64,000 bases of DNA from Polytrichum commune (Eukaryota > Streptophyta > Polytrichopsida > Polytrichales > Polytrichaceae): assembly GCA_950295325.1 (NCBI GenBank), contig OX485808.1, positions 7,938,501-8,002,500 of the forward strand, given 5' to 3'. Below, in pieces: positions 1 through 64,000 of the stretch. Each line of letters opens with the position of its first letter. Positions within the stretch are counted from its first letter, which is position 1. Under the pieces are notes generated by a model. The model was not told the origin of the DNA. It saw nothing but the letters and a program-made list of their open reading frames with translations, and did no database searches. The position numbers and the translations under genes were made by a program.

Positions 1-2
1 TT

Positions 3-1669
3 GGAACAGAGAAGTATTTGGAAGCGTGTGCAAATTACGTATCCATTTTTTGTTCCCCACGCCTAGACCTTAGGTCAAGGTTAGTTTTGGCTTCTAAGGT
101 TTCTTTTTTTTTTAGGCTTTGGAAGTTGTGGTTTAGTCATGGAGACCACGGAGTTATGGGGAATTCGAGGTCGTTGTCTGCCAAAGATAATTTTGTGAGC
201 CAACAATGTTTTGTAGACATCCAAATGAGTTGTCACTTTGTTGTCTTACTGGTGTGCCATTTTAGAGATCGATATCCTCATTTGCCTGTACCACTACACC
301 TCACTGGATTAGATTCTTGTGAAATTTTTTTTTCACGAGTTGGAGGTATGCAAGGTATGGAACGTGCTTACGATTTTCACGAACTCCTCAGTACAGCTAA
401 CACTGTTAACCGCTTGTCTGCTATCGAATATGGCAGTAGTGGTATGAAATTCAAGAAGGTCCATAATAAAATGGAAAATGTGTGGGGTAAATTACACCCA
501 CTAAGTGAAGGGGAGGTTGGTTGCAACCTTGGAGATTACAGTTTGATCGAATCTGATGAACATGTTGTAGCAGCCTTAAAGGAGGGTTTGAAGGAGGCAC
601 AAACAATGATTCGAGTGTTGAACATGGCTCCTTCAAGTCAATGTACTGCAAAGAAGAAGACATGGTTCTACACTCCATGGTTGTTAGAAAAATCCGACCC
701 TAAGCACATGGCCTTCATACCAGGAGAGAAACCAATACAAGGAGAAGATGGGGATGCTGAAGTGCTGAGGAGTGAATTGGAATGTAACAGATTGGAGGAG
801 TTACTAGAAGAAGGCTTGACACCCACCACTGAAAATGCAGAGGGCATTGGCGAATTTGACGGTGAAATTCTGCAGCAACTTGAAGATGACATGGGTCAAG
901 TGGTCAATGACATGCTGAATTCCCAGGAAGTGTATGCATCAGACCCCAGTGGAACTCCACAAGTAGTACCCTTCGTTCAATTTTCAGGTCATACGATCTA
1001 CAAGTCAACTCTTGTGTCCCAATTGAATGGGAACCCTTTTTGTCGAAAGATAGGTTGACTAGGGTGAAGAATTCCATATATTTCAACAATAGTGACGACT
1101 ATGTGACAGCAGCATCGTCGTCAACATCGATGCTCCTTGGCCTTGGATCGGATTGTGGTGTCTACTTTGTGCATCGAAGTACCACTAGATTGTCCTCTAC
1201 AATAAAGAGTGCTATAAGGAGAAAAAGGGGGAGACCATGGAAAGAGGCACCCAAACGAGGGAGACCACAAAAGGATGCATCTCCAACAAACATCCTAGAG
1301 GGTGTGGATGAGGGCAGGTGGTGGATAGGGCGTGTGCAAAAAATACGACGGAAGGTAGGCAATAGCTGGATGAAACTAACTCAGCCTATTGACCTCCAGA
1401 ATCGACATGAGGTTTCGCGTAAGAGAGGAAACGACTACGGGACCATTGAGATAATGTTGACATGGTTTTCTAAACACCATGGTCATTTAAAATTTAAATA
1501 TGACCATAGTGATTTCACTTATGTTGACATAGATTCTATTATCTCCACTGTTACCATGTCCTTCGAACAAAGAAGTAGTGTTTATTTGTTAGATCCTACT
1601 GATGCAACTTCACTTGACGAATTTGTCTCAAATAAAAAAAAACCTGAAAATCTAGTGTTTATTTGTTAG
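3..1669 (+). pseudogene. 3' part of an unrecognised gene, one frameshift
   Basis: Reading is open from base 3, so the 5' part lies outside the window and the first ATG at 18 is probably not the real start. The frame runs to TGA at 1056-1058, but a coherent protein continues in another frame from about 1036 to TAG at 1667-1669. The switch falls in a run of five T at about 1035-1039, so one lost T (a real mutation or a base-calling error) explains it. Visible features are a hydrophobic basic N-terminal stretch, an acidic middle, the segment LSKDRLTRVKNSIYF after the shift, and two GRP-type basic motifs (RKRGRPWK, KRGRPQK) resembling AT-hooks. I do not recognise a named domain. Such proteins could be transposon-borne or a host gene family. 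About 555 residues are visible. Confidence 0.6.
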
Positions 1670-2550
1670 ATCCTAGATAATGAATGAATTTATAGTCATC
1701 AGGGTTTAAGAAATTTTTGTTATGTTCATTACATCCGATGTTGGTTTGGAAATGATAGATGTTGGGTTGGAATCCAAGTTATGTTGCTATCCAATGTGTT
1801 CCTAAACACAAAAATGAATTTTGTTGCTATCCAATGTGTTCTAAAACACAAGAGTTGAGAATCGAATTGAGCTTAGATGTTCATATTTTTTATTTTGGTG
1901 CTTCTCTCAAGTTTGCTTGCTTCAAGTTTGTTTGATTTGAACATTGTTTGATGTATGTTTTGGAACAATAGGAGGTCCTAATAATGCTTCAAGTTTTTAT
2001 GTTTTGGTACATTGTTTGATGTCTTCAGTCTAGACATGGCTTATTGAATTTTCACTACAAACTTTCAAGAGTCCTATGAGTTGTCATTCATGGGATCAAA
2101 TATAAAAATTATAAGGAACATAGGGTACTAGAAACTAGTTGACTTGCGACTTTATAAATACAAATAGGGTCATCTAAAATGACAAGATTTAGATTTATCT
2201 GTACTAATAGGGTATAAAGAATTCCAATTTCTTAGATAAATAGCCCCATGATAAATACCCTTCCGTCGCAGATGGGTTATTAAATACATGTATGAGTGCC
2301 CTCCCCGGGGTTCTCTCCAAATCCATTGAATGGTCCTAAAACAAATGAAATAAGTTTCATAAATATTTCAAAACCAGTAGCAACACATTAGCAATAACAT
2401 TACAAAAACAACAGCAATAACAACAACAATAACAACAGAATACCACGAACACAGGGAAGAATGACAAAAATTATTCTAGACACTGCCATTTGCACCTTTA
2501 AATATTGTACGATTAAGGTGGCCGCTCACCCCAAAACTACAAGTGCATAT
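1670..2550. other. AT-rich intergenic stretch, no gene seen
   Basis: Frequent stops in all frames, a CAA/CAATAA-rich patch near 2400-2440, and no recognisable RNA gene or repeat end. It separates the 3' end of the first gene from the palindrome-bearing repeat at 2551. Confidence 0.5.
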
Positions 2551-2870
2551 CCTGTGCGTTAACGCACAGGGTTTATATGTCCAACTACAGGTCTACCAAA
2601 GTTGGGTGCGAGGTTTGGGTCGTTCGACCCAAACCATGCTCACAGTGGGAAACTCAAGTATGTGAGCGGAGAGCGGAGAGCGGAGATTGGAGAGCGGAAA
2701 ATTTAGATTTTGTTGGGTAATTTTAGGAGAAGCAGTGCCTATTTCCGTGGAATTAGAGATAGTTTGAATTCTATATTTGGAAAGGTACCCCCATTCCCGT
2801 GGACATAATAACCCAGAATTGTTTGAGAAACCAACGGATCCTATAGGCGTGGAAGATTGCATTTGTTATC
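2551..2870 (-). repeat. Dispersed repeat carrying family C and family A palindromes
   Basis: Contains a perfect family C palindrome at 2551-2570 (CCTGTGCGTT then its complement) and a family A palindrome at 2613-2634 (arm GTTTGGGTCG, centre TT), extended by one more base pair on each side. Next to them is a GAGCGGA-type purine repeat at about 2655-2700. The same sequence order appears in reverse at 19047-19230: CTCCGCTCT repeats, then family A with the same CATGCTCACAG flank. The two loci are therefore copies of one repeat rather than independent palindrome insertions. Confidence 0.7.
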
Positions 2871-2879
2871 AAACATCTT

Positions 2880-3640
2880 ATAGTATATGTTTTCAAATGT
2901 ATCATATTAAATTAGGGCTGACGTCACCAAATTGAAATCAAAATACCATACACAAAATATTTTATTGGTCAACAAAATGTAGCCAACCTCAAGACTTACA
3001 AAAATGGGTAGTTAGTTAAAATAACTATATACTCTAGTTTAGGGCCATCTACACCCTATCTGCCGGGCATGTCCAATATGGGTAAAATGATCCAAAGAAC
3101 ATGCCATAAAACTCCGTCGCACCATAACAGCCTTCCAATTCAGTCCTTAGCTTAGCCAAAGACCTCAAAGACAAATCCCCCAAGTCCAACCTTAGAATCC
3201 TCTTGGAAATTTTTGAGGTGACGTGCCGGCTCTTTGAGAACAACATGAATTTCAATTTAAAAAGTTTGACGAGGTTATGTTCGCGTGCCAAACAAAACTT
3301 CCAATTGCTATATAGCAATTGGGATTGGAAGACGGCCAATGTGATTAGTGTGCACAACCATAAAATAAACCATCCACACTAATAGAAAGTATGGTCCCCC
3401 TATAACTAAGATCTCACACTAAGAGCCGAGAGCTAGATTGTTTTGTGACTAGAAGTTAAGAGATCCGAACGATGAAGAAAAAATAAAGAATGCAATGCGG
3501 GTTGACATATGAATATGAAATAATGGAAAGAAAGAATGAAACTTGCGCCGGATATCAAAAATAAAACCAACACACAACTTTTATTAAAGCCGGATAACAA
3601 CAACAAACGGAGTTATAATCTCCAAAACCAAAATGATAAA
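2880..3640. other. Non-coding stretch downstream of the ParB-like gene
   Basis: No gene that I can support. A 102-codon open frame on the minus strand (3049-3357) has no recognisable domain and no clear splice partner. This stretch holds the 3' flank of the minus-strand gene that ends at 3641. Confidence 0.4.
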
Positions 3641-6600
3641 CTAAGGGCTTGGAGAACATTCCCTATCACTCTCCTCACCCTCATTTGCTTCTAACAAGAA
3701 AAGATTTCGTGTTCCACGCGAGAAATGACGAACGCGAGGAGGAGATGGGGACTCCGCCTTCGCAAAACAATCCGCCATTGCACTAGCATACGGGGGAAGC
3801 TCAAACGGCTTCGGAGGACTTGAAAACATGTCTCGACGAATGACTGCGACCTCCGCTGGCTCTCTAAACACCCAAGCAAAAGGATTAGAAACATGATGAC
3901 ACTAGAAAATGAGAATTTGAAATCAAAGCAAACATGGCAAAATATAGAAAGCAAACTTACGCACAAAGAAATCCGAATGCCCTCTTGGTCATCTTTTGAG
4001 GAGGATCAAAGATAGATGTAGACGGTGCGGCAACTGAGCGAGATATACGCGCAGGTTGGGGATCGCGCATGGGGAGTAGGAGTGAATTGAAAATGACGGG
4101 GTCACTCTCAAGGGCCACAATATGCCGCTCAAGGGAGCGACATGCTGTAATCGAACCACCTAAAGCAAAGAGAGGTAAAATGTTAGTATGAAAACTAGTC
4201 AAGGAAAAATAATGGAAAATTCAAAGTAAGGATGAAGTTGAAAAAGAAGGCGTACCTACACCACACTGCCAGTCCATAATAACATCATTCTTGTTGGTGA
4301 GAGTAGCGAGAAGGATGGAAAAAAAAACAGGATGCTTCTCACGGGCACCTCGCCAAGGTACCCCATCACTGCGCATCGTCTGGCTCTTCTCATCGGTGAA
4401 GGTATTCAACCATCCATCTCGTTGGAGGTTGTAACCATACTCTTGTATGGCCTCCTCCCGCACTCTAAGAACGGAGTTAACACGAACAAGAACTTTGATG
4501 TTGAACTTCCGAGTCTGCAACAATGAAAATGAAATTGAATTGAAATGAAATGGAATTGAAATTGAATTGAAATTGAAATGATAAGCAATACGGAAGGGGA
4601 AGAGAGGGAGACTTGCTTACCACTCCAGAGGGAACAACGGGAGATTGGAGGTTTAAATCATTCATTCCAAACCAATCTTCCGCGACGTAGAAGTCATAAG
4701 TGTGTGCCCAATCGAAAATACTCCTAGAAACACTGGCACTCGCACAATGGGCAAGAACAAGGACACCATGATCATAGAGGTTAGATTTCGCAAATGCAAA
4801 AAGACACTCATAGTATGATTCATGGAGCTTGTTCCAAGCAGGAACATCGGTGGAGATGTTCGGCACCGGCAAATTTTCGGGAATGTCGGCGAAGAGCAAA
4901 TCGAGGCCCTTGTGAGTTGTAGTCGAGGTGTTCACACGGGAACGACCTGCCCCAACCTGCAATTGAAACTTCATGAGAAAACAAGAAGGAAAGAAATAAA
5001 CAAAGCAAAGGAAAAAAAATTGAGAATTGACGAAGGCAAGTATACAAACCTTGGCAATGAACTCTTGGATGCGGGTATATACGGGCAGGGGACCTCCGGC
5101 AACCTCGGAATCCAGCATTAGTTGAACCATGTCCACATTTTCGATGAGGGTAAGCGTGTTAGTGGCATCCGAAGAGGTGGCACTGGTATCCAAGAGAGCG
5201 GCCTTCCTCTTGCGAGGCAAAGAGAGGAGAGAAGTGCCACTATGAGATGGAGTGGCAAGAGATTGTGGATGAAATGCAGATGGAGTAACAGAAGGGGCAA
5301 GAGAGGGAGCAACGGAGGGAGCGATAGATGGACTGTGTGGAAGGGTGGGTGGCTCAACCGGGGTCTTAGAAGCAGACCGAGTGAGAATTTGGGAAGATGC
5401 TTGAGTGGCGGTCTTCTTTGCTCTGCCCTTTCTCCTTGGTGCCTTAGGAGGAGGAGGGGGAAGCTCAACGATGTCAGGGTCCTCCAAGGTAACAATGTTA
5501 TTATCCAGAGCACTACCCACAAGGCTAGCAAACAAAGCCTTCTCTTCCCCGGGGACAAATCCTGCAGCACAATCCAAGTACCATCCACCACCCTGCAAGT
5601 GCAATTCGGAAAACTTGTTTGTTTGCGCGGTCGTATACACGCAGAGGCTAGAAAAAATATTCACCCAGTCCGAGAGGTAGTCCGGCAAGGAAGATGAGGC
5701 CAATGCATTCTTCACAACCAATTCTCTCATGATATACCTACATGACAAAACAAGAATGTAAGAAAACCAACAAAACGAGCAAGAAATGACATTAAGGAGA
5801 GGTGCAAAGTGGAGGATAGATGTATTACTGATAGGCTACACGCTTGATAGCGAGAGCCCCCTCGTCGAACTCCAAGAGATTATCACCTTTGGCAAATGCG
5901 ATGTCATGCTTATTGCCGAGATAAGGCTTGAAGGCCTTGTCCCAAAGGACAATCCGCCAATGATCAACGTACTCACGAGGGCGCAAGATAGTTTCTGATG
6001 CGTCCCAATCAATGTCGACGGAGAGGCTCTCCTCTAAGGTCTCAATTTCAACCGCGACTTCTTTCTCCAACTGCAGAGAAGGAGATGATTAGATATGAGA
6101 TAAATGGAATAGAGGAAAATGAAAATGAAGAAGGCCGAGGAATGGATTTACTTGAGCCCAGAAGGACGCCTTGTGTAGCCAGTCGTCCAAAGCCCTCTCC
6201 CTCATAGGCTTGTCGACGGAGAACTTGTTATCTAACCTTTCACGAAGGGGGGCGTTCCACCAGTGAAGCCACTTAGCTTTGAACGAAGCTTCGACCGGGC
6301 ATGTGACAATTTTTTGCAATTTTTCAATTGTCATGTCCGTCGAAGAGAACTCATTAAAATGACGGTCAATCTATGCACAAAATAAAAATGATTTGAGTTC
6401 AAAAGAGTAATAGAGTTGAAGAGTGATTTGGATGAATTGCGTTCAAGAGTGATTTGAGTTCAAAAGAGTACCTCATGAAAGAAATCCTCTCCATTGTCAG
6501 GGTGTGCAACGGATATGTACTTCTCAAAAGAACGGGCCCGAATACTTTTGATTGTCCTCTCCTGGGCCTTGGTCATAACATTCCAAATCTCAGTGGCCGA

Positions 6601-7814
6601 CCTCTCCGCAACGGGTGTGGTCTCACGGTAATGCCTCACTACAAGGTCCGCTTGAGCCGAAATGTCTCTCTGCAAGAAATGACCTTGTGAGTTCATATAA
6701 TCGGTATGGAAATTATCTATGTTGGAAGCTCTAAATGATTGAATGCATAAAACCATACCTTGTAAAGAAACTTAACGAACACATCCGCGGTCAAGATGTA
6801 CCAAGTTGGGCGACTCTCCTTTATCTTCTCGCATGCTTTGTAGTCAGATGGCGATATAAGATCCTTGAAGGTGGACAACTCTAACCTCCCAAAAGTGCGG
6901 ATTCGAAGGAGCTTGGCCGGAATGTTTGCCTTGACATAATCATGCTCGGTTGACCTGAGAAAAAATATGTGAGGAACGTGAGCTGAAAAGAATGGAAAAG
7001 AATTGAAACAAAAATGAAAAATGAATAAAAAAAATGAATGAGCTTACCAATTAATGTCGCTCATGGCATTGAGGAATATACCGGTGTATCCTCTAGGGTC
7101 AACAACAATGCAATCCACCGAGATATGCCAACTCTTGTCATCGGCGTGGTGGTTATTGATGTGTCTCCACCAAGCGGTGAGACGATGATTGCCTTCCCAG
7201 ACGAAGAACATCTTCCCGGCGAAATGTGCAAGATCCGGATCCTCATTGAGCTTGGCGTCAAATTCTGCGGAGGCCATAATGCCAGGGGGAATGGGGAGGT
7301 CCACGGGAACGTCGTTGAAAGAAGACACGTAAAGAACCCGATCACCCTCTCGGTATCCCATTACAAATTCACATTCCAAGCGCTGCACCTCAACCTCACT
7401 GATAGGACGGACGAGAGGGAGGGCTCTCAAGCGGCATAAAGGAATGGATAAGCGGGACTTACATGTTGGCTTAATCCGAAGGCGTTGGATAACACCAATG
7501 GAGTCCTCCTTTTGTGATTTCCGAAGCTCAAGCTCACACACCACGGGATCCGTGTTGGCAACTGCTTGAACGGCATCTTCGCTCATTGCGAGAGCCTAAC
7601 AAAAACACAAACAATAAAACCATGCTTAGAAAGCTAGAACTCAAAAAACTTGCTTAACAAATTATTCAACAACTATCCAACTCACCTCTACTTGTAATGG
7701 GCCCTGCGAATTGAGACTCTCAACCTGCACAGCTTCAACTTCAACCGCGGGGGCCGCAAGAACAACATCCTCTCCAGATTGGGGTTGCGATTGCGCAACC
7801 TGTGAAGAGTCCAT
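3641..7814 (-). CDS. ParB/Srx-like and beta-class methyltransferase-like fusion protein, 11 exons
   Basis: Exons (minus): 7814-7686, 7595-7048, 6954-6759, 6669-6472, 6370-6152, 6070-5829, 5737-5050, 4956-4621, 4514-4256, 4159-3961, 3863-3641. All introns are GT-AG, all phases match, and the sum is 3237 bp (1078 residues plus stop) without an internal stop. A ParB-box-like motif FVWEGNHRLTAWW lies near residue 170, in the part that begins with a Glu/Val-rich leader. A Ser/Pro-rich linker with basic patches (KAPRRKGRAKK) is in exon 7. Exon 8 has GLDLLFADIPEN (about 757-768) where beta-class N4/N6 methyltransferases carry their DPPY motif. Exons 9-10 give DVIMDWQCGVGGS (about 929-941) followed by LERHIVALESDP, resembling the SAM-binding motif (VLDPF-GSGT, then R-IGIE). 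Motif order (IV before I) fits the beta class. Catalytic DPPY reads DIPE, so activity is doubtful. Domain calls come from motif reading; no search was run. Confidence 0.75.
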
Positions 7815-8700
7815 ATCCTAAGAACATGGAGAAAATGAGAATTTCACAAAGAAAAGTCAATAACTTCGTAACTATAAAGAAACAAATCCTCACAAAAACA
7901 ATACAAGGCCGAGAGCAAACTACAAATGGAAATGGCCGAATGCTAAGTCAAGTGCTCAACTCTAGCACTAACCTACCTACGAATGAGAGGCCTCGGATCC
8001 GAGGCCTCTTTTCCTACCTCCTCCTTATGCACTACCCAAAAGAAAAAGGCCGAGAGAAATCTTATGTGAACATAGCAGTTTGACTTTTCAAGCACATACA
8101 TTGTCTCCAAAATGAGGCCTCGGATCCGAGGCCTCTTCACAAACCTCCTACTCATGTAGTACCCAAAACAAGAAGGCCGAGAGCAATCTTACACGAACAT
8201 AACATTTTGATTTTTCTAGCATAAAATTGACACAAACATGAGGCCTCGGATCCGAGGCCTCTTCCCAAAACACATACTTATTCACTTCCCAAAACAAGAA
8301 GGCCGAGAGGATTCGAAAATGAACATAAGATTTTCATTTTTCAAGCACATACCTTGACACAAAAATGAGGCCTCGGATCCGAGGCCTCTTCACAAAGTAC
8401 CTACTTATGCACTACCCAAAACAAGAGGGCCAAGCGCATTCAAAAATGAACATAACATTTTAACTTTTCATGCACATACCTTGACACAAAAATGAGGCCT
8501 CGGATCCGAGGCCTCTTCCGAATGCCCCTCCTTATGAAATACATACTACAGAAAATGGCCGAGAGAATTAAAAAATGAACCTAACATTTTCATTTTTCAA
8601 GCACACAACCTGACTCAAAAATGAGGCCTCGGATCCGAGGCCTCTTCCAAATGCCCCTCCTTGATGATTTTAAAACCTAACCAATTTACTTGTTACATGG

Positions 8701-9176
8701 CTCACGGGTGTTCACCCGTGAGGTTCACATTTGATGATGTTCCAGGGGAGGTCACTCCATTGCCAAGTTGCATCACCAAAATGGGTCAAAATTTTCTCAA
8801 ATTTTTTTGGGACGTAGATATACATGATATCTATTACGGAGTAAAATATCATGACCAAATTTGATGACCATATTTTTCTAGAAAACATACCATTTCTACC
8901 TAGAATGACGCAGAATTCAACTAAAACAATTACTAGAAAAAATGAAGATGACAAAAAATTTCAAAAAAATATACAAAAGATATAATCAATAGTTATGAAT
9001 ATAGAGAAAAAAAATCATAATTTTTAAAAATATTTGACATGGAGACATCTCCCCGTGATGATGCTAAATCCTACCCAAGTTACCTGTTACATGGCCCACG
9101 GGTGTTCACCCGTGGGGCACACATTTGATGATGTTAAAACCTAACCAAATTACTTGTTACATGGCCCACGGGTGTT
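8701..9176. repeat. Family D palindromes, three copies (fourth at 12061)
   Basis: 22-bp palindromes with centre TT lie at 8701-8722, 9095-9116 and 9155-9176, with a fourth at 12061-12082. The common arm is CCCACGGGTG. The copy at 8701 has CTCACGGGTG and the copy at 12061 has CCCACGGGCG; in each case the opposite arm carries the matching change, so pairing is kept. All four follow the same flank (ACTTGTTACATGG or a near match) and three are followed by GGGCAC. Confidence 0.9.
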
Positions 9177-10635
9177 CACCCGTGGGGCACAAGGCAGAGA
9201 GCAAGGAACCAAAAAAGCAGGAAAGTTGACATTCTATTAGTTTGAGAAATCAAGAACCTCACCTCTCTCAAAACCCTACCTTTCACATACTCAAACTTAC
9301 ACAAATAGGAGGCTTCGGATCCGAGGCCTCTTCCCCTAGCTGGTTCTTATGCACTACAGAAAACAAGACAAGACCGAGAGCAATTGATGTGCACATAACA
9401 TTTTGATTTTTCAAGCACAAACCTACCCACAAATAAGAGGCCTCGGATCCGAGGCCTCTTCCTATGGCTCCCACTTATGCACTACACAATAGAAGAAATG
9501 GCCGATAGCAAGGAATCAAGAAAGCAAGAAAGTTGACATTCCATTAGTTTGAGAAATCAAGAACCTCGCCTCTCTCAAAACCCTACCTCTCACATACTCA
9601 AACTTACACAAATATGAGGCCTCGGATCCGAGGCCTCTTCCCCTAGCTGCTTCTTATGCACTACACAAAACAAGACAAGGCCGAGAGCAATTGATGTGCA
9701 CATAACATTTTGATTTTTCAAGCACAAACCTACCCACAAATAAGAGGCCTCGGATCCGAGGCCTCTTCCTATGGCTCCCACTTATGCACTACACAATAGA
9801 AGAAATGGCCGATAGCAAGGAATCAAGAAAGCAAGAAAGTTGACATTCCATTAGTTTGAGAAATCAAGAACCTCGCCTCTCTCAAAACCCTACCTCTCAC
9901 ATACTCAAACTTACACAAACAAGAGGCCTCGGATCCGAGGCCTCTTCACAAACCTCCTACTCATGTAGTACCCAAAACAAGAAGGCCGAGAGTAATCTTA
10001 CACGAACATAACATTTTGATTTTTCTTAAATAAAATTGACTCAAACATGAGGCCTCGGATCCGAGGCCTCTTCCCAAAACACATACTTATTCACTACCCA
10101 AAACAAGAAGGCCAAGAGCATTCAAAAATGAACATGAGATTTTCATTTTTCAAGCACATACCTTGACACAAAAATGAGGCCTCGTATCCGAGGCCTCTTC
10201 ACAAAGTACCTACTTATGCACTACCCAAAACAAGAAGGCCAAGAGCATTCAAAAATGAACATAAGATTTTCATTTTTCAAGCACATACCTTGACACAAAA
10301 ATGAGGCCTCGGATCCGAGGCCTCTTCACAAAGTACCTACTTATGCACTACCCAAAACAAGAAGGCCAAGAGCATTAAAAAATGAACATAAGATTTTCAT
10401 TTTTCAAGCACATACCTTGACACAAAAATGAGGCCTCGGATCCGAGGCCTCTTCCGAATGCCCCTCCTTATGAAATACATACTACAGAAAATGGCCGAGA
10501 GAATTCAAAAATGAACCTAACATTTTGATTTTTCAAGCACAAACCTTGACACAAAAAAGAGGCCTCGGATCCGAGGCCTCTTCCCAAAGCTCCTACTTAT
10601 GCACTTAACAAAACACATTTCCCCCCCCCCCCGCA

Positions 10636-11300
10636 GCTTCAGACCTCCATATCTTCCACGTGTGGTCTCCAAATCTAACAATCAACCACTCTATCGTCAT
10701 CTACGTGAAATGTAGATGCCGATGGACACCTCACTTGCCCCATTTGGGCAAAACTCAAGGAAGTTATGCCTGTTTAAACATTCGCAGTCCCGGGAGCCAC
10801 TCCCAGGGGACTGCTGATCGAGGGCACTAAAAGGAGGCCTCGGATCCGAGGCCTCATTTTCAAACTAGTGTACATACTCAAAAACAAGCAAAGTGCCTCA
10901 TTCATACAAGCTATACGTTGAATCAAAAAACCTCAAGTGGCCTCGGCTGAGAGGCCTCGGATCCGAGGGCTCACACACAAAGTAATTTACGTACTCCAAA
11001 CCAACCATAGTGCCTCATCCGTACACTAGTTTTGGAACACATAAAAGAGGCCTCGGATCCGAGGCCTCTTCTCCTAGCTTCTACATATGCACTTAACAAA
11101 ACACATTTCCCCCCCCCGGCAGCTTCAGACCTCCATATCTTCCACATGTGGTCTCCGAATCTAACAATCAACCACTCTATCGTCATCTACGTGAAATGTA
11201 GATGCCGATGGACACCTCACTTGCCCCATTTGGGCAAAAATCAAGGAAGTTATGCCTGTTTGAACATTCGGAGTCCCGGGAGCCACTCCCTGGGGACTGC
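10636..11300. repeat. Duplicated non-palindromic block within the array
   Basis: A block of about 190 bp starting at CAGCTTCAGACCTCCATATC occurs at about 10634-10825 and again at about 11119-11310, each after a run of C and each ending in an imperfect hairpin around AGTCCCGGGAG and CTCCC-GGGGACT. The copies are nearly identical, which points to recent local duplication of an array segment of about 485 bp. Confidence 0.8.
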
Positions 11301-13078
11301 TGATCGAGGGCACTAAAAGGAGGCCTCGGATCCGAGGCCTCATTTTCAAACTAGTTTACATACTCAAAAACAAGCAAAGTGCCTCATTCATACAAGCTAT
11401 ACGTTGAATCAAAAAACCTCAAGTGGCCTCGGCCGAGAGGCCTCGGATCCGAGGCCTTACACACAAACTAGTTTACATACTCAAAACCAACCAAAGTGCC
11501 TCTTCCGTACACTTGTTTTGGAACACATAAGAGAGGCCTCGGATCCGAGGCCTCATTCACAAACTAGTTTACATCCTCAAAAACAAGCAAAGTGCCTCAT
11601 TCATACAAGTTATACTTTGAATCAAAAAACCTCAAGTGGCCTCGGCCGAGAGGCCTCGGATCCGAGGCCTTACACACAAACTAGTTTACATACTCAAAAC
11701 CAACCAAAGTGCCTCTTCCGTACACTTGTTTTGGAACACATAAAAGAGGCCTCGGATCCGAGGCCTCATTCACAAACTAGTTTACATACTCAAAACCAAC
11801 CAAAGTGCCTCTTCTCTACACTTGTTTTGGAACACATAAAAGAGGCCTCGGATCCGAGGCCTCATTCACAAACTAGTTTACATCCTCAAAAACAAGCAAA
11901 GTGCCTCATTCATACAAGTTATACTTTGAATCAAAAAACCTCAAGTGGCCTCGGCCGAGAGGCCTCGGATCCGAGGCCTCACACACAAACTAGTTTACAT
12001 ACTCAGAACCAACCAAAGTGCCTCATAAAGACATGCCTAACCAAGTTACTTGTTACATGGCCCACGGGCGTTCGCCCGTGGGGCACAAGGCAGAGAGCAA
12101 GGAATCAAAAATGGAAGAAAGTTGACATTCCATTAGTTTGAGAAATCAAGAACCTCGCCTCTCTCAAAACCCTACCTCTCACATACTCAAACTTACACAA
12201 ATATGAGGCCTCGGATCCGAGGCCTCTTGCCCTAGCTCGTTCTTGTGCACTACACAAAACAAGACAAGGCCGAGAGCAATTGATGTGCACATAACATTTT
12301 GATTTTTCAAGCACAAACCTACCCACAAATAAGAGGCCTCGGATCCGAGGCCTCTTCCTATGGCTCCCACTTATGCACTACACAATAGAAGAAATGGCCG
12401 AGAGCAAGGAATCAAGAAAGCAAGAAAGTTGACATTCCATTAGTTTGAGAAATCAAGAACCTCACCTCTCTCAAAACCCTACCTCTCACATACTCAAACT
12501 TACACAAATAAGAGGCCTCGGATCCGAGGCCTCTTCCCCTAGCTCCTTCTTATGCACTACACAAAACAAGACAAGGGCGAGAGCAATTGATGTGCACATA
12601 ACATTTTGATTTTTCAAGCACAAACCTACCCACAAATAAGAGGCCTCGGATCCGAGGCCTCTTCCTATGGCTCCCACTTATGCACTACACAATAGAAGAA
12701 ATGGCCGAGAGCAAGGAATCAAGAAAGCAAGAAAGTTGACATTCTATTAGGTTGAGAAATCAAGAACCTCACCTCCCTCAAAACCCTACCTCTCACATAC
12801 TCAAACTTACACAAATATGAGGCCTCGGATCCGAGGCCTCTTGCCCTAGCTCCTTCTTGTGCACTACACAAAACGAGACAAGGCCGAGAGCAACATGATG
12901 TGGACATAACCTTTTGATTTTTCAAGCACAAACATACCTTTCCTAACATGTTCCTAAACCCAAATCAAGACAAGGCCGAAAGCAAGTCAAGCTGATATTC
13001 CAAATACTATGAGAAATCAAGGTGATAGAAAGCAAAAACGTTGGCGAACATAGCTTGGCCGAGATCCCGACACCTTAC

Positions 13079-14027
13079 CAGAATTTGGAGTATGCCCTCC
13101 ACTGAAGCCCCTATATTGGCGCCACTATCTTCCGAGGTCCCGTCCTCTGTCGGCGATATTGGAGTGCTTCTCGAATCTCCGAGGTTTACTTGCGCCATTC
13201 CTCTCCCGCGGCCACGCCCTCGCCTTGATGTTTGTTGTGTTCCGCCCGCCTTGCTTCGCAGAAATCTTGAAGCAGGGGTCACAACATCCACACTTAGGGT
13301 TTCTGCGCATGGGTCTCCTCCTTCAGCTCTTTCGCGGCCTCCCAACAAATTTGATTTCAAATCTTCCTTTGCCGCTTTCCTCTTGGACGCCTTCATTTTT
13401 TCTCTTGCTTGAATCGTTGGTTGTCCCGACATCGGTTCTCGCTCTTCTAACGCCTTCTCAATTTGTTGTGCTACCTCCTTGTTGTCTTCTTCATAGATAT
13501 TTCCACTATCTCCACTCCCCCCCTCTTCCTATATTTAAGATAAAACAATGTTTATAACAATGATGACAAACCATAATATCTAAAAGAAAAGTTGTTTCAC
13601 AGTTGAATATGTTCTACCATTTTCATTATGTGCTCAAACAACTGAATATATGGAGAACCCGAAGAATACGTACGACACTTGTAGAGTTTGTCTCTTCGCG
13701 TGAGTCCTCTTGGATGCTGTCGTTTCCCAACTCCTCCACTTCTGCCATTGGTTGCGCTTTACTTCCGTCCGCCTCTTCTACAATCGGTGATAAATGAAAA
13801 GGCCGAATCCCACAGTCTAACCTCCACGAAGGTTTCCGCAGGTCCTTTATGCTTTGGCTCAAATCCTCGGGCGTCCCACGGCCCTCAATTGGCGCTTTCC
13901 TTGCCTGTGACTTTTGTGTCCTCACTGTCTTTCTCTTCTTATCAGTGTAATGTGTAGACGATCGCCTCCTCTTCTTTTTCTTAGATGGTTCCGTTGTCGG
14001 AGGTTGTGAATTGCCTATTTCCTTCAT
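13079..14027 (-). CDS. Basic, low-complexity protein divergent from the MULE transposase (3' exons unresolved)
   Basis: Two exons join in phase: 14027-13674 (118 codons, donor GTACGT) and 13528-13079 (150 codons, acceptor TATAG, donor GTAAGG). The first exon has a lysine/arginine-rich patch (PSKKKKRRRSS, then DKKRKTVRTQK) typical of a nuclear localisation signal. The second has an RGRGRGRG run and acidic stretches. The exon that should follow 13079 was not found; it may lie in or near the palindrome array. The gene starts about 320 bp from the transposase start and is transcribed away from it. A related first exon sits in the same place beside the second MULE copy (20070-20352), suggesting a second gene of the same mobile element. 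Function unknown. Confidence 0.55.
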
Positions 14028-14346
14028 GTGTTCAACCCTCCCGCAATTCAGACCTATTCGCTCTATTTCCTTTCCACAACCTCACCACATCAAACTCACA
14101 CATTGGAAAGAAAGTGAGCAATCGCATTCTTCTCAGTATATAATTGCAATACCTCCCGATGGGAGGCGCGCTTTACTATCTGACAACCATCTTTGTAATT
14201 AGGGGTATCTTTTTTTAGGATGCCTGACAGTTTTGTCTCCTTCCTGATATTCATGCGTATTTGTTTATAACTTCATCGTCATCACCATTCTCCTTCTCTA
14301 TGCATCTTTGCATCTTTGTTCCTTCACGTTTGCTTTCTCTGCCTTC

Positions 14347-17300
14347 ATGGCTTCCACCTCAATTCTTCCTCCCGTCTCTGAGATGGCCGAACTTCGTTCA
14401 CATGGCATCGGGGTCCCTATTATATTCCCCATTGGTGCACAAGGTATTGTTGTTGTCTCGGAGCTTCATCTTAGCATTAGGTTCTCTTTGAAAGCTAGTA
14501 CAATATGGGTAGAGCGTGAGATCTACCATCCTGATACTGGATTGCTCGTTCATACCTTCCATGAGACCTCCAAGATAACTGACAATGGCAATGTAGTGTG
14601 GGAGCTTGGCGCGGGAAAGTATAGGGTTTGTGGCTGGCCAGATTCTCAGATGGAAGTGTCAACAGAAATCCTTCCTCCTCTTCGATCATCCACTGTTGCC
14701 TTTAGCACACCCCCCGTAATAAGCGTCAAGACCGAGCCTGGTGTAGACAACGTTATAGACTTGTCTGATTCTTTGAGTGAAGATGTACCAGTGTATAAGG
14801 TTGCTGTCCATGATTCCCCTCATTTGTTTCCCTTTGCATCCTACATAACGCCTTCTCCATCTAGCTCTGTCCCTTCAACTCCTTCGGTCCCTACGTCTAA
14901 ACCTCCTCAAACTATTGTTCAATGTCTTCGTCGTCTTGGCTCTATGCCCGGTAGTAAGAACGTCCTCAAGAAAATAGATTACGATAAAATCAAAATCCAA
15001 GAAGTTAATCACCTTCCCCCTCGTTTCGATGGCACCCAGTTATTTGTCCTCCCTGCAGCAGAAGTCTCTTCATCTCAAACCAGGGCCAAGTCGTTGGACG
15101 GCATGGACAAGCAATATGATGGCCATGTTTGGACTAAGACTCAAACCACCAACATTACAAACGACGTTGGCCTTGCATTTCGTTCCTCTACCTGTGTTGG
15201 CCATCTCCAATGCCAAAACCCGAGTTGTGATTACCTTCAACGCGCCCATCGTACCTCTAAGGTCAATGACACAGAATTTGAAGGTTTCACTAAAGATCCT
15301 TTCCGTCTCTCTGGCATTGTGCCATCCGGATCTACTCTTGTCTGCAGGATCTGTAAAGAGCCTCCCAAATGCATTGCACTATGCGAGGCCAAAATCTTCT
15401 ACGTCCATGGGAAGGAGTCATCCCAAAGAGCCTGCATTCATCTCGGTTCTCATCAACATCCAGTGAAGGTTGGAGACTGCAGAGACAGTCGGAAGCGTAT
15501 CAATGCACTTCTTGAGGAGCACGTTGAACGTACGCCTCAAGCCACCCACAGCAAGATCGTCCTTGAAGCTAGCAAGGACATTGTTGGTGAGTTTCTCCTT
15601 TCTGGCGATAATGACACACACCGTCTCTTCTCTTTAAAAGAGCTTGAACCTGTTTTTGAGAGCTGTAGAGAGTTGAATTCCCCAAACCTTCGCTCTAAGG
15701 TTACCTCTTTCAAATATTTGCGGAGGTTTGGTGTTATGGATGGCATCGCAAAGCTCCGAGGCGTTAGCAATTGGGCCTACGTCCAACGGAACCAATTCCC
15801 AGGACAAGGTGACGATACAGACAAGGTGTTCGTCTTCAAGATGTCGGAGGTTGGTCCTGGAAGTGGAGTGGATTTGGTTCGTCGGATGCAACCGGGTGGG
15901 GACCTGGAGAACGCGTGGATGATGTCCGATCACGTGAAGCGGGTCAAAGGGTGGACCACCATGGCCGCTCATGTGTACGATGGGACTTATCAACGGGTCA
16001 TGACCATTTCATGTTGTGATTTCCAATCGGAGGATAAGGATGCCCAAGTTCTCTTCTGGCAGAACCTCAACCACGTCATGGCCCGACACGGTATCCCACA
16101 TCCAAACTTTATAGGCTTCATGGCGGACAGTGCCCAAGCCAATTGGAACGCTGTTCGCATTGTATATGGTTTGGGGGATCCCAAAGTTCCAATGGAGGGT
16201 CGTGAGCGCACTTGTTTTTTCCATTGGAAACAATCGCTCGAAAAACATACGAAATCGTATATAAAGCATGAGTTACAAGACCAACATAGACATCTTTGCC
16301 TTCAATATCGAAATGCGTCATCTATGGAAGAGGCTGAGACTAGGTACCTAGCTATCAAGGCTTGGTGGGCGTCATCGAATTGTACAAGTGAGGACGGTCT
16401 CAAGCATCTTCAGCTCTGGCTTGCTTTTTGGCACTTCCGCTACCTTCAATGGGGTGGTTTCATGGAACTGGTACATCTCCTTCATAATTCATTATTGGTT
16501 TTTCTTGGATTCGATTTCCTCTCTCTGTACATTTATATTAATACTTGATTTCTCCAATCAGGAAAAGGTTTTAACCCAAGACCAATTGGCCGAGATGCCG
16601 TCGTGCAATCTTGCGGAGTCCGTCCACAACAAATGGCTTCAAGCCTCCGGCAACAAGGGTGGAGATCTATACGTGGCTACGGTTGACGACTACATTCGCG
16701 CCTTCTTACAAGTTGTTGCATACTACCAGTTCCTTAAAGGTGGAATTGGCGGAGATGGTCCAAGCAAAGAAGAACTAAAGCTCAGGGGTGCTCAACGTCG
16801 AGCTCAGCGTACTGGCGACCCCACAGTGTTGCAGAAGGTCTTGCTTGACATGTCCGGTGGGGAAGAATTTTGCACTCGCGATCCACACCTTGAGGGCGCC
16901 GAGGTGTTTGGATTGCAGAAGCGAAGATCAGACACTCCAATTGGTGATGATGGCGAGACCCACCGCCCCGATACCGTGAACTTCTCTCGCCCTCCCCCCG
17001 GTAAGCGTGTCACTCGATCTCAACCAGAAACACTACCCACTATCATTGAGGAGTCTTCCCCCTCTGTACAAGAGGTTCAAGTGCCTTCACCTGCAGGACT
17101 TGGTTTCCAGCGTGTCACTGCCGTGCAAGAAACCAAAGTAGATGTCTCTCTTTGGCATATTGCCCGCATACCCTATACGTCTGGGAAGTCTTGTTGGGCT
17201 AATCATGCGGGCACGAAGAAGAAGTGCACCGCAAGAATCGTCACTAATAATAAGAGTGTCCCTGCGCCGACCTACACCGGTATGTGGCATCATTACAAAC

Positions 17301-18019
17301 TCCAATCTATGAAGCGCACGGACTTTGTCTTTTGCCCCGACGACATTGAGCGTTGCGTGAAGGGCCCTCGTCGGAAATGGGTCATGCCGTTCTCTGCTCA
17401 TGACCAGAAGCCTCCTATTCCCCCAATCTGGCCCGTGAAGATTGGTACCAACCTCACCCGCTCGGATATCTTCACCCTTGAGAACGCAGGTTTTCAACTC
17501 CCACCAAAGGAGCGCATCACACCGACTCAACTCTTCACCAACTCTGCTCCCCCGCTGGATATGTCTGGAATCCGTGTTCCAGAAAACCCCGACATGATCC
17601 CTCCGACAAGATTGTCCAAGCTTGTTCGGCGATCCAGTAGCGCACCTTCGGCAAAGCAGAGGCAGATGGTGGCCTCTGCTGAAGCTATGCATGGTACCGT
17701 TATGAAGTTAACTATGATCCCTCAACCGGGATTTGATTGCATTATCACACTGCAGTCCAAATCAGAACCCCAACCACCGATCTACCAAGTGACAGTCAGT
17801 TCTCCTCCAGAGTGCAACTGCGCATTTTTCTTGGATATGATTTCCAAATTCAGCCGCAAACGAAATTCTTATTTGAATTGTAAGCATTTGTATTACATTT
17901 TCATCAAGGTTTCTAATTTGGATGCGGAAGTGAATTTGTTCATTCACGCCCCGACATTTAGCTTCAACGAAGTCAAACTCATCCTCGAAGGGGGTCTTTT
18001 GACAAAGTCTATTTCTTAG
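14347..18019 (+). CDS. MULE-type transposase with C-terminal SWIM zinc finger
   Basis: Two exons, 14347-16470 and 16562-18019, joined in phase by a 91-bp GT-AG intron: about 1193 residues with no internal stop. ATGs at 14308 and 14383 are alternative starts; the related copy at 20875 aligns with the one at 14383. An N-terminal Cys/His cluster (STCVGHLQCQNPSCDYL) looks like a zinc-binding DNA-contact module. The catalytic core reads HVYDGTYQ (near residue 543), then FMADSAQANW (near 592), then RTCFFHW, matching the D, D and C/H landmarks of Mutator-like transposases. The C-terminal SWIM pattern is CNC, then NCKH about 29 residues later (about 1126-1155). Middle regions are Ser/Pro- and acidic-rich. 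It lies between a divergent basic-protein gene and a convergent charged-protein gene. It could be an active transposase or a domesticated copy; no terminal inverted repeats were identified. Confidence 0.8.
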
Positions 18020-18180
18020 GATTTATCTCAGCCTAGCAGTACTTTGGGCTATGATATATGTGTCCATTTCTGGACCTCTTGTGAAGCAATAATTGATTGA
18101 TATAATAAAGGTATAATCTCAATGATTATTTTTATTTGCTTCAAAATTTTGTATTACAATGCTTCCTATGTCTATCAACT

Positions 18181-18645
18181 CTATTTCCGTTTTGCATACT
18201 TCTTAGATGATTGCGAGGGAGGTGGACCCGGTCGAAGCAAATCCATATAAGAAATTGTCTTATCTCTCTTTCGATCCTTCAGCGGAAGATGATGCGGCGT
18301 CATTCCTCTCATCCGTTCGCGAAATGAAAGAGACTTCGAAGATTCCCCTTCCACCTTCACCTCCTCCTCCGTTTCGTTCGATTTGTCTTCATCTAAATCA
18401 ACATCCTTCTCCGGCACATCTTCCTGCATTTTTTCCTTTTTCTCATATTGTTTTTGCTCCTCCTGCACCCTCCACCTCCATGCTTGTGTAGACTGCGAAA
18501 ATGGAGTCAGCTCGTAGTCATCACTACTTTGATTTCCAGCAGCAAACTCAAATTCCGGCGATGGATTAAATGGAATATGAGGATCTCCTAGACTTCTAAT
18601 TTCCTTCTCCCATCCTAATCCAGCAAACATGTCTCTCTCATCTCC
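18181..18645 (-). CDS. Small charged protein convergent with the transposase
   Basis: Single open frame of about 154 residues from ATG 18645 (an upstream ATG at 18669 is possible) to the stop at 18181. It starts MGDERDMFAGLGWEKEIRS, has a Glu/Lys-rich middle (about residues 60-110) that probably forms a charged helix, and a basic C-terminus (DRKRDKTISYMDLLRPG, then SSKKYAKRK). It ends about 160 bp from the transposase stop, tail to tail. No domain is recognised. Its place beside the MULE gene suggests an accessory protein of the element. No equivalent was recognised after the degraded second copy. Confidence 0.5.
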   Translation of the reverse strand, partial: GDERDMFAGLGWEKEIRSLGDPHIPFNPSPEFEFAAGNQSSDDYELTPFSQSTQAWRWRVQEEQKQYEKKEKMQEDVPEKDVDLDEDKSNETEEEVKVEGESSKSLSFRERMRGMTPHHLPLKDRKRDKTISYMDLLRPGPPPSQSSKKYAKRK

Positions 18646-18699
18646 CATTGTGTGCAACTGTATATACAATTATGTTGGGTATGAGTCCAATTTATAATC

Positions 18700-19040
18700 T
18701 ATTCGGCCACAAACGATAATTGCTAAAGTCCAAGCTATAGAATAGACTCACATATAAGACAAAGAGAAAAGTGATGAATAAAAACCAAGCAAGTTTATTA
18801 TTTTGATTCCTTTGTATATTGATTGACTCATTCTTCAATTATACCAATCTCAAAAAATCCATTTTCATTGATTTTTCTTGTAGTCATCATTGGTTTTAAT
18901 AATTCAACCACCTCACGGTTTCCAAACTTAATGAGACCATTTCAAATTCAGGGTTTTTATTTTATTTTATAACCTATACATCCCACGGAAATAGGTCCAA
19001 TTTTTTTACTATTATTGTCAAATTCTAGAATATTCTTGGT
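18700..19040. other. AT-rich intergenic stretch, no gene seen
   Basis: Short AT-rich region between the charged-protein gene and the palindrome-bearing repeat. Neither coding frame nor repeat end is apparent. Confidence 0.4.
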
Positions 19041-19172
19041 ATATTCTTGGCTATTTTGGAATATCCTAATTTTAGTCTGACAAGTTTACTATTTTTATTT
19101 CCTCTACGCTCTCCGCTCTCCAAATCTCCGCTCTCCGCTCTACGCTCACATACAAGTGTCGTCCTGCTCACA

Positions 19173-19229
19173 GTTTGGGTCGTTCGACCCAAACCATGCT
19201 CACAGTTTGGGTCGAACGACCCAAACTGT
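19173..19229. repeat. Pair of family A palindromes
   Basis: Copies at 19173-19194 (centre TT) and 19205-19226 (centre AA), ten bases apart. The second extends to a 13-bp arm on each side (19202-19229). Together with the CTCCGCTCT stretch just upstream they form the inverted counterpart of the repeat at 2551-2870. Confidence 0.9.
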
Positions 19230-19440
19230 TCGCAATTTACGCCTGATTACGCGCAATTACCTTGTCATCACGAAAGTGCAAACAAACCTTGTACTGCACC
19301 TGTAGATGAGAGAGCTTGTAGCGACAAGCTCAGGCCTGACAGATGAGAGAAAAAAAACTGAATGCTTTGGGGGTGTGGCAATTTATACTACTCGTCCCTG
19401 CAGCCATATTTAGCGTGGCTCTTCGTGGCCCCGCATAGCC

Positions 19441-20010
19441 GCTAGAAAGTTGCCAGCGTAGACCCTGAGCGTTAACGCACAGGGTCTGCGCTGGCAACTT
19501 TCTAGCCACTGTGCGTTAGCGCATAAGGCCTGTGCGTTAGCGCATAGACCCTGTGCGTTAACGCACAGGGTCTGCGCTGGCAACTTTCTAGCCACTGTGC
19601 GTTAGCGCATAAGGCCTGTGCGTTAGCGCATAGACCCTGTGCGTTAACGCACAGGGTCTACTTGCATTTGAAAAAAACTGCCAATTGTTAACGCACAGGG
19701 TTTCTCCTCCCAACTTTTTGCGTCCTAAGTTGTTCTTATAAACCTTGTGCGTTAACGCATAGGGTTTTACCTCCCAACTTCTCGCCTCCTTAGTTGCTCT
19801 TATAAACCCTATGCGTTAACGGACAGGGTTTTTCCTCCCAATTTTTCGCCTCCTAAGTTGCTCTTATAAACCCTGTGCGTTCTCCTCCTAACTTCTAGCC
19901 TTCCTAAATTTCTGTTATATACCATGTGCATTAACGTATAGGGTTTCTCCTCTCCAATTTATAACCTCTATAAATTGCTACTACATGACATGTGAGTGAA
20001 CGTACAAGGT
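19441..20010. repeat. Family C palindrome cluster with a 66-bp near-perfect palindrome
   Basis: Family C has arm CCCTGTGCGT, centre TA, then the complement. At 19441-19506 it is the centre of a 66-bp palindrome whose 33-bp arms differ at only two positions (arms begin GCTAGAAAGTTGCCAGCG). An 86-bp unit holding one perfect and two imperfect C palindromes (GTGCGTTAGCGCAT type) is then repeated about twice (19483-19654). From about 19680 to 20010 a looser repeat of about 60-70 bp continues (TTGCTCTTATAAACCCT-GTGCGTTAACGC-AGGGTTT), with progressively degraded palindromes. Confidence 0.9.
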
Positions 20011-20069
20011 TCTCCGTCCTAACTTACAACTTATGCACTATCAAATTATGTGAACGTTGAACTGACTTA

Positions 20070-20352
20070 CCTTTTTGTTTGTCGTCTTCTTTGAACCCGT
20101 CTTCAATTCGGACTCTGATATACGATCGTCTACATCTTTTTTGCTCTTTGCACCTTCATCATCCTCCATCGCATCAAAATCCAGTGTCTTCACAGTTTCT
20201 TTTACCGTACTCAACAAGTTTCTTTTTCCTTCCTTATTTGCATTCTTCTTTCCCATACTCAGTCTGAACCTTTTTTTCTCGGAAGTGAAATACAAAGCTT
20301 TCTTACGTCTTCTCTTCGGCCTCACGGGTGTTCTCTCTACATCGTCCACCAT
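20070..20352 (-). CDS. First exon of a basic protein, related to the 14027 gene
   Basis: Open from ATG 20352; the frame reads into a GTAAGT-type donor near 20070, so only the first exon is seen. It is rich in Lys/Arg (VRPKRRRKKALYFTSEKKRF, then GKKNANKEGKRN) followed by a Glu/Asp-Lys-rich tail. Its position, orientation (divergent from the MULE-like copy at 20875) and composition match the gene at 13079-14027. No second exon was found between 20041 and the family C cluster, so it is probably a decayed fragment. Confidence 0.4.
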
Positions 20353-20354
20353 CG

Positions 20355-20874
20355 TTGGTGTCTATGATATGTTTTCTATCAGGTACTATCATTTATTCTT
20401 CCAATGTATCTATCTCACAAAATCCGGCGTATATTACGATCACATGTTGTATTTGGCGTTCAATGAACGAGATATTTTGACGCGTATATCATTATGTGTT
20501 TATTTTTGTTATATCCGCCAAAATTTTCTGACACCTACTTTGTTCTATTCATAATGATCAATAATTTATTTTTCCAACCAATTTTAATTCTTTCTACATC
20601 TACGTCAGTCCACACATATATATTTTAAATTTCTACCAATATTTTTAGTATTTGACGCCATTTTGTGTATATCTTGCTCGTAAATATTCTCTGACTATTA
20701 TTGTGTTATGTTCACTTCTGTATTATTAGATGCTATGTATCACACGCTTTCATCTCCATCTATTATTGTATCACACGTTTTCATTTCCATTCATTTCCTC
20801 ACACAACTCTATACAAAAGCAACATTCACCCCATATTTTTGTGATGTGTTGTTCATATGTTCTTTTGATTTTCT
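20355..20874. other. AT-rich spacer between divergent genes
   Basis: T-rich region between the basic-protein exon and the decayed transposase. It should contain their divergent promoters if these were once active. No specific site can be assigned. Confidence 0.35.
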
Positions 20875-23019
20875 ATGGCTACCATTAGAGCTCATGGATC
20901 TTTTGTTTCCTTCATCTTGCCACTCCAAGATGATGGTCATGTGAGTGTTTCAGAGGATTTACTTAGTTTGAGATTCAACCTCCAGATAGGAACCATTTAT
21001 TTAGAGCATGAGATATACTCTGCAAATGGAGAGGTGTATGAAACGATTTTGGTTCCAAAAAATAGAACTGATATTGGTTTTATGTGGATCTTAGGACCTG
21101 GTTCATTTAGGGTGATAGGACTTTCTGAGTTTTAGATGCAAGCTTCAACTGTCATTTTGACAAACGAATCCGGTACATCCACAGTTCAAATTCCCTCTAT
21201 CGCACCTGTTAAGGTGGAACCCCTTGATGATAGTGTGTTTGTGCTATCAGATTCAGAAGATGACATTTGTACATCTGTTGATCTTTCAAATACATCGTCA
21301 TTTCCATTTAGAAGTGTTCATTCTACTCCTTCCCAACTTCCTATACATGTAGCCAAATCCCCTTGCGGTCTTATGTACAAGAAGGTGGTTCCTCAAATCT
21401 CACCTTCTCAACGTCCTCTACTACACCCTTCACCTTTATCTACAGGGTTGACTATGGTTGATGCCTTGAAGCTGACAAAGTCAAGAAAAAGATCAAAGTC
21501 CGATCTTGCATCCATTGATTTTGACAGTATAGATGTTCGTGAAGTCAAGTACTTACCATCTTCTTTTAATGATGATGTTTTGTTTCTCTTGCCTCCTGTG
21601 GCAATCAAAGCTCCAAGTACGTATGGTCGCTCAATGGACGGCATGGACAAGATGTGCGACGGTCACCCTTGGTGCACCACCAAAACCATGAATATCCAAA
21701 ATGACTTTGGACTGTCCTTCCGGCGCTCTACTTGTGCTGGTCATCTCCAATGTCATAATGACTACTGTGATTACATGAATCGCAATGGAGGCCTCCGGAA
21801 CAACACTGAATGGGCCGGTTCAACTCCTATCCCATTTGCTGTGGGTGTTGTTCCCCCTACTAAGTCCACTGTCGAGTGTAAGGTATGTCGTTCCACACCT
21901 GTGTGCATTGCTTTATGTAATGCTCGAATCATATACATCCACTCCACATCCGTTGGAATGTCCAGGGCTTGCATCATCTTGGAGTACATAATCACCCTGT
22001 GGCCAATGGCATATGCCGTGAATCATTGGACATGGCATACCAATGCGTTGCAAATGAAGTATTGAGAACACCCACAGCAAAAAATTCAGCCATAGTTATG
22101 GCGGCGAGCAAACAATTCTTGGCCGATTACCTTCTCAAATCTCCCGCAAATGTCGAAGGCCATCACTTGGTTGGTTCATCCCTAGAGGTCGTCATGGACA
22201 AATTGTCGTAACTTTGTATCTGAATCAAAGCGTTTTTTGCGTAGTGGAATGGGAACTATGGATAGTATTATGGCGCTCAAAGACCACTCTGCTTTCAAAT
22301 TCGTCTATGGTAGTCGGTTCCCAGGGCAGTTCAAGGTCAAATTGTTTGTTTTCAAGATGTCTGTAGACCTTCCAGGTAGTGATGTGGAGCTTGTGAAGAG
22401 GATGCAAGTCGGTGGGGATATGGAGAATTCATGGATTATGTTTGACCATGTCAAATGTTTGAAGGACTGGACGACCATGACTTGCCATGTGTACGACAGT
22501 CGATACTGTAAAGTGTTGACTATTACGTGTTGTGACATGCAATCTGAAGATGGTGCAGCACAAATTCTCTTTTGGGAAAATTTAAATGCTGTCATGGCAG
22601 AAAATGGTGTACCAAACGTAAACTTCAAAGGGTTTATGGCTGATAGTGCTCAAGCTAATTGGAATGCGGTGAGGACGATTTACGGGGATGGTGATCCAAG
22701 TCTACTCATGGTTGCACGTGAGCGTACATGTCTTTTCCATTGGTCCGCAAGCTTGGATAAGGTGATCCAAAAGTATATCAAACCATCATTGCAATTTCAA
22801 CACAAACAAATATGCAAAGATTACAAAGACGCGAAAACAATGGACGACGCTGAGACCAAGTACCATGTGATTCGTTCTTGGTGGTTGTCATCTGGAGTTG
22901 CCTCCGAAGAAGACATCCTTGGCCTTTCAGAGTGGTTGGGATTTTGGCACTTTCGTTACAGACAATGGGGTGGCCATATGCTACTTGTAAGTACATATCA
23001 AACTTCATTATTCAATATA

Positions 23020-23345
23020 ATATATCTTATGTTTTTCTTATCTTTGTCTTTCTGTGTTGTTCATAGGATATGACAATAGAAGAGCGTGCGGGAATGCCAA
23101 CATGCAACCTTGCAGAGACTGTACACAACAAACAACAAGCAGTTTGGGTCGTTCGATCCAAACGTGGCAATCATTTTGGGTCGTTCGACCCAAACGTGGC
23201 AACCATTTTGGGTCGAAGGACCCAAACCTAGATATATAATCTATCTTATGTTTGTCTTATCCTTGTATTTGTGTGTTGTTCATAAGATATGACAATAGAA
23301 GAGCGTGCAGAAATGCCAACTTGCAACCTTGCAGAGACTGTACAC
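23020..23345 (+). repeat. Duplicated splice-acceptor region with three family A palindromes
   Basis: The intron end and exon start (ATATCTTATGTTTTTCTTATC through GACTGTACACAACAAA, about 23022-23130) is repeated at about 23238-23350. Between the copies lie three family A palindromes at 23142-23163, 23174-23195 and 23206-23227, separated by GTGGCAA-CA spacers. The first has a one-sided change in the right arm (GATCC for GACCC), the second and third begin with T instead of G, and the third also has a one-sided change (AAGGACCC). Confidence 0.85.
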
Positions 23346-24249
23346 AACAAATGGCTCCAACAGTCCGGCAACAAGATGACTTGTTTATATGAAGCTACAG
23401 TGGATGACATAATCCGTGCCTTCATGCAAATTGCAAGTTATCGGACATGGTTGAAAGGGGGGTTTGATGGTAAAGGTCCTGATTCGACCTCCTTGAACTC
23501 AAAGCAGCTGCCAGGTGTGGAGATCCAAAAATATTGGCTGATGCCATGAAGTCCTACCCAAGGGCAAAAGACGTCAACACTAGAGATTGTGCATTGGAAG
23601 GGTCAGAACTCTTTGGTTCCACCAAACGCAAACTCAACCTACCACCGGGTGCTGATTGTGACTCTCATCGACCCGACAAAGTGAACTATTCCATTCCTCG
23701 TCCCAACACTTGAGCAACTCGTCAACGCATAGAGGAATCGTTGAGTTCTGCAATTCATGGTGTGGCTCATACTACATCCGTGTTAGAGACTGATTGTCTT
23801 GCTTCTAAGTGGCACATTGCAAGATTGCCACCCAACTCAACCAAACGTTGTTAGGCACTGCAGCACTACTAGGAAATCATGACCAAATCAACAATAAATC
23901 AACAGATCTTTGTCGATCCGGGCACTGCAATGACCGATTTCACTGATTTTTGAATTTTTGTAAAAATCAACAGTTTACTGCCTACATTTTTGTTGATTAG
24001 AATAGTACAATGACCAAATCAACAAAATTTTAGTAAATGTGAAATCTTTTTTTAATCTTTTTTGGAATATTCTAGGATCTATTGGAATATTGTAAAATCT
24101 TTTTAATTTTTTGCAATTTATGGACTCGTAAGTGTATGGGTATGGATATAATTACGAATTCAAAGGTGTTTAAATATTATAAATATTATATTAGTTGATA
24201 GTTAATAATATGTATAATATATAATATATAATAATATATAATAATATAT

Positions 24250-25215
24250 GTATGTATGTATGTATGTATGTATATGTCTATATATATGTATGTATGTATA
24301 TGTATGTATATATGTATATATACAATATATGTAACATATATGTATATAATATATGTAACATATATGTATATAATATATGTAACATATATGTATATAATAT
24401 ATGTAACATATATGTATATAATATATGTTACATATATGTATATAATATATGTAACATATATGTATATAATATATGTAACATATATGTATATAATATATGT
24501 AACATATATGTATATAATATATGTAACATATATGTATATAATATATGTATATAATATATGTAACATATATGTAACATATATGTATATAATATATGTAACA
24601 TATATGTATATAATATATGTAACATATATGTATATAATATATGTAACATATATGTATACAATATATGTAACATGTATGTATATAATATATAAATATATAA
24701 ATATGTATACATTTACAGTAAATATATACAGTATATATTTACTGTAATTATATACTGTATATATTTACTGTAATTATATACTGTATATATACTGTAATTA
24801 TATACTGTATATATACTGTAATTATATACTGTATATATACTGTAATTATATACTGTATATATACTGTAATTATTTACTGTAATTATATACTGTAATTATA
24901 TACTGTATATATTTACTGTAATTATATACTGTATATATTTACTGTAATTATATACTGTATATATTTACTGTAATTATATACTGTATATATTTACTGTAAT
25001 TATATACTGTAATTATATACTGTATATATTTACTGTAATTATATACTGTATATATTTACTGTAATTATATACTGTATATATTTACTGTAATGATATACTG
25101 TATATATTTACTGTAATTATATACTGTATATATTTACTGTAATTATATACTGTATATATTTACTGTAATTATATACTGTATATATTTACTGTAATTATAT
25201 ACTGTATATATTTAC
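24250..25215. repeat. Two AT-rich minisatellites inside CACTA element 1
   Basis: From about 24315 to 24690 a roughly 24-bp unit (TATATGTAACATATATGTATA type) is repeated about 15 times. From about 24715 to 25215 a roughly 32-34-bp unit alternating TATACTGTATATAT and TTACTGTAATTA is repeated about 17 times. Long open frames here (for example 24186-24747) are simple-repeat translation and not genes. Confidence 0.9.
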
Positions 25216-25304
25216 TGTAAATATATACATCAAGTAGGTAGTAAAGAGAAATTAATGGCCTTATTCTAGAAAGGTTTAAAACACTCCGTTTATATCATGT
25301 GTGA

Positions 25305-25530
25305 TGTGATGACCTAGTGGTTAAGGCACATGTGTGGGTATCACTAGGTGCAAGGTTCGATTCCTGTGGCCGGCACCTTCGGCCTTGGCCTTGCCACCTA
25401 TGTGAGTGGTAGGTAGTCTATACTTGTAGGTGAGGTATATGTTGAGGGTTACTTGGGAGGGGTTAGGAATTGCAGATCTGACATTTATTCATTTTTTATT
25501 TTTTAATGTTATATATATATATATATATAA
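25305..25530 (+). mobile_element. tRNA-derived SINE-like segment inside CACTA 1
   Basis: GACCTAGTGGTTAAGGCA (near 25311) resembles a tRNA A box and GGTTCGATTCC (near 25354) a B box, about 40 bp apart as in RNA polymerase III promoters. The body continues to an AT-rich tail with a TATATATA run near 25510-25528. The same segment is in CACTA element 2 on the other strand (about 30960-31175), so it was part of the CACTA element before the element spread. No tRNA is folded by the flanks, so I do not call a tRNA gene. Confidence 0.65.
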
Positions 25531-26754
25531 TAAGTTTTTTTAAAAAAATATTTTTGTGACCATATCAACAGAAAAAATCAACAAAATTGTGTTACATCAT
25601 GTCCAGGTCAACGCGTCCTAAGTAACAACCGCGACCAACACCTTTCTGTTGATCCAGACGCAAAATTTTCTACTAGTGCAGGCCATTACAGGGACTATGT
25701 GCAATGCCAAAGTCGGGACTGGAAAACATTGCACACTTGCTCCAACATACAAAGGGCTCAAGAAGGAATTTCTCTCTCCCAACAATGTGGAGTATGAATT
25801 TTGGTTTTGTCCTGACGACATCAAACGTTGTGTGAGTGACAGTAAGAAGAAATATGTGTTGGATTGGCCTATAGTACCCAACACGTGGCCAGTGAAGATA
25901 GGTACCAATTTATCGAGAGAGGAGGTTTTGGCACTTGAAGGTGCTGGATTTCAACTACAACAGAGGGAGGCATTGTCTCCTCGTTGTAGGCTTTCAACAA
26001 TTGCAACTCTTCCCATCCCTCGCTCGCATTTTTCTATGCCACCAAACCTGGACGTCCACCCTACATTCAGATTTGGGAAGACAGTGCGTCGTAATCCAAC
26101 AGCACCTTTGGCGGATCACAAAAACAAATGGGAGAGCGCCGGACTCATGGAAGGTTATTATGTGGTTGGGGTCACTGCCATTCCATATCCGGGCTTTGGA
26201 GTGATAATCAACATTGTCTCCAAGCAGGATATCACCTACCATGTCACAATTGGCGATATCCCGCATTGCACATGTCCAGATTTCACGAAAATGTCCTCTC
26301 ATGCATTGGGAAAAAAGGAAAATGGATGTATTGTAAACATCTTTATTATGTGTTTAGATTTTTGTGCAAGGTGGATTACGAGAGTGACAAGTTCATTTAT
26401 GCACCTACATATACCTATAATGAGGTCATGCGACTACTTGAACTTGCTGGTATTGTAGAATGTGAGTAGTATTGCAAGTGCTTTATTAAGCAACATATAT
26501 TTGAATGTCAATAAATGACATGTTTTGGTTTGGATTATTATAATAAAAATTAGCAGTGGATTGAAAGTATGTCAAATGATTCAGTAACTTCATTTTTATT
26601 TAGACTGCGATCCAACCATGTGTGACTTGATTGATTCACACGGATAAATAATAACACGTTTCTAAAAATAAAAAATAATTAAGAAGATTCTACGCATATC
26701 CGGGTAGTAACGTCTTCTTGGTATCCGCCTATAGATTATTCCTACTTTATCACT

Positions 26755-26885
26755 AGCTCAATTTGGGATAGCACCAGTCAATGTAACCAACCGGATTCGA
26801 ACCCGGGTTGATCCAGACCTAATACCAGTCTCTTACGCAACTCGCATCCACAGGCGGATGTCTCAAAACCTAGTAGCTACCTACA
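26755..26885 (-). mobile_element. tRNA-like SINE remnant
   Basis: Read on the minus strand, GGGTTCGAATCCGG is a strong B-box/T-loop match, preceded by GAGTTGCGTAAGAGACTGG as a weak A box. No acceptor-stem pairing is visible, so a tRNA-derived SINE or tRNA pseudogene fits better than a tRNA gene. Confidence 0.5.
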
Positions 26886-26984
26886 TATTCATTATTTCTA
26901 AAATCTAATTTTCTTTCTTTTGTAGATTGTGGGCCTTTATTCAACCCGTGAGCAGTTTGAGTGGCTCACAATTATGACACCGAC

Positions 26985-27165
26985 ATATATGTATAATGAG
27001 GTTATGCACCTACTTGAATTTGCTGGTGTTGTAGAATGTGAGTAGTTGTACAAGTGCTAGTTATAGCTACATGTATAAGGATGTCAATAAATGACAAGTA
27101 TTGGTTTGAATTATTATAATAAAAATCAGCAATGGATTGAAAGTATTCTAAATGATCCATGGAGA
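26985..27165 (+). repeat. Duplicate of the 3' end of the MULE-type pseudogene
   Basis: About 180 bp matching 26400-26580: the last codons (ending VECE and the stop) and the 3' flank with TGTCAATAAATGACA and ATTATAATAAAAAT. Roughly 80 per cent identical by eye. The interval between the two contains the tRNA-like SINE remnant. Confidence 0.8.
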
Positions 27166-27294
27166 TAGGGCCCTTTCACTTGTGCTTCATTTAAAATATT
27201 GGCAATTTATAATTGAAAATATGCAATTAATTTGTCAAAAATTTGGTTGCAAACCCTAAACCCGTGTGTCTTTACTAAATTTGGATTCATTGCT

Positions 27295-27560
27295 CATATG
27301 TTACTGCTCATTGCTCATGTGTTACTGCTCACCGCTCACTGCTCACTGCTCATTGCTCATAAGATAGCTTCCCTCCTTTGCTGACATGTCATCACACGTG
27401 GACATCTTACATCCTACGTGTCCGAAATGGGGTAATGTAATTACACACAGAATTTGGTAAAATTCAAGTCCGTTAGGATAAAGACAACATTCGGCATAAT
27501 GTCGTGACGGATACGTGTCGTGACGGCACGACATTATGCCGAGATTAGCCTCCGTCACGA
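27295..27560. repeat. GCTCATT/GCTCACT simple repeat and 16-bp-arm hairpin
   Basis: A run of short GCTCATTGCTCA-type repeats covers 27294-27360. A hairpin with arms TCGGCATAATGTCGTG (27491-27506) and its complement (27527-27542) follows, enclosing 20 bp that repeat parts of the arm (GTGTCGTGACGG). No gene is supported between 27165 and 27900. Confidence 0.6.
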
Positions 27561-28026
27561 CACAATAGACAACCCTGATTATGGACGAGGCGCTTGGATT
27601 TTGCACATAGTACATGCAGAATTGTAGTGTGACGGCTCATCGTATATGGGGCGACACCGAAGAGCCCTGTATGAATTCTGAACTTTTAGAAGGCAAAGGG
27701 AGACGTCGTGTATTGACAGCAGACTTACAACACTGGATTCAGGAGTTTTTGATAAACAACGCTGAAATACTAGAAGACTATAGGGAGTAAGCACCTCAGC
27801 ATCATATATGTTTCAAAGTCACAACAAGCAAGAGAAGCACTATGTGTAGTCACACAGTTGGAGAAGATAACTAGCTATAACACTATATTCGTTAAATTGA
27901 GACTTTTTGGGCATTTTGAGACATTCACAGAAATAAGAACAAGGATAAATGGAACACATATTGGAGAAAGTTGTAAGATGCGAACACTTTGAAGCGGGTG
28001 TTTAGAACAAGAACCCCGTTAATAAC

Positions 28027-28280
28027 TCAATATTTGGGATTGTTTAGGGTGGGCAATCCAAACCTTAGGCCAAGTTGAAGGGGAAATCTTAAAACATTCA
28101 TATTATCGCACAAAAACTTGTATGAATATGGTTTAGGTAGGGCAATCCAAACCATAGATCATATTGAAGGGGAAATATGTGAACCAATATAATATAACAT
28201 ACAAAATATTCCAAACTCATATTTGTGATGGTTTAGGTAGGGCAATCCAAACCTTAGACCATATGGAAGGGGAAATCATG
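28027..28280. repeat. Three tandem repeats of about 95 bp with degenerate palindromes
   Basis: Units at about 28046, 28131 and 28230 contain GGTTTAGGTAGGGCAATCC then AAACC, followed by TTGAAGGGGAAAT. The motif looks like a diverged family A palindrome (GGTTTGGGT-type arm). The same trio lies at about 56755, 56850 and 56946. Confidence 0.7.
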
Positions 28281-28419
28281 TGACACTTATATTATTGCAA
28301 AAAAAAAACATACAAAGTGTGGCATGTAAAATGCATAGCATGCTAACACAACACATCCATTGGATAGTGCGACCCAAAATGTTCTTGCCTATGGCCCAAA
28401 ACCCTACGCCTACTATGGC

Positions 28420-29224
28420 CTATCTAGCCTCGGAGACTACCTCTTTTTCTTTTGCTTTTTTTTCTTTTGCCTCTTTTTCTTTTGCCTCTTTTTCTTTTGC
28501 TGCGGCTTCTTTTGCTCGCATTGCTTCAACATTCCTGAAAATCTCCGCCCCGCGACTATAGCCATTCTTGGGGTGACCGCCATCAATAACACATTTTGGA
28601 TTCCGTCGGCCGCCCGAATTATACGACGAAGAATTCGAATACGATGAAGTGGACTGTCTTGCATTTCTGGTCATGGAGTAGAAACGCTCCAACTCGACGG
28701 ACGCACTAGCCCGCATAGGTCTACGGGTGGGAGCAACCTGCAACGCGTGAATGCAAGAACACACGTGTTAGTTTAGGGAGGAAGACCCAAACGTGTCACA
28801 CGTTCATTTTTTAAGTGCCGGATGATTGTAATGCGTGGTTAACCATGTTTTTTTGGGGGGGGGGGTTCACCTTGTCACCGGGGGCGTTCCCGTCGGAGTC
28901 GGCGAGGAGGGGCAATGCGTCCCGCAAAGGAATAGGAAGGGTGCCACTCTTCGTAGGCCGAGCGTCCATCCGCAGCCGCCGTTGAGGTGTACTACTGCCG
29001 CCGGGCCGAGAGGGGGACGTCCGGACGCATTTGCGATTTATGCCCTTGAGCGGCGACAGGGACGGAGATCGCCGGAAGATTTGCTTGGGTGGGGGGCTAT
29101 CGACGACGCCGGCGTCAAGAGGCTCCTTGGAGTAGTCGATGGTGGACGCGGCATCGTAGACGGTCTCGTAGAAGAAGCTTCCCAAGTTTGATTCGCTGAC
29201 GATCTCAATCGAGGGCTCCAAACG
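28420..29224 (-). CDS. Two exons of an unassigned basic/helical protein
   Basis: Exon 29224-28871 (acceptor ATCAG, donor GTGAAC; phase 0, 118 codons) joins exon 28737-28420 (acceptor TTGCAG; 106 codons including stop). The first exon has a Ser/Pro-rich region with SPLKGINRKCVR. The second has a SSSYNSGG patch and ends in a long Ala-Lys-Glu-rich helix (KEAAAKEKEAKEKEA type). What precedes 29224 is unclear: the phosphatase-like exon just upstream ends in its own stop at 29344, so this may be a separate gene or use an alternative exon. The same pair is preserved at 57151-57915 with no frame break that I can see, which supports it being coding. Confidence 0.5.
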
Positions 29225-30798
29225 CTGATGGCAAAATTAAAACAAACAAAACCCAAGGGCAGGGGGGCAGGGGGGGAGCATGAGAAAATCGATATACAAT
29301 TGAGGCATACTATATCACACACAATGGCACACCATGTAATATCTCAAATGAGTTTATTATATTTCGCGTGAGCGTACAACTCTCTGTACATATAGTCCTT
29401 CGGATCCATGTATCTTTCGCCTATCGGATTACAACTAAGGAACCGGGGCACGGGTAGTCTGCTCCCCACGAGCGTTTGAATGTACTTAAGTAGGTCTAAC
29501 AAAAAGCGGTCTCGGACCTTCTCGACCGTCCACGTGGGGCAAACGATGAAGTTGGAGGTCGGGTTCAAAATGTTTTTGGAAGCGTTGTCGTCCACCATCA
29601 ACGTGTTGTCACGGGTGGGGCGAACGTCGTAGGGACAGCCGACCATGGTTGGACGCTGGTCCCATACGACTGGCTTCAAGACCTTAAGAAATTGGTTTAC
29701 GGCGGGGTTGTTGGGCTTCTTCACAACCCTGCCCTCGGGGGTGTACAATGTTTTACAAGAATCCTGTCCTAGGACCAAGCACGGGGGTTGGAGTCCCTTG
29801 AAGATGAACTCCACGACGGCCTGGGTATTCTCGGACTTCATGGAGCTCCAAATGATCACCCACCATTTGGATAGGGCGACCTGTAGGAAGCGCCGAAGCC
29901 ACGGGCGGAGGTACACTAGCTTGCTTTTGATGTACGCGGGGGGTCCATCGTAGTTGGCGTCCTCGGGCTTGCAGAAAGGCACCGTTGGGACCCTCGAACA
30001 ATGCACGCACTGGACAAGGATCCCGTTGAGGTCTAGCACGAGGAACCGGGTCTTGGGAGGCGAAGGTGGCGAGGGCAAAATCGGGGGGACCACCGCGCTG
30101 TCCTCCACACTCCTCGGAGAGGATCGGTGGGGAGCCGCGACGCTATGCTCCGAACCCTGCGGCGACGAGCGAGAGAAGGCGGCGAGGACTATGTTATGCT
30201 ATGTCCATCTCAAGCAGAACGGAAATTTTGTGCAAACACAAGAAGAATTGGACCATTGGTGGCAACAAAAACATACAAGCAGAACAACATACATTGGGAC
30301 ACGGATGCAAACATATGGGCGCCAAAAATAATAATTTTATTTTTACAAATCTCTATGTACAATTTGATTCGGGGGGGGGGGGGGGGGCGCGGTGAACGAG
30401 GGCATTCACACTATCCTAATTCTACATCTACAAAATTGGTTGCGCGCCGCCAAGGTCGAGCGTAGTCGAATGCAGGTGAGACGAAGGGGATCGCGGGGGG
30501 GGCACGTTGGGGGGAGGGGGAGCAAGTGTAGACCAGGGGGGGCAGGGGGTGTGCATTTCCTCCTAGCAAGGGGGACACGACCACGCCAACAAGACAGTGA
30601 CCCAGGAAGTTTGGGTCGGTCGACCCAAACTGGGAGGGCTCAGTGTATTACCTCGCCCTGGTCATGTCTCGACGATATGGAAGCCTCCACCGTCCCCGCT
30701 GCCCCGCCTCTCTCGCCACCGCCTTCTCCGACGACGTCAGGAACCTTCTCCTGCAAACGATCGGCATCAGGCCCTTGTCCTAAACCAATCTCCGCATG

Positions 30799-32173
30799 CA
30801 CTAGTAGAAAATTTTGCGTCCGGATCAACAGAAAGGCGTTGGTCGCGGTTGTTACTTAGGACGCGTTGACCTGGACATGATGTAACACAATTTTGTTGAT
30901 TTTTTCTGTTGATATGGTCACAAAAATATTTTTTAAAAAAAACTTATTATATATATATATATATATAACATTAAAAAATAAAAAATGATTAAATGTCAGA
31001 TCTGCAATTCCTAACTCCTCCCAAGTAACCCTCAACATATACCTCACCTACAAGTATAGACTACCTACCACTCACATAGGTGGCAAGGCCAAGGCCGAAG
31101 GTGTCGGCCACGGGAATCGAACCTTGCACCTAGTGATACCCACACATGTGCCTTAACCACTAGGTCATCACATCGCACATGATATAAACGGAGTGTTTTA
31201 AACCTTTCTAGAATAAGGCCACTAATTTCTCTTTACTACCTACTTGATGTATATATTTACAGTAAATATATACAGTATATAATTACAGTATATAATTACA
31301 GTAAATATATACAGTATATAATTACAGTAAATATATACAGTATATAATTACAGTAAATATATACAGTATATAATTACAGTAAATATATACAGTATATAAT
31401 TACAGTATATAATTACAGTAAATATATACAGTATATAATTACAGTATATAATTACAGTAAATATATACAGTATATAATTACAGTAAATATATATAGTATA
31501 TAATTACTGTAAATATATACAGTATATAATTACAGTAAATATATACAGTATATAATTACAGTAAATATATACAGTATATAATTACAGTAAATATATACAG
31601 TATATAATTACAGTAAATATATACTGTAAATATTTACTATAAATGTATACATATTTATATATTATATATTATATACATACATGTTACATATATTGTATAC
31701 ATATATGTTACATATATTATATACATATATGTTATATATATTATATACATATATGTTACATATATATATTATATGTTACATATCTTATATACATATTATA
31801 CATATTTATATATATATATATATATATATTATTAACTATCAACTAATATAATATTTATAATATTTAAACACCTTTGAATTCGTAATTATTTCCATACCCA
31901 TACACTTACAAGTCCATAAATTGCAAAAAATTAAAAAGATTTTACAATATTCCAATAGATCCTAGAATATTCAAAAAAAGATTCAAAAAAGATTTCACAT
32001 TTACTAAAATTTTGTTGATTTGGTCATTGTACTATTCTAATCAACAAAAATGTAGGCAGTAAACTGTTGATTTTTACAAAAATTCAAAAATCAGTGAAAT
32101 CGGTCATTGCAGTGCCCGGATCGACAAAGATCTGTTGATTTTTTGTTGATTTGGTCATGATTTTCTAGTAGTG
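30799..32173 (-). mobile_element. Non-autonomous CACTA element 2
   Basis: Ends are CACTAGTAG and CTAGTAGTG, with ATG target duplications at 30796-30798 and 32174-32176. Length is 1375 bp. The other segmental copy has the undisturbed site with a single ATG at about 61718-61720, proving insertion after the duplication. Internal AT repeats (31255-31850) are shorter than in element 1, explaining the 440-bp length difference. The SINE-like segment is present on the minus strand. Confidence 0.95.
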
Positions 32174-32308
32174 ATGTGCATCATGCATGGGTTCATCGAT
32201 TTGGTTAGGAGTAGAGGTATCACCAGGCCCTTGCAGGCCTTCAACATCTAGCATGGCCGTGTCTAGTTGACACCCATGTTGGTCAAGGGAGGACTGCGCT
32301 GCAACGGG

Positions 32309-32399
32309 GTTTGGGTCGCCCGACCCAAACTGTCCTGCATCTGGAGAGGTGCCTTCGGACACTACAGTGGATGGTGGGTTTGGGTCGATCGACCCAAAC
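32309..32399. repeat. Two family A palindromes inside coding exon 3
   Basis: Copies at 32309-32330 (centre CC) and 32378-32399 (centre AT). On the gene's strand both are read in the same frame, giving FGSGDPN and FGSIDPN in the protein. Both are kept at the same places with the same centres in the other copy (61853-61874 and 61922-61943). Confidence 0.9.
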
Positions 32400-32412
32400 A
32401 TCCTGGGGTCGT

Positions 32413-32525
32413 CCGATTGGTGAGGGGCCCTCCACCACTTTGGCCCCCTCACCAATCGGCCCCCTTGTATCACTTGTGATATCAAGTCCCCCTCCACTAT
32501 GGGGGGCCGAAGTGGTGGAGGGCCC
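32413..32525. repeat. Nested inverted repeats inside coding exon 3
   Basis: Arms CCGATTGGTGAGGGG (32413-32427) and its complement (32445-32459) form one hairpin. The 24-25-bp arms at about 32425-32448 and 32501-32525 (GGCCCTCCACCACTT part) form a second, overlapping one. Between them is a CTTGTATCACTTGTGATATC motif that recurs at about 32735. In the protein this gives two copies of DLISQVIQG. The structure keeps the reading frame and is present in both segmental copies. Confidence 0.8.
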
Positions 32526-33642
32526 AAAGGGGAGGAGGCTCCAGAGACGCGCCAGATGTTGGGGTCATCCACTTGCTGGACCGGCGCGTACGGAACTTGG
32601 TGGGGCCGCATCAAGTGCTGGAAGCTGAAAGACGATTGCGGCACAGGCTGCTGAGGGATGCTCTGCGGAGGGAAGCCGGGGGGCAAGTGCGGGAAGGAGC
32701 TGGAGGGAGCCACCACCAAATCTTGCGCCCACATTCCTTGTATCACTTGTGATATCAAGTCGGCGTGGGACGGAGGTTGGGCCATCGCCCTTTGACGCTC
32801 CTGCTCCAACAGGAGAGCCCTCAGCTCTGCGACCTCGTTCCGCATTGAGGGTTCTTCCGCGGCAGCCTTATGCAGGCGGACTCGCTGCTCCTCGTCCCTC
32901 CTCATCTTCTCGTTCGCCTCCTCCACAGTCAGGACCTCGGGCTTCACCCTAACCATGCCAGCGAACGCTGTCGGGGACGGGGGATCTGATCTTAGCCGTT
33001 TGGCGAGCTCAATGTCATCGTCGTCCTCGCTACTTATGGCAATGGTCTCCTCCACGGAGTAGTCGCCATACAGCTTCTTCCCCTTTAACTTCCTCCTCTC
33101 CCTGAACGTCGCGGTGGCGTCCCTGGAGTACATGTCCCGTGCATCGTCCACAGTCAGGACGGGCACGAGCTTACTCTGTGGGGTTGCTGCCCGCATCGCC
33201 TTCTTCCGTTGAGGGGCTTCGGATTGTTGCGTGAAGCCCGTTGCCCCTTCCTCGACGTCGCCTTCCTTCTCCGCCTCCTCGTGTTCCTCTTCTTCCTCCT
33301 CCTCCTCCTCAACCTCGCCACCTTCTGTGCGGGACGGATTGCCCGGATGCAACCCGACCAGAGGTTCGGGAACTTGGGTCGTGGCCCTCATGGCCATTTC
33401 CTCCGGGTTGATGCGCCTCACCCTATCAAGAGGGTTTTCGCCACCCTCGTCGACGTAGCTACCCGGAATCCAATCGAGGATGTCCATCTTCTTCGCCAAT
33501 GATTTTTGCACCCTGTAAAATGGCAGATTGCCATCCTCTATGTAGGAGTATATATTCAGCCCCGACATCTACACAATCCAAGTTATAGGGAAATTAGAAT
33601 TTGTCGAGGCAATCACATAAACAAGACTAAGTACAATGTGTA

Positions 33643-33700
33643 GTTTGGGTCGGTCGACCCAAACCTGCAAAGAGCCTAGTTTGGGTCGATCGACCCAAAC
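33643..33700. repeat. Two family A palindromes in intron 2 of the fusion gene, copy 1
   Basis: Copies at 33643-33664 (centre GT) and 33679-33700 (centre AT) near the 5' splice site of the intron (33728-33569), separated by CTGCAAAGAGCCTA. The other segmental copy has palindromes at the same two places (63193-63214 and 63230-63251), but a different spacer and a different centre in the first. Confidence 0.95.
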
Positions 33701-35149
33701 TGCTTACGAGCTATAGAAAGTCACTTACCATAGCAGCATAGACAGGTTTTGAGCCTCCGAAGACGTTGAAGATGCAGTCCCCTCTCCTCGTCAGCGTCCT
33801 CATCATTCTCATGTAAAATTCCATCCGCAGCTCATCTGCAGGATAGTTCGCATATTTAGCCTCGTCGTAGAGGCACTTGTTCGCACCCAACCCTTCTAGA
33901 ACTTGGAAGAGTTTGTCCATCCGGGATATAGGGTGGTTTGGCACCTTCAGCAACTCCGCTTTGTACACGAAGTACAAACACAAGACGTTGACGAACTTGG
34001 TCTTCTTGTCCTTCAACGTCGTGTAAGCCCCCTCCGCCGGTGCGGCGATGTAGTGAGACTTGGACACTGCATACTCCGGCTGCAATTCTAGACAAGCTCA
34101 TACACCTGCTCCGCCCTTCTATCCTCGACTATCCAAAGCCAGATATCTACCTCCCTGAACTTAGGGCTTGCATAATCGACGAAATTAGTTAAGAAGGGGT
34201 CGTAGAAGAGGGTGCTCATCGTGCCCTCAAATGAGCTTCCAGGAATATTTCTAAAATCAATCATCCCAAAAGGAAAGCGGTCCCTTGCTTTCGTCCTTAT
34301 CGCCATTCTGGCGTCTTGACCTGGCCAGCCCTGAATTTTCAAAGGCTCGAAGGTGACAAGGTTGAAGTAAGCGTCCCCTTCAAACTGGACAATCTTCTTC
34401 TCCTTGATGAAGTTCGAGAACGCACGCGCTGTGTGATCCGGAAGCGCCCGGTTCTTCCCACCTTTCACCATCTTGGCCCGCAAGAAGTCGTCCCCCGCTT
34501 CCTTTATTAGAGCCGCCATGGAGGCACTGGTGAACTTATATTCATCTTTGAATGCTCTCCAGTTAGCCCCATGAACCTCGCCGTCCACGACAATATTCCT
34601 CTCTGGCACCAATTTATGCAGCTCCTCCACGATAGTCGTCTTCTTTTTCCTGTTCTCCGTCCATTCCTTCATGGTGTAGCATGAAGGAACGAAGGATTTG
34701 GGCTTTACGAAGACAATCTTCGGGTGCACCCAACACCTCTTGGCCGTGGGTGCCACGTGCAGGATGTGCGATGCCGCCTTCTCCACCTCCGTCTCTGACA
34801 GCCCTTGAAGAGTTCTAAAGAACTCTCTCACGAGAAGCTTCATCTGCTTGAAGCGCGAGGCCAGGCTGAAGAAAGCGCCAGTATCAGGGTCGATCAAATC
34901 CCCCGTCTCGTGCTTTTCAAACACGGTTTTCCACTTCCTCCAAACTGAGTCCGATGCTGTAATCAAGTAAATCTCCCCCTTCAGGTCGCTGTATTTCTTC
35001 TGCTTGTGGCTCGAATTATCAATGGAGGAGAATTTGTTGATCATTTGGTATTTGAAATCCTGCACGTGAACAAAACAGAACATTTGAATGCGTGTTAGTT
35101 AAGTACATGTGATTTCCAAACCATATCATGACCAACATCTACAACAAGA

Positions 35150-35268
35150 GTTTGGGTCGGTCGACCCAAACTAAAAAAACACAAGACTGCAACAGTTGTT
35201 TGGGTCGATCGACCCAAACTAAAAAAAACACAAGACTGCACCAGGAGTTTGGGTCGGTCGACCCAAAC
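35150..35268. repeat. Three family A palindromes in intron 1 of the fusion gene
   Basis: Copies at 35150-35171 (centre GT), 35198-35219 (AT) and 35247-35268 (GT), separated by A-rich spacers with ACACAAGACTGCA-CAG, a repeat of about 48 bp. The last begins nine bases inside the donor site of intron 1 (35277). Confidence 0.95.
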
Positions 35269-36629
35269 AATACTCACCTCCCACTTGGGATTCTTGTCCT
35301 TCGCATTCTCCCTCTCCTTGGGAGGCCTACCATAGAACTCCCACACCTCCCGCGAGGCCATGATATTCCTTATCCATGAAGCTTGGTAGGCCCTCTTCTT
35401 GTTTCCCATATTGAAGTACCGGGAGATGTCGCTGAGTTTGGTCTCGTCGTCAGACCACACCACCAGTGCCTTCCAAACCTTCAGCTTTTCCTTCTGATTG
35501 TTGGGATCGTCCCACTCATTCATGAGTTGGATTTTCTTGGATGCCTCCACGCTGTGTTGGCCGTCTATCAGCCAAAAATCGCCCTTCTGAATTGTTGGCC
35601 ACATTTCAGGTGTAGGCATTTTCTTGAGACCCTGTGGCATCACTACAATCGTTTGCCTGTCGTCTTTAAACTGCTCGCAAACAATCTGCGCGATTATCCA
35701 GTCAACGTAGGCGTCCTCCTTTGCCCGGACACACTTCTCCGGTGGCGCTAGATGGCACTGGCTGATGTTCACGTCGAACTTGAAATCCCTGCCCATGAAA
35801 AAACAGTGGGAGCATTTCGTCGTGAAATTGTTCACAATTTTCTGCAGCTCCCCTGCATCCACCTCTTCGCCGGGCTTCGGCATGCGCAACTCCGGTGAGA
35901 CTGGCTCGTCAGTCATCACAGATGACTCTCTCGCCCTCTTGGATGGAGTTGTTTGATGGCTCCCAGAAGGTGTAGGGGTCTCACTATTCGTAGGTGTTTG
36001 GGAGGGAGTGGTCCTACGCGAGTCAGCCGGTACTGGTAGCGGCATCCTCACCGATTGAGGTCTTGACGACCCTGCTCCTTCCTCTGTGGGAGCTTTCCGC
36101 CTCACAGGTTGCTGTGATTTGGTTTTGCTTTGCAGGCCCCTGTTCAGCACGGTTATTGCATGTTTTAGTTTTGTGAACCGGCTTGAGACCTTGGTATTCG
36201 ATGTACTCCCATCGATAAATATTGTCTCCGGCTTGATAACTTCCGGTTCGACACAGGACTCTCTTGCATAGAGTGCGTCGAAAGGCTCGGAGAACTGGTG
36301 CATGAACATATGCGCGTTCTGCACAGCCGAGTTCTCGAGGATGACGTCGGTATAGTCTCCAAGAGACTGTACCGATGCGACCTCCCATCCCGTAAGAGTC
36401 GCCCAGGTGTGTTTCTCCACGGTTCCCACCTTGACAACAAAAATCATTTTGTATGTTGAGGCTTTGACTACTTGAATAGACCAAGCGAGGACAAGCCCGT
36501 CCTTAGGGGAATAGGAGTCATCCTGCGGGGTTTCGTGCTCCTGCCACAACATGTCCGGCGCAAGCATGAACCACCTTTCGCCGGGTCTTTTCTTTGGAGC
36601 CATCTGTAAGAAAATAATGCGCAAAGTTA

Positions 36630-37147
36630 GTTTCGGTCGTTCGACCCAAACATCTACGACATGAATAGGTTTAGGTGGATTGTGTATTTATATATTTCAG
36701 CATCATTTGTAATGATAATAAGAATGTTGTGATTATTGGGTGGATTTGCATTTTATATTGTTTGTGACATGCAGGATTCCTTGATACTTTTCCTTGATGC
36801 ATTCCTTGATTATTATTTTGGGTTGATGTGAATTTTATATTGATGCAAAAATCATGGATTTCTTTATGAGTTTATAATTAGAAGACTTAGTTTGGGTCGT
36901 TCGACCCAAACATGATGCTTTGTGTTATATTTTGGTCATTCGGCCCAAACATGATGCTTTGTTTTGTGTTTGGGTCGAGCGACCCAAACAAGGGGCTGTG
37001 TTTGGGTCGGTCGACCCAAACAAGAGGCTGTGTTTGGGTCGGTCGACCCATACAAGAGGCTGTGTTTGGGTCGGTCGACCCATACAAGAGGCTGTGTTTG
37101 GGTCGGTCGACCCATACAAGAGGCTGTGTTTGGGTCGTCTCCCCAAA
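36630..37147. repeat. Family A palindromes upstream of the fusion gene, with a 32-bp tandem array
   Basis: A one-sided variant lies at 36630-36651 and a perfect copy at 36890-36911, then a degenerate copy (TTTTGGTCATTCGGCCCAAAC). From about 36967 to 37147 a 32-bp unit is repeated about five times: a 22-bp palindrome (centres AG then GT) plus AAGAGGCTGT. Three units carry the same one-sided change (CCCATAC for CCCAAAC), so the array grew by copying whole units. The stretch 36660-36888 holds no gene. Confidence 0.9.
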
Positions 37148-37379
37148 CAGTATTATTTTAATGTATTTTTTAAACTTGGCATCTAGCATATACAATGCTT
37201 ATGCATTGTGTATGCTACAAAACCGTGAATATACAAACACATATTGGTTAAAATAAAACACAATACCTTTCAAAGATGTTGTGCAGACAATTTGGAGTAG
37301 AGTAGGTTGTTCTTCCAATAATTCTCAATATCAAACAAACTGTGAGAAAGTTCAATGAGAAACTTTCAAACAAGTATCA

Positions 37380-37700
37380 ACTCTCTCAAATAGCTCTTGG
37401 ATCTCTCAACCAACTCTTGGATCTCACACAGAACTACTGAATCTCTCAAAAGACTTCGAAATGTCTAAACCAACTCCTGAATCTCACACACAACTACTAA
37501 ACCTCTCAAATGCCTTCGAAATGTTCAAACCAACTCCTGAATCTCACACACAACTACTAAACCTCTCAAAAGACTTCGAAATGTCTAAACCCACTCCTGA
37601 ATCCCTCACAAAACTACTGAATCTCTCAAACGACTTCGAAAACTCTCAAACAACTCTTGATACTCTTAAAGAACTCTTGAATTTCACAAGCACTCCTAAA
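37380..37700. repeat. Tandem repeat of about 60-65 bp
   Basis: Units of the type CCTCTCAAA-GACTTCGAAATGTCTAAAC followed by CACTCCTGAATCTCACACA are repeated about four times. The 123-codon open frame at 37461-37832 is a by-product of this repeat, with no recognisable domain. Confidence 0.7.
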
Positions 37701-37829
37701 ACTTCCAGTACAAACACCTGGACCTCCCAAACCGAAGCTTTATCTACTACCGAATGTTCTACTAACTTCCTTCAGCACTTTCCAATACTCTTCAACACTC
37801 TTTTGCTAACTTCCTTCACTCTCACGCTC

Positions 37830-38230
37830 TAAAACCTTCCTCCGTATGTTTCTGTTTCTTTCAAAACTCTTCCTAACTTCTAAGATTGCACAAGGGCTAT
37901 TCTATTGAAGAGCAAAAGAAAGGAGGGAAAAGAAGATGCAGAAGAAAGCAATGAACGCGGGAGAATGAAGGGTTAACCTACACCAAGCCTGATTCGCCGC
38001 GGCGCTTTGCGAAAGCGGCGCTTCAGGAGAGGCGGCGCTTCCAAGCGAGGCGCGGAGAGAGAGAGAGAGAAAGAAATGAGAAATGCGACGGTTGGGGTTT
38101 TGTTTACCTCGGGCATTGGCCCCCAACCGCATGAATAGGGTGCCCACAGGATTAGGGCACCCACGGAAACAGGGTTACAGGGAACCCTAAAACCTAAATC
38201 ATAACGCTTGACTCTAAACCCTTAGCGGGC
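37830..38230. other. Intergenic stretch with GC-rich inverted patch
   Basis: Around 37990-38040 there are GCGGCGCTTTGC and GCGGCGCTTC motifs and a GAGAGAGA run at 38055-38075. No supported gene. Confidence 0.35.
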
Positions 38231-38800
38231 CTACCTCTTTAAGAGTACATAGGCTATTTGCCTCATAGCATAGGTTGCATTCTACAATATCAACTTTTTG
38301 TAAGTTGAAAACCTTTTGAGTTTGTAAGTTCCTCGCCAATTGCCTCAAAACTAAATTTTAGTAGGTTAAAATCCTTCATATCTTTTAATGTTGTAGGTTT
38401 TAAAATCAAAATTTGAGTACTAAGTGGGATCCTTGGCAGGAATTGAACCAGGCTAAGCCTTTCACCACGTTTGAAGGCCAAGGATTAACCAAGTCTTTTT
38501 TAAAGAGTTGATTATAAGTTTTGAAAGGTTGCTAAAATTCAAATGAGTTTAAGGGTGAAAGTTCTCACCATGTTCTCATTCAACCTCTACTCTTCCTGCA
38601 AGATATAGCCTAAAGATATGTACTTAGGCCAACTAATTTCCCAATTTGAAGAAGGATGAATGGCTAAAATCCTTTCTTTTAAAAAAAATTTAGGCAAAAT
38701 TTCCTAAATGTTTTTATCACATAGGTTGATATCCTATGTTTTTAAATTGTCCATAGGCACTTTGTCCTACACTTTCAAAATTTTATAGGCTAAGTCACTA
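38230..38800 (-). repeat. Dispersed repeat with tRNA-like core, copy 1
   Basis: Matches about 46380-47090 on the opposite strand. Both share a core that reads, on the repeat's own strand, CTTGGCCTTCAAACGTGG, then AGCCAGGTTCAATTCC, then TGCCAAGG: the ends can pair and the middle resembles a polymerase III B box. The flanks share GTAGGATGCAACCTATGCCAT and related stretches about reading 'ATAGGTTGATATCCTATG'. This fits a non-autonomous, possibly tRNA-derived repeat. Confidence 0.6.
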
Positions 38801-38859
38801 ATTTTGTAGGCTGCATTTGTTTTAATCGGTATATTCGTTAATTTGGGATTCTTTCGGCA

Positions 38860-39015
38860 TTTTGAGAAAGTTACAAATATAAGAACATGGATAAAATCGC
38901 ACGTACATTGGAGAATGTTGTAAGATGCAAATACTTTGAAGCGGGTGTTCATATCAAGAACGCAATTAAGATCTCATATGAAGATGGTTTAGGTAGGACG
39001 ACCCAAACATTACAC
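38860..39015. repeat. Diverged third copy of the segmental-duplication left end
   Basis: GGCATTTTGAGAAAG through GTTGTAAGATGCAAATACTTTG and GAAGCGGGTGTT matches 27911-28030 and 56630-56720, ending with a degenerate family A palindrome (GGTTTAGGTAGGACGACCC then AAACA). Confidence 0.7.
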
Positions 39016-40985
39016 TATGTTGTTGTGGTCCATATATTAATTTGAGAGAAGAGAAAATCTCAAATTAGCAAATTTTAGGGTTTAGGTTCTTTTGGACCCT
39101 GCTCTAAACCCTTATTAGTTTTTTCAAAAGAACTATGGAGTACCCTAAGGTGCTACATAAAATGTGTTATTCTACAAAACTAACCATTTATATAGCCAGC
39201 GCATTCTTACAACAAAACTTTATGCTAAACTAATACTTATCCCCTACTTACAAGACACCATACCCTAAATTTTCCAAAATCATTGAAGGCATTGGTTTCT
39301 CTTTTGTTTGAGCATGTTAGAAAATTTAAACCATATAATTGCGTTATATTTAACGATGTAACCATTCACATTTAGTCCTTACCAATGATGCCAACAATTC
39401 ACACGATATTGAATGAAAAAAAAAAGATTACCCACACCCCCCAACATGTGGAACAATTTAGAATAATTGAGTGTGGAGCCTAATAAATGAATACCTTCCC
39501 CAACTGCATTTTGCAAGGGTTTTGAAATGCACGATCCTTATTTGAAAATGCGAACATGCTCAAGTTTTAAGTACATCCCTTAGATCGTGACTTTCACGAA
39601 TCACATAGTCGCCAATAAATCATGGTTCATGATTTATTTAATATATAGATTGTGATATAAGAGTAAATGGGATAAGCACAACATCAAATGAAGCCATTCA
39701 AGCAATCATGTTGTTATTCCCTGTTCCTTCCATGTATATTAGATGATGGCGCAAGATAAAATAGATGTTGTTTGTATATGGGGGCATCAGTGAACCACAA
39801 CTACATTTGGTGTTTAGGGTTTAGGGTTTAGGAGATAGGAGATAGGAGATAGGGTTATAAAATATTAATCTATCCAATGTCAATGTATAACATTGTCTTA
39901 CTCGTGAGAAGAGTCTTATAGGAAGGTTATAGTGAAGACGATGTTGATTATGTTAATTTGTTATTCGAGACGTTTAAACGCGATATATTGATTGGTCGTG
40001 TGTTTATTCAAATAACATGAAATATTGTGGATGTTAATAGGGGCTAGGGGTCCAACTTTGGATGTTTCGCTCACTTTAGGGAATCACATATTAGTCGCTA
40101 ATAAACCATCGTTCATGATGTATTTAATATATGGAATGTCATGTAAAAGTAAATCGGAGAAGCACAACATCATGTTGTTATTCATTGTTCTCTCCATGTG
40201 TATTAGATAATGGAGGAAGATATAACAGATATTGTTTGCATAATATGAAGAAGAGTCTAATCGGAAGGTCATAGTAAATACAATCTTGATCATGTTAATA
40301 TGTTATATGGGACGTTTAAACATGATATCCTAATTGGTTTTGTATTTAGTCAATGCGTATTTCATGTTGTGGATGTTATAAGGGTTTAGGGTCCAATCTT
40401 GGATGTTTTGCTCTCACACATTAGTAAACTTGAAGTGAACTTGAGGATGGATTCAAGTAACATTAAAAGATTGAACTAGAAAGGGACATTGGTAGTTAGT
40501 ATCCCCTTAACAACGTCCACATACGTTCGTCATTGCCACTCTTGCATGCGAGATAATAGAGCAAGGTTCTAGGGTTTAGGGTTTAGGGGGGACAAATAAA
40601 TAATTCTATTCATCATGACAATGGCCTCAAGCCTTGGAAACTCTCTCATAATTGCAGCCTCCAAATGGCCCAAACCCCACCTAAATAGGTTTACACTTGA
40701 AAGCATTGAATGGAGTTGTGTTTGGGTCTACATATTGGTTAAAATATACCTTGATATGGGATATTAGAACATATAATATATTTGAGATTGTTCGCAATAT
40801 AGTTTCGGAACACGGAATGTTGTTTGATCCATATATTAATTTGAGACTAGAGAAAGTCTCAATTTAACGAATATAGTGTTCTATGTTTTATAGAATATAG
40901 TGAAGTGGAAGAACGACGAAGAAAGGGGACAACTCTATGACTAACTGGAGGTATTCATGGACACTACAGGAGGTACGAAAATGAT
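39016..40985. repeat. AT-rich region with a tandem duplication and telomere-type repeats
   Basis: A unit around 39595-40078 is repeated, diverged, at 40079-40425 (shared ATTAGATGATGG-type and GTGGATGTTATAAGGG-type stretches). Interstitial TTTAGGG repeats lie at 39813-39832 (about three units) and 40571-40588. An inverted motif TTGAGACT-AGTCTCAA occurs near 40840-40860, and its flank AATTTAACGAATATAGTG is the complement of a stretch near 27880-27900. No gene is supported. Confidence 0.6.
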
Positions 40986-41825
40986 ATGAGGAGAAGAGAA
41001 CAGGCAAAACAGGGGAGAAAAGGGCGGAAGATGGGAAGACGTGTTGAGGTCGGAAGTGATACTCGACATGTAACCTTTATGGAGTGGCTGCATAGCGCAG
41101 TGGATGAGGACATTGCAAGGAGGGATGTAGTATCTGATGATGTGCGAGCACTCTTGTTGCCACCCTCAAAAGATGCAAAAGGGTACAGGTCAATGTGTGC
41201 GTACAGTAATCACAGAAGAGTACGCAGAGCAGAGGTGGATTTGTCTACTTGTGACAACGGTGTCGCCGCCACATTTTTGCAGTCTTGTCGCTCTAGTAGT
41301 AGCGACAAGAATATGAGGACGACCAACCTAGAATACGTTGGGTGGGTGGAGAAGATAATAAGCGTGGACTATGGAAAATTTGAGGTTGTTGTGTTGTATT
41401 GACCATGGGCACAAGTAAATAGGAGCGGAGCCCGCGGGACAATAAAATGCGATGAATATGGATTCACACTCTTCAAATTTGATCGGTTGATTCGTTATTC
41501 AGTGGACTCATTTGCATTTCCCCTTCATGTGCAACAAGTTTTTATGGATGATGGGCGGAATGATGGATGGAAAATTGTTTTGCAGAGAGAGCCATGAGGC
41601 AGTAGAGTCCTATCAAGGGTGGATGGAGGACCAGATTTGCAAACACTGCAAGTAGGCAGGGACGCTGAGCACCACAGCCTAAGCGACATATGCATTGACA
41701 TTGACAGCACATCTGACACCCCTATGTTGGCGGGATGCCAGGTTCTTACTGCGGAAGATGTCAGCAAAGCCTTGGAAGTCATGAAGGAGGATCCGCATTG
41801 CAAAGACAATGTTGCCGAACACTAG
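40986..41825 (+). pseudogene. CACTA transposon protein remnant (DUF4216-like)
   Basis: One reading frame of 280 codons with two in-frame TGA stops, at 41400-41402 and 41595-41597. The central part reads EYVGWVEKIISVDYGKFEVV, then DEYGFTLFKFDRLI, then QVFMDDGRNDGWKIVL, which matches the layout of the DUF4216-type domain found in plant CACTA (TNP2-associated) proteins. The second stop most simply derives from CGA by C-to-T change, as in methylated CpG decay. No N-terminal transposase part precedes it and no CACTA ends were found around it. Confidence 0.65.
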
Positions 41826-42461
41826 GAAGGGAGGTTGCATGGAAAAGACACTTCCCATGCGCATGTCTCGTTGTATATGTATTGTATAGACTATGTATGT
41901 GCATTTTTCACAAACAATAAAGTATGGTGTTGTGTAAATTTAACCCAAGTCAGGAGCATTGCAAATGAGTTGAAAATCATGGTTGTATTGCAAGAAATGC
42001 ACATGAAAGCCACAAAAATGTCATTGCCAACAAACAATTAACAAAACCACACAAAACCGGGGTCTTTCTACAGGGGGAGGCACGACAGAACTCAAAATGC
42101 ATCGCACCAAGCAGTCGCTATTGGGATCTGGAAACCATAGGCAATTGAGTATCAGTCTTAGTCATATGGACCATTATGACTACAACAAAAACATACAATA
42201 TTGCTAGAACATGTTCCCAACACGTTCTCTACAGGGTTCCCGGGAAATCCTTGTCCGATCTCACTAAAATCATAGTCATGTGATGACTACCGTCAGTTGT
42301 AATCAACACTTTGGTTCAATATGACTTCCCTGCAACTGCTAGTCATATCCGGTCATATGGCCGTAGTTATTTTTCCATGATCTCCTTGTAGTGCATTGGT
42401 TATGGGACAAGTGCTACCACCTCCTGTGATCTCTATCTCTAATTTCACGATGATATTATGT

Positions 42462-44853
42462 CTACACATCCGGATATGGAGCATTTACATTGTTTTGAAG
42501 TTCACGTGGAGTACTGGCTTCAAGCTTTTCATCTAGAATAATCAACAAATACAATAACCCTAATGGAACACTCCCATCCAGTAACAAAGGCAAGTTGATC
42601 AGGTTTAGGTCTTTTTGAAAGATGTCTTCAATAATTTTTTCTTTTTCATCCCTGTCATACTCCTCTGCTTTTCGTTTGGGTATGTCGTCGGCAGGGCCAC
42701 AACACTTGATTAAAATCTCATAGGCTCGATCTTTCTCTTTGTCACTAGGTTTTTTCCTACTCAGCCATACTTTGAAATCAAACCTCTCGTGTTTAGTGTT
42801 GGATTGCAACATCTTACTGAAAGTGCACAACACCTTGAGTATGCAAATATTGAAAATTCTGATGATCACGCAGGGTATATAGCATAGCAAATTAAGCCCA
42901 AGTTGTAGGTTGCACACTGTGTGCCCTATCCATTTGTCAGGAAGTTTCTCAAAATCTGCATTGGATTCGGATTCCACATACAAAGAATTCCGTCCCAACA
43001 TGTAGGCAACAGTCGCCTTGGTAAAATCATCTGGTGAAGGCCCTTTGTCGAACAAAAAGATTATCTTGAAGTCTTTCCAAAATCCTTGATCTTTAGAACC
43101 TGAAAAAAAAAAACAGCAGCCAAAGAATGCAACAACTGTTCTATTACTTACAAATAACATGAATGAGAAGGCAACATCTGGCATGGCATGATAAAGATTC
43201 TTATAGATGGATTATTGTTCTTATTTAACAATTTATGAACACAATGAGAGTTCAATAATAGACAATAATCAAACTAATCTGAACTATGTCGAGAATTATA
43301 ACATGTTGAAATTTATGATAGGATCCAATGATACGGTTGTATTATAAGATCCTCCAATAGAATATGAAAAATTGATTATGATAATATCATGGCAATTTTT
43401 TTATTGTATTTTCACTATGCAATGTTGATTTTATTTTATGAATTTATCAAAAATTAGACATTTGAATTTTTGTCATCATATTTTAATCGCATAACATTCA
43501 CATATCTCCCATACACGTTCGGTGTTGTTAGAAATGTATGAGAGGACCTGCCCATAGACGTGAAGCAACCAAAAAATCCAAATTTGAAAAATTTGTCCAA
43601 ATTTATTTAAATGTGAGTTTCTAGCAGCCCATGTCCATGACCCTCCATAATCTAATAAACCACCATAATGTGATTGGTTGACGACTTGTGCTTATCTGCA
43701 TGGGAACACCTCCCAACCCACCCACTATTATGAAGAATCTGGTGGGCGACGGCCTACATGCAAAGTCCGGCGCAGTAAGCCCCAACCCACGACACTTACC
43801 TCCGGTGGTCATGAAATCGAAGCCGGCGAAGAGCAGCAGGTGGATCTCCGTCAACAGCATCGCCAGCGTCAACAAGACGGGGGGCACATACAACATGATC
43901 TGGAACAAGATGAAGTCGTCAGTGCAAGTTTGTTTCAGGTACTGCCGGCACTGCACTACAATGATCCACGCCAAGATGAGCATGAGAAGGCCGACGCTCT
44001 GGCCCGTTCGCGTGTGCCAAGTTGGGTGACCTTGCCCCGCGGCCAGAAACCATAACCTACTCATGTGATGTTTCCCTGTTGTGTCTCGAGCTGTCTGTTT
44101 CTTCCACGCTGCGATCCAGTGCGCTCTATAGCTAATGGTTCTGTATACGGCCGAATGGAGTGCCCATACCAATGCCAACAACAACATCACCAAGGCTTCC
44201 GCACGGATCGCGTCTGCCGGTTTGTCCGTATCATAGTTGGTCAATGGGGCGACGGCGAGGGTGTGGTATAAGGGGAATATCGTAAACGAGAGCAAGACCA
44301 CGGCGGTCGCCTCTGTCCCGATTCCGATGGCGTACTGGAAGCCGGAGAAGAAGTAGCTCAAGATGGCGAAATCCATCGCGGAGACAATTGGGTACAAAAT
44401 CGTGTCCACGTCTGGGCCGCTGAATATGACCAGGAAATAGGTAGTTAACCCCAATTTGAGAGCCAAGCCCCCCATCGTCGTGATCCTGAGCTTTAGCGAT
44501 AGGCCCGGCCAGATGCCGCCCAGGAGGTGAAGGAAAGCGAGAACTATAACACTCATCAGGCATATCCAGATATTGATGGCTCCCGCTGCGGACGCTCCCT
44601 GGCACTGGAGTGCATCGAGCGCGGCGTTCGATGTGTTACAATAAATCTTGCAACAACCCATGTAAATCGTCTGGGAGGTGCTATCGAAATTCTTAGAGAC
44701 AAATGAGCTCAAGTCCATGCACTGAGTGATATTAGGATAAGCATTGGAATCGCTAATGCAGAAACGGCCATGGCACGAAGATGGAGACGTCGAAGCCATC
44801 GAATCTTGGTCGCCTTCTGCAGATTTGGGCAATTTTTCAGAAATGAATTGCAC
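42462..44853 (-). CDS. Two-exon membrane protein with about seven spans
   Basis: Exon 1 44853-43800 (donor GTAAGT) and exon 2 43099-42462 (acceptor after a T-rich tract) join in phase 1, giving 563 residues with no internal stop. A start at 44799 (MASTSPSS) is an alternative. The N-terminus is Cys-rich (about nine Cys in the first 80 residues), probably outside the membrane. Hydrophobic spans follow (INIWICLMSVIVLAFLHLL, LGLTTYFLVIF, ILSYFFSGFQYAIG, ATAVVLLSFTIFPLY, LVMLLLALVWALH, LLMLILAWIIVV, MLYVPPVLLTLAMLL). Exon 2 adds a short hydrophobic stretch and a Lys/Glu-rich tail ending NVNAPYPDV. No family is recognised. It is single-copy in the window and its codon frame is clean, so it may be a genuine host gene. 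Intron 43799-43100. Confidence 0.65.
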
Positions 44854-45125
44854 TGTGAAAACCCAAACATTGGAAACTTGACAAGAAGCGAAACCATGGC
44901 AATTATTTACAGGTGTGCACCCTTAGTAGATGGATCATATTTTAATGTGTTTGTATAGTCATTTCCCGTCTATCTTATCTAAACAATACACAGAAACGGC
45001 CGTGGCACCCATATTTCAGCCTGTCGTCTTGGCCTTCTGCATCGACAAATTTTCAGGAATAAATTGTACTCTGGTGAAAAAATAAGACACTGGACAAGAA
45101 CCGAAACCATAGGATTTACAGACGC
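44755..45125. repeat. Partial tandem duplication of the membrane gene's 5' end
   Basis: The stretch from GCAGAAACGGCCATGGCAC (about 44758) to the region near 44920 is repeated at about 44990-45125 (ACAGAAACGGCCGTGGCAC, CTTGGCCTTCTGCA, GGACAAGAACCGAAACCAT). The repeat covers the first codons and upstream region, so it could affect transcription initiation. The second copy is diverged and non-coding. Confidence 0.65.
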
Positions 45126-45129
45126 GTTT

Positions 45130-46380
45130 CACTAGATGTTTTTGTTTTGAATCTGATTTTATTATTATTTTAAGGTTATTCTCTTCCATGATCTTATTTA
45201 ATCAATGCACAGATTCTACAAACATGAGCAGCAAAGATTTATGGAAGAGCTTGGAGGTATTTAAACGGTATGTCCTCACGTATATCTCTGCACCTAGAAG
45301 AGCTAGAAATATATGATACTTACAGCTAAAGCCTCATGTTGATACGAGCCCATACAAGTTCAACATCCAGAATTCAGATTATGGTGAGAGCAAGTACTCA
45401 AGTGGCGCTTTTGATTCGAGACGCTCGTAAAGGTGAAAACCTTACAAAGACACAGCTTTGCAGGTTTCTGAAACCATCCTACTATACAGACATCTGACTC
45501 GCGCCCTCAAATATGAATTGCATGTGGGTCGAAGGGGCGCCATAATTCCTCCACCCACCACTTTGCCTGATGGCTCAAAGCAAGAGTTAATAGCAAGAAG
45601 TTCAACTGGAAGCTGAATCTGTCAACCTGACAAGTCACTTACCTGCTTGCCGACGAGACCACAAGAAGATATGCCACTGCGACGTTGAAACTTGAAATGA
45701 CAAACCAAGTTGGATCGGGTTCGCAATGTCATTGCTAAGCGGAGGAAACAATTCCCGATGCGAACCGATCCAACGGTCAGAATTGTGTGTGGAGTTGCCA
45801 GTGCGCAGAACAGGACCACACAACTTATATTAATGGTTTCATGTTGACAAACTTACTAGTAGTGCTACCAAAAGATACTCACAGTCTCATAAGCAACTTT
45901 ATTAGTAGTCCACCGAGTGCTCCACGAGTTGATGATAATAATAATGGTTGGTGGCCGAATAAGTTTTGTAAAAGCACAGTGTCCCCCCACCCCCACCCCC
46001 TTTGACTCTTGGAAAAAGGTAAAATGAAATGAAAAACATGGAAAAGGGTGTGTTATGTTTACAAGATTTTCTTAAACAAATTGGATCAGTTTGAGCTTGT
46101 TAAAATCCACGAAAGTCACTCCAAGTCCATTTTGAGTCATAAATAACCCACTATATTTAAGATTTTTAGAAATGAAAAAAGTCTTCTCTCTCTTTAGTAA
46201 CTTTTACATCTCAACTCCAATCTTAAAACTTGACATGACACCACGATTGTGAAATTTGCAATTGCTAACTTTGTAGATTTTGCAATTCCCAATCTGATCC
46301 AATGGCCTAATTTGTGGAGCTAGATGTGTCTACCATAGGATCACTCACAGACCGTACCGACCATAGTCCGCCAAGAGCCT
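45130..46380. other. Intergenic stretch, no gene seen
   Basis: Short open frames only, without domain or splice support. A run of C (CCCCCCACCCCCACCCCC) lies near 45982-45999. Confidence 0.4.
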
Positions 46381-46734
46381 AAGGCTAGTGTAAATGTATC
46401 CTACAAAATTTGTGACTTGGCCTATAAAATTTTGAAAGTGTAGGACAAAGAGCCTATGGACAATTTAAAAACATAGGATATCAACCTATGTGATAAAAAA
46501 CATGTAGGAAATTTTGCCTACAAAGTTTTTAAAAGAGAGGAGTTTAGCCATTCATCCTTCTTCAAATTGGGAAATTAGTTGACCTAAGTACATATCTTTA
46601 CTAGGCTAATACTCGGGGCTCTTGGGTGGCACATAGATGGATATCAATAATAGCCCTAACTCCCTTCCCGCCAATCTTTACAAATACCATTCATCACAAC
46701 TCCTCTCTCATCAGCTCCTCTCTCTCTCTCTCAA

Positions 46735-46826
<92 letters not shown>

Positions 46827-47090
46827 TGGCCTTCAAACGTGGTGAAGGGCTTAGCCAGGTTCAATTCCTGCCAAGGATACCACTTAGTACTCAAATTTTG
46901 AATTTAAAGCCTACAACATTAACAGATATAAAGGATTTTAACCTACTAAAAATTAGTTTTGAAGGCAATTGGCGGGTAACTTAAAAACTCAAAAGGTTTT
47001 CAACTTACAAAAATTTGATATTGTAGGATGCAACCTATGCCATGAGGGAAATAGCCTATGCCCTTTTAAAGAGGTAGGCAATTAACCTCA
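46380..47090 (+). repeat. Dispersed repeat with tRNA-like core, copy 2
   Basis: Opposite-strand counterpart of 38230-38800. A long (CT)n microsatellite sits immediately 5' of the tRNA-like core and is absent from the other copy. The 91-115-codon frames here are translations of the repeat. Confidence 0.6.
46735..46824. repeat. (CT)n microsatellite, about 44 units
   Basis: An uninterrupted CT run of about 90 bp, ending at GCTTGGCC of the dispersed repeat core. Confidence 0.95.
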
Positions 47091-48415
47091 ATAACTTCAA
47101 AAACTTTTCAGACACTGGTACCGACGATGTACAGAAGCTGCACTTTTTCAATCATATTTGTTGATCATATTCGTTGTGACAACTCTTTGTGCTTTAGTTG
47201 AACATCATGTAGGACCACTTTATCAATCCCCAACACGGCATGTTTCCGGGCCGGATCTTTACTTTGTTTCTCTCCTTGTCTGTAATCATCAATACACCAG
47301 CTAATATAAGTATGTACTTGACTTGATGTATTTTAACTTAAACCTATTGGGTCCAAGTTGTGCATAACAGTAAAAGTTGTGCATTGGAAACTGGGTCTCA
47401 CAAGCATCGCTGCAGTGTCTGGGGAGATTTTGGGCATATATGAACTGGAAAAACTTCAAGAACATAAACTATGTTTTATAGGCCTTTCACATGATTTCAT
47501 GGGCCTGGATTTGGGAACCATTATCTCAAATCTCCATTATTTATTTTCTTTCTTTCCCCCAATGGAAACTCAGACTTTATGCCAATCTCGGAATCTTCAT
47601 CATTTCCTTTCTTTCATATTCCCTTCTGCTGTTGTAGCTCTTTGAGGCGGATGTTTAGCCTGTCTAGGGATTATGATGGGTTGCATATGAGCTTTCTAAT
47701 GTATGCTGCCATATGGATTCCGTGTTTATGCAGAAGCGTATACATACATTCCAATTTAAATGTTGAGAAATCTGCACTAGATATGATATTTAGTGTCACC
47801 AATTCTGAATGTCTTGCTCAATACTATTTGTAAATCGCAGTGCAGTGTCACCAAAATTAAATTCTAACCCAACATTATATGTCATTCCTTGTAAAAATTT
47901 TGGGGGATTATAGATATAAAGTGCCGCAATTACTGTCACTTACCCAATGATTTTTCATCCAGATTTTAATCATCCATGACAATATTTGATCACAAGTTGC
48001 CGACAAGAGAAGGTAGGGTTTTGGTCAATGGATAAAACCATCCATTAGGCATGACAGTATTTGTTCACTTATTCATAAGGAACGTCATCCGAAAAGCTAC
48101 CGTAGTGACATAAAATACCATATGACACTAAATATCACATTTAGTGTAGCAGTCAGGTCTCCCCGTTCAATGAACAGGAGGACAAGTATGTAAGTAGGCT
48201 TGGTACAGTGTCTGCACAGAAGCCAATGCTCATATAAATCACACGTCTCCGTCTTCAACTGCAGAGGACACTAACTTAGTGTCATGGAATGTCTTTGGTA
48301 TCACTCCTCCCGTGTATGGGTCTGTATAATTGGAATCTTCGCAGACTGCACTGTATAATACCATATAATACCAAATGTATTATACAACAATTAGATGCAC
48401 CTCATTCGTAGATGT
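47090..48415. other. Intergenic stretch, no gene seen
   Basis: Several 60-95-codon open frames without recognisable domains or consistent splice sites. Nothing firm is supported. Confidence 0.4.
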
Positions 48416-48417
48416 TA

Positions 48418-48690
48418 CTCTCGTCCATCACGGCTGGGGATTCGTGGCACTCACTTAGAATCATCCATCCAAGATATCGTGGATGAAGTGGCTCCAATAA
48501 AAAAAGCCACCCTATGGGGTTGAGGGCCGATTCATTCGAATATGATGTCACTAGACTAATTCGGGGCCTTTGACTCTATTTCCGGAATCAAATTGCCCAA
48601 AAATAGCCATTTAGATGATTCCTGTGTTTTTTTCATCCGCACGGATGATTCTAAGTGAGTGCCATGAATCCCCGGCCGTCCATCACCTCC
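48418..48690. repeat. Foldback with arms of about 45 bp
   Basis: GGGGATTCGTGGCACTCACT with flanks (about 48430-48470) is the near-perfect complement of GATGATTCTAAGTGAGTGCC with flanks (about 48640-48690). The loop is about 170 bp. It lies next to the hAT BED-finger fragment, and the right arm overlaps that fragment's downstream end. Confidence 0.75.
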
Positions 48691-49005
48691 TCGGCCTCGA
48701 AGATATCCTTGTCATGCATGCCACCGATGCCCTCGGATATGTCAACGCGATCAAATTCATCAATGCTACCACCACCACCATCCTCATCCTCGTTGACGGG
48801 GTCGTCTTGACCGTGGCTTATTGACCGTGGCCGCTTCTTACAACCAACATAGTGATCGCGCATGCGACCCACTGCCGCAATCACTGGTTTGTTGCAAGCG
48901 AAACACTTGCAGTACATTGACCTGAAATCACCCTGCCTATAACAAGCTCCGAACTTCTCCCAAATAGCATCTTTTGGCTTCCCTATTTCGAGTAGAGTCT
49001 ATGAC
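48652..49005 (-). pseudogene. hAT-type transposase fragment (BED zinc finger)
   Basis: The minus-strand frame from about 49005 reads GKPKDAIWEKFGACY, then CKCFACNKPV, then GRMRDHYVGC, giving the C-x2-C and H-x4-C spacing of BED fingers at the N-terminus of hAT transposases. An acidic tail (DEDGGGGSIDEFD) follows, with a stop at 48651-48653. No hAT catalytic or dimerisation region is nearby, so only the N-terminal part is left. Confidence 0.6.
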
Positions 49006-49009
49006 AAAT

Positions 49010-49815
49010 CTGAAATCTCACACTTGTTGCAAGCGAACAACACCCCTAAGGACTCTTACAGACTCCACTACGGACAAGAACAAGAACAAGAACTGTATTA
49101 TACAAATATGGTTTGGGAGTGTTGTATAATATAGTGGTATAATACCACGGGTATAATACCGCAATTATACATACACACCTATACTCCCGTAGTGTGAATT
49201 CGCCATATTTCTCAATGAGTTTCAACTAAGATTACGGTCTATGAATCGAGTCCAATTGGTTTTTCTTTCAACATATGAAGATCTTGTGGATTGTGGGTCT
49301 TACAGTAACTGACAGTATTATTCTTTGTACCAACGGGTAACCCTCATTCTTTAAGTTGTGAAGTTCAGGAATTTTTAGTTCAAATGTGGTGGGTTTTACA
49401 GGTCACTAGTAAGTGAACTATTCTAAAACATGTTTTAGAATAGTGATGTACATGTTTTAGAATAGTTCAGTTACTTAGTACATTTTCGCCTTCTTATTAA
49501 ATGAGTTTATGTAGACACCACAAATGATCTTCAACCAACTAGATATGGGTAACTTAGGGCTAGTTTCCATGTAAGTCGTTCTTGCCCACCAAATCCTAGT
49601 AGAAATGTAGATTTTACTAGGTGATTCACTGCATCAATTTTCACACACAATGACAAGCAAACAAAAACAAGAATATAAAAATTTCCAATCATGTAAGTTA
49701 AATGTCAATTCTAGTACATCATTCCCAAAGTCTCATGTCTATTGCAAAATTACACATGGAGAAACAATGATTTGAAGAGAACTACAATGATTTGACTTAG
49801 TATTGTAACCTATAT
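49010..49815. other. Intergenic stretch, no gene seen
   Basis: AT-rich. A direct and inverted repeat of TTCTAAAACATGTTTTAGAATAG type (about 49420-49485) is present, containing the small palindrome AAACATGTTT. No gene is supported. Confidence 0.45.
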
Positions 49816-50895
49816 CTACCCTCCTTTAGAAGCTAAAACAACTTGGATATGACTGGGCATGCTATGATAGAACTTTTGACACTGCTCATGAGTGATGGAA
49901 TGGAAAGAAGCTTGCACACGATCTCACAATTGAAGCATTCCTTTGGTTGGTGTTGGATACTCATTTAAAAGTGCCCACACATGCTCCATTGGATTTAGGT
50001 CATGTGATTGAGGAGGCCAAGTAAGTACATCAAAATCTTGCATCGATAACCATTGCTTGACTAGTTTTGCAATATGTTTAGGATCATTATCATGCTGAAA
50101 TATGACACAACAAGGCTTGAAACAAAACCATTCAATTGTCTTCATGACCCCATCTTGAAGAATGCTAAGATACAAAGCTTGTGTCACCTTCTCTTCTATC
50201 TTGCACACGGAACCCATGCCACATGAAGTCACACAACCCCACACAAAAAATGCACCACCTCCATGTTTAATAATCTTACTCACATGATAAGTTTGTGATT
50301 GAGATTCTCCATCCCTCACCCAACACCAAGTACGACCATCAAACCGAAATCAATTGATCTTAGTCTCATCACTAAAAATCACCCTATACCAATCATGGAT
50401 AGTCCAATCAATATGATGTTGAGCATCCAACTTGCAACACACATCATTGGCCATGAGAAACGGATTATTCCGCTTCTTTAATGACCCAAGACTTGCTTCA
50501 TGGAGTGCATGCCTCACTGTGTTGGTGCTCACTACCACACTCAAAGCATACCTCATGTTTACAACATTATCTAGTCCACCAACTACGATGGCTCTTTTAC
50601 ACACTCGTCGTTGAGCAAGGGTGATGCTTCTTGGGCACCCTCCTCTTGAAGGCTCCACATGAGGAACACACTCTCTACAAATCCTAGAAGATGTAAATTG
50701 AGAGATACCCAATAATTTTGACACTTCACGTGTGCATTCATTCACTTCTCCTCTAGTAATGCTCTCACAGGCAAAGAAAAACTTCTCAATTGTAAGAAAG
50801 GGTGTCCTAAGAACCACACTACCAACCAAAACTGAGAAAGAACTTATTCTTATAATTGAAGGTGAGTGATGAAAGCAATTCCAAAACTGAGTCAA
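49816..50895 (-). pseudogene. Tc1-like (DD34E) transposase pseudogene
   Basis: A continuous frame from ATG 50895 to TAG 49816-49818 with two in-frame TGA stops (50350-50352 and 49924-49926). Landmarks are VIFSDETKIN (first Asp), CVIFQHDNDPKH (second Asp) and LNPMEHVW (Glu). There are 34 residues between the second Asp and the Glu, so the signature is DD34E, as in Tc1. The N-terminal part includes a helix-turn-helix-like region (VSKLLGISQFTSSRICREC) and SRGGCPRS. The first TGA most simply derives from CGA, and the second from TGG. Terminal inverted repeats were not found. The usual plant mariner signature is DD39D, so this subtype is unexpected. Confidence 0.85.
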
Positions 50896-50999
50896 TGTAC
50901 TTTAGTTCATTCAATATGCAATTTTTCTCTGGTTGCTATAGTGCTCAACCTAAAATTTGAAATGACAGTAGCCAACTTGGTTGTGCATGTGACCCAATT

Positions 51000-51535
51000 T
51001 ATGATTTGGCAAAAGATCAATACACTTTTAGATCTAGCTTCCAATAATTTATTATTTTCGTAATTAACTCAGTTTTGAGAGTCAAAATATGCGTTATGTG
51101 TATAGGTGATTCCCCACAAAATGGATTTCAAAAATGAAAAGTTCTTCCCTATCGTGGCTGTTGCAATGTTTGCTCAATGGCATATTGCCATAGGTTGGGA
51201 ATTTTGTGGCGTAGGAACAAAACTGTCATTCAAATAAACTAAAAAACATGCATGCTACATGCCCCTACATGGCTTGTGGTTGTTTTATCATGATTGTGCC
51301 CCATTTCTACTGATTTAGGGTCTTTGAAGCTACATTCAATGTCAAATCAACTAAAGCGGAAAATGTCCAAGCTGTAGAAAGTTCCTGAGAACTTCATTTA
51401 ACAAATGACGATACAATATACTCCTTATGCTCCTGGCACAAATTTTATAGGGAATGTTCTCAACAACAAGTTTTTTTTTTAAAACCATGAGGTTTGCATA
51501 AAAGCAACCGTTGTGATTTTATAACATGGCCGAGT
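51000..51535. other. Intergenic stretch, no gene seen
   Basis: AT-rich upstream of the transposase pseudogene, without a recognisable feature. Confidence 0.4.
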
Positions 51536-51537
51536 GC

Positions 51538-51945
51538 ATGAGTAGCAGAGCCCAACATTGGGCGCCCATGCCCATGCCCATACCCACCCATGCCCATGGG
51601 TTTTGGGTGGGCATGGGTGCAATATTATTGTTCATGGGCGGGCATGGGTGGGCATGGCTGAGCTATTATTGTTCATGGGTGGGCATGGCTGCGATATTAT
51701 TGTTCATGGGTGGGCATGGGTGGGGCACAATTACACAATTACACAATTACACAATTACACAATACACATTACATAATTTTTGAATACATGGGCGCAATTT
51801 GAATAGCATGGGTGGGCATGGGTGGGCATGGGTGCGCACATGTCATGCTATGGGTGGGCATGGGTGGGCATAGGTCGTTGCTGATGGGCATGGTCTGGGT
51901 ATGGGTGCAATTAGAAAGGAAAATGTTGGGCTCTGATGAGTAGTA
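51538..51945. repeat. GGGTGGGCAT minisatellite inside a foldback
   Basis: Repeats of CATGGGTGGGCATGG type, in both orientations, with ATATTATTGTTCATGGG spacers (51600-51725), an ACACAATT run (51725-51760), then more of the GGGTGGGCATGG unit. The ends pair: GCAGAGCCCAACATT at about 51546-51561 and its complement at about 51926-51938. Confidence 0.75.
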
Positions 51946-52159
51946 ACCACTGGACACTTAGAGTTCTCAAAAAATATCATGATGATATATTTGTTCTTTT
52001 TAATTAGTGGACCAAAAAGAGACAACAATTTAGATTGAACATTGATGCATGGATAAATGCCTTGCTTCAACATCTTGTAGTTGATCCGAGATGACCCTAA
52101 ACTACTAGATGATGGTGGAGAGATACTCAAATCTGAAGGAAGAGGTTGACGATTCAATT

Positions 52160-52830
52160 CCCGGCTATGAAATCTCCTCTATACTTGACAGAACAACTTG
52201 CCAGATGGTCAACTACCTCTTGTGTTTTGGCGTTGGGCTGTCAACTATCTCTCTCATAAAAATTTAAAAATTTAAAAAAACACCTTGTAGCTAACTTTGG
52301 AATGATAACCCACACTTGCAGATACTTACCTGAATCGTTTCTTTATATCAAGGAGTGCAAAACTAGACTTGAACTGCCGAATTGTTGGTTTAATGCGAAC
52401 CTGGACTAATGTTTTCAAGACCAATCCGATTGTCTTGGGTTGAATGATCCCACACTTGATCTCATTCCCGTCTCATCTCTAGGTCACCCTCGCAAAGTGA
52501 ACGAACTCCCACTTGATCAACAACACATACAAATTCATGCACCAAGTTCTCCATCTACAATGGAGTTAACCACAAAGTCACCAATCCCCACTTTGTAAGG
52601 AATCTCCCATATTTTCAATTTTCCACCCCAATATTATTGATCATGGAAGAAAAACAACAAATATTAAACTAGGCTTTGAGTTAAGTTCTCGAGCTGTCTT
52701 TATGCCGGGAGCACACAAAGTGGTGAGAGGAGCAAGAAAAATGCCTACAAGAGACATGTGTATATAGGTGATAAAGAAAGTGAGAATGTTCTCAAATATA
52801 TAAAGATGAAACATGCCTAAAACTATAAAA
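52160..52830. other. Intergenic stretch, no gene seen
   Basis: Nothing supported. The region resembles degraded retroelement sequence in composition, but no motif could be read. Confidence 0.3.
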
Positions 52831-52899
52831 ATCCTCCATGACTCTAATAAGTAAGAGATTCAGTGAATTTGATGGCCCTCAATGTCGCATCATAGTGAT

Positions 52900-53580
52900 A
52901 CACTCTAACCTCCCTGATATCACGCCTATGGCAACCAAGGTGTACATGATATTAAGGAGGTATGCAGTGTTAACATGGATGTATGATAATAGAAAATTAG
53001 TGTGTTGTGTGACATTACAAAATAACACAAAATCAACATTGCAATAATGACAACATGATGCATTTGAGTGTGTGGTTTGAATTCTTTGGTGAATTATTTT
53101 CATGTCAACTTAATATGTTATATGGGAGCAAAATGTGAGAACAAGGAGGGAGATATAAACTATGCACATATGTTCCCTAGGGTTTGGGGATATAAGAGAG
53201 GGAGTGACATTATTACGGAGGTTAGGATTTACACTCAACCTCCCCAATATCATGCCTATGGCAACCAAAGTGCACATGATATCAAGGATTTATGTAATGT
53301 TAACATGGATCTATAATGGTAGAGATTTAGTGTAGCATGTGACATTATGGAATAACACAAAGTCAACATTGCAATAATGACAATAACTACAATGATGACA
53401 ACATGGTGGATGTGAGCACGTAGTTTGATTTCTTTGGTGGATTACCATAATGTCAAAAACCATTATATATGGGAGGGAAATGTGACAACAAGGAGGGAGC
53501 TTTAATTTGAGAACATCCATTCTCTAGGGTTTTAGGTCATAAGAGAAGTAGTGACTTTAAGAAAGGTGATATTATGAAGG
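52900..53580. repeat. Tandem duplication, unit about 330 bp
   Basis: AACCTCC-ATATCA-GCCTATGGCAACCAA starts units at about 52907 and 53237. Both contain ATGTTAACATGGAT and CAACATTGCAATAATGACA and end with CTAGGGTTT. Identity is about 80 per cent by eye. Confidence 0.8.
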
Positions 53581-53589
53581 TTAGGGTGT

Positions 53590-54710
53590 ATTGATGCCCC
53601 TAAAATAAGTAAATGCCCCTGAATTTAATTTTTTTGATACATAGCAATAGTAGGGTTCACCAAATTTGTATCGTTTCGAATATTTTTGAAAAATACATGT
53701 ACAAAACAAGAAGCATAGAGTTTCGACAATGTACAAAAGAGACTTTTCTCTCTCACACATTGGCAACAACCTAAGGTTGCTATGCCAACTTGAGATGGGT
53801 TTATGGAGAATTAGATTATGGTTTAAGGGATCCTTGCTTCCTTCCAAGAGGTGATCGTTGTGGGTGAATAGGTACACATTCTAAAGAAAACTTTAACATA
53901 TACTAATTTGGTCTTGAGTTAATCTGAGTAGCACTAACCCAATATATGGAGCCAATGGTCATGTAAAACCCTTTTGAAACTTGACAAGAGGAAATTATTG
54001 CATATCTTTCACTTCTCCAACAAAAACGTCATAAAGTAGTATGTCACGTAGATGTTGCTTCTCACATGCATTTTGGCAATGAAACTACCTTCACTCCCCC
54101 CCCCCAAAAAAATTAAAAATTAAAAATTAAAAAATATATAGTGAAGCACATTTGAGACTAATCAGCCACAAATATATTAGGGAACATGTTTTTAATATGG
54201 ATGGATGGTCAAGAGGTACAATCAAACACAACAATGTCCTCTTGTTGTGCGAATTGAGCATTTATATGCAACATAGATAGAAGGAGTATATCAATTCTCA
54301 CTATATATTTGATTTAGTCTAGGCATTAAGATTGATGTGCCATGTTGATTAGAGTGCAATATGAAGATAGTGGGAGGCGACTTGAGCTTCATAACCGCAA
54401 TCCTTCTTGGGCCAAGCTACTACCCCTACAATCGTTGCATAAGACAAACCCTATGAAGAGTCAAGTATTGTGGATATTTGGCCCAAGATGGCTCAACCTC
54501 TCTTGCTACTACTTAGCGGCCGAGTGAGTCCATAGGTGTGGTTCATGTAGGACGGCGAGAACGACGGCCCACACTATTACCGTTTGATGCTACTATATTC
54601 GATAAAGTAAAGGCACCACCACCGGCGCAGCAAAGTGACTCAAAGGCCCAACCCCATCTGAATGAAAGGAGTTATGCTCGTCCAAAAGGCCAACCATGCT
54701 TTATTAACAT
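53590..54710. other. Intergenic stretch, no gene seen
   Basis: Contains an A/C-rich simple stretch at 54095-54135. Open frames of 60-98 codons have no recognisable content. Confidence 0.35.
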
Positions 54711-54717
54711 AACATTG

Positions 54718-54854
54718 TTCAGATCCATAACAATGTTATGTGGGACCGACAATATTTCATGAAATATTCCCCACATTCAGACTAAATGTGAAGGACAACC
54801 ATAGATCTTTTGTGGAATATCGTCGGTCCCACGGAACATTGTTATGGATATGAA
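54718..54854. mobile_element. Foldback (MITE-like) element
   Basis: Arms of about 43 bp: TTCAGATCCATAACAATGTT with GTGGGACCGACAATATT (54718-54760) against the complement at 54811-54854, with a few mismatches and a 50-bp loop. Target duplications could not be assigned. Confidence 0.7.
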
Positions 54855-55093
54855 TAAAGTTATGAATAAGTACGCGGGCAAGTTACTGTAACCTTCGGGA
54901 AAGATGCCCACACCCACAACCAATGCTGTGGCCACATGTGGCGATGGTTTGGCCACTTTTGGGAGTCAATGGGCAAAATTATGCGGAGCCTTATTATACT
55001 TGAATCTCTATGCTAGTTACATTAACTGGAGCCCGGGCCTTTGCATGCCACAGCCATTTGCCACATTAAAGTACAAGGAGATGCCTCATCCGT

Positions 55094-55655
55094 GCAATGA
55101 ACGGGGAGTATCAACTGCTAGTTACAGATGACCCGGTTGAGTTTCAGAAATAACCTGTTGAAATTCAAGACTTTGGCAAAATTAACGATCGTTTTAATGG
55201 AATCTATGGAGTTTACCTCAAGTCAATAAAGAAAAACCAGAAGATCGCAACATGTAACCAGTTGGACTTGGAAACCACTAGGATTTTGACCAATTATGTT
55301 CAAAAATCTCCCTAGACACTACTTGCCTCATCGGTTGGGGTGAACCAACCCGTACACTGGTTCCTTGGAGGCAAGGGTTTAGGCATCCAACAAGGAACGA
55401 GTGTATGGGTTCGTTCGCCCAAATCTGCTTCATCCATGTCCTTGATGAAGCAACCCATCTTGTGGACAATCCACCAACCCTCCAAAGCCAGGAGAGCATT
55501 GGGATCTTTCGGTTTTTTCCTTATGAATTTGAGGTTTTTTCTCTATATTCTTGAAAATGATCAATAATTTTCCTAAAGTCTTGAACTTTGACCGGGTGTT
55601 TCTCAGAGGCAACCAATTCATCTATAATTAGCGGTCAGTTCTCCCCGTTCATTGC
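55094..55655. mobile_element. Possible short DNA element with 15-bp inverted ends
   Basis: GCAATGAACGGGGAG (55094-55108) and its exact complement (55641-55655) flank 530 bp without a gene. A second pairing (AACTGCTAGTT against AATTAGCGGTCAGTT) continues inward. A related motif, CTCCCCGTTCAATGAAC, is at about 48160. No target duplication is obvious. Confidence 0.45.
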
Positions 55656-55659
55656 AACC

Positions 55660-56620
55660 CTCTGCTCGTTGCGTGCAGTTTTGAAATGACTTTCACAACA
55701 CCTACCCAAGGGGGTGGGAGAGGGAATTATCGCATACGAGCATATTAACTCTCATCCATCCAACATAAAACTAGATCCCTTATACATTGGTGGTTGATTC
55801 ATCTCCAATGACTTGGACTATACTAGGATATTTAGGGTTCTCAAAGCTAATTCTATAGTTAAACCAACAAAATTAAGTAAAACTTGGGTTGCATATTGTA
55901 TTATGGTGTTCATGTTGGGTGAAAGGGAGGTGCACTCGTATGCAATAATTTCCTCTCTCATGAGGAGAATGCAGATTGAGGGAGGGGAGGGTTAAAATGT
56001 TGATTTCTATTAAGGACTTGGGGGATTGTTAAATTTTAGCTAAATTTATTCCTACATTAGGGTCAAAGACTTTGAATTAGTCTAGTGAACTTATATTGGA
56101 ATGAATCATCTCGAACCTATAGGATGTCAATTTTTATTATTACCTTGTTAGTAGGTGTTAGGAAACCAAACCGGTTGTGGGCGTGCCATGCATCTTTAAC
56201 TTGCTCCCCCTCAAGAGGTTAGGTAGTTGGTGCTAAAACAGTTACTCTAAGTGATGAGAATGGATATTGTTATTGGATTTGAACATGTTTAAATAACTAT
56301 TGTTAGCAATTGACATGGGATCTAACAAACCAAAGTATGTCTTATTCAAATTTTGTATGCAAATGTCATAAACGTTCAAATATTAATTGGTAAATGACCC
56401 AAAAACAAACTGGAGGTTTGATATTTAAGGTGATGGACATTCTCAAAATCAGTGTGTATTTATTATGCAAGAGTGTAGGGTGTTGATATTGGGTGGGGTG
56501 TTGGGTTTTAGGATGCGCTACCTTTCCCAATTATTGGAGTGTTGGGAACATGTCGTACATCTTCAAGTTACAAGTACTTCTAAAGAGGTAGTGAGGTGAT
56601 CACCTAAGGTGAGAACACTA
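55660..56620. other. Intergenic stretch, no gene seen
   Basis: AT-rich, without coding or repeat structure that I can support, up to the start of the second segmental copy. Confidence 0.4.
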
Positions 56621-57150
56621 CATTTTGAGACATTCACATAAATAAGAAGAAGGATAAATGGAACACATATGGGAGAAAGTTGTAAGATGTGAACACTTTG
56701 AAGCGGGTGTTTAGACCAAGAACCCCATTAATAACTCATATTTGTGATGGTTTAGGGTGGGCAACCCAAACCTTAGACCAAATTGAAGGGGTAATCAATA
56801 AACATTCATATTATTGCACACAAAATATGAGAGCTTGTATGAATATGGTTTAGGTAGGGCAATCCAAACCATAGATCTTATTGAAGGGGAAATATGTTAA
56901 CCAATATAATATTGCATACAAAATATTCCAAACTCTTATTTGTGATGGTTTAGGTAGGGCAATCCAAACCCTAGACCATATGGAAGGGGAAATCATGTGA
57001 CAATTATATTATTGCAAAAAAAACATACAAAGTATGGCATGTAAAATGCATAGCATGCTAACACCACACATCCATTGGATAGTGCGATCCAAAATCATAC
57101 GCCTACGCTACTATGGCCTATCTAGCCAAAAACCCTACGCCTACTATGGC

Positions 57151-57915
57151 CTATCTAGCCTTGGAGACTGCCTCTTTTTCTTTTGCATCTTTTTCTTTTG
57201 CTGCGGCTTCTTTTGCTCGCATTGCTTCAACATTCCTGAAAATCTCCGCCCCGTGACTATAGCCATTCTTGGGGTGACCGCCATCAATAACACATTTTGG
57301 ATTCCGTCGGCCGCCCGAATTATACGACGAAGAATTCGAATATGATGAAGTGGACTGTCTTGCATTTCTGGTCATGGCGTAAATACGCTCCAACTCGATG
57401 GACGCACTAGACCGCATAGGTTTACGGATGGGAGGAACCTGCAACGCGTCAATGCAAGAACACATGTGTTAGTTTAGGGAGGAAGACCCAAACGTGTCAC
57501 ACGTTCATTTTTTTTTAGCAAAATGATTGTAATGCGCGGTTAACCATGTGGGGGGGTTCACCTTGTCACCGGGGCCATTCGTGTCGGAGTTGGCGAGGAG
57601 GGGCAAGGCGTTCCGCAAAGGAATAGGAAGGGTTCCACTCTTCGTAGGCCAAGCGTCCATCCGCAGCCGCCGTTGAGGTGTAATGCTGCCGCCGGGCTGA
57701 GAGGGGGACGTCCGGACGCATTTGCGATCTATGCCCTTGAGTGGCGACGGGGACGGAGATCGCCGGAAGATTTGCTTGGGTGGGGGGCTATCGACGACGC
57801 CGGCGTCAATAGGCTCCTTGGAGTAGTCGATGGTGGACGCGGCATTGTAGACGGTCTCGTAGAAGAAGCTTCCCAAGTTTGATTCGCTGACGATCTCAAT
57901 CGAGGGCTCCAAACG
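57151..57915 (-). CDS. Second copy of the unassigned basic/helical exon pair
   Basis: Counterpart of 28420-29224: first exon about 57915-57562 (donor GTGAAC) and second exon ending in the stop at 57151. The Ala-Lys-Glu helix is shorter (one KEKEA block fewer). Reading frames are open in both exons and length differences are multiples of three, which supports selection on a protein. Function unknown. Confidence 0.5.
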
Positions 57916-58722
57916 CTGATGGCAAAATTAAAACAAACAAAACCCAAGGGGAGGGGGAGCATGTGAAAATCGATATACATTTGAGGCATAATATATCACA
58001 CACAATGGCACACCATGTAGTATCTCAAATGAGTTTATTATATTTCGCGTGAGCGTACAACTCTCTGTACATATAGTCCTTCGGATCCATGTATCTTTCA
58101 CCTATCGGATTACAACTAAGGAACCGGGGCACGGGTAGTCCGCTCCCCACGAGCGTTTGAATGTACTTAAGTAGGTCTAACAAAAAGCGGTCTCGGACCT
58201 TCTCGACCGTCCACGTAGGGCAAACTATGAAGTTCGAGGTCGGATTCAAAATGTTCTTGGAAGCGCTGTCGTCCACCATCAACGTGTTGTCACGGGTGGG
58301 GCGAACATCGTAGGGACAGCCGACCATGGTTGGACGCTGGTCCCATACGACTGGCTTCAAGACCTTAAGAAATTGGTTTACGGCGGGGTTGTTGGGCTTC
58401 TTCACAACCCTGCCCTCGGGGGTGTATAACGTTCTACAAAAATCTTGTCCTAAGACCAAGCACGGGGATTGGAGTCCCTTGAAGATGAACTCCACGACCG
58501 CCTGGGTGTTCTCGGACTTCATGGAGCTCCACACGATCACCCACCATTTGGATAGGGCGACCTGCAGGAAGCGCCGAAGCCACGGGCAGAGGTACACTAG
58601 CTTGCTTTTGATGTACGCGGGGGGTCCATCGTAGTTGGCGTCCTCGGGCTTGCAGAAAGGCACCGTGGGGACCCTCGGACAATGCACGCACTGGACAAGG
58701 ACCCCGTTGAGGTCTAGCACCA

Positions 58723-60951
58723 TGTGAGCCCAAAAGGGTGCCCACATTTAGTCTTAGACCCTTGAAACGTTAGTTGATGCACTTTGAAGTAGCATGTTAC
58801 TTCACAAAAATATAAAAAGAGTGAAATGTTAGTCTTAGAAGTACCATGTTGTAAGAGGCTAGGATGTGAGTTGTTATTATGTTTTTACCTTCGGAAGGAT
58901 TTGAGTGAATGAGGATAGGTAAGGAGAACTTGGATTGAGTAGTTAGTGAGTAGGCTAGTACAAATGGATGGAGACAACCAAAGTGACTCAAGAGGCAAGT
59001 GCATTCGAATTGGGATGAATGGAGGATCACATGGAACGCACAAGTGGACCACCTCATCATGGCCACTTAATGGGGAAGGCCCAAGGAAGAATGCAAGGTG
59101 GAGGATAAGCAAATTCTCAAAGCACCAATCAAATCACGAGTTAAGCATCGTGGTTTGAATTAAGTGGTGAGCGACGATTTGGGAAAGTAAGGGGAGAAAG
59201 TTATGGCGGCGGAAAGCGAAGGAGGCTAAGTTTGGGTTGAAGCATCCCAAGTTTGGTAAAGTGTGGTAGGTAGAAAGCCAAGGCTAGTTAAATGTTCGAA
59301 TTAGGATCCTTGTTGATCATTTGAGGGAGGAAGGCTTAGAAGATAGGATTGGCGCCTACTAAGTAGGAGGAAATCTCAAGGGCTTATCGTGAGCCTTGAG
59401 GGTGCTCACCCCCTCAAGCTTACTATATAATCCCTCATTCTTCCCTCACTCATCCTCTCTTTCCTTTGTGCTCCAAGGCACCCCACGAGTTATAAGTGTG
59501 GGTGTGGGAAGCCATATTGGAGCACATGTGTGTGCTTAGTTTTTAGTTTGAGAGCCAAGGCTTGTTAGCCTTGAAGAGGGTTTGACCTCTTGGTAGAATT
59601 AGTGTTGACGTGAAGGATTTTAAAGTTAATTCATGATTCCAATTTGTGGTACTTAAAGTTCATGTTTTGAATACACGTGGTTGCAAGTTCCATGTTTAAG
59701 AGTTGAGCACTTGATGTTGTGATGAGTGCAAAAATATACTTGTGTGGATTAGTTAGTCTTAGTGAAGTTAGGAAATTCTCTCTCCCTCTCTCTTCTCTAG
59801 GAAGTTGAGCTCTTAGAGCTCGGGAAAAAATGTGGAATTAGGTAGGGGACTTAGTGGGATTAGTGGAATTAGGTAGGTGAATTAGGGGGAGGCCTTGGAG
59901 AAGCTCTCTTTTGTTCATTTTCTGGTTTTGTGGTTGAGGGTGGAGAAGCTTAGTTAGAAGTAGCCGCAGCTAAGGAGTTGGTTTATGAAAGAGCTGGGGT
60001 TATTTAATTAGAAGTAAGGAGCTGGGTTTATGAAGGAGCTGGGTTTATTTAGTTAGAAGTAAGGAGCTGGGTTTATGAAGGAGCTGAGTTTATTTAGTTA
60101 GAAGCAGGGAGCTGGGTTCATGAAGGAGCTGGGTTTATGAAGGAGCTGGGTTTGTTTAGTTAGAAGCTAAGAAGCTGGGTTTATGAAGGAGCTAGGTTTA
60201 TGAAGGAGCTAGGTTTATGTAATTAGAAAGTAAAGAGATGGGTTCATGAAGGAGCTTAGTAGATAGCCTACCTAATTAGCTCATAGACAAGTAGTTAGTT
60301 ACATTATGCTAGTTAGTGTTATGGTGGCTTTCACAAGTAAATGTATTTGAGATTGACTATAGAGAATAGTGTTTTTTTTAACACTTGCATCCTCTTTTTA
60401 AAAATAAACCACGTGCACAACTTAATGGAGAATGTGGAGCACTCTCGCGATGGCAAGACAAAGGAAGCAAAGACCAAAGGTGCGAGGGAGAGATTGACAT
60501 AAGTCACATAAGTATTTCTTAATACTTAAAGGCTTATGTACGGTATGGAGACACCAAGTGAGACCTCTTATAGTAGCGATACGGAATACACAAGTGATAG
60601 TTCAAGTGGTAGTATAGAGTCAACGGCACGGACTCCATTTAGGAGAGGGATATCCTTAAGGGCTTGTGTAGCTAAAGCAGCCGGATGGACGTTAGAAGCA
60701 AACAAAGACAAAATAGCACCCGAACATAAGGAGGTTAAAATAACATAGTTAACTTGTGCATTCTCCACATACGTATTGAAATTGTACATTGAGTTGTTAA
60801 AAGTGAAATTCCAGTTAAATCCAAGACCACTTGAAGGGTGAACATTGCACTATGGACTCATCCAAGTCCAAATCCAATACCGCGGAGGAATGTGAGCCCA
60901 AACCCACTACTCGGACTACGGACGCTTAAGGGTGGGGGGTTTGGCCTCACA
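58723..60951. mobile_element. Solo-LTR-like insertion, 2229 bp
   Basis: Begins TGTGAGCCCAAA and ends TTTGGCCTCACA (TG...CA with short inverted ends), flanked by a 5-bp duplication CACCA (58718-58722 and 60952-60956). Copy 1 shows the uninterrupted sequence at about 30038. A promoter-like TATATAA lies near 59425, and the interior has no gene. A second TGTGAGCCCAAA lies at 60891. These traits fit a solo LTR; an uncharacterised DNA element with 5-bp duplications is the alternative. Confidence 0.65.
59980..60255. repeat. Minisatellite GAAGGAGCTGGGTTTAT inside the insertion
   Basis: About ten units of AAGGAGCTGGGTTTATGAAGG and TTTAGTTAGAAGTAAGGAG type in mixed order. Confidence 0.8.
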
Positions 60952-61530
60952 CACCAGGAACCGGGTCTTTGGGAGGCGAAGGTGGCGAGGGCAAAATCGG
61001 GGGGACCACCACGCTGTCCTCTACACTCCTCGGAGAGGACCGGTAGGGAGCCGCGACGCTATGCTCCGATCCCTGCGGCGACGAGCGAGAGAAGGCGGCG
61101 AGGACTATGTTATGCTATGTCCATCTCAAGCAGAACAAAAATTTTGTGCAAAGATAAGAACAATTGGACCATTGGTGGCAACAAAAACATACAAGCAGAA
61201 CAACATACATTGGGACACGGATGCAAACATATGGGCGCCAAAAATAATAATTTTATTTTTACAAATTTCTATGTACAATTTGATTCGGGGGGGGGGGGCG
61301 TGGTGAACGAGGGCATTCACACTATCCTAATTCTACATCTACAAAATTGGTTGCGCGCCGCCAAGGTCGAGCATAGTCAAGTGCAGCCTACTATGCAGGT
61401 GAGACGAAAGGGATCGCGGGGGGCACGTTGGGGGAGGGGGGGGGCATGTGTAGAGCATGGGGGGCAGGGGGTGTGCATTTCCTCCTAGCAAGGGGGACAC
61501 GACCACGCCAACAAAACAGTGACCCAGGAA

Positions 61531-61943
61531 GTTTGGGTCGGTCAACCCAAACTGGGAGGGCTCGGTATATTACCTCGCCCTGGTCATGTCTCGACGATGT
61601 GGAAGCCTCCACCGTCCCCGCTGCCCCGCCTCTCTCGCCACCGCTTTCTCCGACCACGTTAGGAACCTTCTCCTGCAAACGATCGGCATCAGGCCCTTGT
61701 CCTGAACCAATCTCCGCATGTGCATCATGCATGGGTTCATCGATTTGGTCAGGAGTAGAGGTATCACCAGGCCCTTGCAGGCCTTCAACATCTAGCATGG
61801 CCGTGTCTAGTTGACACCCATGTTGGTCAAGGGAGGACTGCGCTGCAACGGGGTTTGGGTCGCCCGACCCAAACTGTCCTGCATCTGGAGAGGTGCCTTC
61901 GGACACTACAGTGGATGGTGGGTTTGGGTCGATCGACCCAAAC
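61531..61943. repeat. Family A palindromes in copy 2 (intron 3 and exon 3)
   Basis: 61531-61552 (one-sided change, AACCC for GACCC; the counterpart at 30609-30630 is perfect) lies in intron 3 near the donor. 61853-61874 and 61922-61943 are in the coding exon, with centres CC and AT as in copy 1. Confidence 0.9.
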
Positions 61944-63192
61944 ATCCTGGGGTCGTCCGATTGGTGAGGGGCCCTCCACCACTTTGGCCCCCTCACCAAT
62001 CGGCCCCCTTGTATCACTTGTGATATCAAGTCCCCCTCCACTATGGGGGGCCGAAGTGGTGGAGGGCCCAAAGGGGAGGAGGCTCCAGAGACGCGCCAGA
62101 TGTTGGGGTCATCCACTTGCTGGACCGACGCGTACGGAACTTGGTGGGGCCGCATCAAGTGCTGGAAGCTGAAAGACGATTGCGGCACAGGCTGCTGAGG
62201 GATGCTCTGCGTAGGGAAGCCGGGGGGCAAGTGCGGGAAAGAGCTAGAGGGAGCCACCACCAAACCTTGCGCCCACATTCCTTGTATCACTTGTGATATC
62301 AAGTCGGCGTGGGACGGAGGTTGGGCCATCGCCCTCTGACGCTCCTGCTCCAACAGGAGAGCCCTCAGCTCTGCTACCTCGTTCCGCACCGAGGGCTCTT
62401 CCGCGGCAGCCTTCTGCAGACAGACGCGTTGCTCCTCGTCCCTCCGCATCTTCTCGTTCGCCTCATCCACCGTGAGGACTTCGGGTTTCACCCTAACCAT
62501 GCCAGCGAACGCGTTCGGGGAGGGGGGATCCGATCTGAGCCGTTTGGCGAGCTCAATGTCATCCTCATCCTCGCTGCTTATGGCAATGGTCTCCTCCACG
62601 GAGTAGTCGCCATATAGCTTCTTCCCTTTCAACATCCTCGTCTCCCTAAACGTGGCGGTGGTGTCCCTGGAGTACATGTCCTGTGCATCGGCCACCGTCA
62701 GGACGGGCACAAGCTTACTCTGCGGGGTTGCCGCCCGCATCGCCTTCTTCCGTTGAGGGGCTTCAGATTCTTGCGTGAAGCCCATTGCCCCTTCCTCCAC
62801 GTCGCCTTCCTTCTCCGCCTCCTCGTGTTCCTCTTCTTCCTCCTCCTCCTCGACCTCGCCACCTTTTGTGCGGAACGGATTGCCCGGATGCAACCCGACC
62901 AGAGGTTCGGGTACTTGGGTTGTGGCCCTCATGGCCATTTCTTCCGGGTTGATCCGCCTCGCCCTATCAAGAGGGTTTTCACCCCCCTGAACAACCTCGT
63001 CGACGTAGCTACCCGGGATCCAATCGAGGATGTCCATCTTCTTCGCCAGCGATTTTTGCGCCCTGTAAAATGGCAGATCGCCATCCTCTATGTAGGAGTA
63101 TATACTCAGCCCCGACATCTACACAATCCAAGTTATAGGGAAATTAGAATTTGTCAAGGCAGTCACATAAACAAGATCAAGGACAATATGTA

Positions 63193-63251
63193 GTTTGGGT
63201 CGATCGACCCAAACCAAAAAAATAGCCCATTTTGGGTCGATCGACCCAAAC
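63193..63251. repeat. Family A palindromes in intron 2 of copy 2
   Basis: 63193-63214 and 63230-63251, both with centre AT, separated by CAAAAAAATAGCCCA. The flanks outside the pair match copy 1 closely; the spacer does not. Confidence 0.9.
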
Positions 63252-64000
63252 TGCTTACGAGCTATAGAAAGTCACTTACCATGGGAGCATAAACGGGTTT
63301 CAAGCCTCCGAAGACGTTGAAGATGCAGTCCCCTCTCCTCGTCAGCGTCCTCATCATTCTCATGTAAAATTCCATCCGCAGCTCATCTGCAGGATAGTTC
63401 GCGTATTTAGCCTCGTCGTAGAGGCACTTGTTGGCACCCAACCCTTCTGGAACTTAGAAGAGTTTGTCCATCCGGGATATAGGGTGGTTCGGCACCTTCA
63501 GCAACTCCGCTTTGTACATGAAGTCCAAACACAAGACGTTGATGAACTTGGTCTTCTTGTCCCTCAACGTCGTGTAAGCCCCCTCCGCCGGTGCGGCGAT
63601 GTAGTGAGACTTGGAGACTGCATACTCCGACTGCAGTTTTTGGACAAGCTCGTACACTTGCTCCGCCCTCCTATCCTCGACTATCCAAAGCCAGATATCT
63701 ACCTCCATGAACTTAGGGCTTGCATAATCGACAAACTTAGATAGGAAGGGGTCGTAGAAGAAGGTGCTCATCGTGCCCTCAAATGAGCTTCCAGGAATAT
63801 TCCTGAAATCAATCATCCCAAAAGGAAAGCGGTCCTTGCTCCTTATCGCCCTGAATTTTCAAAGGCTCGAAGGTAACAAGGTTGAAGTAAGCGTCCCCCT
63901 CAAACTGGACAATCTTCTTCTCCTTGATGAAGTTCAAGAACGCACGCGCTGTGTGTTCCGGAAGCGCCCGGTTCTTCCCACCTTTCACCATCTTGGCCCG

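Follow-up and report, generated by a model that had tools for sequence, protein, structure and literature searches.

Transposon genes that combine ParB-like and methylase domains have already been reported from algae (PMC12477816, which cites Iyer et al. 2011 and a Bostrychia paper as prior reports). A fusion of the same kind, ParB–N6_N4_Mtase, is placed among the fusions that are more frequent in phages (PMC12704722). The anti-silencing VANC accessory proteins of Arabidopsis VANDAL transposons are characterized by DUF1985/DUF287 domains, and their targets are arranged as tandem repeats in the VANC/VANB introns and upstream of VANA (PMC5735166). Here we describe a ParB-like/methyltransferase-like accessory gene in a 64,000-nucleotide stretch of the Polytrichum commune genome (hereafter, the window). 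The differences from the algal genes include the plant host, the non-canonical motif IV and an array of palindromes. Excerpts of the open-licence literature matches listed contained no land-plant case of a transposon-borne ParB gene, which is weak evidence of absence because the coverage comprised open-licence papers only.

A multicopy transposon carries the accessory gene

The accessory gene is spliced from 11 exons in phase into 3237 bases (1078 codons and a stop, no internal stop), with GT-AG boundaries at 10/10 introns (Table 1). The first-pass annotation had this structure right, and the motifs that it quoted were all found in the sequence on the minus strand, namely, EGNHR and DIPE (coordinates in Table 1) and, downstream of DIPE, DWQCGVGGS and RHIVALESDP. 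The same exon structure, each time with 10/10 GT-AG introns, recurs in two other genomic copies and, in comparison with three divergent copies, dN/dS is 0.15–0.19 for the entire gene; the gene structure is thus beyond chance. The motif IV exon (exon 8), with dN/dS of 0.11–0.15, is under purifying selection. The earlier description of the window copy as intact holds for the open frame; intactness itself is doubtful because of an in-frame 27-bp deletion, such that 9 codons (SWSPLWQEA) are missing relative to both close copies compared. These codons are present in the divergent copies L039, L040 and L041 and in two family-3 copies, and 17 of the 17 tblastn matches listed across the deletion stretch are 8–9 codons longer than the window query.

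Table 1. Features of the transposon and its accessory gene (window coordinates).
Feature	Position	Strand	Remarks
DNA transposon (element 1)	2647..19164	.	16,518 bp; left end common to two other copies, right end to one; target duplications
Left target-site duplication TGCTCACAGT	2637..2646	.	10 bp
Right target-site duplication TGCTCACAGT	19165..19174	.	10 bp
Left terminus GGGAAACTCAAGTATGTGAGCG, then GAGCGGA repeats	2647..2698	+	Start common to three copies; tandem repeat 2664-2698
Accessory gene, ParB-like/methyltransferase-like	3641..7814	-	11 exons, 1078 aa
Exons of the accessory gene	7814-7686, 7595-7048, 6954-6759, 6669-6472, 6370-6152, 6070-5829, 5737-5050, 4956-4621, 4514-4256, 4159-3961, 3863-3641	-
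Exon 2, ParB-like domain	7048..7595	-	EGNHR box 7182-7196; 27-bp deletion upstream of box
Exon 8, methyltransferase motif IV position	4621..4956	-	DIPE 4876-4887
Exons 9 and 10, SAM-motif region	3961..4514	-	DWQCGVGGS, ERHIVALESD
Array of 22-bp palindrome GAGGCCTCGGATCCGAGGCCTC	7987..12840	.	26 exact and 5 one-mismatch copies, between divergent genes
Transposase gene	14347..18019	+	Exons 14347-16470, 16562-18019; 1193 aa; CxxH (CFFH), SWIM-like CxC...CxH
Third open reading frame	18181..18669	-	162 aa; no Pfam family scored above the cut-off
Right terminus, imperfect inverted counterpart (CTCTCCG repeats, CGCTCACATACAAGTGTCGTCC)	19102..19164	-

In contrast to the initial annotation as an intact single plant gene, the gene is an accessory one, carried by a MULE-like DNA transposon of 16.5 kb that exists in dozens of copies; the window copy bears the 9-codon deletion. 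Matches to exon 7 (tblastn) were detected in at least 34 genomic places at 76–99% identity, many of them at 97–99%. The accessory gene, the palindrome array and the transposase occur together in other copies, as far as these were examined, and a palindrome cluster picked for having no listed gene neighbor adjoins a gene copy too. The transposase gene is unbroken and is transcribed divergently relative to the accessory gene. As a caveat to the target duplication of the window element, the flanking 10-mer TGCTCACAGT is found again at position 19197, within a 32-bp tandem repeat that is the insertion site of the element; an independent copy, L005, has a different 10-bp duplication, GGCCAAAACC, at both flanks. 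For a third copy, the right end was not found within the stretch examined. A single-copy, domesticated or ordinary host gene, to which the open frame and plant-type introns could point, was rejected and is left with a vanishingly small probability, given the dispersal over these at least 34 places, many nearly identical in sequence, inside an element with target duplications.

Mutator-like (MULE) transposons have target duplications of 9–11 bp, and CxxH and SWIM-like motifs are expected in their transposases. The element resembles MULEs in both respects, with 10-bp duplications in the window and L005 copies and both motifs in the transposase, but differs in that the transposase has no Pfam MULE (PF10551) or other family match above the cut-off; a genome search with PF10551, with 150 of 271 candidates scored, yielded none at the element among the 142 matches listed.

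A methyltransferase-like domain with a non-canonical motif IV

The C-terminal part of the accessory protein is, by profile comparison, an N6/N4 DNA methyltransferase-like domain in which motif IV precedes motif I, in agreement with the first-pass annotation. Aligned with phage-type ParB-methylases using hhalign, this part produced a probability of 97.1 (E 5e-11), with ten column-shuffled controls at or below 1.5. Among the relatives, PF01555 was recognized above the cut-off of 26.7 bits in L055 (35.3 bits), L056 (32.4) and the L078 exon assembly (36.8), the matches in L055 and L078 being limited to the motif-I end. The window protein is homologous to L055 (E 4e-25) and has itself no Pfam match at E values up to 10; a tblastn search for phage relatives of L055 gave none at E 0.01.

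The DIPE that had been noticed at the DPPY position is a property of the whole family and not of one gene, being present in 30 of the 33 family-1 loci (the others have DILE, DIPK and DISE). Twelve further places contain DQPE (4), DIPD (3), DIPE (3), DIPY (1) and DLPE (1), so that motif IV reads D-x-P-acid in 41 of the 45 places; the catalytic motif [DNS]PP[YFW] was found in none of the 33 family-1 loci and none of the 12 further places. The aromatic residue of motif IV stacks on the target base. That no copy read contains the canonical DPP[YFW], despite purifying selection, suggests that the usual methylation chemistry may have been lost. Loss of the motif is not plant-specific, given that 2 of 10 full-length phage-type relatives lack DPP[YFW] as well. 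Alternatively, the protein might still methylate DNA by way of an unusual motif IV (D-x-P-E/D) and place 6mA or 4mC on its own element, a role suggested for the algal relatives; the retained fold and SAM motif and the purifying selection are compatible with such activity, which we nevertheless consider improbable in view of the 0/45 count of DPP[YFW] and of the aromatic position, which is acidic in 43 places and otherwise occupied by K (L041) or Y (L056). The observed/expected CpG ratio, examined for signs of earlier methylation, was uninformative, the CpG content of the element not being distinctive.

The N-terminal half

A ParB/Srx identity of the N-terminal half is plausible at the level of motifs. 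The box [DE]GNHRxxAW is invariant among 12 diverse members aligned, and the GxxR nucleotide-binding motif of Box II is present as GNHR in all 12. Across family 1, EGNHR is found in 31 of 33 loci; L026 has EGNHH, and the match in L033 begins past the box. No significant ParB match was obtained in Pfam and PDB profile searches or with hhalign (0.2–0.3%). Of the 12 members, 4 matched the PHROG 'ParB-like partition protein', at a best E of 0.051; single members matched unrelated PHROGs at E 0.012–0.16, including values below the ParB-like one (0.012 and 0.014). The best Pfam and PDB matches were unrelated as well, for example, MSL3 chromo-like (E 0.0088, 1 of 12 members) and ribosomal eL24 (E 0.027). 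AF2 predictions for two ParB-like pieces, made from single sequences with no alignment, were unusable (pLDDT 35–37). Of the ParB/Srx–methyltransferase joining initially proposed, the methyltransferase part is thus upheld by the profile, whereas the ParB part comes down to the GNHR box, the profiles giving no significant match.

The palindrome array

The 22-bp palindrome GAGGCCTCGGATCCGAGGCCTC has 1903 exact copies genome-wide, against 0 for the reversed control. In the divergent copies L039, L040 and L041, with proteins about 70% identical to that of the window (tblastn, residues 511–1005, introns read through), the palindrome agrees with the window version at 92–96% and the 40-bp flanks at 25, 23 and 38%, respectively; the L041 flanks are somewhat above chance. 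Perfect palindromes of 22–28 bp form long arrays, with spacing that differs among families. Family 3 has just one palindrome of at least 22 bp per upstream stretch examined. In one related family (L078), the tandem array, situated in an intron, is non-palindromic, which rules out palindromes as a rule for all related families.

Two readings of the array that leave aside binding by the accessory protein were weighed. The palindromes could bind the transposase, with the ParB-like protein acting otherwise, for example, in the regulation of transposition: repeated motifs are often bound by transposases, and the array is conserved beside the transposase as well as the accessory gene. We regard this as unlikely, the array being internal, more than 5 kb from both element ends, and not subterminal. 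Perfect palindromes in long arrays could also act as nucleic acid, that is, as hairpin-forming RNA or DNA or a source of small RNA. Against this highly unlikely alternative, the spacers diverge with the dyad almost unchanged, the spacing varies between families, and a gapless palindrome leaves no loop.

A candidate anti-silencing DNA binder

The gene product probably binds DNA, with a decayed DNA methylase of bacterial type as its scaffold, and recognizes the element's palindrome rows. We tentatively propose, with somewhat less than even confidence in the proposal as a whole, a methylase-derived, dyad-symmetric binder of the palindrome array with a VANC-like anti-silencing action. The accessory protein, a ParB-like N-terminus joined to a methyltransferase-like domain without the canonical DPP[YFW], would have lost the usual methylation chemistry and would bind DNA sequence-specifically and with dyad symmetry, at the 22-bp palindromes between the accessory and transposase genes. 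From there, both in cis and on sister copies, it would sustain the activity of the element promoters or oppose silencing by the host, with a mode of action akin to that of VANC proteins.

We counted in favor of this proposal the target duplications of two copies, the joint occurrence of accessory gene, array and transposase, the near-constancy of the palindrome beside divergent flanks, the 1903 exact sites against 0 for the reversed control, the low dN/dS, the methyltransferase profile match, the motif IV tally and the tandem-repeat layout of the VANC targets. We counted against it the ParB domain without profile or fold support, the lack of any Pfam match and hence of the VANC domains, the non-palindromic L078 array, the single palindromes of family 3, the 38% agreement of the L041 flanks, the phage-type relatives that lack the motif too, and the ordinary CpG content of the element.

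A broader generalization is conceivable although rather doubtful: a plant nucleus could harbor a large transposon class whose genes, probably hundreds spread over several families, encode prokaryotic-type ParB-like, methylase-derived binders acting on parS-like palindrome arrays. Protein and palindrome would then co-evolve family by family, as a selfish system for anti-silencing (or clamp loading) that owes nothing to VANC. If the proposal of a VANC-like binder is right, plant transposons have recruited a bacterial or phage-type binding and methylase architecture, dropping the usual catalysis and keeping the binding, and this would be a second solution, unrelated to VANC, to the problem addressed by VANC. 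With palindrome arrays and so many family members at hand, the code that links protein to site is open to direct testing (DAP-seq, EMSA), and such proteins could serve as programmable epigenome tools.

Comparison with known systems

With the phage ParB–N6_N4_Mtase fusions (e.g., L053, L060, L061), the window family shares the domain order and an alignable methyltransferase domain. Unlike this family, 8 of the 12 phage fusions extracted keep DPP[YW] (two comprise the ParB part only, and L070 and L072 lack the motif), and their ParB parts are not significantly alignable with those of the window family (hhalign).

With the algal genes, as described in PMC12477816, several features agree: both encode proteins of about 1100 aa (1104 algal; 1078 in the window and 1087 in L005) with ParB-like and N4/N6 methyltransferase-like parts, and both sit in large DNA transposons (21.5 kb algal, 16.5 kb here) in which the transposase is encoded by the other strand. 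Compared by description only, the algal system is Sola1, whereas the window element has a plant host, is MULE-like with a 10-bp target duplication, and differs in its non-canonical catalytic motif and palindrome array.

The VANC domains DUF1985/DUF287 are absent from the window protein, given that no Pfam family was matched up to E 10. The candidate motif is a long palindrome, in which it differs from the VANC case (PMC5735166). What the two have in common is that a DNA transposon carries an accessory gene together with candidate target motifs, tandemly repeated in its non-coding regions, among them the one upstream of the transposase.

A multicopy transposon carries the ParB-like/methyltransferase-like gene

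The window gene, a member of our family 1, belongs to a 16,518-bp DNA transposon (element 1) that is repeated across the genome. In the 407.8-Mb assembly (406.1 Mb of it in seven contigs of 42–78 Mb), a TBLASTN search with the gene product yielded at least 206 pieces, and exon 7 alone matched at least 34 places among the matches listed, with 76–99% identity. The assembly resembles that of a plant: the plant-specific LEAFY SAM domain reaches 120.9 bits in it and is matched in none of 14 control genomes. The left end of the element comes from alignment with two further copies; the right end, an imperfect inverted counterpart of the left, is common to one other copy and was not found in the stretch fetched for the third. 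Target duplications flank the window copy (TGCTCACAGT) and the close copy L005 (GGCCAAAACC, both sides); TGCTCACAGT is also part of a 32-bp repeat, the insertion target of the window copy, so the duplication around L005 provides the clearer proof. The divergent transposase gene is unbroken, and its product contains CFFH and SWIM-like CxC...CxH signatures, which we take to be MULE-type transposase motifs. Pfam returned no transposase match for this product, so the designation “MULE-like” follows from the 10-bp duplication and the motifs.

The 11-exon model of the first-pass annotation was reproduced exactly (1078 codons, zero stops, 10 of 10 introns GT-AG). Its description of the gene as intact requires correction: compared with other copies, the window copy is 9 residues short ahead of the ParB-like box. 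Both fetched close copies, L005 and L006, have 27 extra bases in exon 2, coding for SWSPLWQEA and ending in a GCCTC repeat; a matching segment is found in the divergent family-1 relatives L039, L040 and L041 and in two copies of the related family 3, which implies loss from the window copy. All 17 TBLASTN rows across this stretch, among the matches listed, are 8–9 codons longer than the window query. The L005 frame stays open for 1087 codons; that of L006 is interrupted by a stop at codon 37.

Features of the window
Feature	Position	Strand	Remarks
Element 1	2647–19164		
Window gene	7814–3641	minus	11 exons
Transposase gene	14347–18019	opposite to window gene	1193 aa
Target duplication, window copy	2637–2646 and 19165–19174		TGCTCACAGT
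Second ParB/methylase-like gene	33711–36624	minus	another transposon family; motif only
TTTGGGTCGNTCGACCCAAA palindrome family	2614, 19174–19208, 23175, 30610, 32379–37097, 61923–63231		
Third palindrome family, GTGCGTTAACGCAC	2551–2570, 19459–19929		
Duplicated segment	27912–34289 and 56621–63840		main blocks 92–94% identical
NLI/FCP1-like phosphatase ORF, in duplicated segment	29344–30108; second copy 58025–58747		PF03031, 52.6 bits for 29344–30108

A methyltransferase-like domain has lost canonical motif IV and is under purifying selection

The methyltransferase-like domain proposed from the sequence alone is borne out by profile comparison. Taken singly, the window protein gave weak matches to PDB 5hfj (named adenine-specific DNA methyltransferase DpnA; E 0.011) and to a PHROG methyltransferase (E 0.0015). 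Comparison of a profile of six family sequences with one of twelve phage-type sequences gave a probability of 93.7 at full length and 97.1 (E 5e-11) for the domain only, ten column shuffles reaching at most 1.5; the alignment places DIPE at DPPY and DWQCGVGGS at the SAM motif. PF01555 is matched above the Pfam cut-off by relatives from this genome, one of which aligns with residues 464–988 of the window protein at 4e-25. Motif IV lies ahead of motif I in this family, the order found in beta-class enzymes.

The DIPE reported earlier at the catalytic (DPPY) position recurs in 30 of 33 family-1 loci, with DILE, DIPK and DISE in one each. Twelve further places read DIPD (L055, L057, L059), DIPY (L056), DLPE (L078), DIPE (L098–L100) and DQPE (L101–L104). 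Thus, DPP[YFW] occurs at none of the 45 motif-IV places read, 41 of which fit D-x-P-[ED]; it is also missing in 2 of 10 full-length phage-type relatives (L070, L072). The dN/dS of the window gene against L039, L040 and L041 is 0.19, 0.19 and 0.15 (1025, 1026 and 981 codons), with 0.11–0.15 in exon 8 and a laxer 0.42–0.51 in the last exon (L039 and L040). Values against closer copies are 0.23–0.24 (L033, L032), 0.43–0.59 (L030, L020, L006) and 1.10 (L005), as expected from drift of recent copies after transposition. Purifying selection, as measured against divergent copies, and a noncanonical motif across loci therefore indicate that the altered motif is old and that the domain still does something. 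An unorthodox active methylase would account for the selection, with catalysis proceeding from a position that reads DPP[YFW] in none of these 45 places; we consider such an activity unlikely.

Measured against L039/L040, synonymous divergence in exons 2–5 is roughly two or more times that in exons 6–10, which suggests recombination between families.

The ParB-like domain

Lower-identity exons were fetched from 20 places, and 12 members, chosen from 24 gathered, were aligned. The GNHRxxAW box is invariant and is preceded by the conserved stretch IPLCR....P.VRP...L...F..GY.EG, so that the two follow each other as Boxes I and II do in ParB. The box of the previously proposed ParB/Srx domain thus stands in 12 of 12 members, whereas Pfam, PDB profile and hhalign searches for a ParB match all remained below significance, so we use the label “ParB-like”. 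The PHROG “ParB-like partition protein” was matched by 4 of the 12 members (best E 0.051, other PHROGs having lower E in single members) and also by the unrelated-looking second window gene (E 0.24). Structure prediction of the ParB-like pieces from single sequences gave no usable fold. From the boxes, we infer a putative ParB fold in the window gene product.

Conserved palindrome arrays

The 22-bp palindrome GAGGCCTCGGATCCGAGGCCTC occurs between the two divergent genes of element 1 in 26 exact copies and 5 with a single mismatch; genome-wide, it has 1903 exact copies (reversed control, 0). Upstream of L039, L040 and L041, there are 18, 21 and 17 sites (at most 5 mismatches), mostly with one fixed change in L039 and L040. 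In forward orientation, agreement with the window is 95, 92 and 96% over the 22 bp and averages 25, 23 and 38% over 40-bp flanks (mean of best 27, 28 and 44%); the dyad is thus common to arrays of otherwise largely different DNA, as a symmetric protein site would predict. The one cluster examined of those with no gene copy listed nearby (C1:2.25 Mb) lies inside an element copy in which the gene has an internal deletion. The putative binder of the palindrome could be the transposase, a reading to which we assign a low probability, or the product of the window gene, which we favor.

Related families and other observations

A family-3 ParB-like domain query gave 150 scored exons of 1020 candidates (37–98% identity), and the motif-IV exon of the related locus L078 gave 150 of 1110 (67–100%). 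At least four pairs of a ParB-like and a PF01555-like exon lie on one strand with 3–14 kb between the two (C4:48.05, C2:11.84, C1:27.98 and C4:43.53 Mb). The second window gene has DGQHS (GQHS instead of GNHR), RNIPG at motif IV and NVFGGSK at motif I, with an hhalign probability of 0.3%; its frame is broken near 34088, and its 331-aa exon has at least 121 scored copies genome-wide. The palindrome TTTGGGTCGNTCGACCCAAA occurs in introns, flanks and one reading frame of this region and, across the genome, at 5413 sites in forward and 5310 in reverse orientation (control, 0); a TTTGGGTCGNTCGACCCAAA-type array is the insertion target of element 1. TTGTGCGCTAGCGCACAA, similar to GTGCGTTAACGCAC, lies upstream of family-3 genes. 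The intron array of L078 is not palindromic, so a universal palindrome rule across related families was rejected.

Upstream of family-3 genes, L063 and L064 contain reading frames that resemble protein kinases by motif (GRGSYGVV, HCDLSFTN); they adjoin the ParB-methylase gene and may represent a further accessory gene. The small contigs C12 (L001/L053), C23 (L002/L003) and C10 (L052/L054) carry bacterial- or phage-like genes, one encoding a ParB-methylase fusion with canonical DPPY, and are probable contamination.

Comparison with known systems

PMC12704722 describes ParB-N6_N4 fusions in phages and finds that, among eukaryotes, the fold is most often represented by Srx. ParB-methylase genes on transposons are already reported from algae (PMC12477816), so the kind is known; as far as the literature was searched, the plant host, the MULE-like element, the noncanonical motif IV across families and the conserved palindrome arrays are new. 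We tentatively propose, at just short of an even chance, that the window gene product arose from a ParB-methylase and acts as a sequence-specific binder in the manner of VANC; it would bind the 22-bp palindrome and would have an anti-silencing role. The closest model for such a mechanism is VANC, the targets of which are tandemly repeated both within introns and upstream of the transposase gene (PMC5735166).
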